In this document: positions 1-64,000 of the stretch, one piece after another
How the letters are laid out: every line of letters begins with the position of its first letter
How positions within the stretch are numbered: position 1 is the first letter of the stretch
Assembly: GCA_015178975.1 (NCBI GenBank)
Contig: WHVD01000001.1
Coordinates: forward strand, 744,001-808,000
DNA length: 64,000 bases
Reading direction: 5' to 3'
Origin: Hysterangium stoloniferum
Taxonomy: Eukaryota; Basidiomycota; Agaricomycetes; Hysterangiales; Hysterangiaceae
Notes under the pieces: generated by a model
Database searches by the model: none
Seen by the model: the letters and a program-made list of their open reading frames with translations, nothing else
Told to the model about the DNA's origin: nothing
Program-made: the position numbers and the translations under genes

Positions 1-2
1 TC

Positions 3-779
3 CTCATCCGTTTCACTTGCCTTGCACTGCCACTTCAAGGTTATCGGTTTGTGCATTGCCCGGGTGATCATAAACGCCTTATATTACATTGCCAAGCCGA
101 GATGGCAGGTGGCCCATTCATTCAAGATGAGAAAGGAAAGCTCATTCCTTGCATGGTCACCAGCAAATCATGGTGGAAAACTCCACTAAAGGCGGCTGCA
201 TGGATGCTTGTTCATCACAAATGGATCACAGTTGTCAGAGCAGAAGCTGCTACCAAATTGACCTCACACCTTCTACCAGACTACAATACTGATATTACAT
301 GTTTTGAAGATCATTCCAGAGATATCCCTGGAATAGAGTTCCTATATACAGAGCTGGATTCATTGGTCATCGGTCAAAAAAATCCTCATGTAGAACTTCT
401 ATTGTCAAGGGTTCTTATTGCACTTGATGGTGAAAGGTATGCACTCTTTCATGATCTATTCATCCTTGTAATGTTTGCAGCAACTATTGATGATGATGTT
501 TTGTGCAGCGCTTTAGGCCCTTTGAGCCACCAGAAACAGTTTTACTATGTGTGCGAATTGTCCATGGTTTTGAAGGACTTTCCAGATTACCTCATCGCAT
601 CGGTTACTTATCTGTTTGATGATGGTGGTTTTCACTTATTCCATGACCCTGGGAATCATAAACGGGTCATTTTACTGGTACCAGTTGAGATAGGAAGCCG
701 ACCATACATTCAAGATGATTGTGGAAAATTTGTCGAGTTTCCCTATATGATGGAACCCCCTCCAACATATAATTGTTAG
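3..779 (+). CDS. Unknown protein, 5' end outside window
   Basis: The frame is open from base 3 to the stop at 777-779 and has no in-frame ATG near its beginning, so this is probably the 3' part of a gene that starts to the left. I do not recognise the family. An internal repeat is visible: a segment near the beginning (CPGDHKRLILHCQAEM, then GPFIQDEKGK) recurs near the C-terminus (DPGNHKRVILLVPVEI, then PYIQDDCGK), so two related units flank a spacer of about 170 residues rich in leucine and acidic residues. No signal peptide or membrane segment can be judged without the start. A decayed gene or a non-coding open frame is possible, but the repeated motif argues for real coding sequence. Confidence 0.45.
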   Translation, partial: LIRFTCLALPLQGYRFVHCPGDHKRLILHCQAEMAGGPFIQDEKGKLIPCMVTSKSWWKTPLKAAAWMLVHHKWITVVRAEAATKLTSHLLPDYNTDITCFEDHSRDIPGIEFLYTELDSLVIGQKNPHVELLLSRVLIALDGERYALFHDLFILVMFAATIDDDVLCSALGPLSHQKQFYYVCELSMVLKDFPDYLIASVTYLFDDGGFHLFHDPGNHKRVILLVPVEIGSRPYIQDDCGKFVEFPYMMEPPPTYNC

Positions 780-3433
780 ATCTTACAGCTAAGACTGTAG
801 CGACATGTCTGGGAACCAAAAAGATTTTAAATGGCATGATAGAACCAGATAGTCGACGTTTCAATGTGTCTAATAGAATCTAAAACATCTACTGTGGTCA
901 AAGGCTTTGGTTTAGGCTTAGGGCATCTAATTACATAACATGTCCAAGTTTTGTATGATCTGAGTGTAGCCTCTACATGAAATATGAGTGAATTTTTCAT
1001 GTACAGGGATCAAATAGTCTTCCTTACTATTGAAATCACTAGGTGCCCCCACGGGATGATCACTTTCGCTGAATCGACCCGCTTAAGAACCTGTGGCAGC
1101 GTGATTATGCTGTGGTAGATCTTTAAAAAATGATTTAGTAAGATCTTGGGTGGTTTGATTATAGTGAGTATTTACCCCTCCAGATGCCTCATAATATTCC
1201 GAAGTAATAGACCTTCCCATTGCTGAATATACCAGAAAGAGTATGTTAGGGTGAATTCACGGAACTCTCTGACTACATTGTGTCTGATTGCACAAGCATC
1301 TAAAGGAATGGCAGCATCACCATCTGCAGCCTTAATGTGATTGACAATCCCTTCAAGACAAAATGTTCAATTTCCGTATCATTTGGAACTAGAATTAGAG
1401 AAAGAGGTTTTTCCAATAGTGCCGATGCATGCCCCACAGGCTGCAGAGCAGTGCGAGCCACCCTCGCATAATAAAATTTTGACCTGGTGGTCAATAACTA
1501 CTTACCTTACATATGTATGTAATGTTTTTTTCTTTGTCCCCCATACATGAAAGTTGATGTATGAAAAATAGGGGGAAAACGGGAAGGAAAAGAAAAGAAA
1601 AGAAGCTGATGAACGATTGCGATGTGTTGTTACCAAGTCGCTACGTGGTGTCCTGATGCTTTTTGGGTATCTTACCGGTTTTAATGTCCTAATTGCTTGT
1701 GTAAAACACTGGAATATATCGATACAAAAGGCGCAATTATTTCTCCTAATAGAAATCAATCCCCCCCCCTTAAGAACAGCCGTTCTCAGCTCCCTTTCTC
1801 GTCCTTTTACAAGGAACTTTTGGACCATGAGGATATATCATTAATTTGTGTCTGTAATTTATTTTAACGTCAGTCTGCTGCGGGTGGTTGCCATCCCACT
1901 TCCTGGAAGTATGTTAGGTCTTGTCTTCCGTCTAACCAGCAACCTTCCCATTTCAGGCGTCTCAGAAGTAAGAAAATTCCCCATATAAAAGACTTCACAT
2001 CCGCAAACCATCTCACTACCTACTGCAAATTTGCCTGCACAAACCTTGTAAACAATATCGCCTTTCACTGTGCATTTTTGACCACCAGACCATTTTTTTC
2101 ATTTTTACACTGTTCGAATAGACATACTCAAACGCGCGCTCCAACTTCCCAATGACTGCTGCAACCAGTGTCCTTTCAGAAGATGGAATCTCGGACGCAA
2201 ATAAACGAAGTGCAACATTCTGTTAGGGACCCTGCTTGACCAGTAAGAAAAGGATTAAATTATCATTCAGGATGGAACGTTTCTTTGGACATTAGCACCC
2301 GACCAATAAATATTTTCATATTTATGATCCCAAACTATCTCACCAAGTTGACAAAAAATGTCATCATGTCATTTTATGGAGTACATTGTTTTGGAGTCCC
2401 ACTGGCAAGCTGGTATATCATGTTTCTACTAAGGATCAGCATAATCTACAAGCTCACTCAATAAACCCCTCAATCAGGAAAATTATTTCAGCGAGTCGTA
2501 ACATGGAATGACATCCAAAATGTCTTAATGAGAGAAAAGAAAAGACATGTATGAAACTCCATTAGTCTGAAGGCATGGGTCACAGCGAAGCAATTGAATG
2601 GATGGATAGTGCTTGGAAGGGTATTGTGTTATTACTGGTATGGAGATGATGGTAAGTGCGCGCATTAGCATGTACAGGTATATATAAAGGAATAGTAGAG
2701 AAAGAAGCGCACATCAGAGAAATATTAATGCAACCGGTTCACTAAGCAACTTGTGGGGCTAGCCTACAAAAAGAGCTTCCAAACTTGCAAAACTAAAATG
2801 ACCACCTAATGTCTTCATTGAACAGCAGTGGGGAATTGAAACCACAGTGGGCTTCTGATTGCTCTGTTTGGAGTTTATGCTTATCATTAGCATTGCTTCT
2901 ACACCCTTCATCTGAAAAAGCAGTAACTCCAAGAGGCTGAAGTTATCAGTAGGAGTAATATCACCAGACAGAAGGAAAGTCTCTCTCTCTCTCTCCCCAA
3001 CCTGTCATCTCCTTTGGTCAGCCAAATCTATAGCGGTGGATCCTTGATCTCGAGACCATAGAAATACTTGCAGATCAGAAAGACAAAGACATAGAAAACA
3101 GAAAGAGTCATCCCAAGACATCCTCTAACGATTTCCGGAAACAGTATACTATGTATCTCCAACTAGAGACGAGACGCACTTATCGCCGAAATATATTCTC
3201 CAAGTCTCTCTTACACAACTCAGGGCAAAATCTCACCCACCCATAAATAGGTCTCTTTTCTTTCAATACCATAAGAATTGGATTAACGTAGTAATGTTAC
3301 GATCGACGGTAAGCATTTTGTAGAAAGGTAATAACAGTGACGGCAGGCGAAAGAATAAGCATAAAGGTAACACCCATCTAGCAGTTCATAAGCAAAGCAC
3401 ACCCACGATTCGATGCAGATCAATTTATCAATC
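780..3433. other. Gene-poor stretch, nothing recognised
   Basis: About 2.6 kb of AT-rich sequence. Open frames on both strands are short (75 codons or so, one of 108) and none resembles a known domain. A short CT dinucleotide run lies near 2981-2995. No RNA gene or intact transposon was seen. Confidence 0.4.
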
Positions 3434-5951
3434 CTAGCATTCTATCTCCTCCTCCTCACCTTTCACGGGATTCAGGTGTTCATACTCTTTCAGCTTATCA
3501 AAGACGTTGTCGTTCATATAGATGTCCCGCTCTCCAGGAATAGTCGATGATCTGTGGCAGGCCACAGCGTGCTTCCACCTTGAGGAAACAAATGTGAAAA
3601 TGTCAAAGCTCGGAGATTATGCAGAGAAATTATAATATAAACCAGTAAAGTTCTTTGATCTGTCGAACTCTCAACAAGGCGAATACCATAACAGGGCGGT
3701 ACTTCATACCTTCAGTTCACAATTTTTCACTCCCTCCATGGGTGTCCATTCACCGCAACGGTGGCACTTGCCTTGCATCATCTCTTCCCGCTCTCCTTTA
3801 CGAATCTGGGATGGTCGCCTTCTCATTACGAGAAACTCGATAGGGGGAGAAAAGGGTAGTCCAGTATAACAAGATATACCTTTATATTTTGGATGAGCAA
3901 GATCTGTATGTGAGAATGACAAGAACGGTACCATGAAAATAGTGCATGTGGTAGCTACATGAGAATGTCATTGAGCGTGATATATGGCAGAAAATTTGAG
4001 GACTCTGAGTAAGAAGATCAATTGAGTTACTACCTTAAAATCTTCTATGACGACAGTCACTTACAACTTATATGCAGAGAATTTCATCGACAACCACTCT
4101 GTCCGGCCCTCACCGCCGCGCTCTTCTGACTCAAAGCAAATAGGGCATACACCTTCCTTTGTCCGTCCAATGCCCTTGGTAAATCTTGGAGTGTACAAAT
4201 CGTAAGCATTGCGAGGCTGGTTGACCCGTCCAGAACGGGGCGGACGCAGCGTGCTCGTGCTACAAGTCCAGGATCAGTCAGTGCCAGTAAAAGCAAATCA
4301 AGAGAAAGTCGATTCCGTACTCCAAAAGAACGGACGTATCAGAATCATCAGGATAGTAATGCGAAATAATTGGGAATTGCCTATATAGACGGGGAAAATC
4401 GGGATGGATTGGGATTTGCGGCGGGAAGGTCCGCTGCGGCAGCTTAAGCTCTGGGGGAGACTCTCGAGCTTTGCTCATATCTGGCCATGAGAAGACTTCA
4501 CACAACGGTGTTGGACTTGACTGGCAGGTTGATGAACTACTCTCAGGAAGCGAATGTGTCGGGGTAAATGCAGATTGTCTAGCTTCCAAAGTGCATTCGC
4601 TATTTCCTTCTACTATATCTGGCGAATACGTTCTCATTTTCGTCTTCTTGCGGGGTATGTTTGAGAACTGATCAGTGCTTGAATCTTTCACTTCCGTACT
4701 ATTACCTGCATCAATAAGGTCGATCCGTCTTTTCTTGCTAGAGGATTTCGGGGGTACGCGTAGCTTCAACTGGACCGTGGTGGTTGCAGCCCTCGCTGTA
4801 GAGCGAGTGTTCATTCTATGTTTACGGTCTTCTTGGTCAACTACGTTAAGCAGTCGCGGAATATGTGGCGACGGTGAACAACTGCGGCTGCATTCTGACA
4901 GAGGCGAAGCATTGAAAAGACGCATGAAGAGACTATCTGACGAGTATGTCTCCTCGCCCACCGGACTGGATTTGCAATTGTCAATACCAGAGGCAGAGTT
5001 AGGATCTTGGGGATCACATAAGTCAAGCGCGAGAGTCTGCGCTGTAAAAGGAGAAGCCAAGGTCATCTGTGATGAGCGTGCAGCTTCGGGAGTGTGTTTG
5101 AAACAAGGACTACGACGGAGTCGGTCGATAAACGGGGTATCACGCTCCACGAGTATGCGGGGGAATGATTGCTGGGCTTGTCGGGTAGTGCTAGAAACAG
5201 TATCAGCTGTGGAGTCGGCTAAATAGGTCATAGCGGTAAAATCAGCGGAACGTGATACAGGTGTAGGGTCGGCGGAGTATGGTGCTTGAATTGATGCTGA
5301 ATTAATCTCCTGACGTCCGTACTGTGGAGTGACGTCCCCAAGGGAACGCCTGACTACAGGAGACTCAGACATGTCGGGATATGTTAAACCAAAGACATCA
5401 GCGGTTCCGATAGGGGACGATGGGTATAACGCAAGCGATGGACTTTGTGCAAAGACATCGCCAGAATTCAGGCGACATAAGGGGGAAATAAGCGGAGGTA
5501 GTGAGTGATGCAAACTTGGAGTCTTGAAATTATGGTATTGAGTGCGGGATGACGGCGTGGATGGAGACTTAGTCATAGCATACGGGCTATCGAGAGAAGA
5601 GGCAGTGATGACAGCAATAGGTTGAAATTGGGCGGAGCTGGTGGACTTCAGGCAACTGTATGATTTTTGAGGTGAACGACATCCCTCAAAGGATGAAGCT
5701 GAAGAATATGTGAGCTCAGAACATTGAGAATAGTCCAGGAATGGATTATCGTAAGCATCAAGAAAGCTGCAGATGTCAGTCGAGGGTGTCGGTGATGAGA
5801 GCAATATCAAATCCATCGTAGATGAGCAAGTATCCGAATTAGCTTTGGAGCAATCACCGGGAGACATATGAGATATGGAAGGAAGCATGATTTTGAGGTC
5901 TGAGGAAGATGGCGGGAGTAGGTGAAAAGCAAGCGAGTGACGAAACGTCAC
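3434..5951 (-). CDS. Rua1 C-terminal domain transcriptional regulator
   Basis: Six exons by eye: 5951-4321, 4259-4065, 3954-3932, 3879-3710, 3659-3643 and 3578-3434, giving 726 residues with the frame kept at every junction. Residues 1 to about 540 are low-complexity, rich in Ser, Thr and Pro, with many SP/TP sites and one basic patch (SSSKKRRID) that could be a nuclear signal. The last 185 residues match the fungal Rua1 C-terminal domain (formerly DUF4451): LRPPRSGRVNQPRNAYDLY, a CPIC pair followed by YHMHYFHGISCYTG, then CHRCGEW and WWKHAVACH. These Cys/His sets look like two zinc-binding sites. In Ustilago maydis Rua1 controls ustilagic acid synthesis; the target here is unknown. A second Met lies at about residue 22. 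The gene is divergent from SUS1. Confidence 0.85.
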
Positions 5952-6319
5952 GGTGTTGCGATGTTCAAATTTTTTGCACGTGCGACCGCATTGAGATAGA
6001 AGTACAGTCTCCCGAGATCTTTTGATTTTTGGATCACTATATTTGAATCATATCTATTTATTTTATTAAACCCATCATTTAGACCAATGAGAAAGTTGAG
6101 GGAACTTGAATATACCACGAGAACTAAGTTCAACAGTAACATAAAAATATAATAAAAAATATATCAGAAAACATAGCAAAAAGGTTGAATCTCAAAAATA
6201 GAATTCAATCTCAGACAGGGAATCGCGGGATCAATCCATCGTTCTGCACTGCAGAGACCTTCTAGCTGACCATTACTGGCCGCTGGGGATCAGATTCCAG
6301 GCCGCTGAAGGCTCGTACC
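5952..6319. promoter_or_regulatory. Shared upstream region of Rua1-like gene and SUS1
   Basis: This 368-bp gap separates two divergent start codons, so it should hold both promoters. It is AT-rich in the middle (about 6040-6180). I see no certain TATA box or named binding site. Confidence 0.4.
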
Positions 6320-6804
6320 ATGTCCAGCTCCCAGACTGTCGAGCAAGGACTGTACCGGGAGGTTCACAGGCGGCTGGTGCAGACAGGAGAATGGGACAGG
6401 TAAGTTACCGCTGGCTATTTCAAAATGTGGATTAATTATGTCTTTGAATTTTTATAGGATCCTTGGGGTTCTGGCCCAGAAATTGAACGAAACGGGATGG
6501 ATGGATGATATGCGGCACCGTGGAAAGGGTTAGGGCGGATTATTGAATGTGATTTGACGTATTAACTGTATATCGCGGTTCAGAAGCAGCTCGCAACCTG
6601 GAATCTCCAAAATTTCGCACAATTTTGGAGCAGGTAGAGCCGCAAGCACAATGTATGATTTAATGTCGATATACATGTGTATTATTCCTAACTTTCTTGG
6701 AAACCTTTTGGTTTCATCGATTAACAGCATCGATACCTTTACCTGTTAAGCAGGAAGTCATGGTTCTTATCACACAATTTTTGGAAAAGGAGTTTGAGTC
6801 TTAA
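6320..6804 (+). CDS. SUS1: Sus1/ENY2-type transcription and mRNA export factor
   Basis: Four exons (6320-6399, 6458-6528, 6584-6652, 6728-6804) give 98 residues, the usual size for Sus1/ENY2. The order of motifs fits the family: YREVHRRLVQTGEWDRILGV, then LNETGWMDDMRHRGKE, then a C-terminal helix ending KQEVMVLITQFLEKEFES. Family knowledge: Sus1 is a small all-helical adaptor in the SAGA deubiquitinase module and in TREX-2 at the nuclear pore, coupling transcription to mRNA export. The frame is kept at all three junctions (donors GTAAGT, GTTAGG, GTATGA). The gene is too finely split to give one long open frame. It converges on the p24 gene. Confidence 0.92.
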
Positions 6805-7205
6805 GTCGTTTATTCGGTACGTTTCGCCTGAGATGACCTGGTTTGCTATGGAATATCATTAAGTGATGTATTCATTCATTACAGCATTTCCGGCTTCATA
6901 TATATATATATTGACACATCAACCCATATATGCGTATCCAACACATCACTCTGCCGCTTTGCCGGACACATTCTCACAGATCTTTCGCTATTACTATCTA
7001 GGATTGTGACTCTCGACTGTCAATGTCTCCAGCCTGGGGTTTATACCCTCCCTGCTCTAATTAAGGTGCTGGTGGTAACCTGGCATGTGAATATAACCAA
7101 AGGATAAGAGAAGGTCATATTTTAAGATGGAGTGCTGAAGTCCTGCGCAGTACAGCGGTATAATTTACGGACCTCAACGCAAATAAAATTATGAACAAAT
7201 CATAA
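6805..7205. other. Convergent intergenic region
   Basis: The 401 bp between the stops of SUS1 and the p24 gene should contain both 3' ends. It includes a short TA-dinucleotide run near 6899-6911. No gene was seen. Confidence 0.4.
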
Positions 7206-8140
7206 TCACACTTTATAACGACGTCCGGTTCTTGTAAAGAATGTCTGTAATACATAAACCTGAAATCTAATGGGAAATTCAGTGCGACGTTCATTCATAC
7301 ACACAGCGAAGGGACTCACACTGCCATCCCAATTATTACGAGTGTTTCCAAAACGCCGTACCAGAAGAGTCGCCTGTCAATTTGCACGTAAAATACCATC
7401 TCACAGGGGAAAAAAAGTTGACACGAACGATTGTGTCGATTCAACGATCGAAAACCCTCTGCGTTCTCGGGTATGGAAGCTAGGGTGGCATTATAGTCTG
7501 ACTGAACGGTTTTGCAACTCCACTCACTGTTTTTGCGTTCTCCGGATGTTTTGTAACATACCACTTAGCTTGTATATACTCTCCTCCAATGCGCTGGTCT
7601 GCTCTGCAATTTGACCGGGCTTAGCAGAAGGCTCTCGCCGCGGCTCGCTTTCCACCATAATGTCGATGTCGATTAACTTCCCGGTCAAAGTGGACATGTC
7701 GTTCTCAAAGCAGAAGGCGTATTCTCCAACCGTATTGGCTGTAAATACAAAGTCGCCTTGACGCTCACGCAACCCATCCAGGAGGACTTTTTCCTGAGGA
7801 TCCTTGACCTCAAAGTCAATATCAAACGACCCTCCTGATTGAACCTGACGAAAAACGACTCCATACGGCATTTAATTGCAATATAAGGATACATACTGCA
7901 AAATAAAACTGAAAAATAGATGTTAGGATGTGTTCAATGGCGAGAAAATGGCTTTAAACTACGCACGCCAATCTTTTCACCCGATTTGTCTACTTCCGCG
8001 TAAAAACACAACCTCTCATTCGCCGCAATGACAGTCGTAAGTGCAGATCCCCATGTTAAAGTCGCTAAACTGAGTAAGAAGGCTGTAAGGGCCAACCTCG
8101 AAGCCAATGGCTTCATCGGAGAACAGGGGTGTGTGGACAC
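7206..8140 (-). CDS. p24 family (emp24/gp25L) cargo receptor
   Basis: Six exons (8140-7967, 7908-7897, 7844-7528, 7479-7429, 7373-7322, 7259-7206) give 219 residues, typical for p24 proteins. The second exon is a 12-nt micro-exon coding FYFA. An N-terminal hydrophobic signal peptide (LALTAFLLSLATLTW) is followed by the GOLD domain (ANERLCFYAEVDKSGEKIG, GGSFDIDFEVKDP, GEYAFCFEN), a coiled segment (TSALEESIYKLSGMLQNI) and a C-terminal membrane span (LFWYGVLETLVIIGMAVYVL). The tail QTFFTRTGRRYKV carries the FF motif that p24 proteins use for COPII binding. p24 proteins cycle between ER and Golgi and help package secretory and GPI-anchored cargo. It is probably one of the yeast Erp-type members; the subfamily is not certain. 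Confidence 0.92.
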
Positions 8141-8703
8141 GTGTTGAGGTGTTCGGCGAACTTACGTCAGCACCCAAGCCTTTGTCTTACCTTTGTGGTT
8201 CAAATTCCAAGAAATTATTCATATCTTTGGGATCCTATAGCTGTAAAAGTTCAGCGGTCCTTTTTAAGACCCTAATTACAGGAATTGATATCTGCCATGA
8301 CGCTTCCCCAACCCCCCCCTTTTTTTTCTTTTTAGGTGGATACACTAATCTCAAGAATTGATGTACTAACAGAATCCTGGCAAATGTGGATACACCTCAT
8401 GTTTACTCCCTTTACATCCGTATGCTTATATATCGGACCGGATTCATGTTCCTGTATGCAAATCTGATTTATTGTTCTATGGATATCTTCCGCCAGTCTA
8501 GAATATTTCTTGGGAAACTTGACAAGTCAATTGCAAAGCCCTCCCTTGTTTTACCAAGTCATAGGGATCCTATATTGCCACGGCGCCTGTCCGCTCAATC
8601 AGCGATCATTTTGAAGGGAACAAGAATTGTACAACAGATGTCTCCAGAAAACATATCCAGCAGGTAACAGCAAGGACAACGCATATGCCAGCTATATAGT
8701 GCT

Positions 8704-9790
8704 TTACGCAGAAACGGACCAACTCAATGTTTGTCGCCACTGAAGCATTAGTAAACATTTATACTGGGACTGGACATCATCAGCCACTGATTCTTCCCTC
8801 TCAAGTTCAAGATTGACCCCCACGGGTTTTCCTGTGAGAGCTTTTTCTTTCCTATTGGCCTGCATCTCCCGGCCTCGCACCGCGACCGGCACATGTCCGC
8901 GGGACGTTCAAGTTGCACGGCTATGGACGGTTCTGTTTCGCCATCCCGCCGTCGAGTAAAACCTATTTGTTTACTTTGCCATCTCGTTTTCTCTGCGTGG
9001 GGTTCCCCGTGTTCTGTGATAGGCGGCTTGAATCCATGTGAGTTTTTGTGGCTAGTGCGACTTAGTTGTCTGCTTACCAGGCTTACAGTGGCACTCAACG
9101 CGGAGCCAGCGAATCGACCCTTGTTCTCCAGTGCTGTTAGCCTTGACAACGTTGAACAACGGCGATACGACTCACAATAGCGTTCGCTATAAAACCATAC
9201 TTAGGACCAACTGATGGCAAGTTAACCCAATTTCTCGTCCATGCAGCTACTAATTTGTCAAGCACGCGAAACGAACCCGGTGTCAGTTTGTATTTCTGCT
9301 GGGGAGTGTTGTTAAACCTCCAATACACGATATCCTGGTTGGTGCCTATTGGAAGCGGAAAGAGATAGATGTATTGCGGTTTGTCCCCTGGCCATGCGGG
9401 TTGCGTCTCCACGGTTGCTTGCCCATTTTTCGCCAGTGTCGGAGCAACAACAGCCACATCTTTGTCTTTTATCTCCGAGTCTTCACAATCGATATTGCCC
9501 CCTGATAATGTTCCCATCACCAAAACTTGACTTGGTCGAAACTGTTTATCAACTCTGTAGACGACAGCAGGCCTGTACTTTCCGTCATTGCTTAATAGCG
9601 CAATTCGCTGTTCATGTTTTATAGAATGTTCTTCGGTGATCGACGCGCTGCTGAGCCTGGCTCGACTAATCGTTGCCTGTAGTGAGATCTTCATGCAACA
9701 TATATCGCCTTCTCGAAACGTGACTGATGTCGTTGTTGGATCGTGTGCACCCAATTCGGGCATTGTCGAGTAATTTGTGAAGTGTGTCAT
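8704..9790 (-). CDS. Unknown protein P, copy 1
   Basis: I do not recognise this family. The start is placed at 9790 (MTHFTNYSTMPELG) because copy 2 begins with the equivalent MTYLTNYPTMPDFG; the frame is open further upstream. The first exon runs to about 9190 and carries motifs shared by all copies: a GDICCMKISLQ block, TISRARLSSASIT, VLVMGTLSGGNID, and PAWPGDKPQYIYLFPLPI. After GFIANAI a GTGAGT donor is present in this copy and in copy 2. The following conserved part (LENKGRF, then ETEPSIAVQLERPAD, then ADDVQSQYKCLLMLQ) lies in other frames, so there is at least one intron whose junction I could not settle. No signal peptide or membrane span is obvious. It is divergent from Q1. Confidence 0.55.
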
Positions 9791-10106
9791 TAAAATGATA
9801 GTGTTAGATATGTGAGCCAGCTCGATTGTAAGATTAGTTGAGTTACAGAAGACCATAAGCTATCCATATATTTAATATGCAGCCCTCACAAATCCCAAGA
9901 TAGGTTGCCAATGAGTTGTCTCGAATGGATTAACAAAAGGTTTGACCCATCATTGCATATAAAATAAAGCCACCTGTCCTCATTAGGATAACAAGGGGAC
10001 TATCGGGCCACGAAAACAACAAGGGGTGTGTTATAAAATGAACGCTACTGATATTCAACTTTCCTTTACTGCTTTCCTCACAATTCTTCACAAATAGTCT
10101 TTGAAA
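9791..10106. promoter_or_regulatory. P1/Q1 divergent promoter
   Basis: The gap between the divergent starts of P1 and Q1 is conserved with 13109-13428 and, in its P-side half, with the region right of P3. Shared blocks include TAAAGCCACC-like sequence near 9965 and GGGCCACGAAAACAAC near 10006-10021. Conservation across copies suggests control elements retained with the pair. Confidence 0.45.
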
Positions 10107-11426
10107 ATGGCTGACGAACTTGAAGAACTTTATCCCAGCTTCACTTTTGTGCTGTTCTCGTTGAATCCTAAGGCTACTGTCGCACCTTTGAGAGATGAGG
10201 AGGCCATGGCTGCAACAGAAGGTATCACAAGGAAACAGTACGCGCTTTCGTATCCACGATAATTCATTCTAATCGCTTGTAGATATCTGGGCATGGTAAC
10301 ACAAGCCTCGTATCTCCCACATCCTGAGGGTGGGTTGCTCACTACATTGGGAGTACGGGTTGTGTCTCGAAAACATCCCAAATCACTACCTTTACCAAAG
10401 ATGAATGAGAACTCATTCATTCCCATATCTCCCGCCTCTCACCCTCTTGGGCGGCAGCCTGTCCAACCGAATGCAATTCTACCGTGGGATAGCTGCTTTT
10501 TTCACTGCCGCCCAGCAATCAACTTTGTGCCTACATCAGTGGATCGAGAAAATGCAAAATTCGTGTCCATAGCTGAAGAAGATGAAGATTATCTTGTAGA
10601 AACTATTGGTGCAGACATGGATGATCGTGAAGAGAGATGGAGAGCCGCTGTTCAGTCCGGAGAAGCTCCACAGATGCTGAAGCAATGTGGCACAGAATCT
10701 ATCAGCGCAGATTTTTTGACTACTTACAAGCAAGATATGGAGAATGGTGGGTATGATTCTGAAGACGATGAACAGGAGGAATCCATCTCTCTCGAGGAGC
10801 AGCTCCTGCTAAACCGTTTGGAGTATACACGGTTTAGTCATTTCGAGGCTATCGATATATCCTATAATCTCTCTGCATCTTCCGAAATAGGAGACCTAGA
10901 TGATCTTCTACTTCAACTTGACCAAATATCCCGGTACCGTACAATTCCGTCATGCTCGACGATTTATGTTCATGATAACCTCGCAGCATTATAGATGATT
11001 CGACGAATCGTGCAACGTCACGGCTGCAAGAAATTGCGAAATCCAAAGCACAAGATCTCCCTTGGGTCAAAGACGGTGAGTGATAGAAGTTGACTCTAAC
11101 TAGCTTGGACTAAGGGATGTACTCTGATAGCAAATGCGGCTCTTGGGGTTGACGATGATGCAGCATCAATCGGTGAGTTCCTAAAGTATTGTGACTTCGT
11201 CTCAACTCATTTAGCAGATAAACCGGTCATCTCCAACGAGAACACTAAGGGTGTACCTACCAATTTTAAAAAGGGCAGCTGGTCTGAACCATGGCGCTTC
11301 CGCAAACCACGCTTTATTCGCTCAACGTCCAAGTTCAAAGCCACAACGGTATCTCTTAAAATATCTTCCCTCATTTTTGGTTGTTTTGGTTCAGGCGTTT
11401 CCTTAACCGAAAAGGCAGTTATCTGA
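10107..11426 (+). CDS. Unknown protein Q, copy 1
   Basis: Five exons (10107-10237, 10283-10938, 10995-11075, 11131-11172, 11218-11426) give 372 residues with the frame kept throughout; copy 2 has exactly the same exon lengths. The family is not recognised. The N-terminus is MADELEELYPSFTFVLFSLN. A central region contains SPASHPLGRQPVQPNAILPW and CFFHCRPAINFVP. An acidic stretch follows (DDEQEESISLEEQLLLNRLE) and then SASSEIGDLDDLLLQLDQIS. The C-terminus is more basic (GSWSEPWRFRKPRFIRS) and ends in a short hydrophobic run (ISSLIFGCFGSG). The conserved exon architecture and protein similarity between copies argue that both are real genes. No catalytic motif was seen. Confidence 0.7.
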
Positions 11427-11756
11427 GCATATACCAATGTTCATTTGGTGCTCCTTTGAGTCTGATTGACCCTGCATGGATACCGTGTAGGTCCATACAC
11501 GTTCTTGTATCTACATCTCATCTCAAAATGTCCCAATAATAATTTAATAAAATCCCTATTTCATTTACACCGTTCAGATACACCAGATTAAATATATTGG
11601 TTTAATCACGCCGTTGCACGTTACAGCGGAGAGGGAAAACATACATAGCTTTATTGATTGTTGCATATTACATCCACCATCACTGTTAAGATAATATATA
11701 TATATTGTGTACGGCATATATATTAGGATATGGTAACGAACGATTAGTTATATCCT

Positions 11757-13108
11757 AATAAAATACTGTGAACAGTGATCCCTCGACGCGTCGAAGAAGT
11801 CGGTCGCCCCTTTGATCAAACTTCTTGAGCCGCCATTCTCCCGGGATTGGTCCAGGAAGTGTTAATTCACAAGCGCTCGATTTCTGTGGAGGTCGTTGTG
11901 GCCGTTCCGAAGTCCACAGCATCCACCCATCACAATGGTGTCTGTTCGTTCGATCAGATATCATTTCAAAGGAAACAAATATTGTACAGCCGATGGCCCT
12001 CCAGAAATCACGACACATGCCAGCTACATATAGTGCATTATGAAGGAAACAGACCAGCCACTGAAGCATTAGTAAACATTTATACTGGGACTGGACATCA
12101 TCGGCCACTGATTCTTCTTCCCTCTCAAGTTCAAGTATGACCCCCATGGGTTTTCCTGTGAGAGCCTTTTCTTTCCCATTGGCCTGTATCTCTTGGCTTC
12201 GTATTGTGACTGGTACGTGTCCGCGGGACGTTCAAGTTGCACGGCTATGGACGGTTCTGTCTCGTCATCCCGCCATTGAGTAAAACATATTCGTTTACTT
12301 TGCCATCCCGTTTTCTCCGCGTGGGGTTCCCTATTCTCTGTGATAGGCGGCTTAAACCCATGTGAGTTTTTGTGGCTAGTGCGACTTAGTTGTCTGCTTA
12401 CCAGGGTTACAGTGGCACTCGACGCTGGGGCAGCGAATCGACCCTTGTTCTCCAATGCTGTTAGCCTTGACAACGTTGAACAACGGCGATACGACTCACA
12501 ATAGCGTTCGCCACAAAACCATACTTAGGCCCAACTGATGGCGCGCTATGCAAATCGTTTGACCATGCCATTACTACTTTTACAAGCTGGTGAAATGAAA
12601 TCGGTTCCAGTTTGTATGTTTGATGCGGGGCGCTGTTGAACCTCCAAAACTCAATTTTCTGGTTGATGTCTATTGGAAGTGGAAAGAGATAAATGTATTG
12701 TGGTTTGTCCCCTGGCCACGTAGGCTGTGTCTTCACGGCTAGTTGCTTATCCTTCGGTAGGGTCGGAGCAATGACAGCCACGTCTTGGTCGTTCACCTCA
12801 GAGTCTTTACCGTCAATATTACCCCCTGATAATGTCCCCATCACTAAAACTTCCTTCGGTCGGGACGTTTTATCAACTTTGTAGACCACCACAGGCCTTC
12901 GCTTCCCATTATTCACCATGGCAATTCTTTGTTCGTGTTTTATGGAGTCTTCTTCAGTGATCGACGCGCTGCTGAGCCTGGCTCGACTAATCGTTACCTG
13001 GAATGAGATCTGCATACAACATATATCGCCTTCGTGGAATTTGACTGATGTCGTTGGATTACATGCGCCAAAATCGGGCATCGTCGGGTAATTCGTCAAG
13101 TATGTCAT
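11757..13108 (-). CDS. Unknown protein P, copy 2
   Basis: This is a paralogue of the unknown protein encoded at 8704-9790. It starts MTYLTNYPTMPDFG at 13108 and shares GDICCMQISFQ, TISRARLSSASIT, VLVMGTLSGGNID and PTWPGDKPQYIYLFPLPI with copy 1. The first exon appears to end at GFVANAI with a GTGAGT donor. Downstream coding similarity continues in a second frame to about 12070 and then, in a third frame, through ADDVQSQYKCLLMLQW and CTIFVSFEMISDRTN to a stop near 11757. The exact introns are unresolved. It pairs divergently with Q2. Of the three copies this one has the longest open 3' part, so it is the best candidate for an intact gene. Confidence 0.55.
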
Positions 13109-13428
13109 TAAAATGAGTGTTAGATATGTGAGCCAGCTCGAGTATATGGTTAGTTGTGATACAGAACGACCATTAAGCCACCCATATCTTTAATACCCAG
13201 CGGTTCCCCACAAATCACAAAAAAGGCTATTAATTATTTTGTCTCAAATGAATTAATAAAATGTTTTAATCTATAAAAGCAAGCCACCTTTCCTCATTGG
13301 GAGAACAAGGGGACGGACCATCGGGCCACGAAAACAACAAAGGCGTGTTATAAATTATAAAACCCTGCTGGGAATTTGGCGGTTGCCCACGACCTACCCT
13401 CACACGCTTTAAAGTTGAATCTTTGCAA
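13109..13428. promoter_or_regulatory. P2/Q2 divergent promoter
   Basis: This gap between the P2 and Q2 starts aligns with the P1/Q1 gap. It includes the shared block ATCGGGCCACGAAAACAAC near 13319-13337 and the AAGCCACC-type block near 13279. Confidence 0.45.
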
Positions 13429-14759
13429 ATGGCTGATGAACTTGAAAAGCTTTATCCCAGCTTCACCTTTTTGTTGTTCTCATTGAATCCTATAGCAAGC
13501 GTGGCATTTTTGAGAGATGATGTGGCCACCGCTGCTGCAGAAGCTATCACAAGTAAACAGTACGCGTTTGCATATCCTCAATAGTTTAGCACTAATTTAC
13601 TGTAGGTATCTGGGGATGGTAACGCTAGCTTCATATTCTCGACATCTCGATGGTGGATTGCTCACTACTCTGGGAGTACGGGTCGTGTCTCGAAAGTATC
13701 CCAAATCATTACCTCTGCCAGAGATGAACGAGAACTCATTCATTCCCATATCTCCCGCCTCTCACCCTCTTGGACGGCAGCCTGTCCAACCGAATGCAAT
13801 TCTGCCGTGGAATAACTGCTTTTTTCACTGCCGGCCAGCGATCAACTTTGTGCCTGCATCAGTGGACCGAGAAAATGCAAAATTCGTGTCCATAACTGAA
13901 GAGGATGAATATTATCTTGTAGAAACCATTCGTGCAGACATAGATGATCGTGAAGAGAGATGGAGAGTCGCTGTTCAGTCCGGGGAAGCTCCACAGATGC
14001 TGAAGCAATACAGCACAGAATCTTTCGGTGCAGATTTTTTGACTACTTACAAGCAAGATACGGAAAATGATGGGTATAATTCGGAAGACGATGAACCGGA
14101 AGAATCCATCTCTCTCGAAGAGCAGCTCCTGCTACAACGCTTAGAGTATACACGGTTTAGTCAATTCGAGGCTATCGATATATCTTATAATCTCTCTGCA
14201 TCTTCCGAAATAGGAGACCTAGATGATCTTCTACTGCAACTTGACCAAATATCCCGGTACCGTACAATTCCGTCATGCTCGACGATTTGTGTTCATGATA
14301 ACCTCGCAGTGTTATAGATGATTCGAAGAATCGTGCAACGTCACGGCTGCAAGAAATTGCTAAATCCAAAGTACAAGATCTCGCTTGGGTAAAAGACGGT
14401 GAGTGATAGAAGTTGACTCTAACTAGCTTGGAGCTAAGGGATGTACTCTGATAGCGAATGCAGCTCTTGGGGTTGACGATGATGCAGCATCAATCGGTGA
14501 GTTCTCTGTGTGCCCAAAGTATTGTGACTTCGTCTCAACTCATTCAACAGATAATCCGGTCATGCCCAACGATAACACTGAGCCTGTACCTACCAATATT
14601 ATAAAAGGCAGCTGGTCTGAACCATGGCGCTTCCGCAAACCACGTTTTATTCGATCAATGTCCAAGTTCAAAGCCCCAAATTTATCGCTTAAAATCTCTT
14701 CCCTTATTTTCGGTTGTTTTGGTTCAGGTGTTGTCTTATCCGAAAAGGCAGTTCTCTGA
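13429..14759 (+). CDS. Unknown protein Q, copy 2
   Basis: This is a paralogue of Q copy 1 with an identical gene structure: exons 13429-13559, 13606-14261, 14318-14398, 14455-14496 and 14551-14759, of 131, 656, 81, 42 and 209 nt in both copies, giving 372 residues. Shared blocks are MADELEKLYPSFTF, SPASHPLGRQPVQPNAILPW, SISLEEQLLLQRLEYTRF, SASSEIGDLDDLLLQLDQIS and SWSEPWRFRKPRFIRS. Substitutions are spread over the protein with no frame-breaking indel inside the exons, so both copies look maintained. The function is unknown. It is divergent from P2, and no Q copy follows P3. Confidence 0.7.
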
Positions 14760-15607
14760 GCACGCACCAATATTGTGTCCATTTGGTAGCTACTTTTACC
14801 TTAAATGCACACTATGTAGATTGACACACGTCTCTCGTATTCTATATCGAATCGCCGAATCGCCTGAAAATAATTTGATAAAATCCTCATTTTATTTCCA
14901 CCGTTCAGACACACCATATTGGTTTAATCACGCTGTTGCACATTACAGCGGAGGCGGGCACCTCACATCGCTTTATAATTGTTGCCAAATGTATTCACCA
15001 CCTCTACCAAAATAAAATAAAATATTTGTAGAAGCCCGTCCTCTCTTACGTCTGTGGTTCAATGGCTGGAAACTAGTCTGTTGACACAACATCAGCCTGG
15101 GTATGCACGGCACACGAGCAAGAACAAGTTAAAATTACCAAGAAGTGTCCATCAAATGAAATTGCAACTTAACTACAACCAAACAAACAAAATTCAAGAA
15201 ATTATTTCAAGTATTTATATGGCATTTAGAATTTTATATCTATGTTTCAATTTTTGTCACTTTGTTTCAAAGGTGATTATAGTCTTTGATATCTGCCATG
15301 GAATGAAATTTTTCCTATATTTCTTTTCCTGGGCGGATACACTATTCTCAAGAATTGACGTACTAACAGAATCCCAATGATAGTTTGATATATCTGTGTG
15401 CTTCTCAATCGGAAGGGATTCCGAGTTATGTTCAAACATGCAGATCTGATTTACTGTTCTATGGATATCCTCCGCCAGAATAGAATACTTCTTCAGCAAG
15501 TGAGAAGTCGATTGGAAAGTCATGGTTTGTTCTATCGAGTCCATAGAACTCCCATATCGCGATGGCGCCTCTCCGTTCAATCAGAGATCATCCCAAAGGG
15601 AACAAAC

Positions 15608-15823
15608 TGTAATCCCGTCGTCAATTGGGATCACTGGCGGTCACACAAGTTGACAGGACCACGGTGTATTGTCCAGAGCAGAACAAGATACAGGCAAGTG
15701 CAGCGTACGGTAAGATCTAAGGTCCTGAAAACTTCCCGGCTACTTATACCGTACAACACGGTGATTATGTAATCACGTAAAACTAAAGGGTCCGTGCGTA
15801 AGACTGGGGGCACCAGGATTACA
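15608..15823. mobile_element. 216-bp MITE-like insertion with 5-bp target duplication
   Basis: The segment begins TGTAATCC and ends GGATTACA, a perfect 8-bp terminal inverted repeat, and is flanked by CAAAC on both sides (15603-15607 and 15824-15828). The two paralogous regions (near 8618 and 11975) lack it and read continuously across the site, so they serve as empty sites. It codes for nothing obvious. The superfamily is not clear from an 8-bp repeat and a 5-bp duplication. Confidence 0.75.
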
Positions 15824-16965
15824 CAAACGTTGTACAGCAGACATCTCTCCAGAAGACACCTCTCCAACGGATTTCATCCGGTGCGACACACGTACCAGTT
15901 AGGTTATAGTGCATTACGAGGGAAATGGGGCCACTTAACATCTGTCCCCCCCACTGAAGCATTAGTAAACCTTTATACTGGGGCTGGACATCATCGGCCT
16001 CCGATGCTTCTTCGCTGTCATCCATCCTCCCAAGTCCAAGTTTGATTTCCATCGGTTTCCTTGGAGATTTTTCCGTTTTCATTGGCCTGGATATTTTAGC
16101 CCGGTTTTGTGATTGGTACGTATTTGCGAGGCATTCAAGTTGCAAGGTTATAGACGGTTCCGTTTCGTCATCCGCCGTTGAGTAAAACCTATCCGATTAC
16201 TTTGCCATCTTGTTTTTTCTACGTGAAGATTCCCATTATCTGTGATAGACGGCTTAAACCATGTGAGTTTTTGTGGCTAGTTCAACTTAGTTGTTCGCGC
16301 ACGAGGGTTACAGTGGCACTCGACGCCAGGTCAACGAATCTGGCCTTGTTCTCCAGTGCTGTTAGCCTTGATAACGCTGAACAACTGCGATACGACTCAC
16401 AATGGCTTTTGCTACAGAACCATGCGTAGGCCCAACTGATGACGCGTTATCCCAATCATACAAATCGGCGAAACGAAGTCGAAACAAGTTTGTATGCTTG
16501 GTGGGGAGGCATTGTTGAACCCCCAATACTCGATTTCCTGGTTGACGTCTATTGGAAGCGGAAAGAGATTAATGTATTGTGCTTTGTCCCCTGGCCACGC
16601 AGGTTGTGTCTTCACGGTTATTTACTCACTCCTTGGTATGTCGGAGCAACAACAGCCACGTCTTGGTCGTTCACCTCGGAGTCTTTATGGTTGATATCAC
16701 CCCCGGAAAATCTCCCCATCACTAAAACTTGGCTTGGTCGAGACTTGTCATCAACTCTGTAGACGCCAACAGGTCTGTATTCTCCTTCATTATTTAATAG
16801 CGCAACCAGTTTTTCATCTTTTGTGGAATGTTCTTTGGTTATTGACGCACTGCTGAGCCTGGCTCGACTAATCGTTTTCTGGAGCGAGATTTTCATGCAA
16901 CACATATCGCCTCCTTCGAACGTAACTGGTGTCGTTGTTGGATTGTGTGCAGCCAATTCAGGCAT
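15824..16965 (-). pseudogene. Decayed copy 3 of unknown protein P
   Basis: It starts like the other P copies (MPELAAHNPTTTPVTF, GDMCCMKISLQ, TISRARLSSASIT), but the frame breaks near 16620 after VAVVAPTYQGV. The next conserved block (QPAWPGDKAQYINLFPLPI) is in a different frame, which breaks again near 16500. Copies 1 and 2 are continuous over both places. Further downstream the QSQ..AK..RPM and ADDVQPQYKGLLMLQ blocks remain recognisable, and a MITE-like element interrupts the copy beyond 15824. No Q partner lies to its right. I call it a pseudogene; a rescued shorter product cannot be excluded. Confidence 0.65.
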
Positions 16966-17045
16966 CGTTGAGTAAGGCTGTTAATATTTTGTCTCGAATA
17001 AATTAACAAAATGTTTCAACCCATACAAGAAAGCCACCCTTCTCA

Positions 17046-17774
17046 TTGCACGCATGTGATCACTTGAAAAAGGCCAGGATCTCAAAATTGAAAGCATCCT
17101 TTATGAAGGCGGGGTGTTATATAGACCCGCGGATCGCACTTGGGGATCCTGAACCGAGTTGAAATTGGTTAAGAACCTAGGAGCTTGGGGTTGAGGGTTG
17201 ATGGATTCTTAACCGACTCCAACTCGATCAAGTGATCTTCGTTAAGTTAAGAGACATTGGAACAAATCCAGAAGTATTGTATTATGAATTTCCGTAACAC
17301 GGTAGCCAGGCTTATCTACATTTCGACACGACGGGTGGAATTTTGACTTTATTATGCAGCGCTCAAGGCATCCGCATCAGGGATTTGGGAATGTCTACAC
17401 CCATTATGTAGATTCCCTAGCCTCCCTAGCCTCCCTAGATCTAAAGTAAGCTTCTATACCGACTAGTAAATAGGGATTTCACGAAAGTAGTGTCTAGCCG
17501 AGTCTAGCCGAGCTAGCTAGATGGCTCTAGACAATATAGACGGCATACTCACTGATCTTCCCACTTTCCTGGTGCGGCGGTAGCACTTTGCCTTCCGTTG
17601 AACGACGCCCAATTTCCTTGAAGGGGCTTCCAGGACTACCAATCTACAACACTTGAATGCCACAAGGCAGGCCCACACAATCGCTCCTATATACCAAACC
17701 AGTGTTCACTATGCCTGATTGTTATTATAAAACAGCAGTATAATATTCGTCCTTCGAATGTAATATTCGAGTTT
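17046..17774. other. Intergenic region with one copy of a dispersed repeat
   Basis: No gene was seen. Bases about 17371-17490 match, in reverse complement, 41265-41370; both contain GACTAGTAAATAGGGAT and the TTGGGAAT/ACACCCATTATGT blocks. Two short local tandem repeats also occur, CCTAGCCTC units near 17419-17440 and GTCTAGCCGA units near 17501-17520. Confidence 0.55.
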
Positions 17775-20700
17775 CTAATTAAGCTTGACCAATGTTAAAG
17801 CAAACCGAACCTCCGCAATGTCTTGTTCTTCTTCGATGATTTTTTCAGTACCTTCCGACCACCGCACAACATCCTTTGGCGTGGCGCGAACGGCTCGCCG
17901 AATCATCTCTTCGTATTCCACCATCGCCTGCTTCAAATCATCTGCATCTGCGCCTTCTTCGAACTTATAGAACACGTCCACGTCGTCGGTAGCCTGAAGT
18001 CCCGCCTTCTTCCGTAATTTTTGGACTCTGTTGATCAATTCTCTAGCCAGACCTTCACCGATCAAATCACGGTGGATCTGTACATCTAGAATGACCACCA
18101 CGTCATTGTCAGTGTGGGCCGCAAAGGTCGCTTGATCGTTGGGTGGCAATTCCACATAACGTGAAACGGCAAGGTCGCCCTGAACAAGCTGGATACCGTC
18201 CACAACGATAATACCACTATCCATGTATCCTTTTACGTCCTCAGAAGACAAGAGTGGCAGACCGTTTTTAACTCGGTTGATATCTTTCCGTAATTTTCGA
18301 CCAAGAACGGGCCAGTCTGCGATGGCCTTATATTTTACTCCTGAACGGGTTTCGTCTGAGCTAAACACGATATCCCGCACGTTAAGCTCCGCTTGTAAGT
18401 ATCGTTGCAATGGCCGCACGTCCTCCAGATAACTTTCATTAGGGTGGAAAATCAACAATTCCCTGAGAGGGGTCTAGGCAGCAAGCGGTCAGGATGGCGA
18501 AGACAAACGGACTGTATGGTGACAAACCTTGAAAGGCAATGTGTGTTTATCCCGAAGGTTCCGTGTAAGTTCGATGATGATTTGCATTCGCTTAACCTTC
18601 CGCTCGATCTCTTCATCAAAGTATTCAGCCTTCACTTCCGGGAAACGGAGGAAGTGGATTGATCGGGTATCTTCTTTTGATTCAGGATCAGTTGGAATGA
18701 AGGCGCGGAGTCCTTGATAGAGGCTTTCTGTCAAGAAGGGGGTATATGATGACTATTGGGAAAAAATATGTGAATACAAAGACAATCGCTAAGAATATTA
18801 AATATGCACCATTGTCCTGCAAAGTGTGAATAATGTTTCAAACAACGTGTTCAATGCCTGGATAGTATCTTCTTTCCCATCCTCGCCTTTGAGACGCTTC
18901 CGGTTAAATCGAATGTACCAATTAGTCAACTCGTCCACAAGGTCGAGAAGTCGGGGAACAATGGTGTACAGGCGATATGCAGCCATCTCTTCCCGAACAA
19001 GTTTGATCAGCGACTGGCATCGAGCAAGGATCCACCGGTCCATGACATTGCTGGACAGTGGAGCATGAGCATTGTACACGAACTCGTGACCTTCCTCTTT
19101 ACGCAAAAGGTTGACTTGGCCAAGGAAAAAGCGGAACGAGTTCAACCACGGTAAAAGAACACGAGAGATGACTTCTCGGACACCCTCTTCTCGGAATCGA
19201 AGATTTTCGCCTCGAACAATTGGCGAATTAACAAGGAACATACTAATGTAGATGGTAGAATTAATATATTGCCCAACTGCTTCATAAAAACCTTACCGTG
19301 TCGCGTCTGCTCCGTATTGATTAATGATAAGGTTCGGATCAGGATAGTTTTTGAGACTTTTGCTCATTTTTTTGCCGTCGCTATTTTTCAGCATTTAGAT
19401 TTCAACAGTTTTACAAAGGATTTGCACAACATACGCGGCAAGGACCAGTCCCGTCACAATAAGATTTTTCCAAGGTGCAGTACCGAACAAGTGAGTTGAT
19501 AAAACCAACAGGGTATAGAACCATCCTCTAGTCTGATCAATACCTTCCGAAACAAAATCAGCAGGGAATGTTGAGGTAAATTTATCCTTGTTTTCAAATG
19601 GATAGTGTTGTTGAGCATATGGCATGCTAGTCAGCTGATTTAGTAAATCATTGTCACACGAATTGCAAAGCACACCTTCCGGATTCAAACCAACAGTCAA
19701 ACACCTCCTCGACGCGTTTAAGACTCCCTTTGCCCTGTTTAGAGGGAATCGTGATGCCGTCGATACTTTCTCGATGGATATCAGTAATATTTTTGATGCC
19801 CGAAAGTTCTTCAAGTTCTTGAATAGAGCCTACGCATACAATCTAAAAAAGAACAGAGTGCTTTACTAAGTGTTTCGTAGGAGGATGTTGAAGCTAACAA
19901 ACCTCTTCGAAATCCTCGCTTGCCCATAGTGGAATAGGCGTACCCCAGTACCGATTCCGTGAGACATTCCAATCTCGCGCATTAGCGATCCAGTTGCCGA
20001 AACGGTTATCGCCAATACTTTTGGGGACCCTGTTGTAAGGAGTAAAAAATGATCTAATGCATTGAGATCACCCTACGCACCAGCGTGTTTCGGCGTTGTT
20101 CGCGACCAATTGATCAACGATGGGTGATACACGAACAAACCACGCAGGAATGGCTCGATAGATTAGAGGCGTCCCAGATCTTCACGGAGATGATTTTAGT
20201 AACCTTAAACGTAAGAAATAAAGATCTCTTACCGCCAACAATAGGGGTAAGAGTGTTGGATGGTGGACTGCACGATCAATTTTCCTCGTTCCTTGAGTAA
20301 TTTTTGAATGCCCTTATCGGCTACCTGGAAAAATTATAATAAATCAGTGTCGACTCCAACGAACTGTGTTGTACCAACCTTGACATTTAGCCCTACAAAT
20401 TCAGGTACTTCGTCCGTGAACCTTCCGGCGTCATCAATGGGACAAGGTGGCATGTCCTCTGGACGAATAATTCCGTTCGCGACGGCGATGCGATGATCGT
20501 CGTCCCCGAAGGCAGGTGCTTGGTGAACGATGCCAGTACCATCTTCACTTGTAACGTATTCATCATTGACGACACGGAAAGCGCGGTCCTCAAACTGCGA
20601 CGATTATCGTGAGGAGGGATTGAGGATAAACAGGTAAAATCTACCTGTTCGGTAAAGTAATCGAAAAGGGGGATATACCTCCAACCATTCATATCCGCGC

Positions 20701-21711
20701 CTTGGAACTGACCGATCTTCTTGAACTTGGCCTTCTTTGGGTCTTTGTAAAGTGTGGTCAGAAGCTTTTCGTGAATGATGAAGTTCTGATCTCGTTGCTC
20801 ATCGTGGATTTTGACATAATTAAACTTGGGATGAACACAGAGAGCAAGATTCGAAGGCAACGTCCACGGAGTCGTTGTCCAAGCGAGAAGAGAAGTTTTG
20901 GGGTCATCAACCAATGTGAACGCGACAGTAACTGTGTCTTCATTAACGCTGCTGCGTGACGGACTGCTCGTCAAGCCACGCACCTGCCGGATCTGCCACA
21001 TCTCTGAAGTCCAAACCAGCTTCGAAGTTTGACAAGGGTGTGGTTAATGCAGTCGAGTAAGGCATGACACGCAAACCCTTGTATACCATTCCCTTCTGGA
21101 AGAGCTGGCTGAAAACCCACCATACGGACTCCATAAAGGTGGGATTGAGAGTCTTATAGTCTTTGTCAAAATCGATCCATCGACCCATGCGTTCCACAGT
21201 AGCTTTCCACTCTGAGGAATACCTCATCACGATAGCGCGGCACTCGGCGTTGTACTTCGCGATACCCATCTTCATCACGTCTGCCTTGCCAGTGATTTCC
21301 AGCTTTTTATCAATCTCATGTTCAACAGGAAGACCGTGTGTATCCCATCCAAATCGACGTTCGACGTAGAATCCGCTAGCGCTCGCATGTCGAGTCACGA
21401 TATCCTGGCAGGCGGGTGGGTCAATTTCCAGTTTAATGGCTGCAACAGTCCACGCACTTTGATGGTGCCAGCAAGTAGGTGACCATAATGAGGTAGACCT
21501 GTAGCAAAGGGTGGTCCATCGTAAAAAGAGAACTTTGGGCGGCCTTCGGCGAGTTTTAAGCTTGTTTGGAAAGCATCGATCTCGCGCCAGAATGCAATGA
21601 CTTTCTCTTCCTCGTTTGCAAAGTTAAATGGTGCGGAAACTTAGCAAGACGTTCAGATTATATCAACATCAATATAAGCTTAAACTTACTATCGTGCGGG
21701 GGGAAAGACAT
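17775..21711 (-). CDS. ILS1: Isoleucyl-tRNA synthetase, cytosolic type
   Basis: A class Ia synthetase charging tRNA-Ile. The first exons are 21711-21690 (start MSFPPHD), 21639-21458 and 21405 onward; the last ends at 17775. The HIGH signature is seen as [20 protein letters not shown], followed by [20 protein letters not shown]. The CP1 editing region includes [18 protein letters not shown]. The KMSKS signature is visible near 19340 as [15 protein letters not shown], and the anticodon-binding and C-terminal parts follow ([47 protein letters not shown]). No mitochondrial presequence precedes the first Met, so the cytosolic enzyme is likely. More than ten short introns split the gene; not all junctions in the middle were worked out. 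Confidence 0.92.
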
Positions 21712-22631
21712 GATGGTAGGAGGTACAGTTATGCAGTGTGTGTACTGCAGATTTCAAGTTTGAGAGGCGCCCAAAGGTGACTCGGACTAACCAGTCTGAC
21801 GAGTTCACTAATAATAAATCAAAGTAAATGCTGAAACTTCTGACTAATGAAACCTTGGACATTTTAACAATTAAATCAACAAGTATCTACATTACACTCA
21901 TGAAAATCTACTTCTCCCGATCAAGCGACAGATTTTGGAAATATATATATATTAATAGGTAGGCTGCCAGGAGTTCTGGAGGTTCGAAGGCATCAGGCAC
22001 TGTAGCAGGTCTCCAGACCATTGGCGAACCCTCTAACATTGTAATATCTGTCGTAGCCGGTTATACATATTTCAAGAAATACTTAGGTGCGAACCGATGG
22101 GACTCGGGTTTATCTTCATGGCCACAAAAATAACAGATTCTACTAGAACGTGAGTCGAATATAACGAAGTGAAATAATTGGACAACCCAAGGTGACTGAT
22201 AGGAAATAATACTGTCAAAAATATTCGCCCTCGTAGGCTGGTATTGCTCTCTTACTGCTTTTCTTGCGAAATGTGTATGATGTTGCTGCGAACCATTTGA
22301 GATAGTGAGAGACCCATCACAATGATCTATCAGAAGCGCAGTACTACTAGTAGGGTCATGCCCATTGTAGCTCCTGGTGCGGATGGCGCTGTTTTTCCGG
22401 GCCTGTACTGCCGAACGTTGACCATGTTATGGAGGAATTCTAACCATATGCCGGGGGAGTTTTTCAAGGGAAGAGTTAGCCTGAGTCGTGCTCACTAACC
22501 GCTAAGAAGCCCAAGAGTCAACATCGTTGATATATTTTGTATACCACCAACAATACTAATAAGCACTTCTGTATATCGACCCCACCTTATATATATGCCA
22601 ACAGATGATACAGGGCCATAAAGGTATACCA
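21712..22631. other. Intergenic, nothing recognised
   Basis: About 0.9 kb holding the IleRS promoter side and the 3' flank of the next gene. A TA-dinucleotide run occurs near 21942-21954. No coding or RNA gene is supported. Confidence 0.35.
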
Positions 22632-23757
22632 TTAGAACATAATCTCCGTTTCCAATGTTCTTCTTTCACGAACAGTGGTTGCTCCTCTCCACAGTTGAAT
22701 GCCAGGTAATGATATCTCCCCCAAATCTATCTCAGCGGAATGATCCGATCGCTTTAAACCCCATTGATCGAGTCCTTCTAGCGCAAAAATGGGCTTGGTA
22801 TCGAATCCCCGCTGTGCGTCCTTATTCGTACCTTTCACCAAAGCGCTAATTACATAGATGTTTGAAATTCGTTTGGCATTCAAGCTGGGGTTTCTTTGGG
22901 ACCACATGGCATACGGGGGAGTGATACGTCGTTCATACAATTTTTTGGTGATCAATTCTGGGGAAGGTCAGTCAAACCCTGATAGGGTTGTTCCATTAAA
23001 TCGGTGCCTTACCGAGGATTGAATGTAACGTATCTGAATTTGGTCCTGGTAGTGGCCTCAAAGAGAGAAGTACTGCTTTTCCTGGCTCATTTGTTGAATT
23101 AATGGCGACTAATTTCCCCAGTGGGATGCGAAGGGGGCCCATGGCGCCTTCGCGGATCTCTTGGATGGCGGGCTGTAAGCATGAGCTGGTTAAATCATAA
23201 CCAGTAATGGGTTATGACAACAAACCTGCAGTTCATTCAACAAATCTTGCACCATTTCTATTGGTACTGAATACTCTGCCGAATTTTCTGGTTTTGTTGG
23301 GTCCTACCTTGGTCGTCAGTGGTGTTCCACACAAGCGCGGCCACTGTTTACCACCTGAAACATACTTTTATTGACACGGCAGACAATTTATATGACATAT
23401 CCTCCAGACGGCCACCGTATATCGTGTCTATTGGTACTCCAATCTTTGTTGCATTTGCCGTGAGGAAATTAATAAAAGGCTCGATTTTATCATTCCCAGC
23501 GACGGACTTGGGGAGAAAATATCAGGATATATGCATATATAGAGTTAAGCAGCAATTTACAATTGGCATTGTCAGCCCTACATACGACCGGAGCAGCTCC
23601 TTAGTACGACAAGTTTGTCCAGGGAGCAAATATACATACGATGTCTGATTGGGCGCCTCTTTTCCTCAAGGACGGAATTCGACTCAAAGCGAGCCAATAT
23701 TGATGAGCGCGGGGCGCAACGTGTTATAGGCAATATTGATTTGCTTAAGGAAAGCAT
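22632..23757 (-). CDS. Unknown protein with a probable mitochondrial presequence
   Basis: The family is not recognised. The proposed start gives MLSLSKSILPITRCAPRSSI, an N-terminus rich in Ser, Arg and hydrophobic residues without acidic ones, as in mitochondrial presequences. Coding then runs through several exons: one with AGNDKIEPFINFLTANATK and IGVPIDTIYGGRLEDM, one with VPIEMVQDLLNELQ, one with REGAMGPLRIPLGKLVAINS and LLSLRPLPGPNSDTLHSIL, and a last exon at 22632 to about 22955 (LYERRITPPYAMWSQRNPSL, FALEGLDQWGLKRSDHSAEI). The last two junctions keep the frame. A possible 17-nt micro-exon near 23580 would join exon 1 to the next. One junction near 23340 is unresolved. Confidence 0.55.
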
Positions 23758-24436
23758 TAGGATGGGTGTGTGTATTAATATCAAGATTTGAGCGGAAGCA
23801 ATTACACCGTCACAATTGTGTCACTTTGTGACGGGCTGGTGTCGCACTACCGCGCAAGTGCGGGCATAATTTTTTTTCCATAATGAGTATTTACTGAAGG
23901 AAACGTGGGGGAAGGCTGACTGAGATACGAAAATATCTGACTGGGATGATATGCGCAGTGCTCTGTATTGAAGGTAAGATAGGGCTCATGCACATTCGAC
24001 CCCATCACGTGGGGATACAAATATAACAAAAAAAAAAAAAGAAAAGAAAAGACCCCATCACGTGGTCAAAGCGTGACTAAGGGTGACAAATGACCATTTT
24101 TCTAATTACTGCTTCAAACAAACCTTCTGTGACAAAAGGAAACCTAAAGTTGATGTAAAATTGTAATTCAAAGAGGGTTTAGGTTTCCAATCACTCAATT
24201 TCGAGGGAGGAAAGAAGTTATTAGAGCTGGATCAATTTTAAACCAATTTAGGCTTGCATATCGGCAATACCCATAGGTGTGCATCTTGATGTGTCAAAGC
24301 TGTAAAAAAAACACGCTGGTGTGTAATACTCAGTGTTTATGGGGCGACGTAGCTGGCGCTACACAAATCTCAGGCATCATGCATGTCCTAAAAAGCGATC
24401 CTTGGCCCAGATGGTGATAAAGAAAATGTAAGTCAG

Positions 24437-25354
24437 TGTTAAGAGCGGAAACTGACTGATGTTGGCAGACCGATGGGGACCGAACGGAAGGACTTGGCTT
24501 CAGCTTATGTGCTGCACCCTCACAAGTTACCATCAGGTGTCCTTAAATTTCAGGTGGGCAGAAACTAGTCCTGTCAAGTAAACCTCTCGGTGAACTACCG
24601 ATCGGAAACCGAAGGATAAGTCAAGGGTTGGGCTGAGGGGGTCAGAGACCAAGAGTTGGAGACTGAGAGTCAGAGACTGAGAGAGTCAGAGACTGAGAGA
24701 GTTGGAGACTGAGAGAGTTGGAGACTGAGAGAGTTGGAGACTGAGAGAGTTGGAGACTGAGAGAGTTGGAGACTGAGAGAGTCGGAGATTAGAGGTTGAA
24801 GTCGTAAATGTAGGTTGAATCGTAAATCAGATGGAGTCGGAATGTGGTGGTCATGAATAGATAATGGAGTCGGAAATTAGAGGGGTATCTAAGTTGATCT
24901 AAGTCGATATTCTGATTGTTTAGTAGTTACATTACAGCGGGTCTATATACGAGTTATCGGTGTCTAGAAACTACTAACTAAGGGAAGAGTGGAAATACTA
25001 TTTGACAAATAGACTTGACTAGAAACCGGAAGGTTACGATAAGATTGGAAGCCGAGATTTAGCCGAGAGCAGGATTACAAGAAAAGGGAATAGTCCACGG
25101 GCTACAAGTATATATGGGCATATGTGAAACATAGAGTAAAACGGATCATCATAATGAAAGGGGACGTATCAAAGCATAACCAGATGGTACGAGTATATTT
25201 GACAGGGGCATAAATGGGGTTTGATCACCATGAAGGTATACGTCAGTGTCGGTGTTCCGAAATGATGACTTGATCAATAACTCGAAACATTGATAGACTG
25301 TAGTATTCTTGGAGACCATCGGGTTGCAACATGGGTTATGACACGGTCGTAACA
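24437..25354 (-). repeat. Gypsy-type LTR, left copy
   Basis: A 918-bp segment running TGTTAAGAGC..GTCGTAACA on the plus strand. It is homologous over most of its length to 28107-28145 plus 30756-31444. Just right of it, read on the minus strand, is AAATGGGGGGATAC, a polypurine tract as expected next to a 3' LTR of a minus-oriented element. The LTR contains a minisatellite that the other copy lacks. Confidence 0.65.
24645..24790. repeat. Minisatellite, 16-bp unit
   Basis: Tandem units of GAGACTGAGAGAGTTG, with GTCA variants at the left end, repeat about eight times. The tract lies inside the left LTR and explains much of the length difference from the other LTR copy. Confidence 0.8.
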
Positions 25355-28106
25355 GTATCCCCCCATTTGGCCGAAATCCCAAGGAGGCCGAAAAGTGCTG
25401 AAGAATAAGGTGAAGGCAGGAAGGTCGGAAGGGGATGGGATTTGGCAAGGTGCTGGAAAGGGTTCGGAAAAGGTTCGGAAAAGTTCAGAAAGGATTCAGA
25501 AAGGATTCGGAGAGGATTCAGAAAGTCAAGATTGAGATGATGGTCAGGACGAGGCCATGGTCATATTTGGATACTTGAATGTAAGCCTCTGAAAAGGTCC
25601 AGAAATCTAAAAATGTCCAATAAGGTCTGAAAGTCTGAAAAGGTCCAGAACAGAGTCTGGAAGTTCCGAGGGATCCGAGCACACTGAAAATGTGGGAGCA
25701 GACAAACAGGGCAAGGGGGACAGGGGTGACAAAAGTCCGAGGATGCCAAAATGTAGAGGGTGCAAGGCAGTGCGAGAATAAACGCTAACCAGTAGGACAG
25801 AAAGGTGCCGGAAAGGCCAGAAGGTGTCCAAATGGACCGGAAATTGCCCATGAGGGGCTGGAGTGTGAACTGGGGGCAACAGGGAATGCCAAGTTGCTGG
25901 CTGAGAGGGCTGAGGAGGAAGTGAAGGAAAAGAGACAGGATACAAAACTATGGGTGTTGGAAAAAATGTCGGGATGCTGTAGATTATAGGGGTCCGAATT
26001 TGTTCAGATATGCTTGATGGAAGTCTTTGATGATGTCCGATGCATTTCCGAGTTCTGTGGCAAGAATCCAGGATGCTTATTCATCGGTACCTTCGTAACC
26101 TGTCCACTTGACCAAATAGAGTAGTTTGCAGGTATGTCGGTGATTATCCATCTTTGAATCTAGGATTTCCGATATCTCGAATTTGGGTTCCCCATCAATA
26201 ACCATGGGTGGAGGCGGAGGTTGTACTAGGTGTACTGCACGCATATTCTCGGGGAGCTGAAGTGTCCAAGAGAGCATGCCTGCTTGTGCTATAATTTCAA
26301 AAGGTCCTAAGTACTTATTGGCGAGCTTTTTGGATGGCCTAGTCATTTGGAAGAACTTGGCTTTGACAAATACTCGGTCACCGATCTTGAGTTCAGGGGG
26401 TGGCAGCCGATTTTTGTCTGTGGAGTGTTGGTAATGTTCCTGGGCCGATGCGATGTTCTTTCGAAGTTCTTGGTGTAGCTCGTTGAGGTTTGTGACAAAG
26501 TCCTGAGCATGGGTTGAAGTGAGATTGCATTCCAGATGGATAGCGATGTTTGGGTTGTAGCCTTTATTTGCAAAGAAAGGCAAAATGCCGGTAGTAGCAT
26601 TTGGGGTGTTGTTATATGCGAATTTGGCAAGTGGTAGAAGTGATTTCCAATTGTCTTGTTGATAGTTGCAATAGACTCGGATGTACTGTTCCAATATTTG
26701 ATTAGTGCGTTCAGTTTGGCCATTGCTTTTCCGGGTGGTAGCCAGAAAGTGAAATGGAGTTTCATGTCAAGTGCTTTTCTGAGTGACCTAAAAAAGTGAG
26801 AGATGAACTCGAATCCGTGATCGGAAGTGACATACAACGGAATGCCATGCTTGGAGAATACATGAGTGTCGAACAATTCAGCCAACTGTATGGATGTTAC
26901 TGTATCATAAGTTGGAATGAAAATACTTTGCTTGGTAAGCTGATCCACAACAATGAGAATTGCGGTATGGCTGTTGGATGCCGGTAGGTGTTTGATGAAA
27001 TCCATTGATATTGAATTCCAGGGTTTTTCCGGTATTGGGAGTTGTTTGAGTAGGCCATGTGGTTGTGTGACATCTTGATTTGGAACGTGCACAGTTGGTG
27101 CATGATTTACAATAATGCTTGACAAAATCTCGGAGACTGGGCCATGTATATTCTCTTTGGATAAGTCTGATGGTAAATTGATACTGAAATGTCCCGAGAT
27201 CTGGTGGTCATGTTTATGCTGTAAAACTCGTAGTCGGAGAGTGTCGGAGTCCGGAACATATATGCAATTGTCAAGTTTAATGAAACCTTGCGGGTCAAGT
27301 GACCATCAGGAATGATCGGGGTCGGATGGGTTATTGAGGTGTGCTTTGGTGACTGGGTCTAATGGAATTGCTGATAGTATGTCTTGATGTAATTTTTCGG
27401 TGTCCATAAGGATAACACTGCGCATGACTGGATGTATAAGGTAAGTAGCTCAGATTAACTTGGACAGTTGTTCTGATGAAAACATAGGCTTGAAATTATG
27501 CAGATTAACTGTGGCATAATTGCTACTCCCCTCTTTAGGATAGATGTCCCATCGTCTAGTCATAGCGTCGGGTTTTCCACCAAGGTGGCTGGGACGGAAG
27601 TGGATGATCATATTGAAGGCAGAGAGGTATTCGGAGAAGGGCTGGGTGACGGCATTTTCAAAATCCGAAGTTTCTGAAAGTTCAGAGAGATCGGAAAATC
27701 CGGAAATCTGAAATTGAGCTGAAACATTGGTGCCAAAAGACCAAGTATGCTAAAATGGTTGGAATGGCGCAAAAGGCCATATATGCTAAAAAGCCAAGAT
27801 AAAAACAATCATGGCAAGAAGGAAGACTCAACAAAGAGTTAAAATTCAGAGAATCTGAGGTTTCTGGAAGGTCCGAGAATTCACAGAATTTGAAGTTGGA
27901 TGAAAGGGCTCAAAAGGCCAGAAGAATGGCCAGGGATCCAAAAGGCTAGGATTGCCCAAAGGCCAAAGTTTGCCTGAAAGGCTGGATTAAACTGATTTTT
28001 TGGCAAGCAAACACTCAACAGATAATTGGGAATGGAAAGGTTTGAGGATTCCCGAAAGTCCAGAAATCTGAGGAATCTGAAGTTAAGTGAAAGTGTTGAA
28101 CATGCC
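25355..28106 (-). mobile_element. Ty3/gypsy chromovirus remnant, internal region
   Basis: On the minus strand, 26077-27125 and flanking sequence encode the C-terminal part of a gypsy polyprotein, broken by stops and a frame change. Visible are an integrase core (DFIKHLPASNSHTAILIVVD, VTSDHGFEFISHF), the post-core region (WKSLLPLAKFAYNN, then FANKGYNPNI), a GPFEII module and a chromodomain (LLYLVKWTGYEGTDE). Traces of the RNase H end lie near 27560 (HLGGKPDAM). Gag, protease and most of the reverse transcriptase are missing, so this is a deletion derivative. Purine-rich imperfect repeats (GGTCCGAAA-like) fill 25440-25960 and 27640-28090. Confidence 0.8.
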
Positions 28107-28145
28107 TGTTAAGAACTGAAAACTGACTAATGTCGGTGGCCGACA

Positions 28146-28279
28146 TGTTAGTTTGTGTGTACGGCTCGAGGTGCAGAATCAGTAGCGCTGTATTATGTAA
28201 TAATAATTACAGAGCTTCTTTGTCCACTGCGCACATCATCCGGTCAGCATTGTCATATTTCGGTCAGCCATTTCTAACA
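28146..28279 (+). repeat. Left LTR of the gag-only element
   Basis: 134 bp, TGTTAGTTTGTG to TTTCTAACA. It differs from the right LTR by a handful of substitutions and small compensating indels, so insertion was some time ago but not ancient. Confidence 0.85.
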
Positions 28280-28368
28280 GGTTACGGGCCCCGCCAGTGC
28301 ATCAACTCTCATACTCTCTTTTCTCTTTCTCCACTTTTTATTTCAACATCTCGTACTACCACATCATC

Positions 28369-30490
28369 ATGGTACAGCCTACCATATATGATTTACTTCG
28401 AACCTTCGATGACCAAAACAAATTCACTAGTGAAAATTATGGGATCTGGACTCAGGAGTTTGAGATGACTTTTGGAGAGGACATTGACTTTATGGAGCAC
28501 ATAAAGAGCTCATCAAAACCACTAAAGGATGACACTACACTCCAGGCATGGCTCAAAGCAGACCAGCGAGCTAGGGCAGCCCTCTACAAAACAATTTCAT
28601 CGAACGCTGTTCGGACAACCCACTTCAAGGATACAACTCCACCACAAACTGCAAACGACGTTTGGCTGAGCCTCAAATCTGAATACAAAAAGGATTCTCA
28701 TGCAGCCCATTTTGAACTCAAGAAACGTCTTTATAATCCAGTCCATGACACCTCCAAACCAGTCTCACTCTATATCCAGGACATTGTTTCGGCTGCTGAA
28801 GAACTTACAACTCTTGGGCATGCTGTCAGGAACCGGAAAACCCGCCGGCCTCCGGGCCCCCGGACCCCATCCTACATGCTCCCGACCCTCTATATTGTAT
28901 AGTAACAACTGGAGTTCCCACGGGACCCTGTACATCAACTCGTTTATGCCTGACTCTCTGTACGCACCCCACCTGTCTGCACCTAACCCTCTGTGTCTCA
29001 TACACCAGTCCTCGGACTCCACCGGACTCCGGACTCCACTCTATGTACACCCGACACTCTGTGTCTTATGTACCAGTCACCGGACTCCGACCGGACTCCT
29101 GGAACCCCTCTAACAGAGCATAGAACCCCGCTCCTGTTATCTGTCTCTGCGTCTCACACACCAGTCATTGGAAAACCCACCGGACTCCACTGGACCTCCT
29201 GCACATCAAGCCTGTCTATACCCGACACTATCTTGTGCACCAAGTCACCAGACTCCGACCGGACTTCCGGAACCCCTCTAACTGAGCCCCGCTCCAGTTA
29301 TGGTTAAATGATCTGTCATGATTCGTTCTCTGCTCCCGTTCCGTTCTGTCCCTATTCCCAGTTTAGTATTTACCTGTTTTGTTTTATGTTTAATAGTTCT
29401 GCCTCTCATTAATACCGGATTTGGTATTATTACATTTCACAGTCTATATAAGTCTGCTATGTTCATGTACTTAGAATCCAGTTTCAATCTCGAACTAGTT
29501 TTCCCCCGAACAAGTTTGATCCTTGAACAGTCTCTAGTCCTCTTGTCTGTCTGCACACTTGATTCCCGGAACTCCCACGGGAACTCCGGAATCTATATCT
29601 TTCTGTATGCATTCTGTCAGCTCGAAATATGGACACCCGAATGAGTGTACGAGGGCGCAGCCTATAAGCTGAAGCCAAGTCCATCTCAGTCGTTCACCAT
29701 ATCTTTCTGGTAATTATTCTGATATCACCGTTCCTTGTACTAATAATCCCCGGAACTTTCCCGGGACCTATTGCCCGGGGACTCCGTGGGACTATTTCCC
29801 GGAAGCAAGTGTGTGTTCGGAATAGTTACCGGAAACCTCCGCGGGACTATCCGTGGAGCTTTGTTCGGGAACTTAACACATGCACCCGCTGCAACAGATA
29901 TTGTTGACTCCATTCTCATGAACCTCGACTCTTCTTTTGCAATCGTTCGGACTCTTCTCACATCAGGATCATTAGAGCCTACTCTTACTATTGTTAAGAA
30001 AACCTTAACTGATCAAGAAGATACGAAAACTGCACTTAATGGCAGCACTCAGACCCAGGAACTTGAGGCAGCCTTGTATTCACAGAAGAGAGCAGGAAAA
30101 GGAAAAGGGAAATGGCGCCGAAAGAAGGATGATTCAGATTTGGACTCAGAGTCTGAGGGAGAAGCCCAGTTTGACTGGCTGAACCCAAAGAACAGGGACG
30201 TCTGTCATCGGTGTGGACGTCCGGGCCATCGGTCCTCACGCTGTATTGCTGATATGCCACAGAAGATCAAGGACAAAGTCATCAGTGAAGCAAAGTCTCG
30301 AAGACGGTTACATCAGTTGTCAGAAGATAACGCTGCTTACATTGCCCACATTGCTTCCGATTCCGACTCTGCCTCAAAATGGGACTCCAAGGAAGTGAAG
30401 GCCAACAATACTAATACTTGCGGCACTGGAGAACTTCCAACCCCAAAGGACGTTGGCCGAGCCACTCGCAGGGTGTTGCTGAGGATTTAG
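28369..30490 (+). pseudogene. Retroelement gag gene interrupted by a solo LTR
   Basis: The ORF starts at ATG 28369 (MVQPTIYDLLRTFDDQ) and contains a Gag-type region (FTSENYGIWTQEF, then DVWLSLKSEYKK and LYIQDIVSAAEELTTLGH). It breaks at 28823, where a 1,055-bp LTR is inserted. It resumes at 29884 in the frame expected once the LTR and one target duplication are disregarded (AATDIVDSILMNLDSSF). The 3' part has a basic lysine-rich stretch and a CCHC zinc knuckle, CHRCGRPGHRSSRC, that would bind nucleic acid, and it stops at 30488-30490. It is a broken gene now. Confidence 0.8.
28824..29878. mobile_element. Solo LTR, 1,055 bp, inserted in the gag gene
   Basis: It begins TGTCAGGAAC and ends GGGAACTTAACA, flanked on both sides by CATGC (28819-28823 and 29879-29883). 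No internal retroelement genes are present, so it is what remains after recombination between two LTRs. It is GC-richer than its host and full of CCGGACTCC-like and GGAACCCCTCTAAC-like short repeats. Confidence 0.85.
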
Positions 30491-30616
30491 TTCTACAGTA
30501 TATCACCGGGCCTTAAGTTCAGTGGGGGTTTTGCATTTTTAGTGAGAGTTATTTCATCTTCATTTATTTATTATCTCTTCTCTACCTTTACACTGCACCT
30601 CTTCTCTGAGTGGGGG

Positions 30617-30750
30617 TGTTAGTTTTTGTGGTTACGGCTCGAGGTGCAGAATCAGTAGTGCTGTATTATGTAATAATAATTACAGCTTCTTTGTCCACTG
30701 CGCACATCATCCAGTCAGCATTGTCATATTTCGGTCAGCCATTTCTAACA
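30617..30750 (+). repeat. Right LTR of the gag-only element
   Basis: 134 bp, TGTTAGTTTTTG to TTTCTAACA, directly after a GAGTGGGGG purine tract and directly before the CGACA target duplication. Confidence 0.85.
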
Positions 30751-31444
30751 CGACAGGGACCGATCGGAAGGACTCGGCTTCAGCTTATGTGCTGCGCCGT
30801 CACAAATATCTGTAGGGTGTTCTTAGATTTCGGATGGGCGAAGACTAATCCTAAAGAGTTCTTTTCGGTGAGATACCAATTGGAACTGAAGGACAAGTCG
30901 AGTGTCAGGCCAAGGGGTCGGGGCCGGGAGTGGGCGAGCGCACGCGAAGGCAGATGGGGGATTCTTAGTATGAGACCGTTACAGACGTATGAGGGTATTC
31001 TGAGTCGATATTCTGATTGCCTAGTAACTACAACTACAGTCAGTGGGTTCATATACAAGTTAACAGGCGTCTAGAAAATACTAACGGGGAGAAGGGCGGA
31101 AAATGGTATTAACAATAAGCTTGACTAGGAACGGGAAGTTTATGATTAGTTTGGAGGCCAATGATAACCAAGAGCGGAATTATGATAAAAGGAAATAGTT
31201 TGAGGACTACAAATATAGATAGACATATGTGAAACATAGGATAGAACGGATCAACATAATGAAAGGGACGTATCAAAAGTTTAACCAGACAATACAAGTA
31301 TTTTGACGTGGGTGTAAATGGAGTTTGATCATCGCGAAAGCATACGTCAGCTTCGGGGGCCGATGGTTTCCAAAGTGGTGACTTGAAAACGTTGATAAGT
31401 GGCGATAACCTCGGGACCGATAGGGTTGCAACACGGTTGTAACA

Positions 31445-33640
31445 GGATGCTAAAAAGGTTGAAAGGGGGCCCAGCTTCCCCAGATTTGCAGCATGGAAGT
31501 CCAAAACAACTTCTGGTGCATTTCCAAGTTCAGTAGCCAGGATCCAGGATGTTTCTTCATCTGTACCTTCATATCATAGCCAGACCACTTCACCAAATAA
31601 AGCAGTTTGCAAACATGTCGCCATTGATTGATTTTAGAGTCCAGTATGGCCTCAATTTTGAATTTGGGCTTTCCATTAATGATGATGGGTGAGGAGGGGA
31701 CTGAATACGTTTGGGGATTATATTCAGCATGGCTGGTTCTAGTATGGAGATGTGGAAAACTGGATGTACTGCACACATGCTGTTGGGAAGCCAAAGGGTG
31801 AATGAATGGGTACCAGCCTGCACAATAATCTTGTAAGGACTAAGATATTTTTCAGCAAGCTTTTTTGTGGGTTGGTCCTAAAAAACTCAGCTTTGACAAA
31901 CACTCAGTCACCAATTTTAAAGTTGGGTGACCAAAGATGTCAGCAGTCCACCCATTTCTGGGTGTATGCTTGAGTGTCAAGTATGGATTGCTGGAGGGTG
32001 TGGTGGAGTTCATCTAAATTGGTGACAAACTCTTGAGTGCAGGCAGAGGCCAGATCATGTTCCAGATGGACCATGATATTGGGATTGTAGCCTTTATTCA
32101 CAAAGAAAGGGGACACACCAGTAGTGGCATGCAGGGTGTTGTTGTAGGCAAATTCAATGAGAGGCAGGAGGTCTGACCAATTGTCCTGTTTGTAATTGCA
32201 ATAGATATGAAGATATTGTTCCAATGTCTGGTTAACTCATTCAGTCTACCTGTCACCTCTGGATGGTGGCTTGAAGTGAAATGCAACTTAATATTGAGGG
32301 CCATGCCGAGTAATTTGAAGAAGTGGGAAATGAATTCGGAACCCCAATCTGAGGTGACATGAGTTGGGACACCATGTTTTGAGAAGATGTGGATAACAAA
32401 TAGCTTTGCAAGTTCTTGGGAGGTAATTGTGTCATGTGTTGTGTTAGAATAAAAATACTCTGGTTGGTAAATCTGTCTACAACAACCGGTATAGAGGTGT
32501 AGAACTGTGAGGGAGGAATGAATATGTTCAATGAAATCCATGGGAGGTCTGGTATGGGAAGTTGCTTAAGTAGACCATAGGGTTTGTGTCTTTGGGCTTG
32601 AATCACATACAGGTGGTACAAGACTTGCAATAGCTTTTTACAAGTGTGCAGAGGGCCAGCCAGGTGTATTTTTGATGGATGATACTGAGGGTTTTGTTGA
32701 ATCCATAGTGGCCAGAGATGGGGTAGTCATGAGCATGTTGGAGGACACATAAACAAAGTGTTCTGGTGTCTGGTAGATGGATTCTGCCATCTAGGCGAAT
32801 GAAACCACTTGAGTCCAAGTCCATTGGGGGGCTGATAGGTCATTGGGGTTTTTGAGGTGGGAACTAGTGATTGGATCATTTTGGAGGTCCAATAGGATAT
32901 ATTGGTGAAGCTTTGTGATATCCATAATGGTGATGCCATGGAGTATTGGTATGACTAGCAAGGAGGCTTGAAGGGATGCCATTAGTTGTTCAGAGGTAAA
33001 GATGGCCTTGAAATTGTGTGGGTTAACTGCTGCATAATCACTGGTCCCCTCTTTAAGGTAGACATCCCATCATTTAGTCATGGCATCAGGTTTGCCACCT
33101 AGGTGGCCAGGCCAAAAGTGAATCACAAGTTTAAATTGGGAGAGGTATTCTGACCATTGGGCTTGCTGATGAGTAAGAAGTCTAGTTGTAGCAAAATATT
33201 CTAAATTCTTATGGTCAGTGACAACATCAATTGGGATGCCTGAACCTTCGAGGTAATGATGCCAGGTTTTGAACACCTCAAAGATGGCAAGGAGTTCTTT
33301 GTCATGGACATCATAATTGAGTTCTGTAGAGGTAAAAGTTCTGGAAAGGAAGGCAACTGGGTGAATTTCTCCATCAGAGGTAATAATTGAAAGGATTGTG
33401 GCTAGTGCATAGTCAGATGCATCTATTTTGATGATTATCAGGCAGTCCAGTTGCCAATGTGTAAGGATGGGTGCCAATATAAATGCATATTTGAACTGTT
33501 GGAAAGCCATTCTGCATTGATCTGTAAAAATCCAGAGGGTCCCCTTTCTAGTAAGGCAAGTAAGGGAAGTTTCTGAATAGTTGTGTATGAAATGACAGTA
33601 AAAATTGGTGAAGCCAAGGAAAGACTGAATGTCTTTGACT
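31445..33640 (-). mobile_element. Second Ty3/gypsy pol remnant
   Basis: On the minus strand, from right to left: end of reverse transcriptase (FYCHFIHNYSETSL), RNase H (IIIKIDASDYALATILSI, FLSRTFTSTELNYDVHDKEL, VVTDHKNLEYFATT), the integrase zinc-binding region (LCLCVLQHAHDYPISGHYGF), the integrase core (VTSDWGSEFISHFF) and a chromodomain end (LLYLVKWSGY). Several stops and frameshifts break it, so it is inactive. It is related to but diverged from the remnant at 26-27.6 kb and is homologous, in opposite orientation, to the fragment at 43.8-45.2 kb. At 33640 it is cut by a Tc1/mariner piece. Confidence 0.8.
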
Positions 33641-34597
33641 TTTCAGGGTTCCAGCCACTTGCAGATAGTCTGGATTTTCTCTTTGTCCATTGTAAACCAT
33701 AACTGATCCTCCACCAAACTTCACTGTCCCTTGAACAAGCCTCTCATTCAGGCCTTCCCCAGTTTTTTTCCATGCCCATTTCCTCCCATCTGAGCCAAGG
33801 CAATTTATTTTAGTCTCATCAGACCACACAACCCTCCTCCAGTCATCTAAAGTCCAGTGCTGGTGGGCCAAAGCAAAGTCAAGTCTCTCCTTCATATGTC
33901 TCTTGGACAAAAGTGGCTTCTTCTTCTTCACAACTGCTTTCATCCCTGCTTTCTTCAAGCTCCTCCAAACTGTCTCAGCTGAAATAGGGTTGTTGGTGAT
34001 GTCTGAAGTTTCTGGGCTATGTCCACTGCAGTTTCAGCCTTTCTAGATGTGATTAGATGGACTGCATGACCAATGTTGGTAGCAGAGAGCTTCTTGGGAT
34101 GACCTCCAGTTGATTTGGGAAGGGTAGGAAGGTGCTTAGATAGTACCAATGCCAAAACCAGTGATTGAGGCAATGGATGGAGTGGAATGGCCAGCTTCAA
34201 GTAGAGAGATAATATATTGTTGTTGAGCAGGAGAGAGGGAGTGCATGATGGATTGCTGGCAATGTGAAGAGACAGTAATATCAAAATTGACTATAGATCA
34301 ACAAGTCATGTGACCATATTGAATAGAATCAACAAAGACATGTGATTTGGCCAGTTTATATAGTATATATTGTATCAAAATCATCAGCCACAAAACCTTT
34401 CCAATGAGCAGGCCTGACTAAACTATTTGTAGCATACCCAAAAATGCATATTATGTAATAATACTCTAGACCTTGATTCTATACATGTTTAGCTATCCAG
34501 TGTGAATTTTTGAAATGTTTTCCTATTTTCTCTCCCCTGGTAGCAGTCTGCCAATATGCAAACTCCAAACATTGGAAAGGTTTTGTGAGTCACTGTA
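33641..34597 (-). mobile_element. Tc1/mariner transposon fragment
   Basis: The minus strand encodes a broken transposase. An N-terminal helix-turn-helix part (LPKSTGGHPKKLSATNIGHA, then AVDIAQKL) is followed, after a frame change, by KPLLSKRHMKERLDFALAHQ and VVWSDETKINCLGSDGRKW, where SDET carries the first catalytic Asp. The sequence stops shortly after GGGSVMVY and before the rest of the catalytic core, at the junction with the gypsy remnant. Right of the gene, GTGAGTCACTG ends against TA at 34598, as expected for a transposon end next to its TA target. An inverted pair of CACAAAACCTTTCCAATG occurs at about 34390 and 34572-34589. The left end is missing. Confidence 0.75.
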
Positions 34598-35140
34598 ATC
34601 AAATTCAGTCTATCAGATGACATTCTGGAGAATAAGGAAATATTAATATTTATCTTGTATCTGACAAAAGTTAGTCAAACAAACATATATAGATTATCTT
34701 TTTGGGGATAAATTCCACAATATGGATTGGTTGGCCAGATAGTTCTGGCTAACTTTCTAAACCAAATGAATTTAAATTATATGAACTATACTTGAAAGTT
34801 CACATGTATACAAGAATGCATCTTATCCCAAAGATTAACTCATAACCCAAATAATTTTGTTTAACCATGACATTTGTGGATATTTTAAAAGGCACAGAGA
34901 TACTAGAAAATGCATTTTATCCCAAAGATTAGTTAACAACCCAAATAATCTTGTTTAACCATAACATTTGTGCATATTTTAAAAGAGCATACAAGTCTTA
35001 AAGATGAAATTTTGGAGTAATGAAATATAAACCCCTAACATGTAGTCATAGCCAACAGAAATAGTCTCACTTAAAAATATGAGGACTTTTTCATAAAATT
35101 TTGCATATTTAATAAATTGTGACTATCCTCCTATCTCCCA
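34598..35140. repeat. Left arm of a long inverted repeat
   Basis: About 540 bp of AT-rich DNA that matches the reverse complement of roughly 43080-43612. Shared blocks include TAATCAAATTCAGT at the outer edge, CCAGATAGTTCTGG, TTTAAATTATATGAA, CATAACCCAAATAAT and GTGACTATCCTCCTAT-like sequence at the inner edge. A local duplication repeats the TTATCCCAAAGATTA block. Confidence 0.75.
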
Positions 35141-35301
35141 AACCTGGACTTTCAGCTCCTCAGCATCAGGATCCTTTCAAATATTCTATGAGGTGAATAA
35201 CAGGTTTCCCATGATCCATAATGTATCTGGATGCTCTGGCCAATCAGTCACATGCATGTCTCTGGGACCTACACTGGTAGTTCCTGAGCTTCAGCATATT
35301 T
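35141..35301 (-). pseudogene. Degenerate TPR units beyond the NLR stop
   Basis: Past the stop of the NLR frame the minus strand still shows eroded repeat text (KYAEAQELPV, then RASRYI-type frame-shifted text and AEELKVQV) with stops and shifts. The array therefore once extended to the edge of the inverted-repeat arm at about 35140. Confidence 0.65.
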
Positions 35302-37302
35302 TCACAAATTATTGAAGGTGGATGCAAGTTTACCATGGATGTTAATGTATCTGGATGCTCTGGGCCCAAGCAGTTGCTTGCACACCTCCAGGACTTGTAC
35401 TTCCAGCTTCTGAGCTTCAGTATACTTTCCCAGATTCTTCATGGTGGATGCCAAGTTTGCCATAGATGCTAATGTAGATGGATGCCCTGGGCCAAGCAGT
35501 TGCTTATGTGCCTCCAGGACCTGCACTTCCAGCTCCTGAGCTTCAGCACACATTCCCAGAGTTTTCAAGGTGGATGCCAACTTTCCCATGGATGTTAATG
35601 TATCTGGATGATCTGGGCCAAACAGCTGCTTGTATGCATCCAGGACCTGAACTTCCAGCTCCTGAGCTTCAGTATACTTTCCCAGATTCTTTAAGGTGGA
35701 TGCCAAGTTTCTCATGGATATTAATGTAGATGGATGGTCTGGGCCAACCAGTTGCTTGTGTGCCTCCAGGACCTGCACTTCCAGCTCTTGAGCTTCAGTA
35801 TATTTTCCCAGATCTGACAAGGTATATGCCAAATTTCCCATGGATGTTAATGTAGATGGATGCTCTGGGCCAAGCAGTTGCTTGCGTGCCTCCAGGACCT
35901 GCACTTCCAGCTCTTGAGCTTCAGTATACTTTCCCAGATCTGACAAGGTATATGCCAAATTTCCCATGGATGTTAATGTATCTGGATGTTCTGGGCCAAG
36001 CAGTTGCTTGCGTGCTTCCAGGACCTGCACTTCCAGTTCCTGAGCTTCAGTATACTCTCTCAGATTCTTCAAGGTGGATGCCAAGTTTGCCATACATGTT
36101 AATGTAGATGGATGGTCTGGGCCAAGCAGTGTCTTGCATGCCTCCAGGACCTGAACTTCCAGCTCCTGAGCTTCAGTATACTTTCCCAAATCTGACAAGG
36201 TGCATGCCAATTTTCCCATGGATGTTAATGTAGATGGATGCTTTTGGCCAAGCAGTTGCCTGTGTGCCTCCAGGACCTGCACTTCCAGCTCCTGAGCTTC
36301 AGTATACTTTCCCAGATTCTTCAAGGTGGATGCCAAGTTTCTCATGGATGTTAATGTAGATGGATGGTTTGGGCCAAGCAGTTGCTTGTATGCCTCCAGG
36401 ACCTGCACTTCCAGCTCTTGAGCTTCAGTATATTTTCCCATATCTGACAAGGTATATGCCAAATTTCCCATGGATGTTAATGTAGATGGATGCTCTGGAC
36501 CAAGCAGTTGCTTGCGTGCCTCCAGGACCTGCACTTCCAGCTCCTGAGCTTCAGTATACCTTCCCAGATCTGACAAGGTATATGCCAAATTTCCCATGGA
36601 TGTTAATGTATCTGGATGTTCTGGGCCAAGCAGTTGCTTGCGTGCTTCCAGGACCTGCACTTCCAGCTCCTGAGCTTCAGTATACTTTCTCAGATTCTTC
36701 AAGGTGGATGCCAAGTTTGCCATACATGTTAATGTAGATGGATGGTCTGGACCAAGCAGTGTCTTACATGCCTCCAGGACCTGCACTTCCAGCTCCTGAG
36801 CTTCAGTATACTTTCCCAAATCTGACAAGGTGCATGCCAATTTTCCCATGGATGTTAATGTAGATGGATGCTTTGGGCCAAGCAGTTGCCTGTGTGCCTC
36901 CAGGACCTGCACTTCCAGCTCCTGAGCTTCAGTATACTTTCCCAGATTCTTCAAGGTAGATGCCAAGTTTCTCATGGATGTTAATGTAGATGGATGGTTT
37001 GGGCCAAGCAGTTGCTTGTATGCCTCCAGGACCTGCACTTCCAGCTCTTGAGCTTCAGTATATTTTCCCAGATCTGACAATGTATATGCCAAATTTCCCA
37101 TGGATGTTAATGTAGATGGATGCTCTGGGCCAAGCAGTTGCTGGTGTGCCTCCAGGACCTGCACTTCCAGCTCCTGAGCTTCAGTATACTTTCCCAGGTT
37201 CTTCAAGGAGGATGCCAAGTTTCCCATAGATCTTAATGTATCTGGATGCTCTAGGCCAAGCAGTTGCTTGTGTGTCTCCAAGACCTGCACTTCCAGCTCC
37301 TG
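35302..37302 (-). repeat. TPR array, 16 units of 126 bp
   Basis: Sixteen units of 42 residues with the pattern QELEVQVLEA..QLLGP.HP then TLTSMGNLA.TL.NLGKYTEA. Units 3-7 (36421-37050) and 8-12 (35791-36420) are nearly identical as five-unit blocks, differing by about five residues over 210. The final unit is out of frame across its middle and then ends. Confidence 0.9.
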
Positions 37303-40025
37303 AGCTTTGCCATATTTTCCCTGCCTTTTCCATATATATGCCAACTTCAATATCATAGCCCTCGAATGATAATGCTCTGATCCTAAGATCAATTTTCTGA
37401 GGTCCAATACCTGTTGACAAAATCTGCTAGCATGGTTCCAGTATCCATTTTTAACAAACTCTTCTATCTGAGCACTGTGCTCATCATCACAGTAGGATAA
37501 TCCAAAATCTGCATTATACTGATAATATGTTATCATATGGGGTAATATCATTCTATGAAAGTGATAGGAATGCTCCACCAAATCTTCATTCCCATTGATT
37601 GAGTTTACAATTAAAGCTCGTGCTGCAGCCAGATATATGACCTGTTTCTCCATAACTACTTTGTCTCTCACCCATATTTGCACTATAGGATGAATGGTCC
37701 ATGATAATCCAGTGATTGATGGAACTTTTGATATCAGTGAATAATCACAAAGCAGTTGCATTATTGTTCTGAACTTTGTGTGGATCCATTGATTATGCTC
37801 ATCACATTTAAGAAACTGGGATGGAAGATCAAGCCATGTAGTTCTCAACTGGGAATCTTTGATATACCATTCTGGTGCCTCTGCAGCCTTCTTGAATATT
37901 ATTTCCATAATATTTTGGTGATGAAAGAATCCAAGCATTTTTAGAAGAAATAATGCATCCTTAGCAATATCTCCCTGAGGATTTTTCTTCTCTATCAACT
38001 CATATGAAATGTTTAGTGTGTCATAAATTGTTTGGTTATACAATGAGGCCCCTTTATATAAGGGATGATTTCCACAGAGAAGTATCTCATGGTTCTCAAG
38101 ATATCTTGATGTATACTCCTCCACTGTACACAATCCCATATATATAGCTGCACCAGCAATATCCAATGCCAAAGGCAGGAGGCCAAGTGTTTCTGCAATC
38201 ATTTGCAGTGGGCCATCCTTTAACAACTCAGTTTTACTCTCCCTCATTGAGGATTTCATAAGCAGTGAAAGTGCATCTTCTTTAGACATTACCTCAAGAT
38301 TGAGGGTGTTGCTCACAGACTGCTGCAGATCAGAATTTCTACTTGTGATCAACACATCCAATGAATGTGCTAGAGGGATGTATTTTGAAACCAGAGTGGT
38401 CATGCCATCAGCATTATCAAAAATAAGCAAGCACTTTCTTTCCAGTCCAGCAAGCCATCCTGTAATGTATTTACCTGATTCTTCAATCTCCAGAGACTTC
38501 ATTACAGGATCAAGTTTAGAGATTTCAGCAAAACTTGTCTCAAGGGTTTCTGCAGTTGTAGCATCAAGCCATAATATCCTCCAGTAGCTAGGTGACAAAT
38601 CAGTATAGTTAGAACTGCAGTATGTTTAGAGTAATAATGAAATAACCTACAGCTTAAGATCTGCACACTCCTCAGCAAACTTTAAGGAAATTTGGGTCTT
38701 TCCAATACCACCCATGCCATACAACAGCAAATGTTTTCGGCAAAGTGTAATATTCTCATTTACAAAGAATGTTCTTAACTTCTCCAGGTAAATATCTTGA
38801 CCAGTGAACCTTGGGCTGGATAAGAGCTTGGGTCTATAAGATGGACCCTTATTCAAAATATCTGATGCTCCACATGAGAATATAGACCTTTACAAGCAGC
38901 AAATATACTATACCGTCAGACTGGGTAACATCTTTTCCACATACCGGCTCCAGTGTAGGAAGATCACTCTTTATACCTTGCAACAGTGAGACCACTACAA
39001 TGAAATCATCATCTTTAGCTGAGCAATATTTTGTCATATCCGTGTGATTCTTGTTCAGTCCAATAGGTTCAGCATTTCGTGCACCTGGAACAATGGCAGA
39101 GGACCTTGGCACAATCTGACTCCATATGAGTTAGTAACAATCAGGTAGCGCAGTTTAAAGCACTTACAAAGCCAGATGTGCCGTCATCTAGAACAGTTTG
39201 ATAGATCTCATAAAGAAACTTTGTATTGAAACAAGCACTGATCCCATTGTAAAGAGCTAACTGTATCTCCAACATCTCTGAATTGATTGCCAAGTTTCGT
39301 AACAGTGTATGACTAGTATTCTCATCAACTGGCAGACGGACAAGCAGCATTTGGGACGCAGAGAGTGCAAGAGCTGCCCCTTGGTGCGGAGTCCCAAAGA
39401 ACAGTATCCCAATTGTCGACAGCATTATTCGCTTGTGATGAGGGAGGTGGGATTCGTTGCATTGATTGGCATGAATCAAAGCCTACACGCACACACCCCA
39501 GTTTGATATTAGAATATCGAAGGGCTTCGCAATTAGATACCTACAAATTTAAGAATAATGCCACCTAAGCTGTGGGCGATGAAAATGATGGGACGTGTCT
39601 AGCAACAATTCAGTAAGCATTCCCCATAAATAAAAGAAACTCACGGCAGTAGTTGTGCTTTCCCTAAGCAAAGCGAGCCGCGAAATAAAATTTTCTCCGT
39701 GACCATACAATGTCTCGTCTATTTTGTACGATTGACTACCAGTGGATGCGTCATAACCGTATGTAACAATTCTGACGTTAGGCAATTGCTGCGGCAATAG
39801 GTCTTTAAGCCAGAGTATTCCGTTCTCGGCTGTCCAGGAGCCTTCGCGGTGACCATCGAGGCCATGGATGGCGACAATGCTGTTAGAATTGTCATTAGCG
39901 GAGAAGTACCGGCAAATTGTCAACATGACACACTCGATAGTCGGGGCGATGCCCTCAACGAGCACTTTAATGCCCAGTCCAGAATCCGCAGGATTACGAG
40001 TATGGTTCAAAATTTCTGGTTCCAT
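35302..40025 (-). CDS. NLR-like STAND protein: alpha/beta hydrolase, NB-ARC, TPR array
   Basis: The N-terminal exons (40025 to about 39141) encode a lipase-like alpha/beta hydrolase: IVAIHGLDGHREGSWTAENG, a nucleophile motif IIFIAHSLGGIILK read across a splice, and ILFFGTPHQGAA. An NB-ARC domain follows: P-loop LLLYGMGGIGKTQISL (exon 38647-38870), then on the large exon from about 38580 a Walker B CLLIFDNAD, LDVLITSRNSD, GLLPLALDIAGA and the MHD-like SWTIHPIVQIW. The C-terminal half is a tetratricopeptide array. Such proteins are fungal counterparts of NLR immune and self/non-self receptors: ligand sensing by the repeats, nucleotide-driven oligomerisation, and an N-terminal effector. At least six introns of about 50-65 nt are present; the intron inside the first exon is in frame and easily missed. 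The last repeat is frame-shifted and truncated. The gene is embedded among transposons. Confidence 0.85.
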
Positions 40026-42661
40026 CTAAAACTGAAGAGTTCAAAGATAGTACTTCCTTTGTATGAAACAAGATGCAGCTACCTAAATTTCAAGTTCTTT
40101 CTTCCAAATAACTTCAAGGATGCAATGGTTGGTTGCAAGATAACACGTCGTACCTGTAACACTGTCACGTCCGCACAGCTCTGCATCTCCGTCGTGTCCA
40201 TGAATAGCGTACTGATTGACGAGGTACTGATATGTTTACACTAACATGTGTGTCACATTGGATCTTCCTTCACATCGTAGCACAGCGAAGATACCGGTAG
40301 GTTTTGTTGCTACACGACAGGAAGTCTTGCGAAGGAGCATTCTGAGCTAGGGGTGTCGATCGTCTGATTTATTCTTTTGCTGTTCACTCATCTGTATTTC
40401 TCACATAATTTCAAATTTATTATTTTCTTGTCTATAGAAATCGCTTATCGTATGTGATTTCTCTCCTTGACTATATACCCCTCAGGCATCAACTTGAGGG
40501 TTAGCACAGTTTGGAGACTTTGATGGCAGCTATCCGTTCTTCATTAAACATGTTACCCATCATGCACTTGTACCATATTTGCCCATTTGTCGTTTCAAGT
40601 TCTCTGCTTCTGGATCGTCTGGGCGGTCTCCTCTTCACCCCATTATCCTTCAACCAACACCGTAGAATACGCACCATTATATCTCGTCGTTGGGTTGCAG
40701 TGACCTCGCATATAGCCCCATCGTTGCTTATCCGTCTCCGCTGCGCTTTCCTGTCCAACATCTTTCACGTCGGTCAGTTTCGTACACGCCGTGTTTCCCG
40801 CACAATAGCATCGCCCTCCCAGGCCGTAGACCCTCCCTTACGAAGACAATGTATGCTCGATTTTATACTTCCCTCTCAGCCAACCCTTTATTGTGCCGGC
40901 CGGTACTCAGTTTCCCAGTAGCACGATCCCTCGATCCGGAGACGATACATGTATCAGATTGTAGTCATTGCAATGAGATCGTCAGATGAAACCATGCGAG
41001 AACATTCGGTGAGTATACAGCCTATCCGAGCCATTGAATAGACAACGATACTTACGTGCGTTTGCATGAACTATACGCTAGAGGTTCGGTGGATTATAAA
41101 CTCTAATACAATGGCAAACTCGTCCTCGACTTCTCGTGCACCTAACTCGTCACATAACACTTTGTGCCAAACACCACGACACGCTTGCCCGCGAATGATG
41201 TCTCGGATGTCTCGAGACATCAAAGGCCAATGTTGTCTTTCTGAGGATATGGCTGAACCCAATATACACGAGATCCCTATTTACTAGTCGGTATAAAAGC
41301 TTACTATAGATCTAGGGAGTCCACATAATGGGTGTAAATATTCCCAAATCCCTGATGAAGGCCGACAATGCCATGTAGATGCGTGTTGGAATGCGTGTAT
41401 CCCTTTAACTTAGGTTCGGCCGTCGCAGCTACAGCTTGACATAGCGAAGAGTTTTGCGTGATGGGGGTGACTGCGACAAAGGATCTGAGGTTACAGATTT
41501 AATGCACACCCGTCCACAGGTCTTGACCTATCTGGAGAATGAACAGTGCCTTTGTGTACATCTCCGACTGACGACAAGGTTACAAGACCCTGTTATCTGG
41601 CAAAATAATCTCTTTCAGGTCATTAGAGAGTATTCGCAACTAATGTATATTAACATTTTTTGATCTGATATTATGTTGGATAATATTGATGCTTGTGGTA
41701 CCTAATATTGAACAATGTATTGTGTTGGTGTCCTGTGCAATACCCATGCATGTCTCATTCCCAATCAAACATTCATTGTTATGGTTGCATGCCACCAACT
41801 GTTGATGCATATCTTCATGATTAATTCTGTTGTCTTGTATTCCTCACAATAAAACATGTATTCTTGTTTGTTTTTTGTGTGTAAGTGACAAAAGAATATT
41901 GAGAGAGTGTAACTACAATAAAATAGCAAGAAAATGGAGAAAAACAAAGATCATGATGACAGCCTCAAAAAGGTGTATGCTAGCATAGAAAACAAAGGGG
42001 ACAGGTTGAACTCAGTGAGGACCACTGAGACATGAGGTGATGGCATCTGTTAGGTAGAGAGCAAGCAAGGTGTGGTTTGGACTCAGCTGTCACACTTTAG
42101 GTCACATTGAGATAATATTTTGATTGATGATAAATAATATGTGGAGTTGATGTCCAGATCATTCCAGAGCTAATAATTATTAGTTGCAAATACTCTCTCT
42201 TTTTTCCAAATGCAAAGCTTGAAGAGAAAATATAAACATTTGAGGGAACTATGAAAAGAATGAAGCCTTCAACATTGACAATTTTGTGGAAGAGAGGTAT
42301 GCATTCCATTATTTGCCACTACTAATACGTTTTGGACCAATATGAAGCCATCAATACAAAACAGTCCTGCTTTGAGTCCTTGTGAATTATTCCATTTCCA
42401 ATGCAAGCCTTACCACCAACCAATCAAACAACCCAATTCTTACTAGAATGCACTCAACTCCATAGCACCCCACAATATTGCAGGAACATCTGCATTGCCC
42501 ATCTTTCATGTTGGATATATTAGATATGTTGGACATAGTTGGTTACAGTCTAAACTCAGCTTTAGAGCAGTGCAGATGTGTGACCATCTTTCACAGTTTC
42601 TGAGTATATGGAATGTTAACTATTACATATATAGGGTTGACTTCACTACTGAGTACCTAAA
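40026..42661. other. Region without a supported gene
   Basis: Bases 41265-41370 are the reverse-complement copy of the dispersed repeat at about 17371-17490. Open frames (for example 40511-40921 and 41066-41287) show no known domain and no conserved partner. From 41700 rightward the sequence becomes strongly AT-rich. Confidence 0.4.
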
Positions 42662-42725
42662 GGATCGGTAGCTCAGTAGTAGGGCATCCAGTCTAGATTA
42701 CAGATGGTCCCAGGTTTGATTTTTG
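42662..42725 (+). repeat. tRNA-like SINE head
   Basis: GGTAGCTCAGTAGTAGG matches a pol III A box in its D-loop context, and CCCAGGTTTGATTTTTGG matches a decayed B box about 40 bp further on. The anticodon and acceptor stems do not fold cleanly, so this is not a functional tRNA gene but fits the head of a tRNA-derived SINE. The tail and 3' boundary could not be set. Confidence 0.5.
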
Positions 42726-43079
42726 GCCAGTCCAACATTGTCCAATAGAATAGGGTGTAGTGATGGTATCACTTGTGTCTCATGTCTCAGAATTTCCACA
42801 TCTTTCTCCCTTCCTTTTATACAGATGAAAACTCTGACCCAGATGTCATTATACTATTTCTCACATGTACAAAATCTCTCACACTTTGTTATAATGCCAT
42901 CAGCTATTTTTTATGTATAATCACTGAAGGTCAGCCTCAAGTGGGTCTGATTTTGCAATGATAATTATCTCTTCATTATCAGGGCTCAAATTCAGACATT
43001 TCTTAAAGAGATATAAGGATGCAATCTCTTGGAGTGAGCAAAAATCCCTGTAATTTACATTCAGTATCCAGAAAATTCT

Positions 43080-43612
43080 TCCTCTGATACCTGCATAAAT
43101 TTGGATTATGTACATAGGAGGATGGTCACACTTTATTGAATATACAAAATTTTACTGAATAATCCTCATATTTTTTTTTTGACAACTTATTCTATGAGTT
43201 TATATTTAATTACCTGAAATTTTAAAATATGCATGCCCTTTTAAAATATGCACAAATGACATAGTTACACAAAATTATTTGGGCTAAACAAGATTATTTG
43301 GATTAACAAAGATTATTTGGGTTAACCTAGATTATTTGGGTTATGACTTAATCTTTGGGTTATGATGTATTCTCTTGTATACAAGCAAACTTTCAAATAT
43401 ATTTCATATAATTTAAATTTAGTTGGTTTAGAGAGTTAACCAGAACTATCTGGGGTACCAATCCCCATTGTGCAATTTATTCCAAAAGAATAATCTACAG
43501 ACAATTGTTTGACTAAATTTTGTCAGATATAGGATAAATATTAATATTTTTGCATTCTTCAGAGTGATACCTAATCAACTGAATTTGATTAAATATTAAT
43601 TTTACAACAAAC
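43080..43612. repeat. Right arm of the long inverted repeat
   Basis: This is the reverse-complement partner of 34598-35140, with the same order of blocks. The inner part carries three near-copies of ATTATTTGGGTTAAC. The region between the arms holds the NLR-like gene. Confidence 0.75.
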
Positions 43613-43829
43613 AATATAAATATATATACTTTAGTGGATAAATAATTTTTAAAGTTTTGGGTTATCCTCCATACAGTGGGTCAAAAAAATGCCCCAATGT
43701 TTGTGAATTTTAGAAAGATTGATATTATGTGAAGGAATGACATCAGAAGAAATTCTGAAGAATTCACATAATATACTAGAACATGTTGGCTATCTACCAA
43801 CTTAAGAAATCATGTGATTCCAATCAAAA

Positions 43830-45240
43830 CTCATTGCTCAATAAATAACTTTACAAATCAATGCAGGACAGCTTTTCAATAGCTCAAAGACACTTTCATG
43901 TCAGTTCCCATACTTACACACTGGCAACCAGACCACCTGATAATTGTTGAAACCAATGTATCTGATTATGCACTTGCTGTGATTCTTTCCATTATTACTG
44001 TTAAGATCTAAGTTCCAAGGGAGGCTGAGATGGTGTTTTCAGGGGGCTGAAAGGGCGAATCATACTAGTCAGGAGATCCAACTCTACAAGGCAAAGTGGA
44101 GCTTGGCTTCAATGTATGTATGTATACCCTCATATGAACTGTCAAGGTGCTCTGGTATTTCAAACAGAACAGATAGTATGATGGGGACTAAAGACAACAC
44201 TTAGCTCAATTGACCAGAGAGCTGAAATACTAAGAGTCATGTGGGTAAGAGTCATTGCTTGCCAATGACATCTTTGAGAGTATTAAGAGAAGAGTAAAGG
44301 AGGTTTAAACAAGAGGAGTGTAATCTAAGTCAAAGTGGGGGTAATCTAGGTTGAAGTGGGGTAATCTAGGTTGAGTTTCAAACTAAGGAACTATAGCATA
44401 TGTACATGGTAGGAATTTTATACAAAGGTATAACAGAGGGCTGGAGGTCTGATCAAGGAAGGAGAAGTAGTAATAGGTCAAGGAAAGCATAGAAAGGGGC
44501 AGGGATCAAACTAAAACTAAATGGGATGTAACAAAAAGTATTCTAAAGGGTATGAGGCAGCAAATAGTGTTTACACATAGAACAAGTGAAGGGAGAGCAT
44601 CAGGATGGAGATGGAACAGAATGACTAGAGGGGTACTCTACAGTAAACCAAGTGTCAGGGTGCCAAGGTGGTGGCCCCATAGTCTGGGGCACTGATGTCA
44701 GGGTGCTGGAAGGTTTCCAGGTAGGAACAGGTTGTAGGATCCTGAAAGGGTGAGGATCCTAACAATTACAGCAGATGGAGAAATTCACCCAGTTGCTTTC
44801 CTTTCCAGAACCTTTACCTCTACAGAACTCAATTTATAATGTCCATGATAAAGAACTCCTTGCCATTTTTGAGGCATTCAAGACCTGGCATCATTACCTC
44901 AAAGGTTCAGGAACCCCAATTGATGTCATCACTGACCACAAGAATTTAGAATACTTTGCTACCATGAAGCTTCTTACTTGTCAGTAAGCCCAATGGTCAG
45001 AATACCTCTCCCAATTCAACCTCATGATTGGTTTTCAGCCTCTTGGCAGCAAACCCAATGCTATGACTAGATGATGGGATGTCTACCTTAAAGAAGGGAC
45101 CAATAACTATACAATAGTCAATCCACATAATTTGAAGCCTATCTTCACCTCTGACCAAATCATGGCATCCCTTCACACTACCTACCTAGTACTTTGCAGT
45201 GTGACCATTATGGATGTTACAGCACTTCTGCTTGCAACAG
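43830..45240 (+). mobile_element. Ty3/gypsy pol fragment, plus strand
   Basis: The plus strand encodes the reverse transcriptase/RNase H junction (TNQCRTAFQQLKDTF-like), an RNase H start (SDYALAVILSIIT) and, after an inserted LTR, NVHDKELLAIFEAFKTWHHY and DVITDHKNLEYFATMKLLTC, then eroded text to about 45240. Stops are present. It is homologous to the minus-strand remnant at 32.9-33.6 kb and lies just outside the right inverted-repeat arm, as that one lies outside the left arm. Confidence 0.75.
43999..44764. mobile_element. Solo LTR, 766 bp, inserted in the gypsy fragment
   Basis: It begins TGTTAAGATC and ends GGATCCTAACA, and is flanked by ATTAC at 43994-43998 and 44765-44769. The reading frame of the RNase H domain is continuous across the site if the insert and one ATTAC are disregarded. 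It contains repeated GGGGTAATCTAGGTTGA units near 44336-44376. Confidence 0.85.
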
Positions 45241-45714
45241 CCTCATAAAGCACCTCTGTCTTTTCTGTTTCCTCTCTTCTCTTCTCTTCTCTGCATCTAT
45301 TTTTAAGTGATGCAGAATTTACCCCTAAACTTCCCACCTACTAAATAAAATTACCCAAAAAATGTCAGGTGAAACAGTATGGCATCTAAAAGAGACATCA
45401 CAAGAGATCGAGAGAAACCTGCCTATCAAACGCAACTTCCGTACTATAAGGAGTTGCCAAGTGGAGACCTGACGCCACATGGTGGAGCTAGGCGAATCTG
45501 TAGTATAATTGTCTGATGGGATGAGCGTGCAGTTAACAATAACTCGTGAGTTATCATCGTCGGAGCATACCATAAAGTGCTTCAGCCGGCTCACTCTTTG
45601 AAGTATAAAACAACTGACATAGATGGACAATTCAAGATTATCAAGCCTTTATCAATGATTGTGTCTTTTGTTTACTAGGAAGGTGGATGAAAAACAAGGC
45701 CACGGTCACTTCCA
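45241..45714. other. Intergenic, nothing recognised
   Basis: Sequence between the last transposon fragment and the ALDH stop. A minus-strand frame of about 100 codons (45325-45630) shows no family resemblance. Confidence 0.35.
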
Positions 45715-47937
45715 TCAGACCTTCACAAAGACAGACTTGGGCCTAGTCAGCTGGTCATAACCTTGAAACGAAGTTTCAACAAAGAAATTGCAACCCTCCT
45801 CCAAACTTAGTCTTACCGAATTGACTACAGCTAACACCGCGACCACTATATTTTACGCCTGTCCAGGCCAGCGATGGGTCCACAGCATCGCACCTATGAT
45901 GATATGCCACGCATAAGCGACCAGGTATTGACTATTAGGCAGCACTCACTTGTTCAAAAATACAGTTCCTGTTTCAAGTTCGGCCGCTAGTTTGTTAAAA
46001 ATGGGCTGTGATTGGGGAGATGTCCAGATGGAGGCAGTTAATCCATAAGGGGAGTCGTTCATGAGATCTATTGCTTCAGAATCTGACGACACCTATAGAA
46101 AGCGAAAGAAATGTAAACGCAATTGTCCAGAAATATATAATACTGCTTGTGCGCACCTTCATAATACCAACAACAGGACCAAATGTCTCTTCCTATAGCA
46201 ATGCGGCCACATAAACTTGGTCCCGAGCTTTGAGATATGATCCGTACCTTCATCACATCCATAGCTTCGACTGTATCAGACATGGCCGCGTATAATGCGG
46301 TATACACACTTACAATGATTCACCTCGACTAAAACCTGAGGCGCCACATATGTCGTGCCTCTGGAAAAATATATGTGAAGTGGTATCACGTCTATTTCGA
46401 TTTCAACTCCATTACAGACTCACGGTTGAGCAATGGAGAACAGGCTCTCCGGAACCAAGATTTTGGCACCAGAAGCAACTGTGATATCATCATCAAAAAC
46501 GGGAAGTTTGAAAGTTTTATACAATATTCAAAATAGACGAACCTGCGTCAGAGATTTGTTTCCGAATCCGTTCGGCTGATGCAAGGCTGACAACAGGACC
46601 CAATGTTGTGTTCGGATCAGTAGGGTCACCGAGCTTGTAGCCCTTATACAGGAAGTTGTTAGCTTGATCGCACGCTTATTGAGAAAAAATTTACCTTCGT
46701 TTCTTCAATAAATTTCTGTACGAAAGCGTCATACTTCGATGCGTGGACATAAATTCGCTAATATCAAGTGATTTGGTGATTAAAAGGATAAGGAATAAGG
46801 AAAATATCTACCTCCACTGCACAGCAACTTTGTCCGGAATTGAAGAATGAGCCTGTAGTTAGTTAAAAGATGGCCCTGCCCTAATTTTGAAATGAGCTCT
46901 CACCATCGACAAGCTCTGGTACTGTAAAATCTAGGTCGGCGTCCTCCCGCACATAGGCAGGATCTTTGCCACCAAGCTAGCCATGTTATCTTTACAAAAT
47001 GGTTTAAACAGAATAATGAAATATTACCTCAAGAGCGACGCCTTTAAACCCTTCGGCATTGACGGCCACCGTATCGACTGCCTTACCACCTTTCACGCTC
47101 CCTGTAAATACTACGTAGTTCACTCGAGAGTCCTTGACGGCCTGCTCTGTAAGTTCTGGTGAAAGGTGTAAAACTTGAAAAACGTTCTCGGGGAGTCCTG
47201 CCCCAGACCACGCAGCAGCCAATCGCTCGGCAGTAAGCTACGAGATCACATAAGAAAACATAACCGTTGGTTTGTACGATCAAGAAGATATTACCGGCGT
47301 TTGCGGCGATGGCTTGAGGATAACAGTATTGCCTAAACATGCCAGTTAGAGCTACTCACGTGCTGCGATTAGCCGACATACCAGCAACTATAGCAGGTAT
47401 AATACTATTAATAGTAACCAAAAAAGGGAAATTCCACGGTGCAATCTTGTACAACGTTACATTGAACGCGGCCAAACGATGAATTCATGGATACTTACCA
47501 CAAGGACAACACCGTGCGGCACACGCTTAATGGTACGCTGGTTTCCCGTCTTGTCATAATCCGGGATAACAACATCTTCTAATGATTTCTCCGCAATGTT
47601 CAAAAGGTAATCTGCGCGAGCCAACATGGTCTTGCACTCCAAATGATTGTATTTGATTGGTCGACCCATTTGATTACTAAGTTCTAGCGTTATTTCGGGA
47701 ATTTGAGCTTCAAATACTGCCTACATATTGTACTCGAGTCATTCAGTTCGCATTGGTGTTTGTCCCACGTACCATAAATTTCCGCCCAATCGCAATGCGT
47801 TCACTCAAAGGAACATTTCGCCAGCTTGTTTGAGATTTCTTTGCAATTCCAATAAATGCATCTAGATCAGTAGGTGACGGGTAATCTCGAGTTACAAGAG
47901 GCTTCTGTGAATGAGGGATTATAGTGGTTTGAGACAT
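45715..47937 (-). CDS. NAD(P)-dependent aldehyde dehydrogenase
   Basis: The start is MSQTTIIPHSQKPLVTRDYP, with about ten introns of around 50 nt. Signatures of the ALDH superfamily in order: IAPWNFPFLVTINSIIPAI, NYVVFTGSVKGGKAV (glycine loop of the cofactor fold), the general-base Glu in VALELGGKDPAYV read across a splice, the catalytic Cys in FFNSGQSCCAVERIYV (near 46811-46850), and ETFGPVVGIMKV. The C-terminus reads LAWTGVKYSGRGVSCSQFGY and ends TRPKSVFVKV. The enzyme oxidises aldehydes to acids; the substrate class cannot be told from motifs. No organelle presequence or membrane tail is seen. It is divergent from the valyl-tRNA synthetase gene across 229 bp. Confidence 0.9.
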
Positions 47938-48166
47938 GGTAGTAGATTCGTGAAGCTTACCTAAGCAAAATAGCCTTTGGTCATACTTAATATGTGAATA
48001 TGTGAATACTTGATATTATTGTACGTAAATAAAGTATAATTGTCTTATTTATTGGTATAGGGTCGAACTTCTTAGACAAAATAGTTAGCACTTGTAAGGA
48101 GGCCTGTTTGGGGTAGACACTCGCGGAAGCAAAATTTCCCAATTAGTCGCGTCGAGTCACCCTTGT
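47938..48166. promoter_or_regulatory. ALDH / ValRS shared promoter
   Basis: 229 bp separate two divergent starts and must hold both promoters. The left half is AT-rich and the part nearest ValRS is more GC-rich. If both ValRS starts are used, transcripts must begin on both sides of the first Met. Confidence 0.45.
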
Positions 48167-51100
48167 ATGATCTTTAGCCGTATCCCACTAACTCGAACTC
48201 TTAAACAAACTTTGACAACCTATCGCATCTACATACGCAGAATGTCAGATAATGTAATCAATCCCATTCCACCACCGGGGAGCGATATACCCAATCCGAA
48301 TTCTAAAAGCCAAGGTTCGTTTAGAATTACAAAGTTACTTAGCTTGAAGTCTGAGCGTGGTATCTAGCTAAGAAAGCGGCAAAAATGGCTGAAAAGCAGG
48401 CAAAACAAGCGGCAAAGGTCATTAAGGAAGTCGTCATTGGAGAGAAGAAAGAAAAGGTTAAGCCTGTGAAGGAAAAGAAGGAGGAAGAGGTGCCATTCGT
48501 CGACAACACACCAAAGGGCCATAAGAAAGGTATATAAACCGATCTTGCCTAGTTGTTATCCAGTAACAGTATCTAGATATGACCCAACCCATGGCCAGTG
48601 GATACAACCCGATCGCGGTTGAATCTGCTTGGTACGACTGGTGGGAGCAGCAGGGCTTCTTCATCCCAAAGTTGAATGAAGATGGATCACCAAAAAATGC
48701 AAGCAATGGAACTTTCGTCATTCCAGCTCCCCCACCCAACGTTACCGGTGCTCTTCATATCGGTCACGGTTTGACTGTAGCTATACAGGATACCTTGATT
48801 AGATGGTACGTTCAGAACACTCCCCATGGATTTGCTTATCTAATACCTCAACTATCGAAGGAATCGTATGCTCGGGAAAGCTACTCTATTCGTACCTGGT
48901 TTCGACCACGCGGGTATATCTACTCAGTCTGTGGTTGAAAAAAGATTGTACAAAACGTCAGGCAAGACCCGCCACGACCTTGGTCGAGAAAAATTCTTGG
49001 AGACGGTCTGGCAATGGAAGCATGAGTATGTAGTGATTATAACTGCATAAATATTGCCAGACTTAAGAGTAACTTGCGCGCAGCTATCAGAATCGGATCT
49101 CAGGTCAATTACGTCGGTTGGGCGGCTCATATGACTGGAATCGTACCGCTTTCACTATGGATGAGGTTGGAAGCGTTCCCAAACTTAATTTTACAATCAA
49201 CTTAGTCATGACTGTGTTTCCAGAACTTGTCGAAGGCCGTTGCTGAAACATTTTGCCGTTTGCACGAGGATGGCATCATTTATCGAGCCAATCGTCTTGT
49301 TAACTGGTGTGTGAAACTCAACACCACACTCTCCAACTTGGAGGTATGTCCGAGTTCATATTCCTGAAGACAGCCTAACAACTTTTCCAGGTAGACCAAA
49401 AGAAGTTGGAAGGACGGACACTCTTGAACGTCCCTGGATACGATGCGAAGGAGAAATTTGAGTTTGGTGTTATTACCGAGTTTGCGTATCCTATCGAAGG
49501 ATCAGGTATGCTATCAGTATGATCCCTCGAGTGCTTATTCAATGGCACTGGCAGACGAGAAGATTGTCGTTGCAACAACTCGTCCAGAGACAATGCTAGG
49601 TGATACTGCCGTAGCGGTGCATCCAGACGATCCTCGTTATAAGCACCTGCACGGAAAGTTCGTCCGCCATCCTTTCCTCCCCAACCGAAGGATACCCATT
49701 GTAACGGACTCGATCGTTGTCGATATGGAATTCGGGACTGGCGCCGTGAAGATTACACCTGCCCATGATCCGAACGATTATGAAGTCGGCGTGCGCCATA
49801 AACTGGAATTTATCAATATTTTGAACGATGACGGAACCTTTAATGCCAATGCTGGGCCTAAGTTCCAGGTAGGCAGTTAATCTGCACCTCCAGGCAAATA
49901 CCAACTGCTAGTAGGGTATGAAACGATTCCATGCCAGAGTGCAGGTTGTCAAGGAACTCAAGGAGCTTGGACTCTATATTGACACGAAGGACAACCCAAT
50001 GAACGTGCCCTTATGCGCGTGAGTTCCAATTTGTTTCTCACAAAGTAGCCCAATCGCTAATCTAGTCTGCTGAAGTAAATCCGGTGATATCATTGAACCA
50101 GTCATGAAGCCTCAGTGGTGGGTCAAATGCAAACCGCTTGCTGACGAAGTCATTGCGGTAAGATACTTCATTTAGTTTATGAATGGGCAATTCACAACTT
50201 CTGTATCCTTTAGCGTACCCGTGCTGGTGAGCTCGTTATTACTCCCAAGCTTTCCGAAAACGAATGGTACCGTTGGTTGGAGAACATCCAAGATTGGTGT
50301 ATTTCCCGACAACTCTGGTGGGGCCACCGTGTGCCAGCATTCTTCGTTCGAATTCAAGGGATAGAGCAAGATGTAGGGCGCTGAGATCTGTGGTGCGATC
50401 TTATGCTGATCACATTGGTTGATTAGCAGGATGATCAAAAGTATTGGGTTGTGGGACGCTCGATTGAAGAAGCCACCGAGCGTGCAAAGAAGGTAGCAAA
50501 CGGCGCCGCGTTCACACTAGAACAAGATGAGGATGTTCTTGATACCTGGTTCTCTTCTGGTCTATGGCCCTTTTCCATTCTCGGCTGGCCCAATGAGGTA
50601 TAAACATTTGGCCCTGTCTTTCATAGTCTACACAAAGTCTTACACGTACCTTAACAGACTCTCGACATGAAGCACTTCTACCCATCGTCCGTCCTTGAGA
50701 CAGGCTGGGACATTTTGTTCTTCTGGGTCGCACGTATGGTCATGCTAGGTGTCAAGCTAACCGGTCAAATGCCCTTCAAGGAAGTGCTGTGCCATGCTAT
50801 GATTCGTGACGCACATGGTCGCAAGATGAGCAAGTCTCTTGGCAATGTTATCGACCCTGTCGATGTTATTACCGGTGTCCCTTTAGAGCGACTGCATGAA
50901 CAGTTGCTCGAGGGCAATCTCGACGACAGGGAAATTCAGAAAGCGAAACAAGGCCAGAAGAAAGACTTTCCGAAAGGTATTCCGCAGTGTGGTACAGATG
51001 CTCTGCGCATGGCCTTGTGTGCTTATAGCGCTGGAGGTCAGCCAAGCTCTATTTTGTATGCAGACCAAACTTGTGCTAACACACATAGTAGGACGCGACA

Positions 51101-52398
51101 TTAATCTGGATATCTTAAGAGTGGAAGGCTACCGTAAATTCTGCAACAAGATCTGGAACGCCACACGTTTCGCAATGCTAAAGCTTGATGAATCCTTTGC
51201 GCCTGCGCCTCCCAAGGTTGGTTTCCAGTGTTGTTTCATATGATCATTACTGATATGTGGATGTATAGCCCACCGGAGAGGAGAGCCTCGTTGAGAAGTG
51301 GATCTTGCACAAACTTAATCTCGCCGCCGCCGAAGTTAACCGCCAGCTAACAGAACGAAACTTCATGTTGGCAACAAGCGCAGCCTATAACTTCTGGTTA
51401 TATGAACTTTGTGACGTTTACATCGTGTGTTGGAATTTTGTTCATATTAGCACTTCTCTTATCCACCCTTAAGGAAGCAATGAAACCCATGACCGACGAG
51501 ACTGCCTCGGAAACGACAAAGAAGTCTGCACAGAACACCCTCTATATCTGTCTTGATTTCGGCTTACGGTTGCTTCACCCTTTCATGCCTTTCGTTACTG
51601 AGGAATTGTGGCAACGACTTCCTCGTCGTGCGAATGACCCGCCATCAATCATGTTGATATCATACCCCGTGTTTGTAAGTTATTCACCAAACCCAGCTCG
51701 GTTCGGTTACTCATTTTGTTCAGGACGATGCCATGGACTTTGAGCAAGCAGAGAAGGAGTTTGACACTGTCTTCTCAGCCATCAGAGCATCGAGGTCACT
51801 TGCGGCGTCGTACTCGCTGCAAACTGACATACAACGTGAGCAACAACAGCTAAAACACACAGCTTTGCCTCTGATTGTCGTATTGCAGTATTCTTCCACG
51901 CTCAATCTAACGCAGAAGGGGATGTATTTGAATCGCAGGTGCCTACAATCGTTGCTCTAACAAAAGGATGCAAGAGCGCCAAAGTAGTGCGACGTATTGA
52001 GGATGTGCCTGCAGGGTGCGGATCAGCCGTGCTGAGTGACACACTCACTGCCTACATCCTTGTGCGAGTGCGTAATGATCCATAGTATATTTATTGCAAT
52101 GGCTAACTTGACAATCTCACAGGGATTAGTTGACCTTGACAGCGAGATCGCCAAATGCGATAAAAAGCTTAGCCTGGCTATCCTAAATGCAGACAAGCTC
52201 CGCAAGATCGAGGCGCAGCCTGGTTATGAGGAGTCCATTCCGGAGTCCGTGCGCGCCTCCAACTCCGAGAAAGTGAGTTTCCTTCCTTCCTTTGTATTGC
52301 GTCCTCTTGTCTGACTCGGAGGATGCCAGCTTCGGACTGCGGACGCCGAAATAGCTACCTTGCGACAATCCAAAGCTATGTTTGAGAAGTTAAAGTAG
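48167..52398 (+). CDS. VAS1: Valyl-tRNA synthetase, probably dual-targeted
   Basis: A class Ia synthetase charging tRNA-Val, with about 16 exons. Two in-frame starts exist: 48167 gives [20 protein letters not shown], an Arg/Thr-rich N-terminus without acidic residues that fits a mitochondrial presequence, and 48242 gives [13 protein letters not shown], a typical cytosolic start. One gene with two starts supplies both compartments in yeast (VAS1); here this is inference. A lysine-rich extension follows ([15 protein letters not shown]). The HIGH motif is seen in [13 protein letters not shown], the editing domain in [25 protein letters not shown] in [18 protein letters not shown], and the anticodon-binding part in [14 protein letters not shown]. 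The C-terminal coiled arm ends [13 protein letters not shown]. The converging neighbour lies 196 bp away. Confidence 0.93.
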
Positions 52399-52594
52399 AC
52401 GCGCGTTCACTTTCGGCTTAGATGTTACAACTAGTTCCAATTTTCACCATTTGATATCATCATTCTTTGGAGTAGCGTAGTTATGTTCGTAGCGTTAATG
52501 GTACACGAGAATTATAGGGTAGTGCGAGGAACAGAGGAGAACATGAGACTAAAAGCATATTCTGACAAACAACCACAAGCAAGATTAGTCAACG

Positions 52595-55180
52595 TTATAG
52601 TCCTTCCTTAGGCTCCTTCAGCTTCGGATCTGATTCAGGAACCTTACCCTTCTCTTCCGCTTCGGGATCTCTATCCTTCTCATCCACAACAGACGTAAGC
52701 GGGCTGCTCTTGAACCTGCCTTTCGGCACGATCTGGCGCTGAACGGGGAGCTGGAGTTCGCCGCCGACGCCGGGACTCGACGAGCCGATAAGGCTGTTCG
52801 CGGTCTGCTGCAGCTGGGCACGGCGGCGCGTCTGGGTCTGCAGGATCGCTTCGGTGACGCGCGGGACGCCAGGCGAGGCGCTGCGGAACGAGGCGTCTGC
52901 CACTCCTAGCGTCGACACTGAGCGGCCGCGATCACGGTCGGTGGTAAGAAGGATGCTCGGCACGCACGACGAGCCGTTTGTGCCATCCGGTCCGAATGTG
53001 GTGGTAGTGTCCGAGGTGAGCGTCCCGCGAAGTGTGGTGGCATCCGTACCGTCGCTGAATGCTTCCTTGCCGTCTTCAGCGCCTGTCTTCTCTCCGTCAT
53101 CGAACACGAATTCGTCTCTATCCCTATCCTTGGGGGTGTCACTGGACAAAGGCGTCAAGTCACCGCGTGGCGTCCCAGGCTGGCTGCGGGAACGATTGAA
53201 AATGTTGAGAGAAGAGGCGACTTTGGGGAACTGGATGCTAGTGAGACCGGTGGCGTTCTTCACTGCCCCAGGGGGAAGTGTAGCGATAGGCGCGGTGGAA
53301 GGCAAGAGAGCAGTGTGGGCACGACGGGACTGTTCTTCGGCGGCGCGTTTGGCTGAGGGCGGAACGTACGACGAGGCGGCTTGGGGCCCTGTGAGATCAA
53401 ACTCGTCCAAGATTTCTTCTCCGATAAGTTCTAATTGTGATGTGTTTGATGAGTGTGTGAAGAGACGATGATAGACATGTTACACCTTACCCTCAAGGAC
53501 ATCTTCGAGCGTGATGATACCGAGTGGATTGATATGTGTATCGATGCCACTGAGATACTGTAAAGAAAAGTTAAAATGACTATTGTACGATTCCTCAATT
53601 CAGACATACCGCATCAGCATCGGCACTTGCCAGCACAGCATCGGCAGGCATAGCCTGCTCTTTGCTATCAAGACCGGTAATAAACCTCATTGGCTTCTCT
53701 TTTTCCTTCTCCGTGTTTCCATTAGCATCCGCGCCGTTAATATTTCCACTCCTTAGCTCGGACCAAGCCTTTTCGAGATCCTCTTCTTCGCCGAGACCGA
53801 TATTATTCAGGAAACGCCGAGTAAGACCGGTCTTAACGGCCTCTTTGACACTGGCGGCTCTACCCTTGCTGAAGAGAGACACGATGGCCATGTGAGATCG
53901 ACCTTCTTGGAAGCGATCGAGGATGCCGAGGAGTGGCTCGTCGAATGGCACGGACGGTACCTTGTTGAGTGGGATAGAACGAAGAGGCGTCTCGTCTGGA
54001 AATTGGTCATAAGAATTTGTAGATAAATAATGGAACGAATAATTCTACCTTTTGGATCGAGTAGAACACATTGTTTGACGAGCAAGATGCCAAGAATTTT
54101 CTTCGCAACGGCAGTGCCGCCGACCTTCACTTCGACTTCTTCATACACAGGAACACGAGAATGCCCAGATTCGCACACTCGACGAAGAGTTTCATAATCG
54201 AGGCGTGCATCGATAGGCAGCATGAAGATGTTCTCGATCGGGGTCATAGCATCCTTGACAACCTTCTCCTGTAGATCAAGGGTGTGTCCTATTATCAACT
54301 AGTTAATTCTCAAAAACCAGAGGTCATTGTGACTAGAATAGTTTACCAATAATAGTAACTGTATCATGCTTGAGATCACCACCATGAGGGGATATGGTAG
54401 AGTGCATGTTGATAAGCTCCTTAAGTTCTGCGCGACGGTAGATGATACCGTGATGGGGTCCGAGTACATATTCGAGAATTTTGGCTACTGGCCAGGAGAT
54501 GATGAACTGGAAAATAGGGAAGTTGGGTTAGATTTCAGGGGTTAGGACAGAAAATGACACACCAATGAGTACATTAAAATTGTAGTCGGAATAGCACATT
54601 TTGCTCCAACATAAAGGCCATGACGCGTGCAAATTGACTGTGGTATGATTTCAGAAAATCTGTAGAATATTTGAGTATTAATCAGACATTGGTTTGCAGG
54701 TTCCTACATGACAATCAAAACAGTCGATACGGCTACAGCAGAAACACCGCCTCCGAGTACTCTATCAGATATGATAGGAAGCGTTTCATTGACAATCATG
54801 TTGGCCAAAAGAAGAGAGACAAGCAGGAGATGTCCATTCTTGCGAACAGGGATGATTTTCTTCGCATATTCGCGTTGTTTCCTAAAGAGGAGAGGAGGGC
54901 TTGCATAAAAAAAAAGGGTAAAGTAAAGTAATATGACTTACGCTGTCCCAGAAGTTGCCAAGACGTTCAACTGAGTCTCATCTAAACTCATATACCCTAG
55001 AGTAAGTCCGGCAAATACTCCCGAAAACAGAACAAGGACAGGGATTAAGACGGCCGCGACAATGAAAAGGGTGTCATGTTTTTCCGCTCGTTTAGAGAGA
55101 CGGTGGAGGGAATTGCCAGTGTCTGTATTGGCATTCGTATAAGCATTATAGAACTCAGAGATGATGGCCGAGAGGAGCAT
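52595..55180 (-). CDS. MAM3: CNNM/Mam3-type DUF21-CBS membrane protein
   Basis: The N-terminal exon has a hydrophobic segment (TLFIVAAVLIPVLVLFSGVF) running into AGLTLGYMSLDETQLNVLA. The DUF21 core continues with GHLLLVSLLLANMIVNETLP and AEIIPQSICTRHGLYVGAKC-like text, and ends near a stretch with EYVLGPHHGIIYRRAELKEL. The paired CBS region follows: VVKDAMTPIENIFMLPIDAR, ESGHSRVPVYEE, then SHMAIVSLF and GIITLEDVLEG..ELIGEEILDEFD. The last 250 residues are low-complexity and rich in Ser, Thr, Pro and Arg. CNNM proteins act in magnesium or other divalent metal balance; yeast Mam3 sits in the vacuole membrane. About seven introns. The GC-rich tail has open antisense frames that I regard as shadows. 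Confidence 0.9.
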
Positions 55181-57020
55181 AGGTTAAGGACCACCTCCAC
55201 CAATGAGTTTCCCTTTATAACCCAACATGGGCGCTTCAAAGCCCACCCCACCCGCAATTTCGTCAGTGCCCAGACCGATTCCAAGTCACGCGATAATGTA
55301 TTTGATATTGGCCTGCTCGTGAATATCTTTTTTATTTCTTTTTTTGTGTGAGATTTTGAGACAATTTTATATCGACTTGTGAGTTCCGCTGACGATGGTT
55401 CTTCAAAGTTTGGATGAGCAGGCACAAACCCCTCATATACGTCACTCAAGTACACGAGTCAACCGGCTTCACAGCCTCATCGTGATATTTATCTAGCCGA
55501 CATAAATCCAACTGAACAACTCGACACGTGTCGGAATTATAGAATATACAAGTACGCAAGTACCTGGCAACTGAAGACCACGAAAAAATGCTGGTAAAAC
55601 GAGCCAATTACATTTCCCATCTGACCATCGTGGAAAAAGACAAAACATCTCGTAGTGGATTGTCATCGATGCAGCTACGTATACTTCCAGCTAAGCATCC
55701 TAGAAAAATGTCTCCGACGTCCTTATATGAATCGATCCAGGGGATTAATGATCTCTCTACCCTACGCCGCCAACCAGCCACTTCTCAAGTGGCCAGTTCA
55801 CCTTAGAAGACGTGAGACCAAACTCCCTCGATTCCCCGAAGGGTGTTTTAGACAGTCTTTCTTGTCTTCAAAACGACTCACTCAGAACTACAACTACTGT
55901 CGACTTCAGCGAAAGACCAAGTATAATATCACAGCCCAATCGATCAGTATTTACATTGGAACCCTACTGACACTTTCATGTAGAAACCAGCAATGGGAAC
56001 CAGGCATGCCTGAGTACTTAATTAAGAGTAATCGATGTACTCAAAACCGCGAATTACAAACGTTGGTTCATGATGGTGTCTGGGTTGAAGGTAGTCACGC
56101 ATGCCACCAGGTCTGGGAATTGAAATAGTTTAGATGAGAATACAGCGATCTAGATCTGTTACTGGTAACATGCAGTGGCCGCCTGTTTTTTCAAAGCATG
56201 GTAAAACGAAGCATGTTCAAAAACGTAAGGTATTTTCTCTTGCTGCAGCCCAGCCTTACCCCACCGCAAAGACGCGGGTCCTCGTGCCTCAATACATGAG
56301 GCGTAGCCCTAAATACTCCTCGTGCTTTCATTTCTAGGTGGCAGATTGACGATCCTTCACCCACTTCTCCGGAAACTTCGGCCTCAATGTTCATTATGAT
56401 GACTACGAAAAAACGGATGGGAATCTGCAGATTTATTCTTGCTCCTGTGACTATCCTTTAAGTTGACATGCATTCGCACATGCCTGGTAGGTGGTTGTCC
56501 CTCATATATTATGTTATTTTTACACGTTATGCCCGCCAGGTACCAAATATAAGTCTGGCAAAGGTGTTTTTTCCTTACGAAATGCCGTTCGAGGAAACAT
56601 AATAGTGCTTGAAGCCTGGAGGACGTTTTCGCCTGCTTGAAATCACGAGTAGCGTTCATCAAAGACTTAGAACTTAAAACAACTATTTTAAAAGTTGGGG
56701 ATCTCGTTTTCCTAGATATTAGGTAGGTGTGCTACATGAAGTAATAGTTCTTGAATTTATAAATATTATATGTTTTACATCATTCCCCTATTTCATGCGA
56801 ATAGACCACGTCTACACCCACAATCGTAAGCAAAGCTTTAGCACTAACTCGTTGCAGGTATTCTCGACAAGACGACGGGTTACGTATGATATTCTTACAC
56901 CTGAGCTCGTGCTCACGATTGTATATACAGCTGGCTAGCGACCTCTGATTTATTTAATGCCCATATTTATCAGGTATGAACATAGAATACAACATTTCCC
57001 CCCCTCATCCCTCAGCTTTC
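55181..57020. other. Intergenic, nothing recognised
   Basis: About 1.8 kb holding the promoter of the CNNM gene. Plus-strand frames (for example 55655-56128) reach about 157 codons but match nothing known and show no repeats or motifs. Confidence 0.35.
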
Positions 57021-60000
57021 ATGACTTCTTCTCCTGAGATATCTAGTTTGAGATGGGGTTTTACCTCCAATGGAGCGATCCAAGATACCGGAAGAGCTTT
57101 TTGTAGTCAAAATGGCTCTGAGAATGTTTCTCCAGTTTGTTTCTCGAACCTGCTGGTGTACGATACTTACCCTATCATCCTTGTTCTAATAGGTTGAACA
57201 CGACAAGGAACTTCAAAATTTACTTGATGGTTTTACCGATCATTTTCAAGCCGACTCTCCTGCGAGCGCCACGGTCTCTCTTGGATCCAAGCTCGTGTCT
57301 AACACTCCATCCAAAGATGCCAAAGGCAATCTAATATATGTCTCTGTTTTTTATATCATCTAATGCCGCCTTCTTAGGGTGTAATTCCACGTCACTGTAT
57401 GAAGTCCTCATGAAACAGAACGAGGAGTTGAGGCAGATTATACTTCAATCGGCAAGCCTAAACCAATCAATACCTGCAATGATTCCGACGCATTCCTATA
57501 TGCCCGATTTCCTGCCTAATATCAATCCTGCATCCAACCTCACTCATATTCACTATTCTTCCCCTCTCGCACAGATCCAGGAGCAGCATGACATCTTTAC
57601 CGAAAGCGCCGAGAAAGAAACCACACAGATTGAATCCGGTCCGAGTCTCATAGAAGCATCAGACAGGGCTGTTGGGAACTCCCCTGTTACTGTATCTGAA
57701 AATATATCTTTGGACAACAAAAAATGCACTACACCTGACATCGCACCGACACCTGATAAATGTGATGACGACGGACAGACGGTAGCCTCATACGATGCGA
57801 CGACGGAACCCGGCTCGATCCTAGTCCCTAGAAAGGTCTCCGCCTCGCTCGAGCGAAGCGTCAGGGGCAGAAATCAGAAGAAAGAGAATAGAAAGGGCAG
57901 ACCTGTTCGGAAATTGAGTCCCGTACCGTTTAAACGACACTCTGCGGTCCCTACTCGCACCGTTCCAGCAATCAGCCTAGAGGACGTTAAAAAACTCGAG
58001 GACCGTATGGATCGATTAGAAGATTATATGCAGGCAACAACGGCGAGAGGCGTGAGTGAAAAAAAAACGTCGAGCCATATTTTTCCCAAAGACATCCAGG
58101 ATATTCACAAGGGATCAGTCGTTCCAGGGTCACAGGGCACAGATCAGCGCACAACGCGGCGGCTAGTTCGAGACCACTTCCAGGGACTTTTATTCCCTGA
58201 GAATCGCGACGAAAATTTTCGCGTTCCTTGGGCTTCTTTGGGCAGTGTACTGGCCTCGCAGCATCAAAGGTTGCTTAATTGGCCGGAATCTATCGAGATA
58301 CCCGGTGGATGGAAATGGAGTTCCACAATACTTGGCCAGAGCAGGGTGAAACTACTGTGTCGTACCACCATCGAGGACTGGACGTCTGGTAAGGAGTTTC
58401 AAATTCAGGCTGACTATCAATGGTTGACGAAAAAATGATGGTAGACGAAAAATGCACCGAGGATGGAGCCACCCCCGTCATCGTCTCTAGCCGCAATCGC
58501 GTTCTTCTGAGACTCTCAGACTTGAAAGTGTCGCGCTCCAGGACAGTCACTAAACCCAGTACCAAAGATCATGATTATAGACCGGACGTTGCAGACTCTG
58601 AGGACACGGACCAGCCTTCAATTGTCAGCCCTGGAAATCATATACGCCGGCGAGTTCGAGACCACTTCCAGGGACTTTTATTCCCTGGGAACCCTGACAA
58701 AAATATTCGTGTTCCTTGGGCTTCTTTGGGTCGTTTTCTGGCTTCGCACCATCAAAGGTTGCTTAATTGGCCGGAATCTGTCAAGGTACCCGAGGGGTGG
58801 GGATGGAGTTACGCATTAATTAGCGGGAACAAATTGAAACTGCTATGTCGTACCACCATCGAGGACTGGACGTCTGGTAAGGAGTTTCAAATTTAGGCTG
58901 ACTAGCAATGGTTGACGGAAAATAATGGTAGACGAAAAATGCACCAAGGATGGAGCCACCCCCGTCATCGTCTCTAGCCGCAATCGCGTTCTTCTGAGAC
59001 TCTCAGACTTGAACATGTCTCGCTCCAGGACAGTCACTAAACCCAGTGCCAAAGATCATGATTATAGACCGGACGTTGCAGACTCTGAGGACACGGACCA
59101 GCCTTCAATTGTCAACCGCGGAAATGATATGCGGCGTCGAGTCCGAGACCACTTCCAAGGACTTTTATTCCCTGGGAACCACGGCGAAAAGATTCGTATT
59201 CCTTGGGCTTCTTTGGGTCGTTTTCTGGCTTCGCACCATCAAAGGTTGCTTAATTGGCCGGAATCTATCAAGGTACCCGAGGGGTGGGGATGGAGTTGCG
59301 CATTAATTGGCCGGACCAAATTGAAACTACTATGCAGGACCACCATAGAGGACTGGACGTCTGGTAAGGAGTCTAAATTCAGGCTGGCTATCAATGACTG
59401 ACGACAAATGATGGTTAGACGAGAAGCACACCGAGGATGGAGCCACCCCCCTCATAGTCTCCAACCGCAATCGCGTTCTTTTGAGACTCTCAGACTTGAA
59501 CGCGTCTCCCTCCGGGACATTCATCGAATCAAAAACCAATAAGCTTGATTACAGAATTGCGATCAGACGCCATTTTCGCAAGATACTATTCGGCAGCGAT
59601 TTCGGTGAAAAGCCCTTCCAGCATATTCCATGGACATCTATGGGTGAATGGCTCTACACGAATCGGAAAAGAATTATTGGCTGGCCGCACTCAGCTAAAT
59701 ACCCAATGCAGGGCAGTGACATACTTGGGTATACCAGTCAGGAATCGAAGCAGCTCTGTTTAACTACTTTAGAAGAGTGGGCCGATGGTATGTTCGAAGT
59801 TATGGAATTCTTTCGTTTGAATCTCTCATCTTCTTATTCAACTAGAGGAAAAAGATATAATCCACGCAGAAATACCATTGGTTATATCGGACAACTACCT
59901 GGTCGTGCAGAAACTGGGTGACCTGGAGGAGTTCAGGGCGTTAGCTGCGAAGAAAGGCAAGCAACGGGCCACTACGCTAGACCTCGAGTCATCAGAGTCG

Positions 60001-60147
60001 GATTCAGACGAGAAAGAAGAATCGTCAGACAAATACATGGACGATACGGATCAGAGCCAGACGTCTTATCGTCCCAAGGTTCTAAAGAGAAAGCGCAACG
60101 TCTGCAGGCGCCAAAGACGCACTCGACGCAAACTGTATCTCGAGTGA
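57021..60147 (+). CDS. Unknown protein with tandemly duplicated exon domain
   Basis: The family is not recognised. Supported exons are 57378-58388, 58520-58876, 59007-59363, 59494-59787 and 59870-60147. All internal junctions are phase 1, and the second and third are both exactly 357 nt. The first large exon has a coiled start (LMKQNEELRQIILQSASLNQ), a low-complexity middle, a basic stretch (RGRNQKKENRKGRPVRK) and a short coil (KKLEDRMDRLEDYMQ). Then come three close copies of a domain of about 75 residues (VRDHFQGLLFP, VPWASLG, HQRLLNWPES, KLLCRTTIEDWTSG) and a fourth, diverged copy (RRHFRKILFG, IPWTSMGEWL, RIIGWPHS, LCLTTLEEWADG). The C-terminus is acidic then strongly basic (ESDSDEKEESSDKYMDDTDQ, then KRKRNVCRRQRRTRRK), suggesting a nuclear protein. 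Upstream exons (57021-57340) and the start are uncertain. Confidence 0.65.
58160..59790 (+). repeat. Tandem exon-intron duplication, about 487-bp period
   Basis: Exon and intron are both repeated. The intron text GGATGGAGCCACCCCC followed by the GAGACTCTCAG acceptor recurs at about 58460, 58947 and 59433. Intron lengths are 131, 130 and 130 bp. The third repeat is followed by a diverged fourth domain copy. Confidence 0.85.
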
Positions 60148-60461
60148 TTTTGTTTCAGTGCGGGTTAGTATGTCAGTTCCCCCCCTTTGTCGTCCCGTAA
60201 TATTTACACATTATCTTCAAACTTCGCAGTTCCAACTGGACTCAGTTATTAGACCTAGGATGTCCTCCTACCGTGCTGAGCCTTCCAAGTTTTCTTCCCT
60301 TCTCTCTGAAAACACAATTAGACATTGTACACTCTGATATGCTTCCTAAATACACATGAGATGTCGCAAATCTGGATTGTATTGTAATGATAATTATAAT
60401 ACACGACCCATTCCTTGATGATGTGGTTACAGTTTCTGTGTAAAAATAGCACTATTTCTGA

Positions 60462-62155
60462 TCATGGGGAGAGGCGTAGATTAGCTGGGAGAGGTATGCC
60501 AGATACCCTATCATCATCGAATAAATCATCCCAGCCGCTCTGTTCCACCGTCTCCATGACGCCCTCCAAATCCCTCACCGCATCCTCAACCGTTTCCCGC
60601 CAATCTCTCAGGCGAACGTCGATCCCCTTCCAGTCACTCCCAAAAATATGAGCAGGTGCCCACTCAGGCAGGTCGCCACTGCTAGATCTAGATCGCGCCG
60701 CGGACCACGTCGTGTCCAACTTGGCGACATGCGGCGGCAAGGACATGCACAGCGTTGCATCTGGCAACTGCCCCCGCATAGATAGATCTGGCCGTGCCAT
60801 TCGCAGATGAGATATGACCTCGGGCCAGGTGAAGGAGGCACCGGAAATGATGAATCGCTTGATGGGCACGGGGTCCAGAGGATTTGGATGTGAGCTGCCC
60901 GGGGGGTTTGGAGTCCTGCCGCCGCCGGGTGGGGGGGGCGCATGCAATACAGAAAATGGCGATGCGTCTGATAGGGAGAGCGCGGAAAACTCGTCGAGGG
61001 AAAAATGGGGTGAATTCGGATCTGGATCGGTGAGTAGACGAGGACTGTGGGTGATCGCAGGTGCCTCGAGTGCCTGGATGTGTGCCGTCGCTGCGTCCCG
61101 CACGTCGACGAAGTAGGGCCATACAGGATGCGGAGGAGGACCGGATGTGATGAAGGAATAGAGGAGGACGTTGGTGCTTAGGTCGCCGGCGGAGAGAATC
61201 GCGTGGCCAGGCGCAAAGGGGCCGAGGAGGACCGTCGGGACCACTAACTGAGAGTGAGCGCAAGTCTGGAGGCAATAAATAACCAGACGCTATTCACCGG
61301 TTGAAAGATCAACCCCGTCGTGTTCACTGGCGAAGTCCCAGGCGGCCTTCTCGCTCAATTTTTTCGCTGCAGCATAGACCCACGTTGGGTCCTTTGTACC
61401 ATCGAAAGCGGCTTCATACGTTGCCGGATTCCAATCTGCATAAACAGAATGATCAAACATTCAGTGTTAAGCGAAACACTCGCATATTCACCTCGGTCCG
61501 TAAAAGTATAATCCTCCCAGACGCTATCTGGTCCGTCCCCTATCATTGCTTGATAGCTACTCGTGAGGACGAACTTGCGGATTCCGTGCTCATAACCTTG
61601 TCGAAGGATGTTTGTAGTGCATTTTACAGCATTCTAAAAATTGAGTTGATATCAAGTGTCGTTGGGATATATATGAACGACTCACAAGCAATAAGTCCGT
61701 GCTGTTCATTGACTCTGGCGCGGGGAAGGCGGAGTGGATGATTGCGTCAATGCCTGTAGTATTTCAAGTGATTTAAGATATATCAGTATGATGACACGCC
61801 AACTGGGATTATGAAAAGCATTGACCGTTTAAAGCGTCTCTCAAGTCCGCGCTGGCCAAATCCTCAATCTCTACCATCTCGAATTGCCTGCCTCTCGCTG
61901 AGTGGGCCTCTTCTAGAAAGCGGGCCTTCAAAGAACGTGCCGTACTACAAGTTTATACCGCTTTAAACGCGACGCATAAGTGCACACAACCTTGAATACC
62001 CACCACCTTACTCTATATCCAGCATCAAGCAGCTGTGCGACGATATGTGAGCCTAAGAAGCCGGTCCCACCTGTCACCTGTGCATCTACCTTCTAGAGCA
62101 ATCCCATGTGAGTTCAAGGGAGTAAACTCACAAGGACGAATGGTCTTTCAGTCAT
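60462..62155 (-). CDS. Extended SDR reductase, dihydroflavonol reductase / GRE2-like
   Basis: The start MTERPFVL is separated by an intron from the Rossmann motif VTGGTGFLGSHIVAQLLDAG (near 62080-62020), the NAD(P)-binding TGXXGXXG site of extended SDRs. The catalytic Tyr and Lys are seen as YAAAK in PTWVYAAAKKLSEKAAWDFA (near 61370), followed after a splice by VVPTVLLGPFAPGH. Near the C-terminus PYFVDVRDAATAHIQALEAP is typical of this family. It probably reduces a carbonyl with NADPH; the substrate is unknown. Several introns are present. The large last exon (60462-61244) is GC-rich, so the opposite strand is open by chance. The insert between the VDVRDAATAH motif and the C-terminus is Pro/Ser-rich and longer than usual. 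Confidence 0.85.
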
Positions 62156-64000
62156 GGTAGGAACATGCAAGTGCAGCGCAAATTAAGCACGGTGGAACAT
62201 CCAAGTATTCCGGGAAAGCACCGGCACTGGACAAGGTTCCAAAAAGAATGTCCACGCACTAAGTAAGCTGATGAGTGACAGTACCTTCTTCTGCGGGGGC
62301 TATTAGACTTGGAGCGCTGCCATTGACGTGGGCGGCAAGCGCCGAGATTGTACCTTACTGAAAATCATGTGGCTGTAATCTACGCGGGTCAATCAGCCCT
62401 GTCAGACCTCGATTAACACGAAACGTTGTTATCTACTAACTCGACGGATCATCACCAACGGTTTTACTTTTAAGAGAAAGGGCGACTCTATCACTAACTG
62501 AGATATTAATTAGATATATACACAATGATGATGTCTGTCACAGCCCCATGTGTCCAGAATCACCGAGCTCGGGTAGAGCAAGAATAGAAGTATATATCCC
62601 CGCGATTGTGGCGGGGTCTTCTCTTCTTTTCGAGGATTTCCAACCGTAACTTTGCCATCAAAATCAGAACTGGTGCCGGTGATTGGTCCTTTCCTGGGGG
62701 CTGTGTTGCACATGATATATAGCCTAAGTAACGACCATCGAGCATTCGTGGGTTGTTGAGGAGGATGTGCTATTGTGGCACCTCGAGTGATGCGCAGTAT
62801 TCTAAGAAGAGGGAGTGCCACCAGGGACGCGAGCGAACGAGGAGAGGGCGAAAGTTGGTCGGCATGGTGAAGACGCAGTCAGGAATCAGAATACGAGCGT
62901 GGGACTCACAATACCTGAGAAACGACGCGAACCATGTATTTATAAGTCTGGCCGTCGAGACCAACGAATTAGAAACGTGAGCGCCCTGCGAGGAGAGATG
63001 GCCATGGGTGTCACGTCAGCGAAACACATTTAGGAACAGAATCAAAACAGAGTCCACAGATAGTTTCGCTGGTTATGTACATTCCGGCGGCGCAGGACTT
63101 CACCCCACGTTAAATTTACGAGATCCGGGGGGTCACTCGTTCCGAAGCACCAACTAGTTCGATGGTCTGGTCCATCAGAATGTGACTTGTTTGGGGATGT
63201 TGTCGAATTACTGATGATCATTAGCAGTCCGAATGATAGTGTGAGCTCATAGTCCGGGGGATACAATTGTCTAAAGGTGACACAAGAGTACAGGCGAATA
63301 AGTCATGTTCGATGGTATTACAAGAGACTCGGTGTCAATGTAACAAGAGGGCAGCCTGTGAGTGCCAATATCGAGGAGAATAGAGTCTGCCCAGCTTTAT
63401 TTTCTGCAAGTCCTTGAGCATATCTCGATTTTTCTATGTGACGAGATAGGGAGGTCGGGTTAGGGAGTAACATAGCCGGAAGCGATAGGATGTATCTTCC
63501 CGGTAGTGTTGTCGGCGAGCTGCTACTGTTTTGCCGGCCTGGTAATAAATGGCACAATTGAGTTTATCTATGGAAAAAGCATCGCAGAATATGTGTGTAT
63601 TGTCGCTGAGTTATCGGGTGTTTGACAAGTTTAATTCAGGTAATATGGATGGGCTGTATCCCAGCTTGCACTTGGTTGCACAATAAAAATTGTATGGGCG
63701 TGAATACTTAGCCAAGTCGATATCCATGACAAAGGCCGACTCTGCAGAAGACATTCACATTCACTGTGACAACAACAACAGTAAACCAGCTGTAAACTAG
63801 AGTATAACGGATATATTACTAAACAAGACTTTTATATAAAGGCGAACTTCTCACGCATACTCCATACCCCATACCATACCCCTTGGTGGGAAAATCCCAT
63901 AGATATCTATTGACCATATGATCACTATATAGTTAGTAGCCATTCTAGTGTGATGTACTTTGTTCCTATTCAGAAAATAATGAACAATCGTGAAAAAAAC
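62156..64000. other. Right end of window, nothing recognised
   Basis: Short open frames on both strands (at most about 103 codons) without motifs. AT-rich towards the edge. Confidence 0.35.

Follow-up and report, generated by a model that had tools for sequence, protein, structure and literature searches.

Gene structure and domain organization

The window analysed, a stretch of 64,000 nucleotides from the Hysterangium stoloniferum contig WHVD01000001.1, contains on its minus strand an apparently intact gene for a fungal NOD-like receptor (NLR), surrounded by pieces of mobile elements (Table 1). The spliced model has six exons and encodes 1482 amino acids with no internal stops. The five introns are 46-63 bp long by the exon coordinates and have GT...AG ends, and the splice sites of all five, read by eye, align in 15 paralog rows, which represent 14 distinct genes because two of the rows (L016 and L042) are one locus. 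An alternative, frame-keeping donor for intron 4 was dropped in favour of the donor conserved in all paralog rows. From the N-terminus the protein consists of a SesB-like (DUF676) alpha/beta hydrolase, an NB-ARC domain and 16 tetratricopeptide repeats (TPRs). Gene model, Pfam matches and TPR identities thus agree with the NLR that an earlier note had proposed at this position, with a hydrolase, an NB-ARC domain and 16 near-identical TPRs. Rfam and tRNA scans of the whole window gave no matches.

Table 1. Features of the NLR locus (window coordinates)
Feature	Position	Strand	Basis or remark
Coding region of the NLR gene, from start codon to stop codon	35302..40025	-	spliced model; introns kept in 14 distinct paralogs
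Exons 1-6 of the NLR gene	40025-39645, 39598-39545, 39482-39168, 39115-38914, 38861-38651, 38587-35302	-	
SesB-like alpha/beta hydrolase, residues 1-317, exons 1-4	38914..40025	-	DUF676 match; conserved Ser/Glu/His
NB-ARC domain (residues ~361-547), interrupted by intron 5	38110..38733	-	Pfam, 37.6 bits; motif positions
TPR array of 16 units of 42 aa, the final unit out of register in its latter half	35302..37314	-	TPR_10, tandem-repeat and unit alignment, model
TPR units 3-7, first copy of the 5-unit block duplication	36433..37062	-	unit alignment
TPR units 8-12, the same 5-unit block, second copy	35803..36432	-	unit alignment
Degenerate TPR sequence past the stop codon	35142..35301	-	tandem-repeat array extends to 35142; stops in all three frames
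Left arm, high-copy MITE-like element, ending early at 34596 where Tc1-like terminal sequence starts	34596..35131	-	
Right arm, same MITE-like element, both ends reached	43117..43670	+	554 bp; ATA 3-bp flanks
Tc1/mariner-type remnant, transposase HTH in 33548-34033	33548..34595	-	HTH_Tnp_Tc3_2, 55.4 bits; extent as far as 34595 deduced from junction sequence
Gypsy-type retroelement fragment, RNase H	33070..33642	-	RT_RNaseH, 105.7 bits
Second gypsy fragment	44765..45175	+	84% identical to 32969-33384, inverted orientation

Hydrolase and NB-ARC domains

The N-terminal domain matches the DUF676 serine esterase family marginally (20.9 bits against a cut-off of 20.3), so that its assignment as the SesB-like hydrolase of the SesB-like/NB-ARC/TPR class carries a marginal score; both this score and that of the NB-ARC domain were taken on an earlier gene model lacking 21 residues at intron 4. 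The nucleophile motif AHSLGG, which the earlier note had described as intact, lies at residues 135-140, and its serine is invariant in the stop-free paralog rows. The catalytic Asp and His expected in that note fared differently: His274 is conserved, whereas between Ser137 and His274 no Asp is conserved once distant relatives are included, and Glu237 is conserved instead. We therefore predict a catalytic triad Ser137-Glu237-His274, with Glu237 as the putative acid on the strength of its conservation. The three residues are invariant in all 14 stop-free rows (12 distinct paralogs and the window gene) and in 8/8 distant loci. A PDB sequence search with the hydrolase gave a single, uninformative match (E = 0.093). 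The domain had no Pfam match to patatin at E values up to 1, and the head is in this respect not of the type found in PLP-1 of Neurospora crassa.

The NB-ARC domain scores well above its Pfam cut-off of 23.5 bits. Its P-loop, GMGGIGKT, occupies residues 366-373, and it is followed by the Walker B motif, LLIFDNADG, and by the downstream motifs LITSRN and LGLLPLALD. The gene has in this way the nucleotide-binding module expected of the class.

TPR array

Pfam reports 17 TPR_10 stretches in the C-terminal part, with 646.6 bits. An AlphaFold2 model of this region contains 16 helix pairs with a mean pLDDT of 81.7; the last 20 residues, which are the out-of-register second half of the last unit, fall below 50. 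Foldseek searches with the model returned TPR proteins, including KLC1 and OGT, and profile, model and structural matches all point to C-terminal TPRs of the superstructure-forming kind. Units 1-15 are 81-99% identical to each other in DNA. The array includes a duplicated block of 630 bp, in which units 3-7 and 8-12 are pairwise 97-99% identical.

In the 15 window units, mean entropy at TPR positions 2, 5, 9, 12 and 13 is 1.22, versus 0.37 elsewhere (p = 0.002, or 0.005 when eight positions are excluded). These units are not independent, since the two five-unit blocks nearly duplicate each other. With 59 distinct units from five genes the contrast at the same positions is 1.69 versus 0.54 (p = 3e-4) in a test that leaves out eight positions, most of them fixed or restricted by the unit search itself, and p = 1e-4 when those eight are retained. 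On these alignments, differences among the repeats cluster at the putative ligand-binding positions of the TPR. High internal identity together with variation at binding positions places the array among the highly conserved repeats. A crude pairwise pN/pS is 0.92 at the five positions and 0.58 elsewhere; since 0.92 does not exceed 1, it falls short of indicating diversifying selection, and synonymous differences are likewise raised at these positions. For 12 of the 15 units (2-13) the nearest match lies within the gene itself, while units 1, 14 and 15 are closer to a unit of the paralog L045 than to any unit of their own gene.

Gene family and selection

The hydrolase has matches at no fewer than 111 loci in the genome, a family size that goes beyond the earlier note. 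The rRNA unit of this genome is of Agaricomycete type, and DUF6534, a family typical of basidiomycetes, has 21 matches; the basidiomycete pheromone family PF08015 matched neither here nor in the controls, so that its absence carries no weight. The NB-ARC exon has 51 matches, of which 41 lie no more than 3 kb from a listed hydrolase piece; tblastn added a hydrolase piece at four more (L001, L003, L007 and L008), so that at least 45 of the 51 NB-ARC loci carry one. Some members are recent duplicates, some copies are intact and others broken, and the arrays differ widely in length. Among the damaged copies, L034 has a large insertion and L037 and L038 have frameshifts in the exons before the TPRs, and the arrays of L045 and L047 contain frame breaks.

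Pairwise dN/dS in the 15 rows (14 distinct paralogs) is 0.26-0.40 for the hydrolase and 0.21-0.53 for the NB-ARC domain with its linker, the NB-ARC being partly covered in six rows. Changes private to the window copy, counted against six paralog rows with 52 codons set aside, comprise 40 nonsynonymous and 33 synonymous differences in 731 codons (per-site ratio 0.34, binomial p = 1.2e-5). These ratios indicate purifying selection on the hydrolase and NB-ARC domain of the window copy.

Proposed function

We consider it probable that the window gene is a SesB-like/NB-ARC/TPR NOD-like receptor working with the TPRs as sensor, the NB-ARC as switch and the hydrolase as effector. Ligand binding, oligomerisation, action on the hydrolase substrate and cell death, as we infer them, would be connected as follows. 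The concave face of the 16-TPR superhelix would bind a self, non-self or modified-self protein ligand; binding would free the NB-ARC switch for nucleotide exchange and oligomerisation; and the clustered hydrolase heads could then act on a lipid or other ester, so that the cell mounts a local defence or death response. The hydrolase, proposed before as a possible lipid-directed cell-death effector, may fairly be regarded as a lipid- or ester-directed one. Duplication and homogenisation of repeat blocks have probably diversified the sensor, and segmental and tandem duplication the gene family.

Mobile elements, the 3' end and alternative readings

The inverted AT-rich arms, the gypsy RNase H and the Tc3-type transposase reported near the gene are all present, and the gypsy and AT-rich pieces lie in symmetric inverted order on either side of it. 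This symmetry would suit a composite mobile unit that has the arms as its ends and carries the NLR as cargo, and the earlier note had suggested that the gene was moved or copied by such repeats. The evidence already contradicts this reading, which we regard as extremely improbable. The arms are 72% identical over 545 columns, far less than the 90-93% that the left arm shares with 39 further copies scored on other contigs, and neither near-identical arms nor a single outer target duplication, as in a composite transposon, was found. The AT-rich element occurs independently, in high copy number, and has ends of its own: identical 3-bp flanks occur in 10/13 aligned copies, including the right arm (which is internally shorter than other copies), and are absent in two, the left arm lacking its far end. 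None of 11 copies fetched elsewhere has this gene within 1.5 kb. Homology to the paralogs extends upstream to about 41266 in most rows and to 42392 with one paralog, stopping before the right arm; a search of about 4.5 kb upstream of the four closest paralogs did not find that arm. Nor did the sequence read beyond their arrays contain the left arm in the same orientation; L048, one of these four, carries a copy some 100 bp beyond its array, though in opposite orientation. Within these stretches, paralogs with the same flanks, which the earlier note had proposed searching for, are missing among the closest four. Because the right copy has its own 3-bp repeat and these paralogs lack the arm pair, the arms do not form a mobilising unit. 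Their sequences indicate two separate insertions of one abundant MITE-like element of about 620 bp. The mobile-element pieces around the gene (MITE, Tc1 and gypsy) are bystanders, the left MITE excepted.

The left element starts at 35131 and adjoins interrupted TPR sequence, a junction that the earlier note had not described. The stop codon (35304-35302) follows the out-of-register half of the last TPR unit, degenerate units continue past it, and TPR DNA has no match elsewhere in the window. The left MITE lies inside the end of the TPR array and probably cut off the original 3' end of the gene. A tail of L053 considered as a shared 3' end is present in L051 but in neither the window nor the four closest paralogs; one short match to L049 (98 columns, 73%) was set aside, as it lies far past the L049 array. 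With its C-terminal end damaged in this way, the window copy may have lost function recently. It could then be a young pseudogene, whose hydrolase and NB-ARC domain are intact for want of time to decay, and the damage in several close paralogs fits such a history. Against this, the 1482 codons hold no stop or frameshift, the out-of-register last half-unit apart, and the window-private changes bear the mark of constraint. Moreover, a shortened array need not abolish function because repeat number varies naturally in such genes, from 2 to more than 15 in Pa_2_10340 of Podospora anserina as described in PMC4986451. On balance we think a pseudogene unlikely, though to be taken seriously. It is more doubtful still that the hydrolase head is a non-enzymatic fold for protein contacts that signals to another effector. 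The match to solved hydrolases is weak and the literature, as available, does not name a substrate for the SesB-like head of an NLR, but a non-enzymatic head is hard to reconcile with the invariance of Ser, Glu and His in close and distant loci alike. The working three-part receptor is accordingly our preferred reading.

The window also has a short repeat, possibly a SINE, at 41270-41357, with a second copy at 17375-17480.

Comparison with known receptors

Fungal NLRs of the same plan are known, as the earlier note had stated. The P. anserina gene Pa_2_10340 (sesB-like/NB-ARC/TPR; Dyrka et al. 2014, PMC4986451) has, as described there, the same three parts, internally near-identical TPRs, changes in repeat number and variation on the concave face. 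It is an ascomycete locus followed across strains, whereas the window gene belongs to a very large basidiomycete family and has an array end cut by a MITE. PLP-1 of N. crassa (patatin/NB-ARC/TPR), according to the account in a review (PMC12881547), sets off cell death in a manner that needs both the activity of its head and the nucleotide-binding motif. It has in common with the window gene an NB-ARC domain, TPRs and a lipase-type head, but the head is a patatin-like phospholipase in PLP-1 and a SesB-like alpha/beta hydrolase here.

Taken alone, the window gene is an ordinary fungal NLR; what is unusual is the scale of the family, the three-part plan itself being already known. The Podospora pattern of near-identical repeats differing at binding positions recurs here in a basidiomycete. 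Being large, with recent duplicates, copies both intact and broken, and arrays of very different length, the family could be used to examine how immune-type receptors arise and are lost in fungi. SesB-like heads are reported, in the sources available, to be almost entirely absent from basidiomycete NLRs, and the family also bears on why some basidiomycetes retain a lipase-type head reported missing in most. It is possible, and we propose it tentatively, that a basidiomycete lineage expanded the SesB-like/NB-ARC/TPR plan to at least 100 loci, that duplication of repeat blocks produced arrays ranging from 16 to about 100 near-identical TPRs, and that some members, with a C-terminal membrane anchor, are membrane-tethered lipase receptors.

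Two further SesB-like proteins appear, by description, in PMC4986451. A protein of Serendipita (Piriformospora) indica likewise has a SesB-like head on a basidiomycete NLR, combined with NACHT and WD40 repeats in place of NB-ARC and TPRs. The lipase domain of human SERAC1 is related and phospholipid-directed, although, unlike the window gene, SERAC1 is not presented as an NLR in the available text of that paper.

Gene model and gene family

The frames of the window gene splice into a single six-exon gene with 1482 codons. All five introns were placed by aligning the gene with 15 paralog rows, which represent 14 distinct genes, and the GT and AG of each are kept in every row of the alignment, which was read by eye. 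Pfam identified a long TPR array (646.6 bits), an NB-ARC domain (37.6 bits) and a DUF676 serine esterase barely above threshold (20.9 bits against a cut-off of 20.3). For the single-exon part, the best of five single-sequence AlphaFold2 models (pLDDT 40.7 to 81.7) has 16 helix pairs in the TPR region with a mean pLDDT of 81.7 and low confidence in the last 20 residues; its Foldseek matches are TPR proteins, including kinesin light chain and O-GlcNAc transferase. The gene is real, well formed and of a known kind, and the six-exon model and Pfam matches bear out the earlier description of an NLR with hydrolase, NB-ARC and TPRs.

A search of the genome (111 Mb, 554 contigs) revealed 51 NB-ARC exon matches and 211 pieces matching the window hydrolase, the best 150 of which represent at least 111 loci, window included; these counts are lower bounds, and a hydrolase locus is not necessarily an NLR. 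A listed hydrolase piece lies no more than 3 kb from at least 41 of the 51 NB-ARC matches, and tblastn located one for four of the remaining ten. Eighteen other loci have 81-91% DNA identity over nearly the entire 1.4-kb hydrolase-to-P-loop stretch. With gaps of up to 40 kb, 33 of the 111 listed loci are clustered (a five-member and a four-member cluster, two triplets and nine pairs), including five in about 60 kb on contig 464 and three in 47 kb on contig 525, and 78 are single.

The same SesB-like/NB-ARC/TPR plan is found in Podospora Pa_2_10340, in which the number of repeats changes and the binding face varies (Dyrka et al. 2014, PMC4986451). In PLP-1, a patatin/NB-ARC/TPR receptor, death requires the head and the nucleotide-binding motif, according to a review (PMC12881547), and NLRs of Sordariales are reported to be clustered (PMC12258605). 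Among basidiomycete NLRs, SesB-like heads are reported to be almost absent (PMC9815663), and one is listed for Piriformospora indica (PMC4986451). The rRNA unit of the genome looks like that of an Agaricomycete, and DUF6534, a family typical of basidiomycetes, has 21 matches in it, so a large SesB-like family would be unusual in this host; we found no description of such an expansion in the open-licence literature searched. The family and the fungus that carries it are of more interest than the transposon nest.

Constraint on head and switch, and variation among the repeats

Between the window gene and the 15 paralog rows, dN/dS is 0.26-0.40 for the hydrolase and 0.21-0.53 for NB-ARC plus linker (six rows with partial coverage). 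Using six paralog rows as comparison (731 codons; 52 excluded), the changes private to the window copy comprise 40 that are nonsynonymous and 33 that are synonymous, which corresponds to 0.34 when scaled per site (p = 1.2e-5); one is listed as a stop, an artefact of scoring same-codon changes singly, as the actual codon is not a stop. Both measures show that head and switch were constrained since the split from the compared paralogs. Ser137 (AHSLGG), Glu237 (TKFLYE) and His274 (NHTDM) are invariant in all 14 stop-free rows (12 distinct paralogs and the window; paralogs L037 and L019, which have stops, were left out) and in eight of eight more distant loci. Asp198 is conserved in close paralogs, its stretch being absent or dissimilar in the distant loci; of those eight loci, two lack Glu266. 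For this reason, a predicted Ser-Glu-His triad is the best sequence-based guess for the hydrolase.

TPR units 1-15 have 81-99% DNA identity to one another, and units 8-12 are 97-99% identical to units 3-7, a 630-bp block duplication. Units 2-13 have their nearest match within the gene itself, and units 1, 14 and 15 are closer to a unit of paralog L045, as would be expected if the array core were homogenised. Differences between units gather at canonical TPR positions 2, 5, 9, 12 and 13, which contribute to the concave, ligand-binding face (mean entropy 1.22 vs 0.37, p = 0.002, in the window). Across 59 distinct units of five genes, chosen with a DNA anchor whose own sequence holds some of the unit constant, mean entropy at these positions is 1.69 vs 0.47 (p = 1e-4); with eight positions in or around the anchor-fixed ones omitted it is 1.69 vs 0.54 (p = 3e-4), and p = 0.005 for window units alone. 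Positions 31, 38 and 41 are also variable. Selection for change at the five positions is only suggested, because the nonsynonymous-to-synonymous ratio is 0.92 there vs 0.58 elsewhere.

AT-rich arms and duplication

The earlier note suggested that repeat-mediated events may have moved or copied the gene, which lies between the inverted arms and among gypsy, Tc1 and SINE pieces. The arms share 72% identity over 545 columns. The left arm gave 1,068 first-look candidates in the genome, and the 40 scored (the window's own included) are each at least 90% identical. Thirteen aligned copies outline an element that starts with GGAGGAT, ends with ATCCTCC and is ~620 bp long, or 554 bp in the right arm. 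The 3-bp flanks are the same on both sides in ten copies, the right arm (ATA) among them; two copies lack such flanks, and the left arm has no far end. The left copy ends at 34596, where, after TA, Tc1-terminus-like sequence starts; no match to the lost end was found elsewhere in the window. This gene lies within 1.5 kb of none of the 11 element copies fetched elsewhere. A close paralog (L048) has the same element ~100 bp past its array, in opposite orientation; this was taken as a separate insertion because the element has so many genome copies. The 72% identity and the right arm's own flanks argue against the proposal, the arms being independent insertions of a MITE-like element.

Homology to the paralogs extends upstream to ~41266 in most rows; at that point a short repeat is inserted in the window. 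The paralog at C525:54395 matches again over 41358-41594 and 42239-42392, ending short of the right arm. Three other paralogs have no match across a further 3.1 kb upstream. Tandem and segmental duplication explains the upstream homology and the clusters without the arms.

The left copy begins at 35131, directly within TPR-derived sequence. Sequence past the array common to relatives L051 (contig 464) and L053 (contig 57) is in neither the window nor the four closest paralogs, and 143 bp common to L046 and L047 past their arrays are not in the window; these absences fit loss of the original 3' end.

Other features

Features of the window (window positions)
Feature	Position	Strand	Remark
NLR gene	35302-40025	-	
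Left AT-rich arm	34596-35131	-	
Right AT-rich arm	43117-43670	+	
Open frame	4278-6047	-	589 codons; no Pfam match
Repeat segment	8627-16975		two ORFs, no Pfam match
3-kb segment, two copies	8682-11711 and 12014-15030		83% identical
Partial third copy	15830-16975		76-77% identical
Overlapping direct repeat	58156-59555		about 0.9 kb; 89% identical

An NB-ARC/TPR relative, L049 (C157:171973-184671; TPR matches 173458-184671), has an open frame of 4,247-4,320 codons with room for about 100 TPR units, and none of the listed hydrolase pieces lies within 3 kb. Its C-terminus closes with 19 hydrophobic residues (mean hydropathy 2.49), a possible tail anchor. L052 (C162) and L055 (C84), alike in sequence, have a similar segment (1.87 and 1.86), with hydrolase and NB-ARC exons upstream on their contigs (L004, L006). 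Such a segment occurs at three of 12 array ends examined and is absent from the window gene. Five 5.8S matches (L043, L044 and three others) have scores falling from 155 to 128 bits, which suggests divergent rDNA copies.
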